Shown here piece by piece: positions 1-64,000 of a stretch of 64,000 nucleotides of DNA; position 1 is the first letter of the stretch; the number at the start of each line of letters is the position of its first letter. The notes under the pieces are model-generated. The model made no database searches. It was not told the origin of the DNA and saw nothing but the letters and a program-made list of their open reading frames with translations. The translations under genes were made by a program, and so were the position numbers. Source of the DNA: Branchiostoma lanceolatum (lineage: Eukaryota > Chordata > Leptocardii > Amphioxiformes > Branchiostomatidae). Location of the stretch: NCBI RefSeq assembly GCF_035083965.1, contig NC_089725.1, positions 32,805,524-32,869,523 of the forward strand, given 5' to 3'.

Positions 1-230
1 TTTTTGAGGCCCTAGGGGCAGAAGGTTGTTATCCAGCATGTCTAGGGCAGGATATTGGAAGATGGAGCACATCCCTTTCCTTCCCAGGGTTGAGTGAGGA
101 AAATCCCGTGAAGTGCCTTTCCCAAGGGCACAAGATCGGTGGCATGTCAGGGGATTCGAACCCAGGACCTTTAGGTTCTGTGGTAAACACTGTAACGGTT
201 ATGCCTACATGAAGCAACAGTTGCTTTCGT
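1..230 (-). repeat. tRNA-derived SINE, 3' part at window edge
   Basis: Read on the minus strand, 152-162 is a textbook RNA polymerase III B box (GGTTCGAATCC), preceded by tRNA-like sequence with AGTG near 185-205. Downstream comes the block TGCCCTTGGGAAAGGCACTT (about 107-128), which also occurs in the SINE at 54640-54976. The shared block marks both as members of one SINE superfamily. The 3' end probably lies outside the window. Family assignment is inference; the box and the shared block are seen. Confidence 0.6.
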
Positions 231-639
231 ATAGCATTTACAGAAGGCTGGGATGCAAACTTATCTCTTCTGTTCACTCCCAACATACAGACTTTCCCTT
301 CATACTGTGTTTTCATGTCCATATTCCAATATAGCATACTTCTCTTAAAATAAATACAAAAACCAATGAATCCAATTGGTGTGGCTGTAAAAACGTCCAG
401 ATCACCGCCTATTTCAGCCGTCTGCGGTTGTTCCAAGGCGCTCTGCTGAAGACAGCCTGTCTGTAGGCTGTAACTTAGGAAGGACTGGAGCTGGGGCAAT
501 TTGTCTGTTGTGACATGCGGCAACAACACAACATTGCCCAGATGAAAGCTAATATCTTACACGGACTAAATCATGTCATTCCTGCATGATGTAATGCACA
601 TAGGGTGGAGCTTAGATTAATGTTAGGTACTTACATATG

Positions 640-783
640 ATCTCCAAGCAGATGTTTGGGGGCTTGATTGATACACATTTCTAACTGTCCTTTTTCTGAC
701 TCTGGGTCAAACTGTTTTCTTAAGAAAAGGGACGGCTGGGAAAATGTAGCGATTTAGCCTCCCCAACATCTGCTTGGTGATTA
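640..783. mobile_element. Short foldback element (MITE), CTCCAAGCAGA type
   Basis: The ends are inverted copies of each other: ATCTCCAAGCAGATGTTTGG on the left and its near-complement ending CATCTGCTTGGTGATT on the right, about 24 bp each. The interior has no coding potential. No clear target duplication is visible. The terminal motif is shared with the elements at 5026, 18341, 41336, 50884 and 63162. Confidence 0.65.
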
Positions 784-1146
784 AAAGCTCTTCCTGCTGG
801 AGATTGACACAGTTTCAACCGTTTCTGCCATTATGGACTTCTGCCTGCAGTACTTCCATCTCCTGTGGGGAGCAGGGGTGGGGGGTGACATCTCTGAATA
901 AGATATTAATGATATGAATATGATATGATCACCTTGCAATGTTGCCTAACTATCCCTGTCTGAGAAAGTGTGTGAAAGTTCTTTGTTGCCATGTCAGGCA
1001 GGTTGTCAAACCTGAAACAAGGGGGTGAAGTCTGCCATCTCTGTGCTCAGGTGCCACACAGTCCCCTTACAGCGCTGCCTAACTGTGTATGTGTGTGAAA
1101 GTTTATATCTATGTTGACATATCAGAAATTGTAGAAGTGTGTGAAA

Positions 1147-2233
1147 GTTTGTTTGTTTGTTTGTTTGTTTGTTTGTTTGTGCCTTTATTTATTCTCGAAA
1201 CATACTCTAATCGGCCCTCAGGGCCGCTTTTCATAGAGGTCGAGATGAGGAGTGTCAAGGGGTCAACATAACAATAAATAGATAACTAAATGTTTGGTCA
1301 AACAAGGTGAATCGAAATTATATCAATAATACAAAGAATATATAAATAGTGAAAACACAAAAATAACAAATGATAATTCGTCGAGTCATTAATCGATAAG
1401 TCGATAATCGTTCATAAGGGTCAGTTACTGAGTCCTTTAAAGGTTGCAATGGAAGTTGCTGCCCTAGCGGCCTGCGGTAAGGAGTTCCATATCAGCGAAC
1501 CGGAGTAGGCTAGGGACCTCCTGTAGACCTCTCTCAATGGCATCGGTACCACAAGGAGGTCTGAAGCACTGAGTCTAGTGCTCCTGGTAGCTCTGTCCCT
1601 GCAGTAGGTGAACATCCGGCGCATGTAGGACGGTAACCGGTTGTTCAAGGCCTTGTGTACCAGTAGGGCTTTGTGGTGCTTAAGTGTTGACTTAACATCT
1701 TTCCATCCCAGACGTGCGTGGACTTCTGCCGATGGAGTAAGGTACGGGGCACGTAGGATCAACTTGCCGGCTCGGTTTTGCATCCTTTGTAGTTTCTCCA
1801 GTTCCCGATCTGACGCAGAGTCCCAGACAGTACATGCATATACGATATGTGGCAGAAATATTGCTTTGTACAAAGTTAACAGAGTAGGTGTTGAAACAAA
1901 AGTGCGGACGTGCTTTAAAATGCTGAGTGATCGCCTGAGTTTGCACAAAATGGCATTTACTTTGCACTTCCAGTTAAGATTACGATCAATTATCACCCCT
2001 AGGTATTTGTACATATTACATGCTGTTACAGCTGCCCCATTGATGGACAATTTGGGTTCATATCTTTGTTGCCATGTCAGGAGCATTAACCCGTCCCCTC
2101 TCACACGACCCAGCCTGTTGATATCAGATATCATATTCCTGCTGTAATCTGGTGTCGGCTTACCCCGCTGAGTTCTGTAATTCCCCGACCACTGGGGCAG
2201 CTCCGACTGTGTGATATTCTCACAGTTTCCCAC
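1147..2233 (-). mobile_element. 5'-truncated non-LTR retrotransposon (LINE), reverse transcriptase C-terminal part
   Basis: The minus strand is open from 2233 to 1421. Its protein shows the post-catalytic part of a CR1/Jockey-like reverse transcriptase: YKYLGVIIDRNLNWK, then an LRR/LKHVR basic stretch, LYKAIFLPHIVYACTVWDS, and LQRMQNRAGKLIL. The catalytic FADD region is absent, so this copy is dead. After the stop the 3' UTR runs into an AATAAATAAA-like signal and a (CAAA)n tail at 1147-1181, typical of LINE ends. The first 25 or so codons look like flanking DNA: 2191-2264 is a near-copy of 2511-2583, which is not LINE sequence. The 5' break therefore lies near 2150-2190. Confidence 0.8.
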
Positions 2234-2583
2234 AGTGTAGAGTTACAGAATGATGATGTCATACCAATGATGTAACACACCAGAAACATACTGAAGAGTA
2301 CAAGCTGCACATCCGGACAGATTTATTTGATCCACTCACACCGGGAAGTACCCCTACTCTCTTCAATAAGTACATTGGGTTCTTCTAAGTGCTTGAGACG
2401 TGGCTCCTCACACATGGAACATCCATTCAATATCCTATCCGAGGGACGTCTCTAACCGCAGTTAGGTACTGAATGAAGTGAGTAAAGCCGTGTAAAGTGA
2501 CTCCCCCACCCCTGGTGCAGCCCCGACTGTGTGATTCTCCCAGAGTTTCCCACAGTGTAAGGTTACAGATGATGATGTCATAC
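2191..2583. repeat. Direct repeat pair next to the LINE 5' break
   Basis: About 74 bp at 2191-2264 reappears at 2511-2583 with a few differences; both contain GTTTCCCACAGTGTA and end GATGATGTCATAC. The DNA between (2265-2510) has no recognisable gene. This may be a local duplication that took place before or during the LINE insertion. Confidence 0.6.
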
Positions 2584-4069
2584 AGGATGGAGGTCTGGCC
2601 CATCCAGCTGCAGAATTATCATATCACATACCGGAGGATCTCAGCGTACATGCCACAGATTCAACACACACTCTCAGACAAGGGCCCTTTTATGTCCCAG
2701 TCCCCTATCAGCGCTCTGTAGTACAGGATTAGGCTGGCCTGAGACTAAAGAGCTGATATGAGCTGCACAGCTAAGCTCCAGCTGACAGCTGGGATAATGG
2801 TTACACTGGGTTTTCTAGACATATTAAACAAGAGGGAGCACACACAGGCGAGGGAGCGAATTCTATGTATTTATGGGAGAATTGATCGCTGAGGGAAGGC
2901 TGTACATATGCTAGGGATTTAGCTAAAATCTGGATTTGACAAGGGGGTGCTGGGCTGAATGAAAAAAGAGGGTGCAACGCCCCTCTTTCCCAATTTAGAT
3001 GAACCCCTGGAACTTCAACTTACAACGAACAGTGGGCTACATGTTTGCCCACACAGAAGTCTTTGATAACATTCATATTCATATCTCAATATTTTGAAGT
3101 CAGGAAAGTTTATATCAAAACATCAAAATATTTTCTCTACCAAAAGGCTAATATTTATACCACTTTGCTCCCTATAAGTCTTTGATTACAAACTTCCACA
3201 TCTTAATTTGCAGTCAGGAAATCATTGTCTTTTTATCTGAAAACAGCAAAATGTTTTTCTAGTAAAAAAGGGCTTAAGTGTCATCACTTTGCTTCGAGCT
3301 ACCCATAATGCCATGCGTCTCCCAGCATGCAACGGGATCCGTGCCAAGGTCTATAAACCAGGAAGGGCAAATTTTACTTGTCAAGACTCTCTAACTTCTT
3401 GCTTCTAATAAACTTCCATTGGAAGTCTTTGAGAATCCAGTAACTCTTTCATATTTTGGGGTCATCTCCACAATCACTTTCACTTTCTCATTTCATTATG
3501 GAAGTTATTCCTGGCCACCCCTCCTGTGTTCTGCCAATGGACTGTCCCATATTGCTTGGCCCTTGTCTCTAAGGCAAGAACAAACTGATTGTATGGATGC
3601 CGACGTCATCGATTTCGGTCTGTTTCCAGACTGTAAAAAAAGACAATTTTTTTACAACTTTCAGATGTTAACTTCTCCCTTTTTTTTGCATACTACATCT
3701 AACATATTGAACACCAAGGGTAAAATTAGCCAGAAACACAAACGGAGAGACAGGAAGAAAGTGACATCCGATATTTAGCCTGTAAATCTCTAACACTTCT
3801 GGCGCATCTTCTGTTCATTTTGCTGGAATCTGTCATCAGCTCCAGACATCATTCATAACATCACCTTTCTGTGGCTTAAATCCAAACACCCCACTAATCT
3901 ATCCTTTATTACGTAATCCCACTAATCACGTGGATGAAGGTTAGACATCTGAGTAGATCTATCCTGTATTACATAATCCCCCTGATCAGATTGTAATTAC
4001 CAGGGTTTTAACTTCACATCTGCAATTACAACGGTCTCAATCTCTGTCATCTGTGCCTCACAGACTTTT
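2584..4069. other. Intergenic stretch, no gene seen
   Basis: AT-rich sequence without convincing coding exons. A 119-codon open stretch at 3419-3778 starts with TTG, not ATG, and matches no family I recognise. At 3300-3340 there is a pair of motifs like CCCATAATGCC and CCCAGCATGCA that resemble ZNF143 sites, but no gene start follows them. Confidence 0.4.
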
Positions 4070-4284
4070 GCTACGGTCACATTTCTAAACCAGGCCCGGC
4101 CGGGCTGTTTGCTGAAACAAAAAACAGTAGTGAATATCAAGAAATATACACCAACTATGCTCATGACTGTTTTTCTATACGTTTTGTGTGCTTTGTAGTC
4201 TATTATATCATAAAAACTTTTTTATTATACTTTTCGTTTCCGCAAACTGCTCGGCCGTGGCCGGTTTGCAAATGTGACCATAGC
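4070..4284. mobile_element. Foldback element (MITE) with about 48 bp inverted ends
   Basis: The left end GCTACGGTCACATTT (4070) pairs with the right end, whose complement reads GCTATGGTCACATTT (4284). The similarity continues through the CGGCCG and GTTTGC.GAAAC blocks. The interior is AT-rich and non-coding. A two-base TT flank is the only possible target duplication. It is a different family from the CTCCAAGCAGA elements. Confidence 0.7.
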
Positions 4285-4887
4285 TTACCCTGCATGAGTG
4301 GATACGATAGGTGGATGGGACAGAAACTTCCTTGATGGCAGCACACCCAGTATATATAGTAGTACACTGCATATGAATTATAATTCCTGCTACCAAGGCT
4401 GCACTTATTCATTTCCTTGGTTGTCGGACGCTTTGAACAAAAAATTAGCAAGAGGACAAGATGAAAAAGCTGTCTGGAAGGTAACCTTGAATCTGGCTTA
4501 TGCCGCTATTTTCCCAAGATACAGACTTTCCACTCAGACTTTGTTTCCAGATTTTCCAGTTCTACAAGATTTTTAAAAAAATATTCTGCAACCAACAATC
4601 AGCTATGTTCGGCTGCCGGGGGTGGAAATTGATTGATTGGTATCGGACAGTGTCGGAATGGTACAGCGTGAGTCATGCCTGTTGCTATGGCGATTACACA
4701 ATGTTGCACGGCTTATAAAGGATTGGATTGCAGCAGTGTTATCGGATATAACAGTTAGGTAATGTTGTTATGAACGTTCTGCTCTCAAGGTTGTGATAAC
4801 AGGTCAAGGTCGCAGGTGGAATGTCAGGTGTGTTCCCCAGACAGGTGAGATGACACCTCACCTGTCGGAATCCTGCTGGCTGTGGGT

Positions 4888-4980
4888 GGATTTCCCCTGG
4901 GGAGGCATGGGGATCTCCCCTGGGGAGGTGTGGGGGATCTCCCCTGGGGAGGCGTGGGGGGATTTCCCCAGGGGAGGGGA
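4888..4980. repeat. Minisatellite, about 26 bp unit, 4 copies
   Basis: Units of the form GATCTCCCCTGGGGAGGTGT repeat four times with small changes; each contains the palindrome CCCCTGGGG. Open reading frames across it on both strands come from the repeat and are not genes. Confidence 0.8.
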
Positions 4981-5025
4981 TTTATGAAGACATACATCAC
5001 TGCTGTGAAGGAATGTGGCATCAAG

Positions 5026-5151
5026 TACTCTCCAAGCAGAGGAGGGGTTCCAGCAGGTTTTTGACTTGTTTTTAGGCGTTTTTGTCAGGCTTTCTACTGT
5101 CATTTTAAAAAACAAAATACAAAGTAGAAAGCCTGACAAAAACGGAGAGTA
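5026..5151. mobile_element. Foldback element, CTCCAAGCAGA type, with 8 bp target duplication
   Basis: The left end is TACTCTCCAAGCAGAGG and the right end is GGAGAGTA. The inner part (about 5073-5143) is a near-perfect hairpin around GTCAGGCTTTCTACT. The flanks GCATCAAG (5018-5025) and GCATCAAG (5152-5159) are identical, so this was a real insertion. Compared with the relative at 63162-63301, the right end has lost the GCTTGGA part. The copy still kept its target duplication, so the loss may have preceded insertion. Confidence 0.8.
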
Positions 5152-5159
5152 GCATCAAG

Positions 5160-6102
5160 AAGTGATCAGTCCTGCCCAAAACCCAACCGACTCATCTGGC
5201 CGATGTAAACCTGTGCAGTTATCTAATATCGTTAATGGTGCCGAGATGTGAGGACTGCTCTCCTCAACGGCTTCAGGAAAGCTTTTAGTGAAGACGAAAT
5301 GACACACACATTCCACCCTATCGCTGACGGTTGTTAGGAATGATAATTAAATACCACTGAAATATGGCCACTTGTCACGTTCATTAAGCCAAAACCATCC
5401 AGACAAAAGAAAGAGAGAAAGGCAACGGAAAAGATGGGAGGATGATATCAGAGAATGGGCAGGCATGACACTAGCCTGGGTGCCATCCGATCACTAACAG
5501 GGCTCTTTGTACACTTGCTACCCTGAAATAATCGTCTGGGATCGCTTGACCCGGTTCGGTTCGGAATTCGAATATAACACTAAGTAAAACATTAAGAAAA
5601 ACAGAATATCGAGAAACAGGAGAATAAATGGAGAAAACTGGTTGCCAGATCTTCTGTGGTGGTCAAACAGTTAAACTAAGGGATAAATGAATGAGGTGAT
5701 AATTAAGTCCTGTGACACACAGGAAATGGGTAAGTACAGGCTTGGGTTAAACCCCGTTCCCTTGTCTGTCATCACAGGCAGCTGATGTAACACATTAAGG
5801 TCCGGTAGTGACCCACCTTTCACCAGTGTCTGTCAAACTGTCTGTTTAATGTCAACAATTTAGTCCTTAAGTCGTTATAGATCCACATGGGTCTGCGCAA
5901 CAAAGGCGCCGTAAGACACCGTCTGACAAGACTCCTTACCGTTCCTAAGACAGTGAAAGTGCAGGATGATCCCCTCGTCTCACAGGTGACATGTACACAC
6001 CTGGAGACATTAAGGAAGCTGCCGGCCTTTCACTCTCGCTTGTTTTACTGGTCATTAAAAATTAACGGCTGATGAGTCACGCTGGCACTCCTGTGTGGAG
6101 GG
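5160..6102. other. Intergenic stretch, no gene seen
   Basis: No coding exon, RNA gene or clear repeat could be supported here. The sequence is of ordinary composition with scattered short open frames only. Confidence 0.4.
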
Positions 6103-6195
6103 TCCCGGCCGTGTGATTGGTGCGTTTGTGGGGATCCTGGCCGTGTGATTGGTGCGTTTGGGGGGTCTCGGCCGTGCGATTGGTGCATTTGTTGA
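6103..6195. repeat. Minisatellite, about 36 bp unit, 3 copies
   Basis: Three units contain GGCCGTGTGATTGGTGCGTT with small changes (GGCCGTGCGATTGGTGCATT in the last). The ATTGG core means each copy carries an inverted CCAAT sequence, but no gene start is nearby. Confidence 0.75.
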
Positions 6196-6804
6196 TGATG
6201 GATGGGGTGATGGTAGTGTAGGAATGTGATCACCTGTCTGCACAGGTATCCTCACCTGTTTCAGCTCCACATGGACAGACTGGGGTATGACCTAATTATC
6301 TGGCTTTTAACTGATAACCTGTAATTACTTACTCTTACAATTAACTTGCAATATATCATCATTGACACAAACCTCTTTCAATTTTTTAGCTGCATACAAG
6401 GCATATCTGTATCTGCATTCTGTATAGCCTTTGGCTTAAGTTACATAACACACCAGCTTTGCAAGCGCGGCAGCAGCCGGTTATATCACACTGAACAACC
6501 AGTCAGTGTGTCACACCTACATGTAGCCTCTGCACATCAAACTGTAAAGATTGCTTAAAGCCATCTAACCAGGATGCCCCTACTGTATTTGGTGGCAACG
6601 AGTTCACCCCATAATAAACGTAGTAAGATTGATAGACTACATGAAAACTAAGTCAATATCACCTAAAGAACGACCTGCCACATCACCTAATCCTCTGAAG
6701 TATATTCATCTGAAGTACAGCCAGTAGGTACTCATCTGAGTATTGAGGCTGTTAACAAGGAACCCCCATTTGATGTCCCTTCCTAAAAATGCAGCTCAAA
6801 CCAG

Positions 6805-6872
6805 GATACCTTTCCCCAGATTTGAACCTGGAGCTCGGCTGTGAGGCTGCTACCAATTGAGATACAGGGACA
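6805..6872 (-). repeat. tRNA-like SINE head
   Basis: On the minus strand an A-box-like TATCTCAATTGGTAGCAG (complement of 6847-6864) is followed about 30 bp later by a B box, GGTTCAAATC (complement of 6819-6828). The 5' GTCCCTG does not pair with the sequence after the T arm, so this is not an intact tRNA gene. It is probably the promoter head of a SINE or a decayed tRNA. Confidence 0.5.
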
Positions 6873-7270
6873 TCATCTTTTGATCGACAAGCAACACCTA
6901 TGCCTTGAAAATAATGTGTTTAACACCAGACAGGTCATCACAATCAAACACCCGACATATCCATGCAGTCAGGGCGAACAATACGTCTAGACAGGCCCTG
7001 TATCGCCCAGACCAACTGACCGGGCGTGGGTCTCACGGGACAGATTCCAGCGTCTCGGGGGAGAGATTCCAGCACTTCTAAGACAATTACCAAGTAGCGA
7101 TAAAAGGTGACTGTTCAAAGATCTTCCCCCTTCCTTATTCCCCTGAGTCTAAGACAGAAGGCCGGCTCCCGTCACAAACTAATCCGACTCCTCGTCCCTT
7201 TTCTTCCGCCGCGCTGACTGAAGACGCGACTGATGCCGGCTGAATGGAGGACAGAACCTTCGTCTCCGTC

Positions 7271-7311
7271 TGACGTCAGGAGACATCAAACCCAGCCGTC
7301 TCCATGGCAAC
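7271..7311. promoter_or_regulatory. CRE plus X-box-like motif in a GC-rich patch
   Basis: A perfect CRE palindrome, TGACGTCA, lies at 7271-7278, and an RFX X-box-like GTCTCCATGGCAAC at 7298-7311, in a locally GC-rich stretch (7150-7340). No first exon was recognised on either side. It could be a promoter of an unannotated transcript, an enhancer, or chance. Confidence 0.35.
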
Positions 7312-7554
7312 CGACTACGTCCCGTCTCCTTACTGCCCTCCCGAGTGCCGTAAAGTAAGGAAACGCACGGCTGTGATCATGTTAAGTGACAGGTGGAGAG
7401 AAATGAGACCTCTTACCTGATTGGTGAATCGGTGTCCTTGCCCAGCGGAACAGCCAATCAGGGTGGAGCTTCTTCTGAAATATGAAAAGATCTGTTTGAC
7501 TAAATCGTCCATAAAAGTCTGTCGTCAGCTTTTTGATATGGATTTTATTCAGTT

Positions 7555-8832
7555 GATTACAGACATAAAGGAACCCAGCACACTTGTTGAGAAGAGAAGA
7601 GGTGACCTGGTGTCCTTGGCTAAAAACGCGAGCCGTAGCAAAGCCACGTTGCACTACTAGCTAATGAAAAAGTGTCACGCTTCGACCAAAGTGAAACAGA
7701 AAGAAAAGACGCTGTTAGCCGCAAATCAAGAAGTTGCTTTGAGCTTATAGTGACATTACCATAGAAAGTAGGGAAGTCTATCTTGTAAGTCATGAATGTG
7801 TAAAAAAAATGTACCTTGCTAAAAAGGAGCATTTGGAAAAGTGTCACATCACAAAGTGAGGTCAACATGAAACTTTCATTCCCTCTTACGTCAAATTGGG
7901 AGTCCCAAGAGAGAACTAACTTCACATGGCCTAAGGAACAAATGTTGCAGTACTCACCTAGCTGAGTGCTTGACTGACACCTGTCACCTTGAAGACATTG
8001 TGTCCTCCCACCTGTAGGTTAAAGCAGGTGTTATTTTCTAACAGAACACATTCTTATGAATACAAAATCAACCAAGTTTTGTAAAATGTCATCACAAATT
8101 TTAAAAAACAATAAGTGAAGCATTCATAATCCAGTAGCTGAGAAGTTCACCTGATACAAACCCATGTGTGATGCATGATGCATGATGGGAACAGTTCCTT
8201 TGGGATAACTGCTGAAGATCCAGGTAAATTTTTGGCTCAAAGCAAGGCAAGAATTAAGTTACTATGGCTGAAAATTGACTACCGTAACCACCATTCACAC
8301 ACACTACAAACATCATTTTCAAGATCAGCCCCAGATTTCATTACATCACTCACTTTTTCTGAGGGCACTGTTTTTTCACAATTTTGGGATTCAGAAAAAT
8401 ATTATCAGCAGAACCAGAACACTTGCTTCCCTCTTTACACTTGCTCTACTGACTGACACACGCTCACTCTCACAATCACACGGACAGAACAACACAGACG
8501 GGTGGCTACGCATCAACTTTATTGTAAAAAGTATAAACTGGTTTGGAATCTCTGACAATAACGATTATCTTAGTTAGACCTTTGTTTTCACAATGATCAA
8601 TGGTTGTAATGTTACATTATTCTACGCCAGGGTTCTCCCTCCAAGAATCATTGAATACTGTTCAATAGATGACAATCATGTATGTCCAGGTGAAATAAAT
8701 AAACTGAAGTATTGTACTTGTGTGTAATCACATCGTCGAAGACTGGATATATTTTAGAAGGAAGGCAACAAGTACAGATGCCAACATACCGATTACAGAC
8801 ATAAAAGAATCCAGCACACTTATCGAGAAAAT
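7555..8832. repeat. Dispersed repeat, two partial copies, in otherwise featureless intergenic DNA
   Basis: GATTACAGACATAAA followed by GGAACCCAGCACACTT (7555-7590) recurs at 8791-8822 with few changes. The next part of the first copy (7611-7685, GAGCCGT.GCAAAGCCAC.TTGCACT) recurs at 41250-41310 in a WDR26 intron. This is probably a 130-150 bp SINE tail or similar repeat. Between the copies (7700-8780) I see no gene. The 8518-8523 AATAAA on the minus strand may be a distal SAE1 poly(A) signal. Confidence 0.55.
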
Positions 8833-9429
8833 TGTGTGATATAAATATTGTACACGATGGACTTTGTGAAAAGAGCAACAGTTACAGAAAATACTCCCCA
8901 TCCTTGGGACCTCGAACTATGTATAAATGACAATCTGTACATCAAGTGTTTGTCTGACACGAACATTAGCACAATAACACAATAACAGCAGTGGAACAGC
9001 GATACCTCTACACGCAGGTATTTTGAGGAGTGTGTATCGAGGAGTGTGTTTGACCATCGCACCACCTGTAAAGTTACCCCTCCTGTTACCAGCACCCGTT
9101 CTGATGTTGACCACATTTCCCCAGGTGTTCTGGGAACCCACTTGTGCACATGGATGTGGGTTGAGCTGTGCACTGGGGCTGTTCAGGCTGTTCAACTACC
9201 CTCTCCTAGTGGAGTAACCCTTCTCATACTGCCAGTCAGTGGGTACAAATAACTACCATCATAAACTACCTGGCAATGTATGAATGTAGTTTTCACAATC
9301 ATCAAGTGGTTGTCAATACCTACCAGTAAGTTTGTTAATTCGAATTTCTTCAGTTGTCAATCAGTCTTTGATACAAAATTGAGCAAAAAACACCAGGAGA
9401 CCAGTGTCTTTACTACATACTTTCTGAAC

Positions 9430-9435
9430 TTTATT
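9430..9435 (-). promoter_or_regulatory. Candidate SAE1 poly(A) signal
   Basis: AATAAA on the minus strand, about 470 bp after the SAE1 stop codon, followed by a GT-rich stretch (about 9370-9410). A second AATAAA at 8518-8523, also followed by GT-rich sequence, would give a 1.4 kb 3' UTR. Which one is used cannot be seen from sequence. Confidence 0.4.
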
Positions 9436-9904
9436 TTTTCACCTCGCAACCCCACCTTAATGTTCAGTAGGTGTTACCAGGAAGTTCTGTCAATGGCAAA
9501 ACACATTCATGTACTCCAAACCAACATCACAATCTTTGTGCACCCTACTGCTTACAGCAGTAAACAAAACTCTACCTTTCCCCTCGGCCTGGCCACAAAA
9601 GACGGTGGTTTGTACAACCTTGTCCTCATGAACTGAACCAGAACTGGCCACAAGGCGAGCCGACAATGGACACGTAGAAATCTGATACGCCAACACTGGA
9701 CAGGTACAATACACAGGCTTAGACACTCTACAACTGGAGATGCTTCAGTAACATTGGAGCCGATATCTTGTCCTTGTCCTCAACAACCTCAACACAAAGG
9801 AGCAGGAACTTGAAACACAGCAAACAGTACAGTACATGGTACAGATCATGGTACAGGTGTCTAACAGAAGTGCCCCCTTGCTGTGTTTACCGGTACTGCA
9901 CCCA

Positions 9905-12900
9905 CTAGCTGCTCCTGATGCAGTCCACCATGCCGCTGTCGTCGATACCGTTGAAGAAGAAGAAGTTGTTCAGAGGCGCGTCTTTACCTGAAACAGCCTG
10001 CGGGAAAGATAGATAAACCAGCTTTAACCTTCAGACTGCTAAGGTAGCAGTTTGGAACCAAATTTGTATTGGTTATAGTGCTAGGAAGCAGGGAGAAGGT
10101 TACAAGGAAAGACAAACTGTCAGTACTACACGCTATATCTGTATCTGTTTGGCACAATGCACCATCAAGTCACGTGACAAGAGAACTCCAAGACGAGATC
10201 TGACCCTAATACCGGGTTGACGAAGAGACAGAGAGTTCGTCCCGAAAGCTCCCTAGAGCAATCTTTTTATGTTGTGTGTAATGATTAAATGTTTGTAAAA
10301 AGTACAACAGCTTATCCGTAACACAACAGCATAACCAATTAAAGATATTATGTTACCTTCTTCATAGGCCATAAGTAGCTTGTAGGTTTTTGTAAGGATA
10401 TGTCACTATAAGTAAACTTTTTGGTTGTTAAAAAGTGTGACTGCCTCATGAAGTCAAGTTCAAGTAGCATCGTTTCCCTAAAGGAAAGTAAAATCAAGTG
10501 GAAGCAAACACCCTGGAGTTTATAGGTGTTTTTACCTTGACAATTTCCTGAGCGAGCACACCTCCCACTACGGCACACACAGGACTCAGGGCCGCAAAGC
10601 AGTGGCTGGAAAAACATTGTCTTGTTACTATTCAAAACTGGAATAATTTGTCAACTAATTCTAGGCTTCAGCTTAGATGTATCTAGTCTGTATAACGCAA
10701 ACTCCAGCTGTCCGGGGATTTCTGTCCCCTCTTGGGCGGCTATGCGGTTACAGGGCAGCAAGCCGATACAGGAGCTTGATTGAGTTCAGGCTAAGATGTA
10801 TCTATCAACTGATATTTTTCAAATCTTCAATTTTCTATACAAGTAGTATTCACAGTCACAGTACAAAATTAATGAGGATTCTCTTCCAATATTTCAACTG
10901 CATCAACTGTTACAACAGATTGAGTTTCCACTACAATAATCAGGCTATCAAAAACTTTTCATTCACTACTATAAGAGTCAGCCCAAAGTAGACAATATTG
11001 AAAAGCATGCCATGTCCAACTTAACATTGTGACACAGACAAAAGTAATAAATAACCCATGTCCAAGTTCACGTTCTGACCCTCACCTTGCAAACTCGTCC
11101 CCGACCAGGTCTGTTTTCAGCTTCATCTCCGTCAGGACATCGTCCCGTAACCGTAGCAACGCGACCTTGTCCTCCTCCCTGCTGCTGACGGCCGGGTCTC
11201 TGTCATGGTCCTCACGGAATCTCAGCAGGACTGAGCAGGGGAGAACAATAGCAGGTATGTAAGCGTGCCACACAGCACACTTCGACGGCGTCGAAATGTG
11301 CACAGGAACACGCAGTGACGGCCGTACCAGGGTGCCATATGGGGCACCCAGAACGGCTGTTTTCTACGGTCTCCACATTGATATAAGACGTTAACAGTTG
11401 ACAATACTCGGTCAGAAAATAGCTGAACAATTATATTTTACGATCTTTTGATTTCTATGAAGGACAGAGAGTGGGAAAATACGGAATTTGCGAAGCCTGT
11501 AAGAACGTGCGAGCACCGATCTCGGGAGACCGTTCAACTAAAACCCGTTCTGAAATGAAATAAAAACACCCAAAATATCAACTGTTCCGCTTTTTATTAT
11601 CTTCAGATGTAATACTTATGATCCATTTGGCTGGAGCTGCCAGCAAACCTGCGTAAAACCTACAGGAAACGCCGATCTCGATGCACGGAAAGTCCGCCAT
11701 GACACATGTGCGATCAGCCGCTTAGGCGGAAAGTAGCCAATTATTGCGACACAAACATTACGCCGATTCGGCGTGATTTGTCTGAATATGCCTTGCCTCG
11801 GTCTCTCTTTTTTGCGCGAGGCCGTTACCACGGAGATTTTCGGACACAAGCTTGAAGGCAAATGTTTATACGCTCAGCAGGATGTTTCTAAATGGTGTAT
11901 TTTCGCGCAATTAAATATTAAAAGGCATGCACGCCGAACTTTCCACCTGCCAGTCAGCACGTCAGGACGTGCTGAGCTGCACGCTGTGACGGAAGTTTTG
12001 TCTCTCCTTTTTTCGGCGTGAGTCCGTTACTACGGCGATTTTCGGGCACAAGCTCGAAGGGAAATGCTCAATGATATATCTATGAATAGATATTTCGCAC
12101 AATTAAATATAAAAGGCATTAACGCCGAACTTTCCACATACCGTCGTCACGTGCCAGTCACGAGCTGCACGCTGTGACGGAAGTTTTGTCTCTCCTTTTT
12201 TTCGTGAGGCCGTTACTGTGGAGATTTCCAGGGACAAACTCAATAGAGAAATGCTCAATGATATATTTATGAATAATTATTTCGCATAATAAAACTAAAA
12301 GGCATGCACGCCGAACTTTCCACGTGCCGTCGCCACATGTCAGTCAGCACGTCAAGACGTGCTGAGCTGCACGCTGTGACGGACGGCTCTTAAAAATATT
12401 TTTCACCAATTTTGAGTTAAAATACACATACTAGTATTCCATATTAATTTCCTTTGTCCTTTGATTTGCGATTGTGGATGGATAGAAACTTTGTTACGAA
12501 TTATTTTGCTGCTATAAGGAAACATTAAAGTTTTTTTTAGAGTTTGTCATATTCTATCGTCGCCACGTGTCAGTCAGCACGTCAAGACGTGCTGAGCTGC
12601 TCGCTGTGACGGAAATTGTGGACTGATGGTGAACAGGTAAAGAGTGTCACTGACTTTTACAATTGTTGGACTTATAGAGATGAAAAATGTCGATTGAATT
12701 AAAATATTGCTACACAAGGCAATTGGGCAATTCTAGTTTTTAAGCCATGGCAATAACCAGGCTGTGGGGTGGTGTGGCGTAACAGTGTCCCCGTCGCTCT
12801 GTGTCCACACGTACGCGGTGACGGTTTACAAAGAAAGGGCTCAACGATCGATGGCAATTGTATCCCTCAGATAACGAACACAACAATCTTAATTAGAGAT

Positions 12901-15900
12901 GGAATAAAATGCTGTTTTGTAGTTATGTTTAGCCATAAGTATGGCTAAACATATTGTTTTCTCTCATGTTTCTTCTTCTTCTTCTTCTCCTCCTGTCAAA
13001 TCTTCAAATCGATTCATCTCTGTCATTTTTTGACCAAATGACCTGAAATTTGGTACAGAGGTAATGTAGGCAAAAACCAATGTGCGTTCTTTTCCTTTTT
13101 TTGATATTGACCTTGAAAGTGATTTTATTGAGGTTTTTAGGCTATTTTTAGCATATCTTGGCCTCCTGCGCCCTGGTATTTCAACCGAATGACCTGAAAT
13201 TTGCTGTATATGTGGCTTGAACAAATATTTAAAGGACTACATTCCCATTTTTGGCATACATATATTCAAAACGATTTATTTTGGGCTTTCTTGACAATAT
13301 TTGCCACTTCTGTCACTTTCAATACTACATATGACCTACAGGTCATTGACCCCTAGTGCCTTGCACCTGGCCAAGCTGGAAGTTTGCTTACGAGGAGGAA
13401 AGACCGGACATAAACATTTAACGTGATTATCGGGAAAACACCATGTTCCCTTAAACTCAGTGGTTAAATTGCAGTTTAGGAAATTTTATAACAGAAAACA
13501 AGTTAAATCAATGATTTTGTGAATGTTTATTCTAGCATTAGTTATTCCAGATATTTTCAAACTCCAAATTCTTCAACACAACACGGGAGATCGTTTCTCC
13601 TCAGACTGGCGCGACACTCCTGTCAAAATTGATTGATGATCTCTCTCTGCCGCCGACTTCATACATGATCAAAGGCGGGTGGTAGGCGGTGCGCGGGGAA
13701 ACTTAAACATATAATGTAGCGAAGTGTTGCACAAGGAATTCTCACGCTGAGGGGTACATGAAATAATGCTTACAAAATAGACCTCTATGAATCGGGCTAC
13801 ATTCAGCAATGGTAGACGGATTCGGGGCATGCCGCGCAAAACACATGGTCTCACTGGGGACAGGCGTTTTGGTCCCGCACGTTGTCGCAGCGGTGCGTCG
13901 CCGCTACGCGATCGAAAGCACGCCGCTGTCTGTCTCGGACCAACACGCGTCTCCCGTGATGTGTAGCGTCCACCACCAGGCCTTCCTACATGTCCTACGT
14001 ACGGGCGTATGGATCGTAGAATTCGGCAAAAAAGGAATGATTAGGCCAGTAGAGTCAGTCCCCGGTAAGGTCAATGATTCGCCCCTTTGCGCTAGCTTGT
14101 AACGTTAAATGAATGTACCCTCTGGTGGCCAAACTTCACTGACAAACTTTCTCCCTATTATCATCATGAGCTTGCGTTAGTCTGGTACTAGTGACTATTA
14201 TGTGCCGGGAATGTTTATCTATCGCACGCCTTGGAAGGAAGTTCAACCATGATAAATGGTCGGCCGTTGCGAAAATTTGGAATCCCATGCTGTTGATTTT
14301 CGTGATTGAATCTGTAAGAAAATATATTTTCATGTCGTTCATGTTTTTGGGACAAACGCCGGGACGGGGTGAATTTTTTCTATCATTTTCGTCCCGTTAG
14401 TAATGCAAATCGAATCGTGTTGCACAAGAGGCATAACACTAAAAACGTGGGTCTTGTGGAGTGTTTTGGAGCGGGAAAATGCCGGATATTAGCGGTGCCG
14501 AACAGTGTACATCGTCGCGCGCGGGTGACGCTCCGTCAAAACAAATCCGCTGGTGGTCTAGCGCGGCCACCGAAAATAGGCAGAAACACACAGGAGGACT
14601 TAGCACCTTCGTTTATGAGGGCAATTGTGAAAATCTTTTGTTACAAATTGTTCGAACATTGAAACATTTGGATAGATGGTTTGAAACTGTTCTAAATAAA
14701 GAGATTTTTGTGTAGTTACGTTCGAAATGTTTCCAACGTATGTGAAATAAGTTCAAACATGTTATAAGTTTCAATTCTAATTGTTTGAACACTTTAGAAC
14801 TATTGTGACTTAGACATTCTTTTAATCAAAATAGTTCAAACATATTACAAATATTATATCAAAACCCTCTCGGTGACTTGGAATTGACTCAAATATGTTA
14901 TTTTTGGTCATTTCCTTCTTCTCGTATGATATATATACTATAGTCTGTAGCACTGACAGTGTCAGGTTTGAGGTCTCTTGAACTTAAATATCATAATTTA
15001 AACAGAGCCAAGCCGGTTTTATTGCTGTCACGGTTGTTGCAACAACAGCAAATATGCCTATGACACACGGCGACGAAAGTTTATATTTTCGCAGTTCACA
15101 TTCGACACGCGTGACCCTTGACCCATCTGGGATCGTCCACTGTATTAGCGTGGGGGACAGGGGACTGTGCCGTGCCGTAGCGCGAAAGGCAGGGCAGCGC
15201 GTAGGGCAGAAAATTTTGTCGAGGAACGCAGGGCAGCGCGCCGTAGGGCAGGAAATTCTCACTGGCGCGGAGTGGTTGGAATTCTACCGCAGCACGTAAG
15301 GAAGTGTATCGCAGAGCGGTTAGAATTCTACCGCGGCACGTAAGGAAAATGTATCTCGGACCGGTTGGAATCATGCCTCGGAGCGTTTGGAATCATGCCT
15401 CGGACCGGTAAGAATTGAGTTGGGGAAGCTGTGTACCACTGTCGTTTTGGTCTTTGGTACTGACGTGCTAAGTTAGTGGCAGGTGGCAACGGCGGAAGCA
15501 GGACAACTCGGCCCATTTCCAACTCGGCCCATCGCAAATCTGGTCAACTCGTAGCCTCCGTTGCAGTCCTTTTCCCCGCAGCGTGTTTTTTTTCTTCAAT
15601 TTTTTTTGGGGGGGGGGGGGGGGCGCCACGTATCTGCTTGGGATCCCGTATCCGCCGTGCCTCTGTGTCCGCTATAGACCCTGTGTCCGCTGCTGGGGAA
15701 GCAGCGGACACAGGGTCTATAGCGGACACAGAGGCACGGCGGATACGGGATCCCAAGCAGATACGTGGCGCCCCCCCCCCCCCCCCCCCCCAAAAATGAA
15801 AAAAAAAACACGCTGCGGGGAAAAGGACTGCAACGGAGGCTAGTCAACTCGGCCCATTGCGGAAGTCAACTCGGCCCATTGCGGAAGTCAACTCGGCCCA

Positions 15901-18900
15901 TCGGGGTAGTCAACTCGGCCCATCGGGGTAGTCAACTCGGCCCATCGGGGTAGTCAACTCAACACTTTATTGAACCTGTTTAGAACCTGTAGATAAGTAG
16001 TTTTTTTTTTTAGTTTGTTTACCGCATGTCAGGACCAGTTTCTCATGTACCGCTACCGATGTGTGAAAATAACGTGTAAATAAGTAAATATTTAGCTAGT
16101 CGACTTTCGTTCGTAGTTTTTTTGAAGATGAATAGACCGATTGCTATAATGTAATAATAATATGGAATGGACATGTTAAAGTTTACGTCTTCTGTAAATC
16201 TAAGTTTAATGTTGTCTTCTGTAAACGTTGTTCTGTAAAGTGCCAGTTATAGTCGTTTTACCTGTTGAAAAAGAAAGCACAAGTTGGATTAACTTGAATA
16301 AAAATATGTGTGCAAAATATCGTGTGTGTGTTTGTGTTGGGCCGAGTTGACTAGGGAGATGGGCCGAGTTGACTAGGGAGATGGGCCGAGTTGACTAGGG
16401 AGATGGGCCGAGTTGACTAGGGAAATGGGCCGAGTTGACTGGGCCGAGTTGGTAATGGGCCGAGTCGTCCGACATTCGGCAACGGCATGTGGAAAGTTCG
16501 GCGTGCATGCCTTTTAATATTTAATTGTGCGAAAATACACCATTTAGAGACATGACCTGCTGAGCGTATGAACATTTGCCTTCAAGCTTGTGTCCGAAAA
16601 TCTCCGTGGTAACGGCCTCACGCAAAAAAAGAGAGACCGAGCACGGCATATTCAGACAAATCACGCCGAATCGGCGTAATGTTTGTGTCGCAATAAGTGG
16701 CTACTTTCCGCCTAAGCGGCTGATCGCACATGTGTCATGGCGGACTTTCCGTGCATCGAGATCGGCGTTTCCTGTAGGTTTTACGCAGGTTTGCTGGCAG
16801 CTCCAGCCAAATGGATCATAAGTGTTACATCTGAAGATAATAAAAAGCGGAACAGTTGATAGTTTGGGTGTTTTTATTTCGTTTCAGAACGGTTTTTAGT
16901 TGAAAGGTCTCCCGAGATCGGTGCTCGCACGTTCTTACAGGCTTCGCAAATTCCGTATTTTCCCACTCTCTGTCCTTCATAGAAATCAAAAGATCGTAAA
17001 ATATAATTGTTCAGCTATTTTCTGACCGAGTATTGTCAACTGTTAACGTCTTATATCAATGTGGAGACCGTAGAAAACAGCCGTTCTGGGTGCCCCATAT
17101 GGCACCCTGGTACGGCCGTCACTGCGTGTTCCTGTGCACATTTCGACGCCGTCGAAGTGTGCTGTGTGGCACGCTTACATAGCTCACAATAGTGTTTGTT
17201 TGTTTGTTTGTTCACTGTTGTTATCTGTTTGCTGAGGCTCTTATTAGTCTTAGCCCTTTACACAAAACAAAAACTGTTAGAAGCATTGAGTTAATAATTA
17301 CAAAGTAGAACAGCTATCTATATAGACAAGTCTGTTTCAAGAGTGCATAATCATCACACTCACTCATGCACACATACACATGCACACAGTAAACTTACAC
17401 ACTGTACACAACATACCACACTGACACAAAGACAAACACAAGAACACACTTACACACACACACCCTACACAAGAGTACTGACCCTTCATGATGAAGTACA
17501 TCTGAGGTGTTTTCTTCAGAGCCTTACTTCTGGAGTCTGATGTCCAGTCCACAGCCTGGCTCTCCTCCCACGGACAGTAGGACACGGTCTGGGGACAAAA
17601 CAGGTTTGGAAAGGTTGGAACCTAGAAGTAATAGTGGTGTCCAGTAAAAGGAAAGTGATCTCGATCCAGTTTAGCTCACTGAAGAGCTAATCTTCCACTG
17701 GTCGTGCCAGAGAAGACAGACAGTATTTACAGGTTCATTGTACCAGGGAAATTCCCCTAGCTCATTCTGACAAGCACAATGAACATTGAACCACGGCTTA
17801 ACGTCCTGTCCTAAGGGCTGCAACCCTTCCCGGTAGTGTGCATGTCGGGACCAAACTCGCGGCCTCTAGTTCCAGAGGCAAGATCGCTAACCACTGGTCT
17901 ACGCACGCTATCCAGTATTTAATTCGACTGCTGTGGGGGTTCCTGACATGGGTGGGCAGCAGTCGGCTAGTCTTCACACACAGCATTGGAACCTACTCTT
18001 ACTAAATATGGTATTGGGTCTTTTGCAGTGTTTTCATCACACTGTTGCAGTAAATCTAAAGGAGTGTTACAGCCACAAAATTAATTTTTTTTCTAAGTTC
18101 TTGATTCCAATAGCAATATTTCAAAGCTCAGAATGTACAGCTCCAAAACAACAGGGGTGGGCAGCAGTTGGCTAGTCTTAACACCACACTTCTAGGCAGC
18201 CCTGTCCAGCGGGTTCACACTGGTGAGGCCGCACACTTTGATGTCCTTCTTGACAGTCTCCATCAAAGATTTTCTTGGTCAACAACAGTGCTGTCTCCAG
18301 CTTCAAATTCATATCCGTCCTACTCAATGTTTGAATCTGTTATTCTCCAAGCAGAGGTTTTGGTTGGGGGGTAGTAGTGGCCGGGGTTTTTTAACATTGC
18401 CTCCCGTAACCTCTGCTACAGAACGCATAAGGGCGGGGCTGTTCTTTCAGAATCGGTGTGGCTACCCCTCCCTGTGTACCATTAATTTATCATTAGGCAA
18501 AGAGTTTTACTGCCCGGGGATAACGCGGCCTCCGGTAACTTGGGGGAGTGTGCAGCCAGCCGGGCGGCTACCCGCGGTCTCCCCCACAATCACTTTGAAT
18601 GGCTCCCGACAGATTGAAAGCATCATAACATAACGTAAACATTCCACACATGATGATAAATGTTTTTTAAAGAAATCAAAGATATAAATAAGATGTATAA
18701 TTATACAGTAGAAACCAGTTAATTGCAATACGCTTTTTAGCAAAAACCGGCCAATTGCAAAGGATTGTGAAATCCCAAACCGTTTCCCATTAACACCATT
18801 GTTTATCGGACCCCATATACGCAAAGCCTATGATCGAAAAAATCGGCTAATCAGCAAAAATATTGTCAAGTTGCAGCACATATTGAACCGAAAATATGCC

Positions 18901-21900
18901 AAACAAATCACCAAAAACGGCAGGAATGAGTTGACAAATTCTTTAATAAAGATATAAGATCGCTAAAAGGAATGAACTGTCTGTTTTGAGTCGCGAAGGA
19001 CGGCGGTTTCTTCTGAAGTTTACGTTGATAGAGCGGCCCGGCAGATCGGGTGCACATCGGCACTGCATACAGAGAGGCGCGTGTAGGTTCACAGCCGTCA
19101 AAGGCGGCCGCTTATGCCTTCGTCTTCTTTTGCCTTCATGTTTCTTCAAAGAACATTTAATTTCTCAGACAACAAATTTTTACTCAATAAAAACACGTCT
19201 GTACCTGTGTTCTCTCTCATTATTCTTGCGTTCGTTTCGACCGTGCGACACGTTTGTTATCGCCATGCGTTTAAACCCGGAAGTGAATGTAGCGCTATTG
19301 ACCTACCGCATTGAATGATGGGATATTGCTACCCACGCTACGTCCGCCATCTTTTTTTTACCGAGAAAAATTTGGTGAAATATGCTCGTCGAATGTTGCA
19401 AAATTTCCATGTTTTCTATGGACATCGTAAGCTAAAATCTCGTAGATATGGCAATCAACCGTTTATTGTTGCATGAGTTACGATCATTTCCATGTGGTAG
19501 CTAATTTTTTGTTGAAAATGAAGACAACAACAAGGTGATCCTTTGTCTAAGTGTTGTCGTCGATTTTCATGTCTACAAGCGTGTATCATTTGTACCCAAC
19601 TTTATTTTTGCTTTACTTTTGTAGTGTAAGAATATCAAAAGGTTGATAATTGTACATTTATCTGTCAGCTTGTGTTTTGCGCAGATAGCAGTGTTTATTT
19701 CTTTGTTTTGTCCGAGTGTCCGAGTAGAGTTAGAGTCGATAGCTCAAATATTTAGTGCATCGCATCATTCATCAAGTCGGTAGAAAACAACAATCTACGT
19801 CGGGAAATCGTACCCAGAACAACGCTATTGTTGCAAATTATAAATGTTACAAGTAAATGTACTGATCTAAATAAAATTCGCCGTTATTATTGGTTAAATA
19901 TGGCCGTGTTTGTATTTTTGTGTCATTGCGTTCGATTTACTGTCCACTGTCCCCCCCCCCCAATTCAATCGGGTCAGTTTGCGCTAACACCTCATAATCG
20001 GCAAAGCCGGGTAATCGGGAAAATTGCGCTGACAAATAGGCATTGCAGATAAGCGGTTTCTACTGTATAAGTAAACATATTATGTATTTTGAACATACTA
20101 ATCTGAGTCTGAACTAGATATACCGACATGAGAAAAACGGACGTGGATCACCATTACGATTACATGCAGTGCAACATGGCTTCCGGCATGGTCGGGTCAG
20201 CTAGCGGCAGTGTTTTTGACAGAGATTGTGGCTGATTTTGCGGTTTTAAAGACTCCACAATGGCATATGAGGAAAGAATCAAAAGAATGTATGTACGGTA
20301 GACAATTTCCTGGTTTGAACTTTGTTTTATAGTAATATGTTTTTGCACGTCGAGTAGCCGGACATTTCAAAGCCTTACATAAAGCCTTTGTCATTTTTGC
20401 AGCGTGTTTTTTCAAAGTTGAAAGTAGCAAAATAGAGAGTTACATCGACTGCTAACAGTTATATAACCATCAGCATCAAATCTTAAGTACATTTGAGTCT
20501 AAGAATTATTGTGACAGCTGTGGGGAGGATAACGGAATAAAAAACAGGTAGACTTGCAAGTCAAGATTCTCATGCTCTGTCGTCTCGCTAGATCTGGTGT
20601 TTTTACACACGATTTTATACGAACTCCGAGTAAGCGTTATTCTGTTACACTGAACAGTCTAGAGTAGTTCTATACGACCACTTTCTTTTCCCAAACGTAT
20701 ATACAGTGGTATACTGCGTTCCTGGTCCGGCAGACCGGAAACACCTGTGGCGCGAGGACAGAAACACTAGACTCCCTTGGCAGACTTAGCACCTACTTTC
20801 AAAATGGCCTTAATGTGTCAAAGTGATTAGATTTAAACGCCTTGATCGGTTCCGACATCTCGCAGAGGTTACGGGAGGCAATGTTAAAAAAAACCGGCCA
20901 CTACTACCCCCCCACCAAAACCTCTGCTTGGAGAATATGAATCTGTTGTTTTAACCTTGTAAAAGTACATTTCCATGATGTCATGAACTTAAACTTTTTT
21001 TGATGGACAGGATGAAATTTGTGTCTATCCCAACAAGCAAACTTCCATCCTGGGGTGGAGGGACGGGTCCTGGAGACAGCCCTGGTCTGCCAGAACCTCT
21101 GCAATTTGGTGACAAAGTTGCGATCCGTGGAGCTGTTTTACCTTTTTGACCATGACCGTCTCGGTCGTGTCTACTTTAGCCTTCTTGGCAGCAGGTCCGT
21201 CTTCCTTCCCCTCCTCCTTCTGTTTGTCTGTCTTGATAATCTTGGGTTTTTCTCTAAACACGGACAAAAATATGCAATCTTAGTTCAGCTCAAATATATT
21301 AAAACACTGGTCAAAATCTACTGTTGAAGAAAACTGATTTTACAAATAGTCACCTAAATTTAAGTGGCATTTATTGTTACCAAGTACAGTAGGGGCATCC
21401 TCACTAGACAGGTTTAAACAAAGTCAAACGTCCATGTGTTAGACTGAGCTGACTAGGCTTTTATGAACGAGCCATCATCATCCCATAGCCCTGCCCACCT
21501 CCATACAAAGGTAGAAATGCAAAATAAAAACAGAAAAATGCAAACATTTCACAGGCAGCCACTCTCTCATTGGTTGAGCCCCTATATGCCATGCTATCAT
21601 TGGTTCACTCACTCACTCACTCACTCACTCACTCACTCACTCACTCACTCACTATCCGGTTTAACTGCTAAATGTGATGGACAGTCAGCACCAGGCTGTA
21701 CAGATCCAAAGAGTCCTTAGTAAAGGCAACTTGTTAGTTGTACCTGTAGTTAAGTACAAATTAACAAACTGTGCCACTCACTCTACATAGTCGTGCTCCC
21801 CCAGGTCAGCGAACATGTACCCGCAGTACCCGTGCACGTTCCCCGCGTAGAACTTCACCCCGTTGTCATGGCAAACATGGCCGACGCGCCGCAGGGTCTG

Positions 21901-23693
21901 CTGGGAGCAGCAAGTCAGGCAGACGACGCTGAACTTGGTGAAGAACTCGTCAGGTTTGTCCTTGACGTCCTCGGTGTCGGCCGTGACCTTGACGTTTGGG
22001 TTCAGGTTCTGTGTTCTGTCCAGGGAGGCTTCTGCTCTCTGGAGGGGATGCATGGAAAAATATAAATCTGAAATTGATATAATTATCATTTGCAACTTTC
22101 ATCACAAAAGATTCTATAAAGTTGCATTTTATTTTTAAAAATCTTACTTCATTTCTTTAATGTACTGTCTGTGTGTGACATATGAATAAAGATACCATAA
22201 TATTATCTAGGGATGTACACTCCTTCAAATTGCATTGTTAAAGTTTCCCTTGTTATGTGTACCGATCACTTGTTACTAACAGTGTAACACCGTGTGCAGT
22301 ACAGAAAGAAGAACCCTGAGGCCAAAATAAAGTTGGTGCCAGATGTACACTACCTACCCCTTGTCAGCCATACTCACGTTCTTCCCCAGATCTGCCCTGG
22401 CCACCAGGAACTGGGAGCTGAAGTCTTCTTCTGTCACCTGAATAAACAAATGAATAATAAATTAACCTGCAGGGAGAAGTTCAGGTTTACAAGCTGGGAT
22501 CAGACAGGTTGTATTACACCTTACCATGTGTGGTGATGGTTTATCCTTGAAATCATTTGTGATTTTGTTTTGGTCAATCAACAAATATCAGCATGACTAA
22601 TCCCTTGTAGATAATGGTTGTTTGAATTTTTATTCAATGGCATAAGACTGTTATCAATAGGATCAGTATTGACTTTATCATGAGAAAAAGATCACAAGGA
22701 AGGGCTTGTCTGCTGAATAAACGGTTTACAAGTTTCGGATACTGCTTTTTCTACATAACCACTTAACATTACTAGTTACAGAGACATTTCCGAGTACTGT
22801 TCACTACACTTCCCCATGATGACGATGACAGTGTACCCTACCTGCTGGTGGTCCAGCAAGGTCACAGCCTTGACCCCGGACAGCACGATGTTCTTGGCGA
22901 CCTCCGCACCGAGCCCCTTCAGACCTGAGATCAGGACAGACGACGCTCGCAGCCTACAGGGTGGGACAGACGCTTTACAGGTGACTTAGACTTATTCACG
23001 ATAAGGGGATACCATAAGCCAGTTTATGACATGATGGTTTGAACTGTGCATGCTTAATAATTATACATACCGAGATGTCCTAAAGGTATCCTAAAGGTAC
23101 ATGTCCAGACGTGTTTTGTCAATGTCCATGTCTAGTGGAGTAATAGTACTAGTAGACGCAAAGCACGGACAACAACAGGAGCCTTCAACTTTGAAGCTTT
23201 TACCCACATCACAAGTGCGCACATGTAGTTAAAATCAGGAATCAGCTTGTTGGATCTGCCATTAAAGTAGTAACTGTAAATTATGTTACTCTAATGTTAC
23301 ACACGTTTCCTTGCTATAAAACTTGTACAAAAGGATTTAGAATTTGTGCATTGGCAGGCTATAGTATGGTGGTGTCTTTTCTACTGCTTCAGTGTAACAC
23401 AGCCCCTCACTGCGACAGAGTTTTGACCATGTATCTGGGCTTGATCATTTCTGTGGCGGCTCTGAGCTAAAACCCATGATTTTAAAGAGTTTCAACAAAC
23501 AACAACATGTCCTCCATGGTACCACCATGATTCTTACAGCCTGCCATGTGGCACAATGAATGGAACATTTGGCTGTCAGGAAACGGTTCAGTCACCTCCT
23601 CTGCGCGTCGAGCCCCCACAGGCGGATCTGCCTGTCGTACAGCGCCGCCTCCGCCTCGCTGATCGCCCCGTTCTCCCCGTCATCCGCCATCAT
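9905..23693 (-). CDS. SAE1: SUMO-activating enzyme subunit 1 (9 coding exons)
   Basis: SAE1 (Aos1) pairs with UBA2 to form the E1 enzyme that adenylates SUMO and passes it to UBC9; it works mainly in the nucleus. Coding exons, in transcript order, are 23693-23596, 22953-22842, 22437-22378, 22038-21782, 21253-21142, 17588-17483, 11230-11086, 10605-10536 and 9997-9905. All introns are GT-AG, the phases agree, and the stop is TAG. The protein is about 349 residues (human 346). It begins with two ATGs in a row (23693, 23690); the N-terminus reads [19 protein letters not shown]. The nucleotide-binding-like loop is [12 protein letters not shown] (about 42-53). VCLTCCS and DLGEHDYVE follow, then a lysine-rich acidic linker (about 176-212), [17 protein letters not shown] (about 303-319) and a C-terminus NNFFFFNG. 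As expected for SAE1, there is no catalytic cysteine domain, which lies in UBA2. Introns 5 and 6 are long because of transposons. It is divergent from SRP14. Confidence 0.96.
10686..10793 (+). mobile_element. Short interspersed element, about 108 bp, flanked by 11 bp direct repeats
   Basis: A 108 bp segment starting GTCTGTATAACGCAAACTCC is flanked by AGATGTATCTA at 10675-10685 and 10794-10804, a convincing target duplication. A second copy in the opposite orientation lies at 37620-37732 in WDR26 intron 5. It lies in SAE1 intron 7, close to exon 8. No promoter boxes or coding potential are visible. Confidence 0.7.
11801..12381. repeat. Tandem repeat, about 190-200 bp unit, 3 copies plus a fragment
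   Basis: Units start at about 11801, 12000 and 12188 with GTCTCTC(C)TTTTTT and run through GCCGTTAC, ATTAAATAT.AAAAGGCAT and CGCCGAACTTTCCAC. Each full unit ends with a small palindrome CAGCACGTC-AA-GACGTGCTG and CACGCTGTGACGGA. A lone copy of the last part is at 12560-12613. The first unit is shared with the left arm of the large element, so the array grew from the arm's inner edge. Confidence 0.8.
12614..15500. other. Interior of the large element, no gene recognised
   Basis: At 13030-13080 and 13185-13230 the phrase GAATGACCTGAAATTTG or a close variant appears twice. At 14105-14180 there is a repeat with TGGTGGCCAAACT that recurs at 58885-58950. At 15170-15260 and 15285-15415 there are degenerate tandem repeats (GGGCAGCGCG; GGTTGGAATCATGCCTCGG). 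A 97-codon open frame at 13809-14102 begins with ATG but resembles nothing I know. Confidence 0.45.
15501..16466. repeat. Inverted minisatellites around a 291 bp perfect hairpin
   Basis: GTCAACTCGGCCCAT units of about 22 bp occupy 15501-15550 and 15843-15960. The same motif in reverse orientation (ATGGGCCGAGTTGAC) occupies 16338-16466. Between the first two blocks sits a hairpin with two 143 bp arms (15552-15694, 15700-15842) and a 5 base loop, GGGGA. The arms contain a long poly-G/poly-C run and CTTGGGATCCCGTATCCGCC. GTCAACTCG flanks it on both sides, so it may have inserted into the array. Confidence 0.85.
17343..17475. repeat. CA-rich microsatellite region
   Basis: Degenerate ACACAC/CACTCA sequence immediately downstream (in transcript sense) of the donor of SAE1 exon 6, whose boundary is at 17483. 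It is another case of simple repeat close to a donor site. Confidence 0.7.
17645..17910 (-). repeat. tRNA-derived SINE in SAE1 intron 5
   Basis: On the minus strand a tRNA-like head begins with an A-box-like TAGACCAGTGGTTAGCG (complement of 17885-17901). About 35 bp later comes a degenerate B box near GCGAGTTTGGTCCCG. The tail, GAAGATTAGCTCTTCAGTGAGCTAAA followed by ATCGAGATCACTTT (shown here in two parts), matches 38701-38765 in WDR26 intron 5. The head and tail define about 260 bp. Confidence 0.65.
18341..20937. mobile_element. 2.6 kb DNA transposon with 75 bp inverted ends and 9 bp target duplication
   Basis: The left end TATTCTCCAAGCAGAGG (18341) and the right end, whose complement is the same (20937), match over about 75 bp, through a poly-G stretch and GTAGTAGTGGCCGG. 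TGAATCTGT occurs at 18332-18340 and again at 20938-20946, a 9 bp target duplication. Parts of its subterminal sequence match the 431 bp element at 41336-41766. It has no transposase and is interrupted by a pogo-like element at 18706-20065. Nine-base duplications and long inverted ends suggest the Mutator group, but this is inference. Confidence 0.85.
18706..20065. mobile_element. Pogo-like non-autonomous transposon nested in the larger element
   Basis: The ends are CAGTAGAAACC (18706) and GGTTTCTACTG (20065), each flanked by TA, the usual target duplication of Tc1/mariner/pogo elements. Next to the left end is GTTAATTGCAAT, next to the right end the complement of GCTTATCTGCAATG. The element is 1360 bp with no transposase frame. 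Its middle carries CCGGAAGTG (ETS-like, about 19276) and CCGCCATCTT (YY1-like, about 19344). Confidence 0.75.
21478..21690. repeat. Dispersed repeat with (ACTC)n microsatellite
   Basis: CCCATAGCCC.GCCCACCTC, AGCCACTCTCTCATT and AATGTGATGGACAGTCAG occur here and again, in the same order, at 31637-31785 in WDR26 intron 3. In this copy a (CACT)n run of about 48 bp (21604-21652) has expanded inside it. It lies in SAE1 intron 4. Confidence 0.7.
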
Positions 23694-24183
23694 TCCGGCA
23701 AAATGGGCCGTTCCAAAAAAAAAAAATACCCCCCCGGTTGACGACGTAGGACAGGATTCAGGATTTAGGGGGTTTGAAAGTAGTCGGGATTCCGGGATAA
23801 AGGGGGTTGAAGTCGTCGGGATTCAGGATTAAGGGGGTTGAAGTCGTCGGGATACCGGGATAAAGGGGGTCGAGGTCTTCGGGATGCAGGATTAAGGGGG
23901 TTGAAGTCGTCGGGATACCGGGATAAAGGGGGTTGAATAATATGCAGAAAATTGTGTCGTCAACCCCCCCTCCATTTTTTTTTTTTGGAACAGCCCAATC
24001 TTCGAAAATCACAAAAATCTTCACTTTCACTTCTGCACCTCCCGCCACAGGGGCACGATGGGATATTCGCTGGTACGCATGCGTGTGTACCCATGTTTTC
24101 TAACACAGTATCTGATTGGTCAAATGTTCCAGCTTCGTCCAATCATGGGCCTGCTTTTATCACAGCGTCCACAGTGATCCAAT
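23694..24183. promoter_or_regulatory. Bidirectional promoter between SAE1 and SRP14
   Basis: The two start codons lie 490 bp apart and point away from each other. On the SRP14 side the region has an NRF1-like palindrome ACGCATGCGT (24075-24084), an inverted CCAAT box (24115-24119) and a direct CCAAT box (24139-24143). These are typical of TATA-less housekeeping promoters. On the SAE1 side most of the interval is taken up by an inverted-repeat element (23704-23998). Confidence 0.65.
23704..23998. mobile_element. Inverted-repeat element with internal minisatellite, 11 bp upstream of the SAE1 ATG
   Basis: The left end GGGCCGTTCC plus an A-run and C-run and GGTTGACGAC is mirrored at the right end (GTCGTCAACC, C-run, T-run, GGAACAGCCC), about 40 bp each. 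Flanking AAT trinucleotides could be a 3 bp target duplication. Between the ends is a degenerate array of about 30 bp units (GGGATAAAGGGGGTTGAAGT and variants, about 6 copies). SAE1 transcripts starting upstream must read through it as 5' UTR. Confidence 0.7.
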
Positions 24184-26737
24184 ATGGTGCACCTGGAAAA
24201 CGAAGCCGTAAGAAATTTGTCATAATTACGTCGATTTTAGCTAATTTGTAGCAATATTGAGATTTTTCTGTACGCAAACGTGATGACTAACATGTTTCCT
24301 TGCCTTGTGTGTTCCCAGTTCCTGAGCGAGCTGACGAGATTGTTCCAGAAGTCGCGCACAGCTGGAGCGGTCTACATCACCATGAAGCAATGTGAGTCCG
24401 CCCCCCTCCCCACCTCCACCCCAGGGCAACCTGTTTACACATGAAATGAAGGGGGTAAAATAACGGGAAGTCTCTTTTCACACTAGAAATTTAAGACTGC
24501 ACACGTCTATGAAGGTGTTGTCTCCAATTTCTTAAGCCGTTTGCGTTATTCTTGATTATAAAAACAGCCACGACTACAACTTGTAGTGGTTTGTTAGTGT
24601 TGTCTTTAGTCAACTTCAAACTGAAGATGTGTTTGAAAATTCCTTTTCCATTTGACTAGCGTAGAGTAGAGCCCGTTTTCACAGATATTTTAGGGGCCTC
24701 TTTATTAGATAGTCATGAACAAACATTGAGTTACACGTGCACGTACATGACATTGTGACAAGTTTGCACAATGCAGCGTAACCGTACGCTACGCTAGAAA
24801 ACATATGGTACGGTGCAGCCCAGTCTGAGGGAAGACAACTCCTCCGAGAACTTGGAATGTTGGAAGTCCAACAGGGATTCATATATGATTCCAGTAGGAA
24901 GGATGATGGTAGCAAAGGTAAAGATAGTCCCACAGCCTTGTAGAAACTGTAGGGGCAGTGGGTTGTTATCAACTGAGTCTTGGGCACGATATTGTGAGGC
25001 CTGGCCCATCCCTCGCTAGCCTGGATGCCAGACCCATAGCATGTGAAGCTATACCTATAAGCCCATTCACTGTTCCGACTACGCATGTGCAGTGTCAAAG
25101 GTGAAGGCCCCTGGCTTGTAAACAGTGCTCGTCTCGACATTGTCTAGATTTGCATAACAACGCCCCGGCGGGTTTTGTTTACGACTCGGGCGCCTTTACC
25201 TTTGACACTGCACATGCGTAGTCGGAACCGTGAATGGGCTTATACATCCCGTTTGCCAGGAGAGCAACACATGTCGGAGTCCCACTCCCAGAGTTGGCAT
25301 TGTACCCTGAGTTATACAGTGAGATAAGGAGGGCGCCCTGGGATTGGGGCATGTTGCTTCCACAGCCAAGGGGATTGATCTAGCCTTGCATGCTATGGGT
25401 CTGCCTTACCCCCTTTCAACTGCCTTTTATAAGTAGCGAAGGTAACCAAAGGTGTTGCCAAGGATCTGCCAGTCCTTCTCAATGAGTGAACTGCAGTTAA
25501 CATCCCAACCTGCCCCAGACCTGGGGGGGGGGGGACTTTCTGGGTTGTTCCTCAGGTGACGGTGCCTTTACTAGCTCAACTTACCACAAAATTACACCTA
25601 ACACCTGATATCTTCTACAGATAACGGACAGATCAAACCCGAATCAACCAAACCAAAGCCAAAGACAGAGGTGGTGACAGAACCAGTGGAACACATGTGT
25701 TTGATAAGGGCCACCAGGGGGAACAAGAAAATCGACACAGTGGTAAGGGACAGTTAAATTCATATGTATCCAAAATCTCTGTACCAGCAACAATCTAGAA
25801 GAAAGTAGTTTGCCACAATATGCAACTGTAATACAATGCTAATTTTTCTTCCAACACTACAGGAAGATTGGAAATAAGTTTAGCATTGTATTATGATTAC
25901 TACCAACACAGATGACCTTCCATGATAATATGCAACTGTTTTTTGTTCATCTGTAATTTGTAAGACTATAATGCATAACTGTCTCAAGGCGTTTCTTCGA
26001 CTTCTACATTTGTTTCACCAACAAATGTTCCAATATAGCAACATCCTTCATCATTGTTTTGATACTGCATGTACATGCACTGGTTTCAGTGAAGTGGCTA
26101 TAGGTATAACAGTTTTTGCATTTTTCTTCTCCTTGCAGATAAAGGCCAAGGATATCAACAAATTTCAAATGGTTGGTTATGATTTATCTCTTAATGTATT
26201 ACAATGGTATAAAACAACATGTTTTGTAACTAGTGCCAAACCAATTCAGTCAAGCAATGGTCTTCTTTTTTAGATACTATATGTAGTAGTAAAAACAAAA
26301 ATGTGGGAGCAGATTTAGAAAAAATGAGAAGATGAAATGTGAAAGAATGTAGGATAGTTTTACTTTTGAAGAAAATGTCCTTGAAAATTTGTGAGAACTT
26401 TCAGTGTTTTAAGGCATTTATAGAGAGGAAGTTGAAGATACAAAGCAGAACTCAGAGTGAAAGTTTTTTTTCTTCAAATTTTTCAAGCAAGCCAACCTCT
26501 CTTGAGGGGCTATTGTTCACCCTGCTTGCCGTGTCTGACATGTGATTACACGTTGATAAGCTCTCCATTCTCTGTTCCAGGCATATTCCTGCTTGCCGTG
26601 TCTGACATGTGATTACACGTTGATAAGCTCTCCATTCTCTGTTCCAGGCATATTCCAACATCATCAAGGCAAACATGGACGGTCTGAAGAAGCGGGACAG
26701 GAAGGCCAAGTCCAAGAAGGCCAAGGCCACCCAGTGA
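24184..26737 (+). CDS. SRP14: Signal recognition particle 14 kDa protein (5 exons)
   Basis: SRP14 binds SRP9 and the Alu domain of SRP RNA in the cytoplasm and is needed for the pause in translation while the ribosome docks on the ER. Exons are 24184-24207, 24319-24391, 25621-25742, 26139-26171 and 26648-26737; all junctions are GT-AG, phases agree, and the stop is TGA. The protein has 113 residues, starting MVHLENEAFLSELTRLFQKS. The core shows AGAVYITMKQY, LIRATRGNKKI, INKFQM and the signature NMDGLKKRDRK near the end. The C-terminus is a short lysine-rich tail; the long alanine-rich tail of primate SRP14 is absent, as in most animals. The acceptor of exon 5 is duplicated upstream (see 26521-26654). 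The promoter is shared with SAE1. Confidence 0.96.
25057..25243. mobile_element. Foldback element with about 55 bp inverted ends
   Basis: ATAAGCCCATTCAC (25057) and GTGAATGGGCTTAT (25243) begin inverted arms that continue through CCGACTACGCATGTGCAGTG and AAAGGT. The loop of about 75 bp is unique. It lies in SRP14 intron 2. No clear target duplication. Confidence 0.75.
26521..26654 (+). repeat. 67 bp tandem duplication across the SRP14 exon 5 acceptor
   Basis: 26521-26587 is repeated without change at 26588-26654. Each copy contains the end of intron 4, the acceptor TCTGTTCCAG, and the first seven bases of exon 5 (GCATATT). Acceptor one is at 26580, acceptor two at 26647. Because 67 is not a multiple of three, only the second acceptor keeps the SRP14 frame. 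Confidence 0.9.
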
Positions 26738-26789
26738 TGACAGCCAAACTCTAGCCTTAGATAAACATTTTACTATCCTACAGGGGTCT

Positions 26790-27110
26790 TAACCTTCTCC
26801 CTGCTGTACAGTCCTGTAACCAGTACTAGTTTGGTACCAAAAGACTGCCTCAGCTGGGGGAGGGTTAACCCTGTACAATATGTGCTACTGCTGGAGCATC
26901 ATATTCTTTAACCTTCTCCCTGCTGTACAACACTGTTACCAATACTAGTTTGATGCCAAAATACTGCCTCAGCTGGGGGAGGGTTAACCCAGTACAATAT
27001 GTGCTACTGCTGGACATCATATTCTTTAACCTTCTCCCTGCTGCCTAATCTGGTAACCAGTAGCAATGTGGTGCGAAACTGCCACCTCAGCAGGCTGAAA
27101 GTTAATGTTT
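26790..27110. repeat. Tandem repeat, 118-119 bp unit, 2.7 copies, in SRP14 3' UTR
   Basis: Units begin AACCTTCTCCCTGCTG at 26791, 26910 and 27028. The first two are nearly identical and include CTCAGCTGGGGGAGGGTTAA; the third diverges after about 80 bp. It starts about 50 bp after the SRP14 stop codon, so it is probably transcribed. Confidence 0.8.
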
Positions 27111-29110
27111 AGGAAGCCTGTTATGATACTATGTTACTGATATTTATATTGCTTGCAAATGACTTCGACACAAGAATGTTGATTTTCGAAGGTTTAAGAG
27201 ACAGTAATGAGTGTTTTGACACTTCTTCATTTCTAAGTCATATGTTTGATATTACATGTAACTGCTATTGTATTTAATTGTTATGATCATGACTTTAGAA
27301 AATGTGCAACATATAACATGATAGTTTTGTTTATGAGAATTATTGTTATCTTGCAAATTGCGCTGTTACTTTTAATGATATTGCTAGGGCTAATGTCATC
27401 TTAATGATATCATCAGGGCTACCGTATCTACAGAAAGGCCTGCTTATATGTGTATTCTTGAATTGTGGAAGATTATTGAAGACTATCATCGTTGTTGGTT
27501 CTATTTGATGATTTGCGCAGTATGCCATTGTACAAAACAGTAATGAGCATAGGTAAGGAAAACTTAAGAACCCTTGGATATTGGGTTTACTTAAGAGCTA
27601 CAATGGAACAATGAAGACATACAAGTTTGTATGATTTATTATTCCTGACGCATTGTGTTTCTCTGATATGCAAAGTCAAATGCACTACAATGGAAACGAG
27701 CGACCAATCATGTATAATTTTTCACTTCCTGGAGGCTGGAGCAAAGGATGAGCTTTTAGTTTTTATTTGATTCCATGTTACAGCCTTAGATTTACATTGA
27801 TTAGTTCCTGCCAACTTGCTTGATTTTATATTTATGAAGTTTAATTCCGGTAAACTGACTCAGTGACTATGAAATATGAAGTAGCAGAAAGAGGAAGTCA
27901 GTCAAGCAAAGGTCTGTCAAAGTCTCCATGAACCAGTAGTGGTGGAAAGTTTCCAAACAGGCCACTGGTCAACCTCCAAGCAGATGTAAGGATCCAGCTT
28001 GCTTTTTTAACAGCTTTTTGTGTTATTTTTCAAGTGGTGGGCTTTTTTAGCTAACATACAAGGGAGAAGCTTGTCACGTGAAAGATGTACAAAAGTAATT
28101 TTCAGATCTGTGTCTAGGAGGTTACTAGTAGTCCCTGTGATAGTATTTGTATCTGAGTAACAACTTGGAAAACCCGTATGATTTTTAAAATGTTCTTTTT
28201 GAACAAAGATCTTGAGGGTGTAAAAAGTTATGATGTGTAAAATAACTCTGTTTACCAATAATTTCATTATATATTCATAACTCATACATTCATACAAACA
28301 TACGTGCTATGTTGTATCCAGATCTCAGTGTACATAAAAATGTTACATTGGAAGATTACCAGCTTCATGTCTGCTTCTTGTGGGACTTCTCAGTGGTAGA
28401 AGTAAAATCAGTGTAGACTAGTTGGTCCATAAAAGAAGTAGTCAGGAATACATTTGTACTACATTTGTACAAGAAGAATCCATTGTACCCTGTGTTGACA
28501 TCACTACTAGAGGTTCAAGGTACTACAAGAAGTTCAATGGATAGGATGACTTGCAGAAGATACGAAGGTAGAACATGGACTGTATTCTGCATTGTATACA
28601 CTACATAAGCTAACAGCATTTGTCTAACTAATTGAAAAAAAATCCTGGGGTAGAATAATGCCTGGGAACCAAACTTTTTTTGTACAAATCTTAGATACAA
28701 AAGACAAGCCAGAATGACGTTTTCCGCTAGTCACTCGGAACACATTCCATTACTTAACAGTTAGTGTCTGGATATGCCAGCGAATGAGATATTGCAGTGA
28801 GAAGCCCTTGTTGCAAGTATCCATAATGAAATGTCGCAAGAAGGCCTAAAGAAGGGTCGTTATAAAGGTTTTCTATCTGCCCCGATGGAAGAGCAGAGAA
28901 GTGTTATTTTTGTAAAGACAGGTGTCACATGACAGGTGTGAGGTGTGCTATGTTAGGTGTCAGGTACTGCTATGTTCGTCTCTGCTTGTTTGTGACCTGT
29001 ACAGAAAGATTCACCTTAATTATTTAGTTTTAATAGTCGTTCAGTTTGTGTTATTGTTTAGTTTTCACAGTTTTCCAAAGTTACTGAGGAAAATCTGGGT
29101 GTAAAGGAAT
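27111..29110. other. SRP14-WDR26 intergenic region, no gene seen
   Basis: AT-rich sequence. A lone CTCCAAGCAGATGT end is present at 27975 without a visible partner. I could not identify a clear SRP14 poly(A) signal. Open frames are short and unlike any known protein. Confidence 0.4.
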
Positions 29111-29148
29111 TTCCCACAATGCCCCCGTATTTCCCATGCATGACGTCA
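29111..29148 (+). promoter_or_regulatory. WDR26 promoter motifs: ZNF143-like site and CRE
   Basis: TTCCCACAATGCC (29111-29123) differs by one base from the usual ZNF143 core TTCCCAGAATGCC, and a perfect CRE, TGACGTCA, is at 29141-29148. They lie 220-260 bp upstream of the WDR26 ATG and just before the GC-rich 5' UTR. There is no TATA box in the usual place. Binding is inference. Confidence 0.55.
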
Positions 29149-29177
29149 CGAGTGGAACTGGTATATTGATATTTTGG

Positions 29178-29240
29178 ATGTCGTCTGACGCGGAGCGGTG
29201 CAGGAAGGTCGGCAGTTTTCGGCGCAGTTTGGAGCTATAA
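29178..29240 (+). other. Upstream open reading frame in WDR26 5' leader
   Basis: ATG at 29178 opens a 20-codon frame that ends with TAA at 29240, 128 bp before the WDR26 start and out of frame with it. If transcription starts upstream of 29178 it could lower translation of WDR26. The transcription start is not known. Confidence 0.4.
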
Positions 29241-29368
29241 ACTGGCTTATTCTACCAATTTGTAAACCTGGCGCCTTCGTAGCAAGTCTGGCCTCGTCCT
29301 CGGACTCCGACAACGGTGGACTGTCTCCGCCACCGAGGAAAAAGCTCTGTCTTGCAGCGGCTGCTGCC

Positions 29369-32300
29369 ATGCAGTCCAATGGCTCCCCGACCCACAATGG
29401 AGACGCTCAGACAAGCAGTTCCGCTCAAAATGGTGCTGAGCCGGAGCCCTCGGCCTCCTCGAGTAACGGGGTGGAGGTGACACAGGTTGCCGAGGGCTTG
29501 GAGAAGGCCAAGGTAGTGCTCTCCAGGTCCGACGAGGACATCGTGCGGCTGATCGGGCAGCATCTGAACGGCCTCGGCCTGCAGTGAGTAGCGACCCTTC
29601 TCTGTTTTCTGGTCATGTTTCCTCACAGATAATATTCCTTAGCTGATGGCCGGTTTGTGTTGTTCCCATGTTCACAGCCGGACTGCCGAGCTGCTGATGG
29701 CCGAGTCAGGGTGTCGTCTGGAGCATCCCTCGGCGGCCAGGTTCCGCGAGCTGGTCATGGCAGGGGAGTGGGAACAGGTACACAAATGATTTTCGCCAGT
29801 AAAAAAAATGTCGCCGCCATGTTTTTTTGTGTCCCATTTTCTGTGAGAACCCAGCTCGGTTTCCTGGATCTGTCCTGAATGAAATGTGTCACTGATCCGC
29901 CTGGATGTGTTTTCCCCAGGCCGAGGAGGTCCTTTCTGAGTTGAAGTCTTTGCTGGACAAGCCGCAAGCTGCACTGGTAAGAAAGCACAGTGTTCCCACA
30001 TAGAAGGTTTAGCTGTCTAGTGTAGTGTTATTATCTGATCACCATATGATAAATGTTTAGGTGACAGTCCCCTGAAGGGTTGCCTGTGCTCCTGGGACCG
30101 TACAGGTCTGTGATGAATGTTTCTGCACAAAATATCAAGGACAGGAGCACATTTGTTATGCAACAAAATATACCTGCTGAATAAACATCCCCCAGGCAGG
30201 TGGCCCCCACAAAAATCCAGTCAGTACAATTTTGTTTGTTGTTGTGGAAGGTGGCTCTCTGCCTCACACAAAGTGCAGATAGACTCATAAACCCGCCTGT
30301 AGTCTGTGTCCCAGGAACGGCACCTGATGTTATTATAACAATTGATCACCCCGACACCCAAACGTGCCTGCTCACAGGGTGATGCCTTGTGTTAAACTCC
30401 AGACGTGATAAAATTAGATTTCCCCCGAGCGCTGCTGATACTGGTATGAGGACTACATTTGCCTCCAGTATTGGATTTGGCCCCCCTCACATCCCAAACG
30501 TCCGGCCTGCAAGTACAAAATGATGCGGTACAAGCACATTTTAATCGTTTGCGGCGTAGATTCCAATTTTCCCTGTCCCAGTTCTTAAATGAATGCCTCT
30601 CATGCCTGGAAACTGTTTCAGGTTGAGCAGGTAAAGCTGGTTAATGTGAGTTAATCATCAACATTGGATCACTGACCCAGCTGGAACGGGAGGGGGAATG
30701 TTCAGAGCTGAACACGGGGCCAATAAGTCCTGACTAAAGACTGGAAATTGGTGGCCACTGCTGGAAATAAATTTTACCCTCCAGAACATAAACGTTATTG
30801 ATGTTAGGAAAACATGTATTCGAAGCACTCAAGTGCGTCAATTACTCCTAAGGTTTTTCCATATTTCATGACTAAATGCATTAATTTTTGAGATAATGTT
30901 CTGTCGGTGGGACCACAGTTGATAGGTGAGATATCTGAGGATATCTGAAAGATGTGGTCTACGCTTGAAGTAGGATTATGTCGCAGTAGTGTCATGGATA
31001 AGAATCATCGTGGGGGGAAAGACAAAGTGACATTGTCTTGAAGGAGGAAGTATTTTCCTTGAACCTCCTTGGTGTCGGCCATATTTGTCTTCTGCTAGCA
31101 GCTGAGCTTCTTGGACTTATTTGTAAACATTGCATGGCATTGTGGGAAGTGAGTGGTTTATCCACACAGGATCAGCCAGGTCACTTGTTATGGTAATGAG
31201 CACAAACCAAGAACAATTGGTCAGGCAATTTAACTAATTAGTTATTGTAGGAAGGATGGTGCTCCTGGGAATGGAATCAGACTATAATGATTATGTCACC
31301 TAGTTGTCTTGGATTAGAATCACAATCAGGTGTTGGAGCTGTGAATTACACACTTGTTAGAGTAACATACTAGTACTGTAAGCAAATGTTGGCTAAGTTT
31401 GAAGTCTGAAGCATGAAAAAGCACTAAAATTACAGATGTATCTAATGAGAAGAAAAATTAAATTTCTTAATTAAATGTTTGCAAGAATTCTCTCTTGGCC
31501 CAGTTGTTATAATCAAAGATAATTTAAAAGAAAAACATTTGATAAGCTGTGGAGTAGGACTGACCTGTCACTCTTGATCTTCTGTCCAGACTAGGAAGAT
31601 AGATTGACCTTCTTTTTTTTTTTACAGAAGATAGACTGATCCCATAGCCCCACCCACCTCTGTCAAAGTGTAAACATGCAAAATGAGAACATAGAAATAC
31701 AAATATTCAATTGACATGCAGCCACTCTCTCATTTGTCGAACCATGAAGTGGCTGAAATGCTAATTGTGATGGACAGTCAGGATCGATTTGTTGTTGGTT
31801 TTGTTTTGTTTACAGAAGTTGAGGTTTGTTGTTGTTTATGTTTCCAGAAGATGAAGTTCCTGCTGCTGGAGCAGAAGTACCTGGAGTACCTGGAGGACGG
31901 GCAGGTGATCGAGGCGCTCTACTGTCTGAGGAACGAGCTCACGCCGCTCAAGTTCAACACCGAGAGGGTCCACCAGCTCAGCGGGTGAGTGGGCTGGGTG
32001 CCTGGGTCACTGCTATCCGACCCCTGGGTCACTGCTATCCGACCCCTGGGTCACTGCTGTCAGATCCCTGGGTCACTGCTTTCTGACCCATGGGTCACTG
32101 CTGTCTGACACACAGGTCACTGCTGTCTGACCCATGGGTCGCTGCTGTCTGACCCACAGGTCACTGCTGTCTGACCCACAGGTCACTGCTGTCAGATCCC
32201 TGGGTCACTGCTTTCTGACCCATGGGTCACTGCTATCTGACACACAGGTCACTGCTGTCTGACCCATGGGTCGCTGCTGTCTGACCCACAGGTCACTGCT

Positions 32301-35300
32301 GTCTGACCCACAGGTCACTGCTGTTTGACCCCTGGGTCACTGCTGTTTGACCCACGGGTCACTGCTGTCTGATCCGGGGTTATTTTTGGGTTACTGCTAT
32401 CTCACCCTGGGTTATTGTCAGGTCGTTGCTCTCTACCCCCTGGGTTATTGTTAAACTGTGCATGTAACTGTTTCAATAAGCTTTTGCTGTCAACTTGGGC
32501 CATAGAAATTTTGTTTGATGGTTCCTCTGCACTTGAAAATCAATATGAATAGAGTCTGAGGAGAAAGTCTGCACCTTGCGACATAGTTTCAGGGAGTGAG
32601 TATAGTCAGACCCCTTGCTAACATTTTTTTCTACACAATGTCCTTGAGTCTGTGAAGCACGGAGACTAGTTGATGTAGTCATGGTGACAAAGAATACATG
32701 ATGGCTCCCAGCGGCCAGCAGTCCCTGATTGAAAAACTGCCCCAGGAGCCTGCAGACAGGCTAGCTCTAGTCTCCATCAGTCTTCTCTACAGATGGAAGA
32801 GAATTAGCAGAAAATGGCCAAATAGGTTGACTTATTTTCCAGCCCCCAGCAGATCTGTCACTAGTTGTTATTGTTGGCTGAGGGAGGCCAAGGTTGGAGT
32901 GTTGCAGGGTTTGAGTGTTGCAGGGTGTTATTTCCCAGTAAACACTGTAATTATCTCCTGCTGAACTGTTCCTGCAGGCTTCTCAGCAGATATGTTTAGT
33001 CTCTACCAGACTAACAATGCTGGCTGGAAAATTTGGAATTTGGCTAGACTTCTTTGGGTGTAGGGTCAGTAGGAAGAATACATGTAATTTTTCATGACTT
33101 GCATTTAGTGTTTGAATATTTGTATTGTGTACATTTCAATGTGTGGGGCACAATATCAGCATTGCTGCCTGGTGCTGCACAGTGTATTGTTCTATTGTAA
33201 TTTCCATGAAGATTCTTTTCCATGGGAGTTTGTCCACCATAGCTTGGTCCCTGCTGATACAGGCCAATAGACGATGATGACAATAGTAGGGTTTAATTTT
33301 CCTGTACAAGGGAAGATGTTACCGTTGCTGTGGGCTTACTCTCCTGGCCAAGTATTCACCTTATTTCTGCTGAATTCTACCATCCATACCCCCTTAGAAA
33401 GGCCTGGTGGAGGCTAGGTTCTATTAGTATTACCCCTATTCATTTGTGTCTGCTGAACAGTGACTTGTGTCACCATGGGGCAATTACATCATGAACAGGT
33501 CATGGGTCAGGGTCGGCCCTGGTGGAGGCTGATTATAACTGGGAGTAGTTGTTCCGTGATGACAGGCTTTATTTTCTCTTACTGGCCCTGAAGAGCATCA
33601 TTTATCAGTGGGCAAGGACAAAGGCATTTAACTCTTTGGCAGCCTTTAGTGTCTTTTAGCTGCAGTTTGCACCATGTTGGCTGAAAGTGATGCGTGTTGG
33701 ACTACCATGTGCTTTGTCAGCTGCCAGATGAGTTTATGAAACAAAAACCTAACTGCTTTTTACCTCGTTTATTGCGAATGTAAAGCGAGAGTGGCTTCAT
33801 CCTTCCTGATGCCTCGAGAACCAAAAGGCAGGAGAGAGTTGAGTGAGTGAGGTTGGCTTCACTCTTTGCATTCTGATGAAGACTTTCTCGTTAAAAAAAA
33901 AGTTGAACTTCAAGCCGGTAAATGTTGGCCTTTCTCTTTTGCTGTCATCCTTCCGACTTTCATTTGAAAACTCATTTATTGCAAAATTTATGGCAACAAG
34001 ATTCTAATTTCATATGTCAAAATGTCATGTTATAGAGGGTCTTGCACAGAAGCACATATTGTTTACAACCACAGGACTTATATATTTGCTTGTTTGTCTG
34101 TTTGAGTCTGTTATGCATTTGGCATCAGTGTGATCAGGAAGGTTCCATGTCCTGTGTGCCATTTCCAACAGTGTGGATTTTCCAAGGGTTAAGCACAAGT
34201 CCCCTATCATCCATGGCATGCAGGTAGTCTTGGCAATGATGCACCACAGCACAGGTATTCTATAAGCATTAATACTACGAATAGCACCATGCATCATGTA
34301 AAGTTATGGCATAACTTTCCATGGTGCAGAGTGCTATTGGTAGAAGTATTGGGTAAAAGCTGTAATGTTTACGCCTGACTCCCATTCCTGTAGTCATGTT
34401 GAGAGGGCCCTGCTGGTATCTGGTGGGATCTAAATGGAAGCAGGTTTGCCTGGCTGCCTGTGGGAACCTTTAAGCATGTACATTATGGCATTATCTTCCA
34501 TTGCCAGGCTGCTGGGGTAAGTGGCGGGTTGGCAGGATAGTCCGATCAGGGTGCCAACTGTGATGCCAACACTGGAACTCTGCAGCTTTCCTGTATCAGA
34601 TGTGGGGAGATGGTCACACAGCACCAGTGTTTACTCAGTAAGGGGGACACCAGTATTGCACACATGCACGTAGACTTCAAAATCATTATTTGTAAAATAA
34701 CTTTGAAAATCCTTTTTGGTGGGAATTTTGGTGAACTCAGGGGATGGGTCACATCTTAATGTCAGTTCATTGTTTTTTCATGTGGCCTGAATTCCACAGT
34801 GGGGGGGAAAGGAGGTTTTGTACCCTCCTGCAGGTCACAACTGAAATTTTCGCTGAGAAGAGCTCCCGCACGTCGCCTTCCGAAGTCAACTTCATACGCA
34901 AGCGCAGAGACACGGCGCACAGCACTGTGGGAAGGGTCAGCCCCCGATCTCCCCGGTGCAATCCCACGGACTTAGGCCGGAGCACAATCCCGTGCCAATG
35001 ATACGATAGAGTTTGTAATGGACAAATAATTGGCAAACTGAGTATCAATGAAATGATGGAGTTTTTATAACAGTGGAGAATTCGGTGTTTACAAGGTTGC
35101 AACCTTTTTTTAATCATATTTCAGTATTCACACCTAGATGGTTAACATAATTTTTGGCAACACACCTTATTCCTTCATTTGGTATTGTCTTAAGTTTGTT
35201 AGATCAGTAAATGTTCCAACTCTTTGTTCCCAAACTATCTCACCAAGATGGTAAAAATAAAAGCAGAAAACATGAAGATGCTGACAAAATAATTTGGAAA

Positions 35301-38300
35301 GAAAATTTGTGTTCTCCACATTTCTGGCTAACGGCAGATTTGTGATGTTGTAGTTGTTTGGGGACCAGGATGTGTAGATCATCTTGCAGCCATAATTGTT
35401 TGGGGACCAGGCTTTAGATATGAGTAGTAGTAGACTAATACTAATAGTAGTACTGTATCCAGATATTGCAGCCAAAATTGTTTGGTACATGTAGTTGTTT
35501 GGGGACCAGATCATAGATCTGTAAATTGCAAGTTGAGACCAGGCTGTAGATCATGTTGCAGCTGTGTTTGGTTAGTGGCTCCTCCCCTGCCTGCAGGCGT
35601 CACTCTAGTGACTAGCTCAGCAAAAATACGGGCTTTTTTTTGTTCTCTGCAGTGAACATCAAAGTTGGCAGCATTCCCTGGATTAAGTGAAACTGAAATG
35701 TTGGCTAATTGAAAGCACGCTGCTGGCAGGTTATTTGCAGATTAATTACAATCTTTAGACTAGGGCAGCATCAGAGTTCATCCCTGGCTTTGTGACTGTT
35801 CCCTACTGACTCGTTACTGCTTTTGCTTCAGTACAATAATGCATCTTATATGCATGACTTAGTCAGGAAAAATAGTATTCTCTTCTTGGGTTTGATGTTA
35901 GATCGATAAATGTTTTTTACTGGGGATGTCTCAGTCTGAGGATTGTGTTTACCGTGGACTTAGTTAGTGTGATTTTTGTCAAGTTTTAATGTGATTTTGC
36001 TGTACTATAACAAGGGGAATGAGCATTCAACACTTTGTTGTTAAAAACTACATCAGTTTTTTTCAGCATTTTTAGAACAGATGGCCATGTAGATCACAGA
36101 GAAATAGCCTCCCTCTCCCCAGTCATGTGACCAGTGTTTTGGTCTCCCAGCTGATGCCTGGGGATTTAAATATCAGCTGAGCCAGCATTATGCAAATGAG
36201 CTCCCTGGGCAGTGATGGATGTGTGCAGCAGGCTGGGAGGTGGGCTGGGTCTCCAAGCAGATGTTGGGGCGGCTTCCAATCCTTGGCCCAAATGCCAGAC
36301 TGGAAATACAAGATTTGTGAGCTTGTGGAAAAATATATAAGAACTTGTAAAGATGGATGTGTGCAGCAGTCTGGAGGTAGGGCTACGGTCTCCAAGCAGA
36401 TGTCGGGGTAGATCAGGCACAAGATCTGTCAAATACTTGGCCTTATGCCAGCACTGGACATACCCACCTGCATTTTGTAGGGAAATTTTTGAGATAACAA
36501 AAAAATGTATTACAACTTGCAGTTTGGAAAACTAGAAGAATACAGGCTTGGTATTATGGATGAAAAATGACAGAAAACGGAATGAAGTATTTCAGGCCCT
36601 GCATGAGTAGGATACAAGAGGGTAGATTCATTTCTTCCAAGAAAGTGATCGATCATCACCAGGAAAAATTAAGAAAATTTGATCTAGCATTAATAGTAAA
36701 GGGAAATTCTCAAGGATTTGTAAATGTTGTATCATATATTCACACCTGTATGTGTTATATATCACAGGTACATCATGTGTAGACAGTGTTATTTGTTGAC
36801 ACCTATCTGTCGTATATCACATTCACAGGTACATCATGTGCAGTGTTATTTGATGACCCCTGTCTGTTGTATACCACAGGTACATCATGTGCAGTATCAT
36901 ATATTCACACCTGTCTGTGTTGTACTTGTATATCCAGGTAAATCATATATATCCATAATGCAATATGTAATGAATTAGTGTTGTTTACTGTTAATTTCAG
37001 GGACATCATGTGCAGTGTTATATATTGACACCTGTGTGTTTTTGTTTGTTGCAGGTACATCATGTGCAGTGTTATATATTGACACCTGTGTGTTTTTGTT
37101 AATTCCAGGTACATCATGTGCAGTGTTATATATTGACACCTGTGTGTTTTTGTTAATTCCAGGTACATCATGTGCAGTGTTATATATTGACACCTGTGTG
37201 TTTTTGTTTGTTGCAGGTACATCATGTGCAGTGTTATATATTGACACCTGTGTGTTTTTGTTTGTTGCAGGGACATCATGTGCAGTGTTATATATTGACA
37301 CCTGTGTGTTTTTGTTTGTTGCAGGTACATCATGTGCAGTGTTATATATTGACACCTGTGTGTTTTTGTTTGTTGCAGGTACATCATGTGCAGTGTTATA
37401 TATTGACACCTGTGTGTTTTTGTTTGTTCCAGGTACATCATGTGCAGTACTGCAGAAGAACTGCGGGAGCGAGCAGAGTGGGAAGGGAAGGGCCCCAAGT
37501 CTCGGGCCAAGCTCATGGAGAAGCTGCAAGGTGAGGCGGCATCTGTGATACTCAGCCATTTGGTGATACATCCGTAACTCTTCTGTGATACCCAGCCATT
37601 TGGTGATACATCCGTAACTTAGCCTGAACTCAATCAAGCTCCTGTAACGGCTTGCCGCCCTTTAACCGCATAGCCGCCCGCGGGGAGGGGACAGAAATCC
37701 CCGGACAACTGGAGTTTGCGTTATACAGACTATATTCAGCCATTTGGTGATACATCCGTAACTCATCTGTGATACTCAGCCATTTGGTGATACATCCGTA
37801 ACTCTTGGACTTTTAATGACTAGAAGCTGAGTTAGTTTTTATCAGGGTTGTCTCCAACACCCTTCCCTCTGTCCCGGGACACAAATTTGCTTTTTGGGAA
37901 GGAAAAAACGTTCACCCTGTCCATCCAAACAATCAGTCATACAATTGATGAAGATGTATTTATGTAAGCCTAGAATAATCAATTTACCAACCAAAATTGA
38001 TAACATAGGCTCCCGAACAATGAGTGGGACAGGAAAAAAGTTAAAAACTATAGACAGTGCTTAACTTACTATTCTATTGAACCATCTGAAATTGTCTTCA
38101 CTTCATTAACATATCTATTAAGAGTTTTGGTAAAAAAAACTAGTTCTACCAAATCCTTCTTTAGTCACTGCCGAAAGATAGCGGATGCTGTCTGACTGTT
38201 TCAAAATTTTATCCAGTTGCTTGGGTAACTATTTTGGGCGTATCTTATTACCTGGATGTCTAACATTCATCAACGTATAGACAGCGCTGTATGAATGTAT

Positions 38301-41300
38301 AGCGGGAACATATAATTGTTGTTGATAGTCATTCCAGGGAGAGTGATATCTTGTTTTTTGTGGTATGACTCAACCAGTGAAGCCAATTTGTATGTGGCTC
38401 TCTTACATATAATTGGGTTAGTTTAGCCTTGCTAGCTGGAAGACAGCAGATCTTGTAGTCTACTGCAGTATTGGGTTACCTGTGACTCCTGCCTTGTAGA
38501 GCTGTTAGGATCATTGAAATCCCCTTGTGTGGAGAATGAGAGTGATACTGTTGCCAATTGCTGATGAAAAGCTGGAAATGAGAACTTTGAAACTTGAGAA
38601 GGCAGGAAATAGACCTACAAAAGGCCAGAGCGCTTTCTTTCCTGGCTTGAATTGAATATTTGCCACCCTTTCCCATATTGAACCTGTAAATGGTGTCACA
38701 ACTGGTGGAAGAAGAGCTCTTCAGTGAGCTAAAAGAGGATCGAGATCACTTTTCTTTCCTTTTCTAACATACATGCCCCTAACATACAGCATACATGCCC
38801 CCATCCGTGATGCTGCCCCCGCGACGGTTACAGACCCTGCTGTCCCAGGCTATCGAGTTACAGAAGGAGCGCTGTCCCTACCACAACACCAAGAGCGAAG
38901 ACTCCTTACAGAACATGTCCTTGTTACTAGACCATGTATGCAGTAGGTGAGTGGTGTCTGTTCGTTATTAAGTTCCTTTAATAACAAAACAGATTCAAAG
39001 CTATTAGTAATGGATTTATACAATTCATAGTGGTAGGAATGCTTTGCCCAAAGAAGCTAGTGATGAAATTCTGTTGCAATATTTCAGTAAGTGTATTTAT
39101 TTGCTGAGGTTGTGTTTGTATAGATTGTTGTCTTGACATCACTCTGTTGAACCAATTGAAAGAATGACCAGTTTGATGAAAATTGCTTTGGTAAAACTTT
39201 ATTTGGAAATGTTTCTCCCAGGAAAGTGCATTGCTTTATTAATCAGGAAATGTTATGCTACAGTTGTTCGAAGACTTCAAGATGATTTATATTCAGTAAG
39301 AGATAATGACATGTTCTTGTGTCCACAGGAAACAGTTCCCTTGCCGGACAAGACAAATTCTAAGTGAACACTGCGACGAAGTGTGGTTCTGCAAATTTTC
39401 CAATGACGGCACAAAGCTAGCTACAGGTTCCAAAGACTCCACACTCAACATATATGAAGTAAATCAGGCAAGCTGTCCCCTGTCTTCCCTGTGTTTGTGT
39501 TATATTCGGACATGTAGATTAGGTGGTGACCAAAAAGTATGTGGCTCCGAGAACAGGATTCTGTCAGCATTTTGATATTGCCACTTCATTATTGTTATGA
39601 TGATGAATGATTCATTGATTAATTGATTGATTTTTAATGTGCTATATTCTATGTTTTTGTAAAATGACATCAAATGTAATCCTACATAGTGCCTGAAGAT
39701 ACACAAATACTGACACTTCAAGATGTTTAAATGCATATACATTATATACAGTAACTAAATACTATATCAAAATCAAGAAACATGCACAGGATTGCCAGAA
39801 ACCTATTGGGTTTTCTTTGGCCCTTTCTCATTCGCTATTATCTAAAATACAGGCATTAGCCTTGGTGTCAAAATGATCATTCAGAAGTCAACCAAAGTTG
39901 AAGAAACCTTACTATCAGAAAACAATTTTGTTGTTTTATGCCTTGTTTATTATAGTCACAAAGAAGCGAACAGACATGATTAGCTGGGTGAATAAACAAA
40001 TCACTCTGAATTTCAGATGGTTCACTTACATTTTGAAACGATTACAAAAATACATGTCACAAACAGTTGTGTACAATTTGTACAAAGCTATTGAGGCAAT
40101 TGTGCAAAGAAAACCATTGCTTCATCTTATTTCATTGCAACACCCAGCTGTGGAGGACCACAGTCTTAATGATTCTCATCATGAGCAGCTAGCCACTACC
40201 ATTTATAATGCCGTCAACAATTTATGCTTACGTATCATGTTGTTAAAGTTAGGTGGAATATATGTCTGTGTTATTTATTCTGTGTAAGGGGAAATGTGGA
40301 ATAATCTTGAAACTTTTGATCATTGCTACGAAATGTGCAATATTGTGAGTCGTAAAAGTTTTACCTTGTTATTTGTACATTGAATGTAATTCAGTGATCT
40401 CACTGCGAAGTTCAATGAATAAATCTTGAATCTTATGTTGTGACACTGTGCCCCGTTCTGTGTTCCAGATAACCCAAGAAGCCAAGCTGCTACGCACGTT
40501 TGAGGGGCACCAGTACGGGGTGTCCTACCTGTCCTGGAGCCCCGACGATGTTTACCTCATAGCCTGCGGACCAGAGGAGTGCTCCGAACTCTGGGTCTGG
40601 AACGTCCAGGTCAGGGAAAACTCCACCTACAGTATCGTAAACGCAATTAAGTTCCCAGCAATTTAATTTCGCATTAGGGAGAGAATGGAGTGTTTGCAGT
40701 GGTTCGCAGTTGGAACAAGAAGGTAGGCAGGCAGAAGACGAAATAATTTTCTCAGCTTTTTTTAATGTTCGCAATGAAGAGGTTACCATGAAGACTGCAA
40801 ATGTCAAACCACCACAGAAATTTCAACACTGACATTACATTCTTCTAGCAACACACCCTAATGCTGTCTGATGTATGTGTCAGGGTAGAGATTTTGATCT
40901 GGCAGAATCACCGAATCTACCGGTAGTGATCCCGATCAGGATCTCTGTCAATTCCATTCTCTATTAGGCCACACCATTTTAATTTCTTGGTTAACAGAAT
41001 TTTTAAAAAAAGTGCTAGATTGAAAAATCAACAGGAAAACAGAATCTCAGAGGAAAGTTTGTACACAATTTCAGGGAGTGAACAGGGTCAGGTGCAAGTT
41101 TTTACCCCAGCCTTCTGTTTTCATGATTTTTTTTGGTTGCTGAAATTTAAAAAAAAATCCGATATTCCTCATTCACAATGTTTTCTAACTTCAAGATCAA
41201 ATTCAGTGGATCTGTTGGTTGGGGTTCAGTCCCAGCTACTTGGTTGAAAATGTGAGCCGTGACAAAGCCACATTGCACTGCTAGAAAAAGCATCATGCTT

Positions 41301-44300
41301 CGCCTCAGTTGAGGATGACTTCTGTGCTTACTCTCTATTCTCCAAGCAGAGGCTTCGATCGAGAGGGGTAGTTTTGTCCGGGATTTCTATCATCCCTCTC
41401 CTGTCACCTCTGCAAGATATCGAAACGCATCAAGCCTTACAAATCTAATCACTTTGACACATAAAGGTCATTTTGAAAGTAGGTGCTCAGTCTGCCAAGG
41501 GAGTCTAGTGTTCATTGTAGGGGAGACCGCGGGGTGCCCGTGCGGCTGGCTGCACACTGTCCCAAGTTGCCGGATCCGCGTTAATCCCCGGGCAGTAAAA
41601 CTCTTTGCCTAACGAAAAATTTATGGTACACAGGGAGGGGCAGCGACACCGATTCTGAAAGGATAGCCCCTCCCTGATGCGTTATCTTGCAGAGGTGAGA
41701 GGAGAGGGACTTTAGAAATCCCGGACAAAACTACCCCTCTTGATCAAAGCCTCTGCTTGGAGAATACTTACTCGCTAACTGAGGAAGTTTTCTGCGTGTT
41801 CCAGACGGGAGAGCTGAGAGTTAAAGTGAGCCAGTCCCCGGAAGACAGCCTGACGTCGGCGGCCTGGAACATCGACTGTAAGAGGTTTGTCTGTGGGGGC
41901 ACACGAGGACAGTTCTACCAGTGTGTAAGTATGGACAGGGTGTGTGTGTGTGTGTGTTTCTGCATTTGTGTGTTTGTGTGTGTGTGTGTGTGTCTGCGTT
42001 TGTGTGTGTGTCTGTGTTTGTGTGTGTATGGTTATGTGAATTATATGATGTGGACACAGGTCTGCATTTGCATATGTGCATGTTTGTGTGTGTGTGTTTG
42101 CGCGTGTTTGTGTGTTTGTGTTTGCGTGTGTTTGTGTGTGTGTGTGTGTATGTGTGGTTGTGTGTATATGTGATGTGGTCACTTGCGTGTGTGCAGGAGT
42201 GTGTGTGGCATGGGGGGGGGGGGTGTGGTCATGTGCACGTGAATGTACATCTTTAACCATCTTAAACACACCCGCACTTCAAGCCTTTATTTCCTCCCTG
42301 TGTTTTTCAGGACCTCGACGGTAACGTGATGGACTCCTGGGAAGGGGTCAGAGTGCAGTGCCTCCAGTACAAGAAGGACGGAAAGACCGTCCTGGCCTCC
42401 GACACGCACCACAGGATCAGGGGGTACAACTTCGAGGAACTCTCAGACCATAACTTGTAAGTAGACATCTGGGAGAAGTCCTGGAAAACTTTCTACAGCC
42501 TCCACTTTATGATGGAATTAGATTTTCTTCATTTTCATTTTACAAACCACAATCTTTTGATTTTCCCTATTCTACGTTTACAAACTAGCAAAGTATGAAT
42601 GTAGAATTGGGTACAGTTGGGCTGTGTTTGATAGCAATGAGGGTGAATAGATCCCACCATAATTGCTATATTTAGCAAGAAAAGGTAGGTTGTTGTAACA
42701 CTGGTCACTGTGAGTTTGGAAAGATACAGAAACAAATCTGAGTAATCTAAAGGTATTAATGTCTGAATTCATTGTGATACTGGCAGAAACACAAACAGTA
42801 ACACAGCTAAAACTTAACAAATTTTCAAATGCTTTACTGCAGTCTTCTTCAGAATGCAAACAAACAGTTAGCTTGGCAACGTAACCTTACGTGTGGCGTA
42901 GCCATTGTTCAACCGTAGAAGACTGCAGTGGCATCATGTATATGGCTAAGCAAGCTATCAAGGAATAAATGACTTTAACAGTTGAAAGTTCAAGTACCTA
43001 ATGTGTTTAAACAAAGTTTTCGCTGTGTTACTCTGTCAGCTACCAAAGATGAATGCAGATGAACTTTCATACTGAAACGCATTTTTTCAACCGATACATG
43101 AAATCTCATTGTGTAGTCAGTTGAAACAAAAGGTTTCAAACATGATCAGATTTTCCAAATCCTTTGTATCTTTCCAAATTGAAAATGACTTGTGTTTTGG
43201 TGAAGAATAGCTGTTTAGAACTTAAAAACGTTCTAGATAAAATAAAGCAAACAGAAGTTGCAGAAGAAAAGTCTGACATTTTTAGCTGCTTGCCTTGTTC
43301 CCGCGAGCGTCTGAAGCTGTGGTATTTTCACACACAGAGATCCCATGGCTCAAGACCCGTGGATAGTGGACAATAAGTAAGACTCACATCTCCTTAGATA
43401 CATCGTACTTTCATTTTCACGCGTGGTCGACGGCAAAGCTCAAGCCAGGTATTTCTGAGTAGTGTTTACAGTGTTGGTGTTCTAGTGAGGAGCTGTGTAG
43501 ATGTGGCACTGACCAGGCTGTCTCCTGTGTGTTCTATCTTACAGAATAGTGGAAGATCACCCGATCATGTCCTTCAGTGTAGATGACTCGGGCCGGTTAG
43601 CACTTCTGAATGTAGCTACTCAGGTAAGACGACGTCCGTCTTCTCCTTATTGTACAGCCACACTTACCCTCAGGGCTGGAAATACTGGGTGCATGTGCAC
43701 CTGTGTGCACCCAAAATTGGAGCTGTGCACCTAATTTTTGACTGTGGGTGCACCGGTGCACCTAGATATTTTTGTAAGCTACAGGGTAAAGGCACTATTG
43801 TACACTAAGCATACAGAATATTCTTGAAATGTAAGTATCAGAAGTGGCAATATACCGTTTTGTTGTACTTAATTTGATGTATCACTTGTTTGAAATTTTA
43901 AGGTTAGCTATAGAATTACAGATTGAAGTTCTTAAGAGCGTTTTGCTGACATTCCACTTTATTCTATGTGGTGCACCCAATATTCTCTTTGTGCACCAGT
44001 GCACCTATTTCCAAAATAGAATTTCTAGCCCTGCCCTGCCCTACCAAAGGGGCGGAGAGAAAGCGTGTTCTTGAAACTGCTGGGTTTGTGTTATTTGTGG
44101 GGCCTGCAGGACAAGGTTCTGGTTAGGAAGTTCATAATCAGTGGGTTACCATGGTTAGAACAGATGTGTTACTATGATTGACATGTGTTACCATGGTTAC
44201 GACATGTGTTACCATGGTTACTCCAGGGCGTCCACCTGTGGGACCTGCATGACAAGGTCCTGGTGAGGAAGTATCAGGGCGTGACGCAGGGCTTCTACAC

Positions 44301-47300
44301 CATCCACTCCTGCTTCGGAGGAGTCAACCAGGACTTCGTGGCCAGCGGGAGCGAAGGTACAACGCTTTTCCATCATGGACCCAAACCTTAACTCTAATCC
44401 TAAACATTACCCTAACGCTCACCCCAACCATAATCCTAAGCCCTAGCCTAACCATGACTTCGTGGCCAGCGGGAGCAACAGACTTACAGGCAGACTCACT
44501 CAATGCCTTGAACCTAACATTAAAGGAGTCTGTCAGTGTGACTTGTCTTGAATGGGTGTGATTTGTGTGAATGGGTGTGATTTGGGATTATCTGTTGTGT
44601 GTTGATGAAGTGTTTTCATGTCTCTAACTGTTGATAGCCTCCTTCTGACCTTCAAATGTGGCTGTAACTGTCAGCTCATCTTTGGTTTTCAAAATGTTGC
44701 ATTGGCCCTCTAAGAATCTGTCTGTAGCCCTCTATGACCTAATTGGTCACTCTTATGACCTTGTAATTGTTGCTATGGCCTTCTTATTGTCGCTATGACC
44801 TTGAAATCATTGTGTTTGTGCTCAGACAACAAGGTGTACGTGTGGCACCTGAAGCGCGAGCTGCCCATCGCGGTGCTGGCCGGGCACACGCGGACCGTCA
44901 ACTGCGTGACGTGGAACTCGCAGATCCCTGGGCTGCTGGCGTCCGCGTCCGACGACGGCACCGTCAGGCTCTGGGGACCAGCCTCCGCCGAGGACGGTTC
45001 GTTCATTCGTTTGTTTATTTCGTTTATTTCTATTCCCTTTAGTCGTATCAAGACTAATCTTCCAGGGTGCATCAGAATAACATTATAAACATACAGATTG
45101 CAAGATTAAAAGGAAAATACATAATTATAACATAAGATATACAGATTAAAAAACTGTTATTTGTTTGTTTGAACCTTTTTTATTAATGAGAAGCTCAAAT
45201 CGGCCTGCAGGCTGCTTTACGTTGGGGTAACTCCCAGCTCCTGATTGGTTGGCTGTTCCCAGCCACAGTAGATACCATGCTGACTTCGTTTTATTAAGTT
45301 CATGAATTATGCTACTTTTGATACTTAAGATTTCTTTGGCCTTCTTTTTCTGTGACACTGACAGTCCTATTTATGGCAAACTTACAAAAGCATAATTATG
45401 CACCAGAAGTAGATGTTAAAAGGTCTCTGCCTTCAAACAGTCTCCATTTAGAAGTAGAATGTGCTTTTCGTTTATTTTTAGATTTTAGATAGTCAAACCT
45501 TATTGGCACCAAACCCAGCAGTCCTTCCCTCCTAATATGGTGCTTCCCCGCCAGAACCCTGCCCTGGCCCACTCAATTGACCAGTCTGTACCCCCCCTCC
45601 AGTCCAGTCTGTACCCCCCTCCAGACCAGTCTGTACCCCCCCTCCAGACCAGTCTGTACCCCCCTCCAGACCAGTCTGTACCCCCCTCCAGTCCAGTCTG
45701 TACCCCCCTCCAGTCCAGTCTGTACCCCCCTCCAGTCCAGTCTGTACCCCCCTCCAGTCCAGTCTGTACCCCCTCCAGTCCAGTCTGTACCCCCCTCCAG
45801 TCCAGTCTGTACCCCCCTCCAGTCCAGTCTGTACCCCCCTCCAGTCCAGTCTGTACCCCCCTCCAGTCCAGTCTGTACCCCCCTCCAGTCCAGTCTGTAC
45901 CCCCCTCCAGTCCAGTCTGTACCCCCCTCCAGTCCAGTCTGTACCCCCCTCCAGTCCAGTCTGTACCCCCCTCCAGTCCGCACCCTACTCAAAATAGCTA
46001 TGGAACCGGTAACAAAAGACCCCCCTTCCAGCACCCAAGATTGGTTGGCTGTTCCCAGCCGCAGTATACCATGCTGACTCCGTTTTATTAAGTTCATGAA
46101 TTATGCTACTTTTGATACTTAAGATTTCTTTGGCCTTCTTTTTCTGTGACAGTCCTATTTATGGCAAACTTACAAAAGCATGATTATGTGCCAGAAGTAG
46201 ATGTCAAAAGGTCTCTGCCTTCAAATAGTCTCCATTCACAGGGTGCGAAATACCTGGTTGCACGTTGCACAGTGCAACAAGATTTCGGTTGGTGCAAGTT
46301 AATTCCAAACCCAGGTAGCGCAATGTGCAACCTTATATTTTGAGCCAAAGATCTCAATCGGAGCCCTGGAAGCTCACAAAAACGCAGTGTCACTCTCATA
46401 AAATTCGGTAAATCTTCAATTGAAATAAAGAAATCAACACTTTTTCGTTTTAAACCATCCAAACCCTTCATAGATCGTGGAATCTGAGCTGAAAAAGACG
46501 AAAACACACTGCCCTTGGCTAAACAAGATGTTGTTAGGTCAATGGGAACACAATACTATCTAATTTATATTTTGAAATATTAGTAGTATTATACGCTACA
46601 TACGAGCTTGATTTGAAGAAATCGGTGAATGTTGCTGGAGCAACCTTAAAATTTGGATGTGCAACCTAGCCTTTGCCCTAGGTTGCAACATGGGCAACCT
46701 GGCTCAAAAAAGTATTTCGCACCCTGATTCAGAAATAAGATGTGCTTTTAATTTAGTCAAACTCTATTGGCACCAAACCCAGCAGTCCCTCCCTCCTAAT
46801 ATGGTGCTTCCCCTCCAGAACCCTGCCCTGGCCCACTCAATTGACCAGTCTGTACCCCCCCCTCCAGTCCAGTCTGTACCCCCCTCCAGTCCCCACCCTA
46901 CTCAAAGTAGCTATGGAACCAGTAAAAAAAGACCCCCCTTCCAGTACTCAAGGTTTATGTCGCCTCCCTCCCCCTCCCATACTAGATCAAGGGGACTCAA
47001 CTGCATGAGTCGTTCAGTCCTGGCTTTATATCTGGTTTATATTCCCTCCCTTCACCTCCCCCCTTCAGCACCCTGAGTGTTTATATACTCCACACCTAAT
47101 AGGGGACTTAGTCAGGTGCATGCTTTGTTAAGTCCTGGTTTTATGTTCCCTGCCCCACACTAGCGTTTAGGGAAGATGTGCATGTGTTAATTGCAGCTCC
47201 TCTACCCCGCCCCCACCCTCTCTCACACACAGTGTATAGGGGCATCAAGACCGCTGCATGAGTTGTTAAGTCTGGGTTTATGTTCTCTGCTCCTCCCTCC

Positions 47301-48213
47301 CCCCACTACTGTAAGACACTGCATGAGTGTTTATGTTCTCTGCCCCCCTCCCCTGTACTAGTGTAAGACTGCTGCATGAGTTGTTAAGTCAGGGTTTATG
47401 TTCCTCCCCCTCCCCCCCCCCCCACTAGTGTAAAACAGCTGCATGAGTGTTTATGTTCTCCGCCCCCCTCCCCCCCACTAGAGTAAGACCGCTGCATGAG
47501 TTGTTAAGTCTGGGTTTATGTTCTCCGCCCCCCTCCCCCCCACTACTGTAAGACCACTGCATAAGTGTTTATGTTCTCCGCCCCCCTCCCCCCCACTAGA
47601 GTAAGACAGCTGCATGAGTTGTTAAGTCTGGGTTTATGTTTTGCTGTTAGAATCTGACGATCTGCCCTGCCTGTCTCCCCTGGACGGCACAGTCAGGGTC
47701 TCGGAAAAAGACAAATCTGCGGCAGAATCGGGTAGGTGCTGCCAGAAATAACCCGCTAAAGCGTTTTCTTTCCCCTCTCTGTTTGCGGTGGGAAGGAAAA
47801 ACGTGCTTCCACCAGTATTGTTGAGACTTGGTGTGTTTTTTATTGCGTTACCCCATTTTGTGAGCTGTGATTTCTTTTGGGTTTGTATCAAGCAGTTTGA
47901 ACCAATGCCGAAGATTACCTAGTATTGTACACACCTCTAACTTTGAGGCTGTTCGTGTTCGGGCACTTTTGCACTGAAAATTTCACATCAAAAACATAAC
48001 TGCAGTTACAAATTTTGTGAAAGATGACTTACACAAGTTACACCACTATGCAGCCTTACAAAACGTGTGTCCTATATTCGGGTGTTTGCGGTGAAGCTGT
48101 GGTCCTTTTTTGCATATTTGTACACTTCTGTTGAAAGAAAGCCTTTGTCTAAACCATGTTCTCTTGTTGTGTTTTTTGCAGACGACTCGACAGACACGGA
48201 TGACGAAGTATAG
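29369..48213 (+). CDS. WDR26: WD repeat-containing protein 26 (15 coding exons)
   Basis: WDR26 is a substrate-facing, scaffold subunit of the CTLH/GID E3 ubiquitin ligase. Exons: 29369-29583, 29678-29777, 29920-29976, 31848-31984, 37433-37530, 38790-38946, 39329-39467, 40469-40609, 41805-41924, 42311-42456, 43545-43623, 44227-44356, 44826-44996, 47651-47731, 48182-48213. Phases agree throughout and give 600 residues (human 661, the extra being mostly a longer N-terminus). Start: first in-frame ATG, protein [12 protein letters not shown]; human begins MQANG. A LisH motif ([18 protein letters not shown], about 54-71) and CTLH (about 88-160) precede the WD40 propeller (about 262-562), with [48 protein letters not shown] and [17 protein letters not shown]. 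The tail is acidic, ending STDTDDEV. Intron 7 appears to be GC-AG. Introns 4, 5, 8, 9, 11, 12 and 13 carry repeats or elements near their splice sites. Confidence 0.96.
31637..31785. repeat. Second copy of the dispersed repeat of 21478-21690
   Basis: CCCATAGCCCCACCCACCTC, AGCCACTCTCTCATT and GTGATGGACAGTCAG occur in the same order as in the SAE1 intron copy, without the microsatellite. It ends about 60 bp before WDR26 exon 4 (31848). Confidence 0.65.
31998..32420 (+). repeat. Minisatellite, about 21 bp unit, near the donor of WDR26 intron 4
   Basis: About 20 units of the type CTGGGTCACTGCTGTCTGAC start roughly 15 bp after the donor (31985) and decay towards 32420. A higher-order repeat is visible: 32060-32170 is largely repeated at 32190-32310. 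The array does not seem to include exon 4 sequence. Confidence 0.85.
32421..36215. other. Body of WDR26 intron 4, no nested gene recognised
   Basis: Mostly unique sequence. At 35340-35520 the phrase GTTTGGGGACCAG recurs four times in a degenerate repeat. At 34830-35010 there is a GC-rich patch with an 85-codon frame (34744-35001) that I could not link to any protein. No SINE boxes were found here. Confidence 0.4.
36216..36500. repeat. Diverged tandem duplication carrying CTCCAAGCAGATGT
   Basis: GATGGATGTGTGCAGCAG starts two units at 36216 and 36352. Both contain TCTCCAAGCAGATGTYGGGG followed by similar sequence around ATGCCAG and AAATAC. The unit is about 136 bp and has diverged by roughly a quarter. 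Confidence 0.6.
36722..37448 (+). repeat. Array of 54 bp units copying the WDR26 exon 5 acceptor
   Basis: Eight upstream units place an exon-like start at 37001, 37055, 37109, 37163, 37217, 37271, 37325 and 37379, exactly 54 bp apart; the true exon 5 starts at 37433. Each unit has a T-rich tract, CAG, then GTACATCATGTGCAGT (GGACATC in the first), the same bases that begin exon 5. Four older, diverged copies with acceptor-like CAG|GTA lie at 36768, 36829, 36880 and 36938. If a decoy acceptor is used, the WDR26 frame reads about eight residues (YIMCSVIY) and stops at TGA. Long open frames in other phases come from the 54 bp period and are not genes. Confidence 0.95.
37541..37805 (+). repeat. 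42 bp tandem repeat just after WDR26 exon 5, split by an insertion
   Basis: CAGCCATTTGGTGATACATC recurs four times, with CCGTAACTC.TCTGTGATAC between. The array starts about 10 bp after the donor at 37531. A 113 bp element (37620-37732) sits between copies two and three. Confidence 0.85.
37620..37732 (-). mobile_element. Second copy of the 108-113 bp interspersed element
   Basis: The complement of this stretch matches 10686-10793, from GTCTGTATAACGCAAACTCC to GAGTTCAGGCTA, with small differences. It interrupts the 42 bp tandem repeat. Confidence 0.75.
38701..38801 (+). repeat. SINE tail fragment and duplicated boundary at WDR26 exon 6
   Basis: 38701-38765 matches the tail of the SINE at 17645-17910 (GAGCTCTTCAGTGAGCTAAA and ATCGAGATCACTTTTC); no head is present. 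Its pyrimidine-rich end forms the polypyrimidine tract of the exon 6 acceptor. The first 12 bases of exon 6, CATACATGCCCC (38790-38801), also occur at 38768-38779 inside the intron. Confidence 0.7.
41336..41766. mobile_element. 431 bp inverted-repeat element next to WDR26 exon 9
   Basis: The ends are TATTCTCCAAGCAGAGGC and its complement. Inverted similarity continues for about 60 bp (GGGGTAGTTTTGTCCGGGA). CTTACTCTC (41327-41335) and CTTACTCGC (41767-41775) are a 9 bp target duplication with one change. The inner part matches, in reverse orientation, 18420-18590 and 20750-20870 of the 2.6 kb element, so it is a shorter relative. The element ends 38 bp before exon 9. Confidence 0.85.
41938..42240 (+). 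repeat. GT-rich microsatellite near the donor of WDR26 intron 9
   Basis: Degenerate (GT)n with GTTT and GCGT variants begins about 14 bp after the donor at 41925. Long open frames on both strands here are low-complexity artefacts. Confidence 0.85.
43671..44033. mobile_element. hAT-like non-autonomous element, 363 bp
   Basis: The ends are CAGGGCTGGAAAT and the complement of CAGGGCTAGAAAT, typical of hAT transposons. Inside, GTGCACC blocks are arranged as inverted repeats on both sides. No clean target duplication remains. It begins 47 bp after the donor of WDR26 exon 11. Confidence 0.75.
44096..44478 (+). repeat. Fragments of WDR26 exon 12 copied into both neighbouring introns
   Basis: 44096-44131 in intron 11 matches exon 12 positions 44237-44272 at 32 of 36 bases. 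Between them GTGTTACCATGGTTA is repeated about four times up to the acceptor. In intron 12, 44456-44476 is identical over 21 bases to the end of exon 12 (44332-44352). The copies lack their own splice context and are not usable exons. Confidence 0.85.
45158..45240 (-). repeat. Possible LINE 3' end fragment
   Basis: GTTTGTTTGAACCTTTTTTA and then AAATCGGCCTGCAGGCTGC resemble the 3' UTR and tail of the LINE at 1147-1260 (AATCGGCCCTCAGGGCCGC). It is short and diverged. It sits in WDR26 intron 13. Confidence 0.35.
45237..46955 (+). repeat. Tandem segmental duplication of about 800 bp with unequal minisatellites
   Basis: Copy A (about 45237-46042) and copy B (about 46043-46955) share GATTGGTTGGCTGTTCCCAG, TATGGCAAACTTACAAAAGC, CCTCCTAATATGGTGCTTCC and CACTCAATTGACCAGTCTGT in order. 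The 21 bp minisatellite (CTCCAGTCCAGTCTGTACCC) has about 19 units in A (45580-45980) but only two in B (46850-46900). Copy B alone contains a hAT-like insertion (46239-46726). All lies in WDR26 intron 13. Confidence 0.9.
46239..46726. mobile_element. hAT-like non-autonomous element with 5 bp target duplication
   Basis: The ends are perfect inverted repeats CAGGGTGCGAAATAC / GTATTTCGCACCCTG, flanked by ATTCA on both sides (46234-46238 and 46727-46731). The empty site can be read in duplicate copy A near 45450. GTTGCAC and TGCAACC motifs repeat near both ends. There is no transposase. Confidence 0.85.
46975..47645 (+). repeat. Degenerate tandem repeat running up to WDR26 exon 14
   Basis: Units of about 60-65 bp with GCTGCATGAGTTGTTAAGTC, GGGTTTATGTTCTC and a C-rich run (CCGCCCCCCTCCCCCC) repeat about ten times. 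The last unit ends at the acceptor TTGCTGTTAG (47650). The final unit supplies the polypyrimidine tract. Confidence 0.85.
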
Positions 48214-50856
48214 CCACTCCGCCCTCGTTGCCTCATTATGTGTAGTTCCATAGAATATTTTTCTTCAATGTTCCACACTTCTTAATCGCGTTATTTAGAT
48301 ATTGTTTATCAGATATTCATTTTTGTATTTTGACATAGTTTACTTGAGCGAGGCTGCAAACTCCCGTCGAGTTTGGAGTTTTTTTAATGGCGCTTTTCTG
48401 CATGTCCAGAAGTTGGTATTGACGGAGACAGAGAGAGTTGTGGTTGATTGTTGTAGGATTGATTGTGAATGAGAGTAGGGTGAGTTTTTCCAATGGACTA
48501 TTCTAGCCAAGCACTACAGAGCAAGTTGGCAGCACAAGGCTTGTATGTGTACATTTATGATGTATGATTGGACACTAATCCGCTGGCGATGATACAACAT
48601 TTTTATCTCATGCTGCTCATGCTTACAGACAATAGCTGACACTAGCCGGCTGTGGCTCCACAAGGCCTGTTGGGGAACTTTTAAATTAGAATTAGAATCA
48701 CCCACACTATAAGTTCCCAACTTGAGACTTTTAACTGGTCATATTTTGCTTTCGAATGTAAGATGAAACGATATACCCGGAAATATATATTAAGAGTTGT
48801 TTTAGCTCATTTATTGGGTAACCTGACGACTTGAAAGGTCCATGATCTTCTGAGATTTTGTCAGTATTTCCTCATGCATCTGAATGAATTACATTAGTCA
48901 TAATTTCAAACTACACAGAGTTATCTTTTCTGTACAAAATGTAATTTTTAATAATAATAGTAGTATTATTAGTACAGACCAAATGAAGACCCTTGAGGCC
49001 CTTGGAATTTGGAACTCCACTTTCCAAACTTTTAGTCTTGTAACCACCCTACAAGGAACATGGGAACCTCAGTTGCTTTAATTACATGTATACCCAAGTG
49101 GCGTACATGTGTGACAACAGGCCTGGATGGGGTTACAGCCGAGCTAGATACAATCAACACCACCGGATATTGTTGCATCGTCACCTTTAGTTCAAGGATA
49201 TAATGAGAATGATACAGACACTGCAGATTTCTGTTTGCTCTCTAAGCTGCTGATTTGCTGAGCATAATCCTCACCTGCCCCGCCAGGCGATGCACGCCGT
49301 TTCCTTCCCCCGCTGTTTTCACCCCTCTTCGGTACAGCTGTACTGATCTTGTCCCCAAAGTCACATATTATATCACCCAGGGACGGGAACAACCTTCCAT
49401 GAATAGCAATGATCTTTAGTTGTTTGAACCTGGACAGGCCAGTAGTAAGGTCCGAGGAATGGCGCTGTGGCGAGAACACACGACGACTCTACACGTCAGC
49501 AATAAACAATCGGCAGTGCACGGTTGCGACCCCCCTTCCACTAGACGGCGATCGCGCTGCGCCCTCACTGCGACCTGTATTTGACTTGTGTAACCCTTGA
49601 TTTCGTCATTGGAATATCATGCGAAATGGGAAAGTATGACTGAAAAGACAACAAAAGAAAATTTTAAAGATTTTTTTATCTGACATTAGTTCAGCGCTGT
49701 CAAATCGCTAGGTCGTAGTGCGGTCACGGAGGTCACCTCTTGTGGAATGGGGTGTAACCAACCGACGCCAGGGCTGTTATATCGCTCCCCACATCTTCTC
49801 AGCACAGCCACCACAGAACACCGGGCGGTTTCGCATGGGTAGAACCTGACCTGCTTTTGTAACAATCCTCATGTTCTTGTCCAGACAAGGTGTATGTTAT
49901 AAAGAATGAAATATTACCTGTATGGTATCTACACACCTGGCTACGTTCTTTCCTTGTGTCTCTGGTTGTTTTCTTGTATGTTTTACCAAGGAGGCAAATT
50001 ATGAATTAAAAAGTATCATATAGGATGTTCTTTGTAAAATACATGCCCAAAAATTTAACTACAATATACATAGTTCTGTCTGATAGCTCAATTCGAGGGG
50101 CAGTTAAAATCGATAAGTCAAGAGCTTGAGGAGGTAGTTTGATTGAATTATCCACAACTTGGTAGCCTCCTTCACAGGTATCTGGGAGCACCAGCACTTG
50201 TTTTTGGAGTGCTGATTTTCAAAATGGGCCAGGTTCTCTCATGTTGGGGTGCAGAAACTCCCCCAGGCCCTAGCATTAGAGAACCTTGCCCATGTTGACA
50301 ATTGTGAATCAGTGCCCTCTCCAAAAATCAAACTCCTGCAAAGGTGGCTAATAAGTTTGTAGTTTGCAGTAATTATCTTAACCTAATTCTGAGAATGAAA
50401 GAAATGTCACGACCAGTTCTTAATTGGAAGTACAAAATATATTTGTAAAAACTGATGACTTCAAATAATAAAGCAAATAACAAATGTCATGCCTTTGGCT
50501 CAAGGTAAAAGCTTTTGACATGTTCACTACAATTGTTGGTAACATGATTATAATAAAGCTACCTTACATCTTAAATTGAAATGCAACAAGCCTCCCTAAT
50601 ATTTAAGATTTTTGCAGGAATGTGACAATTCTGCTGTTAACTGTACACTTGCGAGTTGACAGACCTACATGCACTAAAGCTAGATAGACGTAATTCTATG
50701 AATTAATCTTCCAGCAGTTTTTTTTAGGTAAGGTTGACTTGTACAAAATGTAACTTAACTGGGTATAACTTTAAAAACTGTCCAATTTTCTGTTGCAATC
50801 TTCCCTGGAAACATGCTTCAACATAATAAACATGACTAACTTAATGTAGAAGGATT
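48214..50856. other. WDR26 3' UTR and convergent intergenic region
   Basis: The WDR26 stop is at 48213. Possible poly(A) signals include AATAAA near 49501 and 50467. A GC-richer patch at 49190-49600 holds a 95-codon minus-strand frame without ATG. No other gene was recognised. Confidence 0.4.
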
Positions 50857-51068
50857 ATGGCTGGGTTTACACCAGTTTGCCCTAATCTCCAAGCAGATCT
50901 ACACGGGGCGCGAAAATCGTATATGCTAGCCAGAGAAGCTCCAGGGGCTCCTACGGGGCTGACTAGAGCCTCTCTGGCTAGCATATACGATTTTCGCGCC
51001 CCGTGTAGATCTGCTTGGAGATTGCGTTTTGGCTGAGTTGACTCAAAAACGTGTGTAAACCCAGCCAT
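50857..51068. mobile_element. Nested foldback elements with a long perfect hairpin
   Basis: The outer ends ATGGCTGGGTTTACAC and GTGTAAACCCAGCCAT are inverted repeats. Inside, 50884-51023 is a hairpin with arms of about 58 bp starting AATCTCCAAGCAGATCTACA and continuing GGGGCGCGAAAATCG. The loop is about 25 bp. The inner part belongs to the CTCCAAGCAGA group; the outer part looks like a different element. Confidence 0.85.
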
Positions 51069-51756
51069 TGTCTAGTGAAGCTACCACCGTGGATGTCACC
51101 ATACCATGATACTGTTTGTACTGCGATTTATCGTTTAGAGAAAAGTAGAACTATTTTTTTGTAAACGTTAAATCACGGCTGCTTTCAATCACTTCCAAAG
51201 TGCCAAAATTGCCAATCTGAAAACATCTTTGAAAAGCTGACACCTTCCACCATCTCACTGGCGAGTTTGTTTTGTCAGATTTAGTTGTTAACGCAAGTTA
51301 GAAAGGGATTTGTCGGGAAATGGCTGATACGAATCTGAGTTTCAATGCGATTCACGTGGTTTGATTGGTCGGGGTGAGAAGGCAAAGTATGGTAACTTGC
51401 AGTGTGTGCCCTACCAAACAAACCATAGGTGATGTAACACGGAGAAACTGGCATAGAGTTTGAGAACCCTGAGAATTACCTACAGCTTATAGCCCTCTTC
51501 CTGAACCTTTACAAAAAGCCGTGTAGTCGATGATTCAGCACAAACAAACAATAAGTTCAACTTGTAGAGAATGAAGCAACTGGCCTCAGAGTTCATTGAA
51601 TGACCCTCTAGCCACCATCAGGTCATCAAAGGTCAAGAACCGATGGGACTCTGGGACAGAGAGCCAGAACCTGCAACACAGGAGGGGACACCGGGACTGA
51701 GAACACCTCCCATGGTTGCAGGGTTTATTTTACAACATGGCCAGTATTTCTAGCAT

Positions 51757-51968
51757 CTACCATGATCCACAGGTCGCTGGAAAAATATAAATTGGCTAAA
51801 TAGACGGATAACAAGCAAGCTATGTTACAGTTTGCAACCTATCCTGTAATCCATAGGTCGCAAACTAACTTCATTGGCGGACTACACAATCATGTAACTC
51901 CTCTGGTATGTTATCCGTCTATTTTGCCAATTTCTACTATTTTTTCAGTAACCTGTGGAGCCTGGTAG
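51757..51968. mobile_element. Foldback element with about 57 bp inverted ends
   Basis: CTACCATGATCCACAGGT at the left mirrors the right end (complement CTACCAGGCTCCACAGGT). The arms end with ATAGACGGATAAC on the left and its complement on the right. It is non-coding, between the WDR26 and CNIH4 3' ends. Confidence 0.8.
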
Positions 51969-52491
51969 AGGCTACAGTATTTCGAAATATTAGTCATTAG
52001 TGGTATTTCAGAGTTATGCACCTTTCCCAAGTGATATGTTATGTGCATGGTTACAGTCTGATGTTTTCTTTTCTGGTGTCCAACAAACTCTCGTTCCCAT
52101 GATACTGATTTATTGTAAAATATTCAATGAAAAACATTGTTGATAACGTTGGAAAAATAATGCTCAAATTGTTCACGGCCTGCCTATGACTTCAATAATG
52201 CACTCCTGCCCTCAGAAACATTTCTTACACACAAAATGGACAAATATAAGGTATCACAAAGCTTACAACATTATTTTTAAAGTAAACACCATATGACTAC
52301 AGCTTATGATGCAAAAAGAGCAACAAATTTGGTAAATCTGAAAAGGTAAACATACGGGACAAGGCAAAACTCATGTATGTAAGTTTCGTGGTGATGCCAG
52401 ATTACGATTTGACATTTTGATACCAGTAACCTATAAACCATCCTATCAAGATACTGAATCCTTGTAAAGTGTTGGTAGTTTTAAAACAGTC

Positions 52492-52497
52492 TTTATT
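52492..52497 (-). promoter_or_regulatory. Likely CNIH4 poly(A) signal
   Basis: AATAAA on the minus strand, about 300 bp after the CNIH4 stop codon. It is the first such hexamer I see in the 3' UTR. Confidence 0.55.
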
Positions 52498-52793
52498 GAT
52501 ACACGTACGCCCCTATAACCACCTTGATGTATGTTACATGGATATGGTCATTTTTTACGTACAAGTTTTGCAAGTATATGTACTAAACAAAAACTGAAGA
52601 TTGAAAAAAAGCCTAACAGTGGTTTCATTATAATATTAGCACAGTCAGCACTATTTCTGTACAACAGAAAAGACTAACAACAGTACAAGCAGTGGTTGCT
52701 GCCCAGAGTACGGCTCAGTCGAACAGAATCTGGCCTTTTTATCTACAGTACAGAGAACAAGCGTCCGTCTCCTGTGCAGGGCTGTCTTCATCA

Positions 52794-55700
52794 TCAGGTG
52801 CTCACTACTATCAATGCATAAATCATACTGGAAAAAACACAGGTAGGGAATAAGTTAGCAACATGCCCAGGTACAACACCAGTACAGGTATTACACAGGT
52901 ACAACACCAGAACAGGTATTACACCAGAACAGGTACAACACCAGAACAGGTATTGCACAGGTACAACACCAGAACAGGTACAACACCAGAACAGGTATTG
53001 CACAGGTACAACACCAGAACAGGTAAAACACCAGAACAGGTATTGCACAGGTACAACACCAGAACAGGTATTACACAGGTACAACACCAGAACAGGTACA
53101 ACACCAGAACAGGTACAACACCAGAACAGGTACAACACCAGAACAGGTATTGCACAGGTACAACACCAGAACAGGTACAACACCAGAACAGGTATTGCAC
53201 AGGTACAACACCAGAACAGGTACAACACCAGAACAGGTATTGCACAGGTACAACACCAGAACAGGTATTACACAGGTACAACAGCAGTACAGGTACTGCA
53301 CAGGTACAACACCAGAACAGGTACAGCACCAGAACAGGTATTACACAGGTACAACACCAGAACAGGTATTACATAGGTACAACACCAGAACAGGTACAAC
53401 AGCAGTACAGGTACTGCACAGGTACAACACCAGAACAGGTAAAACACCAGAACAGGTATTACACAGGTACAACACCAGAACAGGTATTACATAGGTACAA
53501 CACCAGAACAGGTATTGCACAGGTACAACACCAGAACAGGTATTGCACAGGTACAACACCAGAACAGGTACTGCACAGGTAAAACACCAGAACAGAACTA
53601 CCAGGTTAGTATGAAGGAGAATTAACCTCCATAGTTTGCAAAGATGACAGCAGAAACTTTCAGTTCTGGTTTAATAGAACATTATGGAAGACAGAGTGTT
53701 GACAAATATTTGCAGAGAGGATAAAAGAGACTAACCAGCTAGAAAAGAGGATATCAGGCTATCTTCACACAGCCCTCCCTTTCATTGAAAAAAACAACAA
53801 CTGAAATTCCTCCCTTTCAAGTGATACACCATACAGCCTGTACAGTATACAGGGAGGCTCTGCTAAACTGGGATGAGGTTTCCAACCAGCTCTCAGCCAA
53901 TCAGAGAATCACCTAAATGTTTTCTCTACGTAAAGTCGATTCTGATTGGCTGACAGCTGGTTAAAGGCCACATCCACAAAAGTGGAAACCTCTGTCCGGT
54001 TTTGCAGAGCCTCCCCAAGGTACATGTAGATTGTATAGGCCTTGGGGCAAGGCTCTGTGTAGGAGAATGGCTACACATGATGATGTCTACAACAGCTGCA
54101 CTCCCAAACTTGGTTTAGCAGAGGTAGGTTGATTGTATAGGTCTTAAGGCAAGGTTCTGCGTAGGAGAATGAATACATATCTGTTTGCAACAGCTTCCAA
54201 CCCACCTGTACAGGTACAAGAAGAAGCAGAGCAGGTGGAAGCCCAGTTTGGCCATGGACTCCTTCATGTAGGTCTTCAGCTGGCCCCTATTGTGGATCTC
54301 TGTAGGATCGTACACTCCTGTGTTACCGCTCGGGATCTGGGTAAACCTATAAGTACAAAACACTCCCATAACTACAAAACTTAACACTGAAAAGGCACCG
54401 TAATATTTATACTTTCAACTGACACGCGAAACTTCAATGTACATCAAGCAATAACTTGAAATGTAATGCTTTAAAGGTTGATAAGACTGATTAGATATTT
54501 AAGATTCATGTCAGCTGTGTTGAGTGCAGGTAAGTGCCTTCATCAGGTTGGAACGACCAAAGCTGATGTCATGTGATCATTAGGCCATTGACCTGATGAG
54601 TGATTGGTCAGTCAAACCTGACAAAGGTTGTGGTACCGGTAGGTTCGACTGTCAAACAAGGGGACCCGAGTTCGAACCTGGGCTGCCCCCAGACATGTCT
54701 GGACATGCGCCCCGACGTTGTGCCCTTGGGAAAGGCACTTAACACGACTTTCCTCACTTCACTCAGGTGTAAATGAGTACCTAGCTCATCTAGGGTTAGG
54801 GACGTCCCTTGGATAGGACGTTAAATGGAGGTTCCGTGTTTGGGGAGAGCCACACCCCGCGCACGTAAAAGAACCCACCACACCTTTCGAAAAAGAGTAG
54901 GGGCATGCCCCGGTGTGCGATGGTCCAAAACCTATAGTCCCATGACCACACATGGGTTTGCCCTTAGTAATAGCCTGGCATGTACATGCTGAACCAATAA
55001 AATTTATTGGTTCAGCATGTACATGCCTGTTAAAGTACCATCACCATTACTAAATTCTGTACTCTGCTCCTGACCTGTAGATGTGCCATGCTGCCAGCGG
55101 TGCGTTGAGGAGAAACAGCGCCCAGTGTAGCGACACCAGCAGTAGCAGGGTCAGGCAGCAGTGGGCTATCAACTCTGGCAGGATCCACTAAAAGAACACA
55201 AAACACTCAGTCAGACACAGTGCAGACACTGTATGCAATCTTTAGCTAACTGCTAGGTGGGGCAACTGCACTGAAACTGTACACATGAGCTTCACTTCTA
55301 CAAAGCAACCTCCTTGCACAAAGGAAACACTTCTGTGCCGTGTTGCGAACAAAATGCCAGTAAAAGAAACAACAGAGATAACAAATAAACAACATTGTAA
55401 TGTGTGAACTATCTTAGCTCTGTACATGTCCTGTCATGTACCCCCAGTTTCAGCCTTCTGTTTCTTGAAAATTTTATACAAAAAGCGATACACATTCAGT
55501 CACTTACGAAAGATAGCCGATGCTGTCTGAAATGTCTGACTGTTTCAAAATCTTATCCAGTTGCTGGAGTAACTATTTTTGGCGTACCTACACATTTATT
55601 ATTTTATGGCCACTGTCAATAACTACAATAGAATCAATGGCTCTCTCTAAACAAAATGGTACTATAAAGACATGAAAACTGATATTTGTGCTTCAGAATT

Positions 55701-56919
55701 AGATCTTACCTTGTTTAGCTTGGAACAGCATTGTGTTGCGTTCAGATAGTCACATTCTAAATCTGACAGGGTGATGATCTGTTATCACGGTTAAGGTCGG
55801 ACAGTTCTGAGACGACGTCCAGTTAAACAGCAAGAACACGACAAGATGATGAATGTTCTTGCTCCCAACTTACAGTGCCAAACAATCACAGGCAAATAAA
55901 CAAAGCAATGTCAGGTAACTTTGCTTCATCTTTTCCATCTTTCATATTTTGACCTATAATGTTGAGTATTAACATTACATCATATAAATATACCTTGATA
56001 CTTAGAGACAAGGATTAGGTGTCCAACAAATGAAAAAGGGTTTTGTTTGGTGCCACCAAGGAGGTTAAAACCTACTTGGTGCTACAGAAAACTAAATGGA
56101 CTTTTGAACTGGAGAAAAACAACTCTCTAGTCGAAACAAGAGGAGAGATTCATGTAAATCCTTTCTTTTCTGCCTGGGTCATGTGTAGAATGAAATGACA
56201 CTGACTAAGAGTCTTAGAAAGACACAACCTCTACCAAACCACCAAGGTATAACATACATGTTTGTACTAATATTTTCTGTTAGTCTCAAACTGTGAGAAT
56301 ATATCATCTGTGTCTTGATACTGCATCTAAACATAATTTCCCCAGAACAGCCTGTCAACGAAAAGGATTGCCGCGCTTTTTAAGCCGTAAAATGCTTGAC
56401 TGCAACAGAAAGTGACCTGTAATGACATCTGTGTTTTCAGTCGTATTTTACAGTCGGGGCCGTTATGTTGTTTCGTTACGCCCGAGGCGAAAATGTATTT
56501 ATGAGTAGAGTAGAGTAGAGTAGAATTTATGTTACGTCAAATCACCTAACAGGTATTCAGGCGATACTAACCCTCAAGCCTCGACTATTCTGTGAGTGAA
56601 AAATCTATTTATAATTCTTAGCAGTAAAATCACGACACGCCCGTCTGTAAACTGTGTCAGTGAAGCCATGCCAACCTGGCACTAGTGTGTTGGCAGAAAG
56701 CCTTCCACAACTCGCCAGTTCGGTGGGGAGGGGGGCGGATTCGGCGCGCGCTTGAAACATCAGAACGCATCGGAAAGTGGAAAAGTACATTGAGCGGTAA
56801 ACATGACAAACGCTCCCAAATGTGACAGGAGCTCAAAAGGATACAAAGTACACCGTTAGGAAGAGGAGCGCCGAGCAATCCAGCAGAGCGAGGATGAACA
56901 ACACAGCGTCCCAAGTCAT
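52794..56919 (-). CDS. CNIH4: Cornichon family member 4, ER export cargo receptor (5 exons)
   Basis: Cornichon proteins are small membrane proteins that load cargo into COPII vesicles at the ER; CNIH4 is known to handle G-protein-coupled receptors. Exons in transcript order: 56919-56845, 55778-55710, 55187-55075, 54346-54206 and 52827-52794, all GT-AG with consistent phases, stop TGA. The protein has 143 residues (human 139). It starts [20 protein letters not shown] (first membrane segment), then [19 protein letters not shown], a second hydrophobic stretch ([20 protein letters not shown]), [20 protein letters not shown], and a last hydrophobic stretch ([20 protein letters not shown]). The EIHNRGQLK motif and lack of the CNIH2/3 loop make it CNIH4, not CNIH1-3. 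Intron 4 holds a large minisatellite near the last acceptor. It is tail-to-tail with WDR26 and head-to-head with PLEKHD1. Confidence 0.95.
52863..53598. repeat. Minisatellite of 11 and 17 bp units near the last CNIH4 acceptor
   Basis: About 730 bp are built from CAGGTACAACACCAGAA (17 bp) and CAGGTATTGCA (11 bp), often alternating as 28 bp pairs. In transcript orientation it ends about 35 bp before the exon 5 acceptor. The minus-strand phrase TTGTACCTGTGCAG differs by one base from the last 14 bases of CNIH4 exon 4 (TTGTACCTGTACAG). Long frames on both strands (up to 239 codons) are repeat artefacts. Confidence 0.9.
53851..54016. mobile_element. Foldback element with imperfect inverted ends
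   Basis: GGGAGGCTCTGCTAAACTGG at the left and the complement of CCGGTTTTGCAGAGCCTCCC at the right, followed inward by GGTTTCCA, CAGCT.TCAGCCAATCAGA and its partner. In CNIH4 intron 4. Confidence 0.7.
54640..55027 (+). repeat. tRNA-derived SINE ending in a perfect 51 bp palindrome
   Basis: A B box, GAGTTCGAACCTGGG (about 54669-54683), follows tRNA-like sequence. Then comes TGCCCTTGGGAAAGGCACTT, shared with the SINE at 1-230, and a body containing GGACGTTAAATGGAGGTTCC. At 54977-55027 a perfect palindrome (25 base arms, one central base) holds AATAAA on each strand. It lies in CNIH4 intron 3. Confidence 0.75.
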
Positions 56920-63161
<6,242 letters not shown>

Positions 63162-63301
63162 TACTCTCCAAGCAGAGGAAGGGTTCCGGCTGGTTTTGGA
63201 CATATTTCTAGTTTTTTTTACATGACAAAATAGAAAGCCCAACAAAAACGCCTGAAAACATGTCAAAAACCAGCCGGAACCCCTCCTCTGCTTGGAGAGT
63301 A
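63162..63301. mobile_element. Foldback element, CTCCAAGCAGA type, 140 bp
   Basis: TACTCTCCAAGCAGAGGAAG at the left pairs with the right end (GCTTGGAGAGTA). The arms run through GGGTTCCGGCTGGTTTTTGA, about 50 bp each. It is a full-length relative of the copy at 5026-5151. The only flank match is TA; no 8-9 bp duplication is visible. Confidence 0.85.
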
Positions 63302-63418
63302 AGCAATTACTAGTAACTCCACTTCAGGGGGGAAATAACTTTTGGGGAATCACTGTAGATTTACAGCAGAGAAACTGCAGGGGTTGATGGATGCTGAGCC
63401 CTGATCTGATAGGAGTGC

Positions 63419-63469
<51 letters not shown>
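63419..63469. repeat. (GAT)n microsatellite
   Basis: Seventeen uninterrupted GAT triplets. In PLEKHD1 intron 2. Confidence 0.95.
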
Positions 63470-63530
63470 CATCTTCCTGCCTGACAGATCAGCAGATCTT
63501 GAAGATGACAAAGAAATGAAACCTGAGTAA

Positions 63531-63718
63531 TAGCCTGGAGTCCAGCCTTATTAGCTTTAGCCAGGCAAGGAGCGGAGCTTGGGTAGCGGACTAAAGCTAA
63601 TAAGACTGGATTCCAGGCTACTGAGTACTACCAGCCTTTTTAGCTTTCATCCGCTACCCAAGCTTGGCCGGTAGCGGAGCTTGGGTAGCGGAAGAAAGCT
63701 AAAAAGGCTGGTACTGAT
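63531..63718. mobile_element. Two adjacent hairpins with a shared stem motif
   Basis: Hairpin one (63531-63623) has stems with AGCCTGGA.TCCAG and TTAGCTTTAG; hairpin two (63628-63716) has stems GTACTACCAGCCTTTTTAGC and its complement. Both contain AGCGGAGCTTGGGTAGCGGA in or near the loop. The second also has its reverse complement. Confidence 0.75.
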
Positions 63719-64000
63719 CAGGCTAAAAGAAAGTTGGGTTATACTGTGAATTATTTGTACTTTGGCTGGGATTATATTTCACAGTAGAAAGGAAAAAGGG
63801 AGGTTTTGCTGTGTTTAAAGGTGTTTTAAAGTCGCGGTGGAAACAATTCTGAAGTACACTACCGGTAGTACTAATACTACTATATTGAAAATGCATATTC
63901 CCGGTGTGGTGACAGGTCACTGCCTGCAACTGCAAAAAATAAAACAACCACAAACATTTCAAGATTGTAGTTAGTACAGTGTATATGAATATAGCTAATC
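63719..64000. other. Window end, nothing recognised
   Basis: No feature seen apart from short open frames. It is presumed PLEKHD1 intron. Confidence 0.4.

What the first reader, a model, noticed from the sequence alone, without database searches (positions are those of the whole stretch)
36722..37448. Eight in-register decoy acceptors in front of WDR26 exon 5
The 54 bp unit contains T-rich tract, CAG and the first 16 or so bases of exon 5, and repeats eight times before the true exon with exact spacing; four older copies lie further upstream. Each unit also reads CAG|GTACAT, so each is an acceptor and a donor-like site at one point, as in recursive (ratchet) splicing. Use of any decoy adds the same short peptide and a TGA. 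The array could act as a length-dependent splicing rheostat or nonsense-mediated decay switch for WDR26, and copy number should vary between individuals. Alternatively the splicing machinery ignores all but the last copy.
Basis: partly seen in the sequence, partly recalled or inferred. Interest (0 to 1): 0.88.

Follow-up and report, generated by a model that had tools for sequence, protein, structure and literature searches.

The report
Mirage minisatellite at WDR26 exon 5
In a lancelet (amphioxus) gene, a 54-base piece spanning the start of an exon has been copied eight times in front of the real exon; it fits a repeat type already described in lancelets as "mirages", and nothing here shows that it acts as a splicing switch.

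Summary
The array is real. Nine acceptors lie exactly 54 bp apart (first exon bases 37001 to 37433), with four older copies upstream. The last is the true acceptor of WDR26 coding exon 5. Seven of eight decoys carry a complete 3' splice site (branch-point-like TTGAC at -27, pyrimidine tract, AG, 16 exonic bases); the copy at 37001 shares only the AG/exon end. Two corrections: decoys 37001 and 37271 read CAG|GGACAT, so they are not donor-like and encode GDIMCSVIY*, not GYIMCSVIY*.

The host is amphioxus: the nearest listed WDR26 protein is Branchiostoma, 96% identical. [quoted passage not shown] The globin paper says RT-PCR suggests no interference with splicing and shows haplotypes of different length. 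The same window holds an exact 67-bp mirage at the last SRP14 exon and weaker traces at WDR26 exons 4 and 12. Repeats are not enriched at junctions (2 of 53, against 12.9% of random genic positions).

Best reading: a near-neutral minisatellite that happened to include a splice site. The rheostat/NMD-switch idea is untested and possible (human ABCA7 VNTR is a partial precedent) but unlikely. The ratchet is disfavoured.

The parts
36998..37448 (+). 54-bp tandem array: 8 decoy acceptors plus the true acceptor; unit = 16 exonic bases + 38 intronic bases
   Evidence: TRF; repeat families; unit comparison
36729..36953 (+). older degenerate copies (AG followed by exon-5-like sequence at 36768, 36829, 36880, 36938), 61, 51 and 58 bp apart
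   Evidence: TRF (36729-36918, 57 bp, 74% matches)
37433..37530 (+). true WDR26 coding exon 5 (98 nt), acceptor CCAG|GTACAT, donor AAG|GTGAGG
   Evidence: PWM
31985..37432 (+). WDR26 intron 4 (5448 bp, the longest of 15 introns in the reading frame)
29369..48213 (+). WDR26 coding region, 16 coding exons
   Evidence: homologue P0001
26521..26656 (+). second mirage in the window: exact 67-bp duplication spanning the acceptor of the last SRP14 exon (true exon starts 26648)
31794..31858 (+). weak single duplication (32 bp) spanning the WDR26 exon 4 acceptor (31848)
   Evidence: TRF; local alignment only marginal
44096..44134 (+). degenerate 39-nt intronic copy of part of WDR26 exon 12 (44237-44276)
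   Evidence: score 53 against a maximum of 25 in 300 shuffles

Best explanation
This is an amphioxus 'mirage' minisatellite. A segment made of the end of intron 4 (branch-point-like motif, pyrimidine tract, AG) and the first 16 nt of exon 5 was tandemly duplicated and then re-expanded by slippage or unequal exchange, leaving an older decayed array and a young 54-bp array. Copies accumulate on the intron side, so the true exon is untouched. Inferred, not shown: the spliceosome uses mainly the last copy, because it alone is joined to the rest of exon 5 and its strong donor and because its acceptor is slightly the best in the intron. Leakage to a young decoy puts a TGA at nt 26-28 of the added sequence and would be removed by nonsense-mediated decay, so a modest leak would be nearly neutral. 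Shown here: array, gene structure, splice-signal scores, in-frame stops, no detectable enrichment at junctions. Inferred: duplication mechanism, splicing outcome, neutrality.
For: Array and exon. Host: best of the 120 listed WDR26 homologues is Branchiostoma floridae x B. japonicum, 96% identity over 100% of the query; the other listed rows are at 74% or less. Its protein reads [15 protein letters not shown] across the exon 4/5 junction, with no decoy peptide. Definition of mirages, RT-PCR suggesting regular splicing, haplotypes with 6 and 3 units, somatic instability at Adh3: PMC3087553, section 16 read in full; PGBD5, Adh and TnC mirages: PMC3902484, passages. Other boundary repeats in the same window: SRP14 last exon, 49 of 49 aligned nt identical; exon 12 copy. 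No enrichment: 2 of 53 junctions with a local repeat score of 20 or more of 40, against 386 of 3000 genic and 381 of 4000 window positions; by TRF, 3 of 53 junctions inside an array against 8.5% of genic positions, p 0.62. The true acceptor scores 14.04; the best of the other 335 AGs in intron 4 scores 12.84.
Against: No RNA data for this gene could be examined. All three TRF hits among junctions are acceptors (3 of 27, against 0 of 26 donors), a number too small to judge. Five of 8 decoys score only 1.2-1.3 bits below the true site, and 7 of 8 exceed the median true acceptor (8.1 bits), so why they would be ignored is not explained by sequence alone. P0001 is labelled isoform X2, probably an automated prediction, and decoy products would in any case be NMD targets and missing from protein sets. 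In PGBD5 the effect of the repeats on the mRNA was not settled by transcript data: a gene model takes repeats as an exon, and the authors excluded it without cDNA.
Confidence: 0.88

Rival explanations
1. Copy-number-dependent splicing rheostat: decoys compete with the true acceptor; each use adds [13 protein letters not shown], the mRNA is destroyed by NMD, and WDR26 output falls with copy number.
For: 7 of 8 decoys score above the median of 27 true acceptors in the window; every young decoy leads to an in-frame TGA. Human partial precedent: ABCA7 intronic VNTR length tracks exon skipping and expression (PMC5954066, passages).
Against: Published amphioxus mirages are said not to disturb splicing. 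The same repeat type is found at an unrelated gene in the window. In ABCA7 the length-dependent event was exon skipping, while retention of a single repeat unit through its own donor did not change with length. No evidence of selection for the array was obtained here; no other species or allele could be compared.
Confidence: 0.07
2. Ratchet (recursive) splicing: decoys act as AG|GT ratchet points that remove intron 4 stepwise without trace in the mRNA.
For: 6 of 8 young decoys and all 4 older ones have AG|GT; CAG|GTACAT scores 7.25 bits in a donor matrix from 26 donors, and WDR26 exon 2 itself uses CAG|GTACAC. [quoted passage not shown]
Against: 2 of 8 decoys read AG|GG. After joining to exon 4 the regenerated donor is CGG|GTACAT (6.09 bits), weaker than the next unit's CAG|GTACAT (7.25) and the exon 5 donor (10.55), whereas PMC8605326 (abstract and passages) reports that donor competition decides recursion in Drosophila. 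A 54-nt step would leave only about 27 nt between donor and branch-point-like A.
Confidence: 0.02
3. Assembly artefact: true copy number differs or the array was expanded in assembly.
For: Near-identical tandem units are hard to assemble; one globin mirage appeared aberrantly assembled in the B. floridae draft (PMC3087553, supplementary legend seen), and PGBD5 repeat numbers differ between assemblies.
Against: Units are marked by variants (TTAATTCCAG at 37109 and 37163, GGACAT at 37001 and 37271, GTTCCAG at 37433), and an older diverged array flanks them.
Confidence: 0.03

Closest known systems
Amphioxus 'mirage' minisatellites (Adh3; globins BflGb6 and BflGb9; TnC; PGBD5)
   Same: Tandem repeat whose unit spans an intron/exon boundary, upstream copies intronic, AG/GT signals in many units, homogenised middle units, same animal group.
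   Different: Another gene; 54-bp unit (BflGb6 150-160 bp, BflGb9 157 bp, Adh3 10-72 bp as stated in PMC3087553); eight regular decoys; an older decayed array beside the young one.
Human ABCA7 intron 18 VNTR
   Same: Intronic VNTR whose 25-bp unit carries a splice signal; length correlates with splicing and expression (passages).
   Different: The unit carries a donor, not an acceptor with exon start; the length-dependent effect is exon 19 skipping; a different gene and unit.
Drosophila recursive-splicing ratchet points
   Same: Juxtaposed acceptor and donor-like AG|GT in 6 of 8 decoys.
   Different: Ratchet points are described as abundant in long Drosophila introns, with outcome set by donor competition; here a 5.4-kb intron, weak regenerated donor, tandem array, 2 of 8 decoys without GT.

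Membership tests
Amphioxus mirage minisatellite | Tandem repeat unit spanning an intron/exon boundary | tested here: met
   38 intronic + 16 exonic bases per unit
Amphioxus mirage minisatellite | Cephalochordate host | tested here: met
   WDR26 96% identical to Branchiostoma; the other 119 listed rows at 74% or less, (one protein, species not resolved)
Amphioxus mirage minisatellite | Concerted middle units, distinct edge copies | tested here: met
   copies 37055, 37217, 37325 and 37379 identical over 54 nt; left edge 37001 differs at 21, right edge 37433 at only 1
Amphioxus mirage minisatellite | Normal mRNA despite decoys | not testable with these tools
   no RNA data; protein P0001 has the normal exon 4/5 junction
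Amphioxus mirage minisatellite | Length polymorphism between alleles | not testable with these tools
   no genome or second haplotype held
Recursive splicing ratchet point | AG|GT at each site | tested here: not met
   met by 6 of 8 young decoys; 2 read AG|GG
Recursive splicing ratchet point | Regenerated donor outcompetes the downstream donor | tested here: not met
   CGG|GTACAT 6.09 against CAG|GTACAT 7.25 and AAG|GTGAGG 10.55, (small matrix of 26 donors that includes the exon 5 donor; 10.01 when left out)
VNTR splicing rheostat (ABCA7-like) | Isoform ratio changes with copy number | not testable with these tools
   no alleles or RNA available

The most novel reading that the evidence does not exclude
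The array is a natural dose-setting device: each extra 54-bp unit adds one complete competing 3' splice site that leads to an NMD-targeted transcript, so WDR26 level falls stepwise with copy number, and germline or somatic copy changes give allelic or mosaic variation in the dose of this ubiquitin-ligase subunit.
Probability: 0.06. Interest if true: 0.75.

Novelty: new member of a known kind. Interest (0 to 1): 0.33.

Why it matters
Eight decoy 3' splice sites in a row, seven of them complete and nearly identical, before a real exon are a ready-made natural test of how the spliceosome picks one among nearly equal acceptors. Several such loci are in print for amphioxus, and this 64-kb window holds a second exact one at SRP14. 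Comparing alleles of different length with nascent and NMD-inhibited RNA would measure decoy leakage per copy and test the published idea that mirages seed new introns. As a single locus it changes no current view.

Tried and rejected
A WDR26-specific device was rejected as first choice after the repeat type was found in print for amphioxus and at another boundary in the window.

Enrichment of arrays at splice junctions was tested and not found. Limits: 53 junctions from three genes; the random genic positions include the array under study and other arrays of the same introns; the 33 TRF intervals were merged by hand from the 50 rows. An earlier run (47 junctions) contained one wrong junction (exon 7 donor taken as a GC donor) and lacked exons 10b, 14 and 15 and the exon 13 donor; it is superseded, and gave the same answer (2 of 47). 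The SRP14 first exon was not located, so its donor is missing from the count.

First matrix run (24 acceptors): the true exon 5 acceptor was the best of 24. In the rerun with 27 it is second, after exon 15 (14.82). Both runs place it first among 336 AGs of intron 4. Isolated AGs outside the array (35653, 12.56; 35597, 11.33) score nearly as high as the decoys, so score alone does not predict use. Donor matrices include the WDR26 exon 2 and 12 donors, which flatter GTACAN; left out of its own training, exon 2 scores only 1.7.

Selection on the exonic part of the older copies: identity 56 of 64 exonic against 112 of 163 intronic columns (Fisher p 0.004). Rejected as evidence for function, because the reference exon is itself constrained while the reference intron is not, and gapped alignment of T-rich DNA is soft.

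The exon 4 duplication is only marginal by local alignment (28 against a maximum of 27 in 300 shuffles, and the aligned part is the T-rich tract), although TRF lists it.

The young unit was not found in viral contigs (exact 32-base pattern), as expected.

Literature: ten searches were answered. None used WDR26 as a term, so I make no claim that a WDR26 mirage is absent from print. Listings only were seen, apart from PMC3087553 (section 16 in full, other passages), PMC3902484, PMC5954066 and PMC8605326 (passages). Most subscription papers are not held. The original Adh paper (Nucleic Acids Res 2002, PMC117041) is not held and is known here only through citing passages.

Full report
What is there. 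The window holds a 54-bp tandem array at 36998-37448 (8.4 copies, 97% matches) that ends inside a coding exon. The motif CAGG[TG]ACATCATG occurs 12 times in the window, only here: at 36765, 36826 and 36877, and then nine times at exact 54-bp steps from 36998 to 37430. A thirteenth, more decayed copy (CAGGTAAATCATATA) has its first exon-like base at 36938. The last copy is the acceptor of a 98-nt exon whose translation matches the WDR26 chain of PDB 8qbn (E 6.4e-9). Following the gene through the window gives 16 coding exons, 29369-48213, and a 610-residue protein without internal stop. Intron 4, which contains the array, is 5448 bp and the longest of the 15 introns.

The unit. Each complete unit has 16 exonic bases (GTACATCATGTGCAGT) and 38 intronic bases with TTGAC at -27, a T-rich tract and CAG. 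Four decoys (37055, 37217, 37325, 37379) are identical over 54 nt. 37109 and 37163 are identical to each other and differ from those at 3 positions. 37271 differs at 1, the true copy at 1, and the leftmost decoy 37001 at 21, all but one of these in its intronic part. So seven of the eight decoys are complete 3' splice-site modules, and the eighth shares only the AG and exon start. Decoys 37001 and 37271 read CAG|GGACAT and cannot serve as GT donors. Spliced to exon 4, six decoys give ...[14 protein letters not shown] and those two ...[14 protein letters not shown]; the four older copies give other peptides, all ending in a stop.

The host. The WDR26 protein joined from the window's exons (563 aa used as query) has as its best match a Branchiostoma floridae x B. 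japonicum protein (96% identity, full coverage). The other 119 listed rows are at 74% identity or less (984 proteins below 1e-50 among 7995 scored candidates, 120 listed). The window is therefore amphioxus or a very close cephalochordate; the exact species was not determined. The Branchiostoma record reads [15 protein letters not shown] across the exon 4/5 junction.

What it is. PMC3087553 (section 16 read in full) describes minisatellite-like tandem duplications of the end of an intron and the start of the next exon in amphioxus globin genes. It uses the name mirages given for the Adh3 gene, notes AG/GT signals in many but not all units, says that Adh3 data and the authors' RT-PCR suggest no interference with regular splicing, reports 6 and 3 units in two haplotypes of BflGb6, and describes homogenised middle units with distinct edge copies. 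PMC3902484 (passages) adds TnC and PGBD5; for PGBD5 the splicing outcome was argued, not shown by cDNA. The WDR26 array meets the structural features of mirages tested here; normal splicing and length polymorphism could not be tested.

Is it special to WDR26? The same window has an exact duplication of 67 bp spanning the acceptor of the last SRP14 exon (49 of 49 aligned nt identical), a decayed 39-nt copy of part of WDR26 exon 12 in the intron before it (score 53 against a maximum of 25 in 300 shuffles), and a marginal duplication at exon 4. Fifty-three junctions of WDR26, SRP14 and SAE1 (27 acceptors, 26 donors) were compared with random positions: 2 of 53 have a nearby copy scoring 20 or more of 40, against 386 of 3000 genic and 381 of 4000 window positions. 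By TRF, 3 of 53 lie inside an array, against 8.5% of genic positions (p 0.62). Arrays are thus not more frequent at junctions than elsewhere, which fits chance inclusion of a splice site by a general repeat process. With 53 junctions only a strong enrichment could have been seen, and all three TRF hits are acceptors.

How it most likely works. In a position matrix from the window's own acceptors the true site scores 14.04, above each of the other 335 AGs of intron 4. Five decoys score 12.78-12.84, two 10.3 and one 7.6; seven of eight exceed the median true acceptor, 8.1. Sequence alone therefore gives the last copy only a small lead over the five best decoys, due mainly to C instead of G at -4. 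I infer that exon definition through the strong exon 5 donor (AAG|GTGAGG, 10.55) settles the choice, and that leakage to decoys is removed by NMD, since many junctions follow the TGA. This step rests on general knowledge and on what is reported for other mirages, not on data for WDR26.

Ratchet idea. After joining to exon 4 a decoy donor would read CGG|GTACAT (6.09), weaker than the next unit's CAG|GTACAT (7.25) and the exon 5 donor (10.55). PMC8605326 (abstract and passages) reports that donor competition decides recursion in Drosophila. Together with two GT-less decoys and 54-nt steps, this makes a ratchet unlikely, but not excluded for longer steps; [quoted passage not shown]

Rheostat idea. 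It is not excluded. A human intronic VNTR (ABCA7; PMC5954066 passages) shows length-dependent splicing, though by exon skipping, while retention of one unit through its own donor did not vary with length. For WDR26 it needs RNA from alleles of different length.

Verdict. A real, well-read observation with a few factual slips (two decoys without GT, one incomplete unit, peptide not identical in all); a new member of a known kind.

Noticed in passing
26521-26656: Exact 67-bp duplication spanning the acceptor of the last SRP14 exon: a second mirage with an identical decoy acceptor.
   Followed up: yes
47247-47640: 118-bp array (3.3 copies) ends in front of the WDR26 exon 14 acceptor (47651). At least ten other AGs of intron 13 score above the true acceptor (7.9-9.5 against 5.9 bits).
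   Followed up: partly
32001-32451: 22/66-bp minisatellite starting about 16 nt downstream of the WDR26 exon 4 donor, with repeated CACAGGTCAC.
   Followed up: no
52868-53595: Large CAGGTACAACACCAGAA-type array, open in one + frame for 242 codons, with CAGGT in most units; gene context unknown.
   Followed up: no
43338-43376: 39-nt WDR26 exon ([13 protein letters not shown]), present in the Branchiostoma isoform X2 protein and absent from the human probe, which was typed from recall.
   Followed up: partly
1424-2242 (-): ORF resembling the reverse transcriptase of a non-LTR retrotransposon (judged by eye, not searched).
   Followed up: no
23754-23937: 63-bp array (2.9 copies) just upstream of the SAE1 start codon (SAE1 on the - strand).
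   Followed up: no
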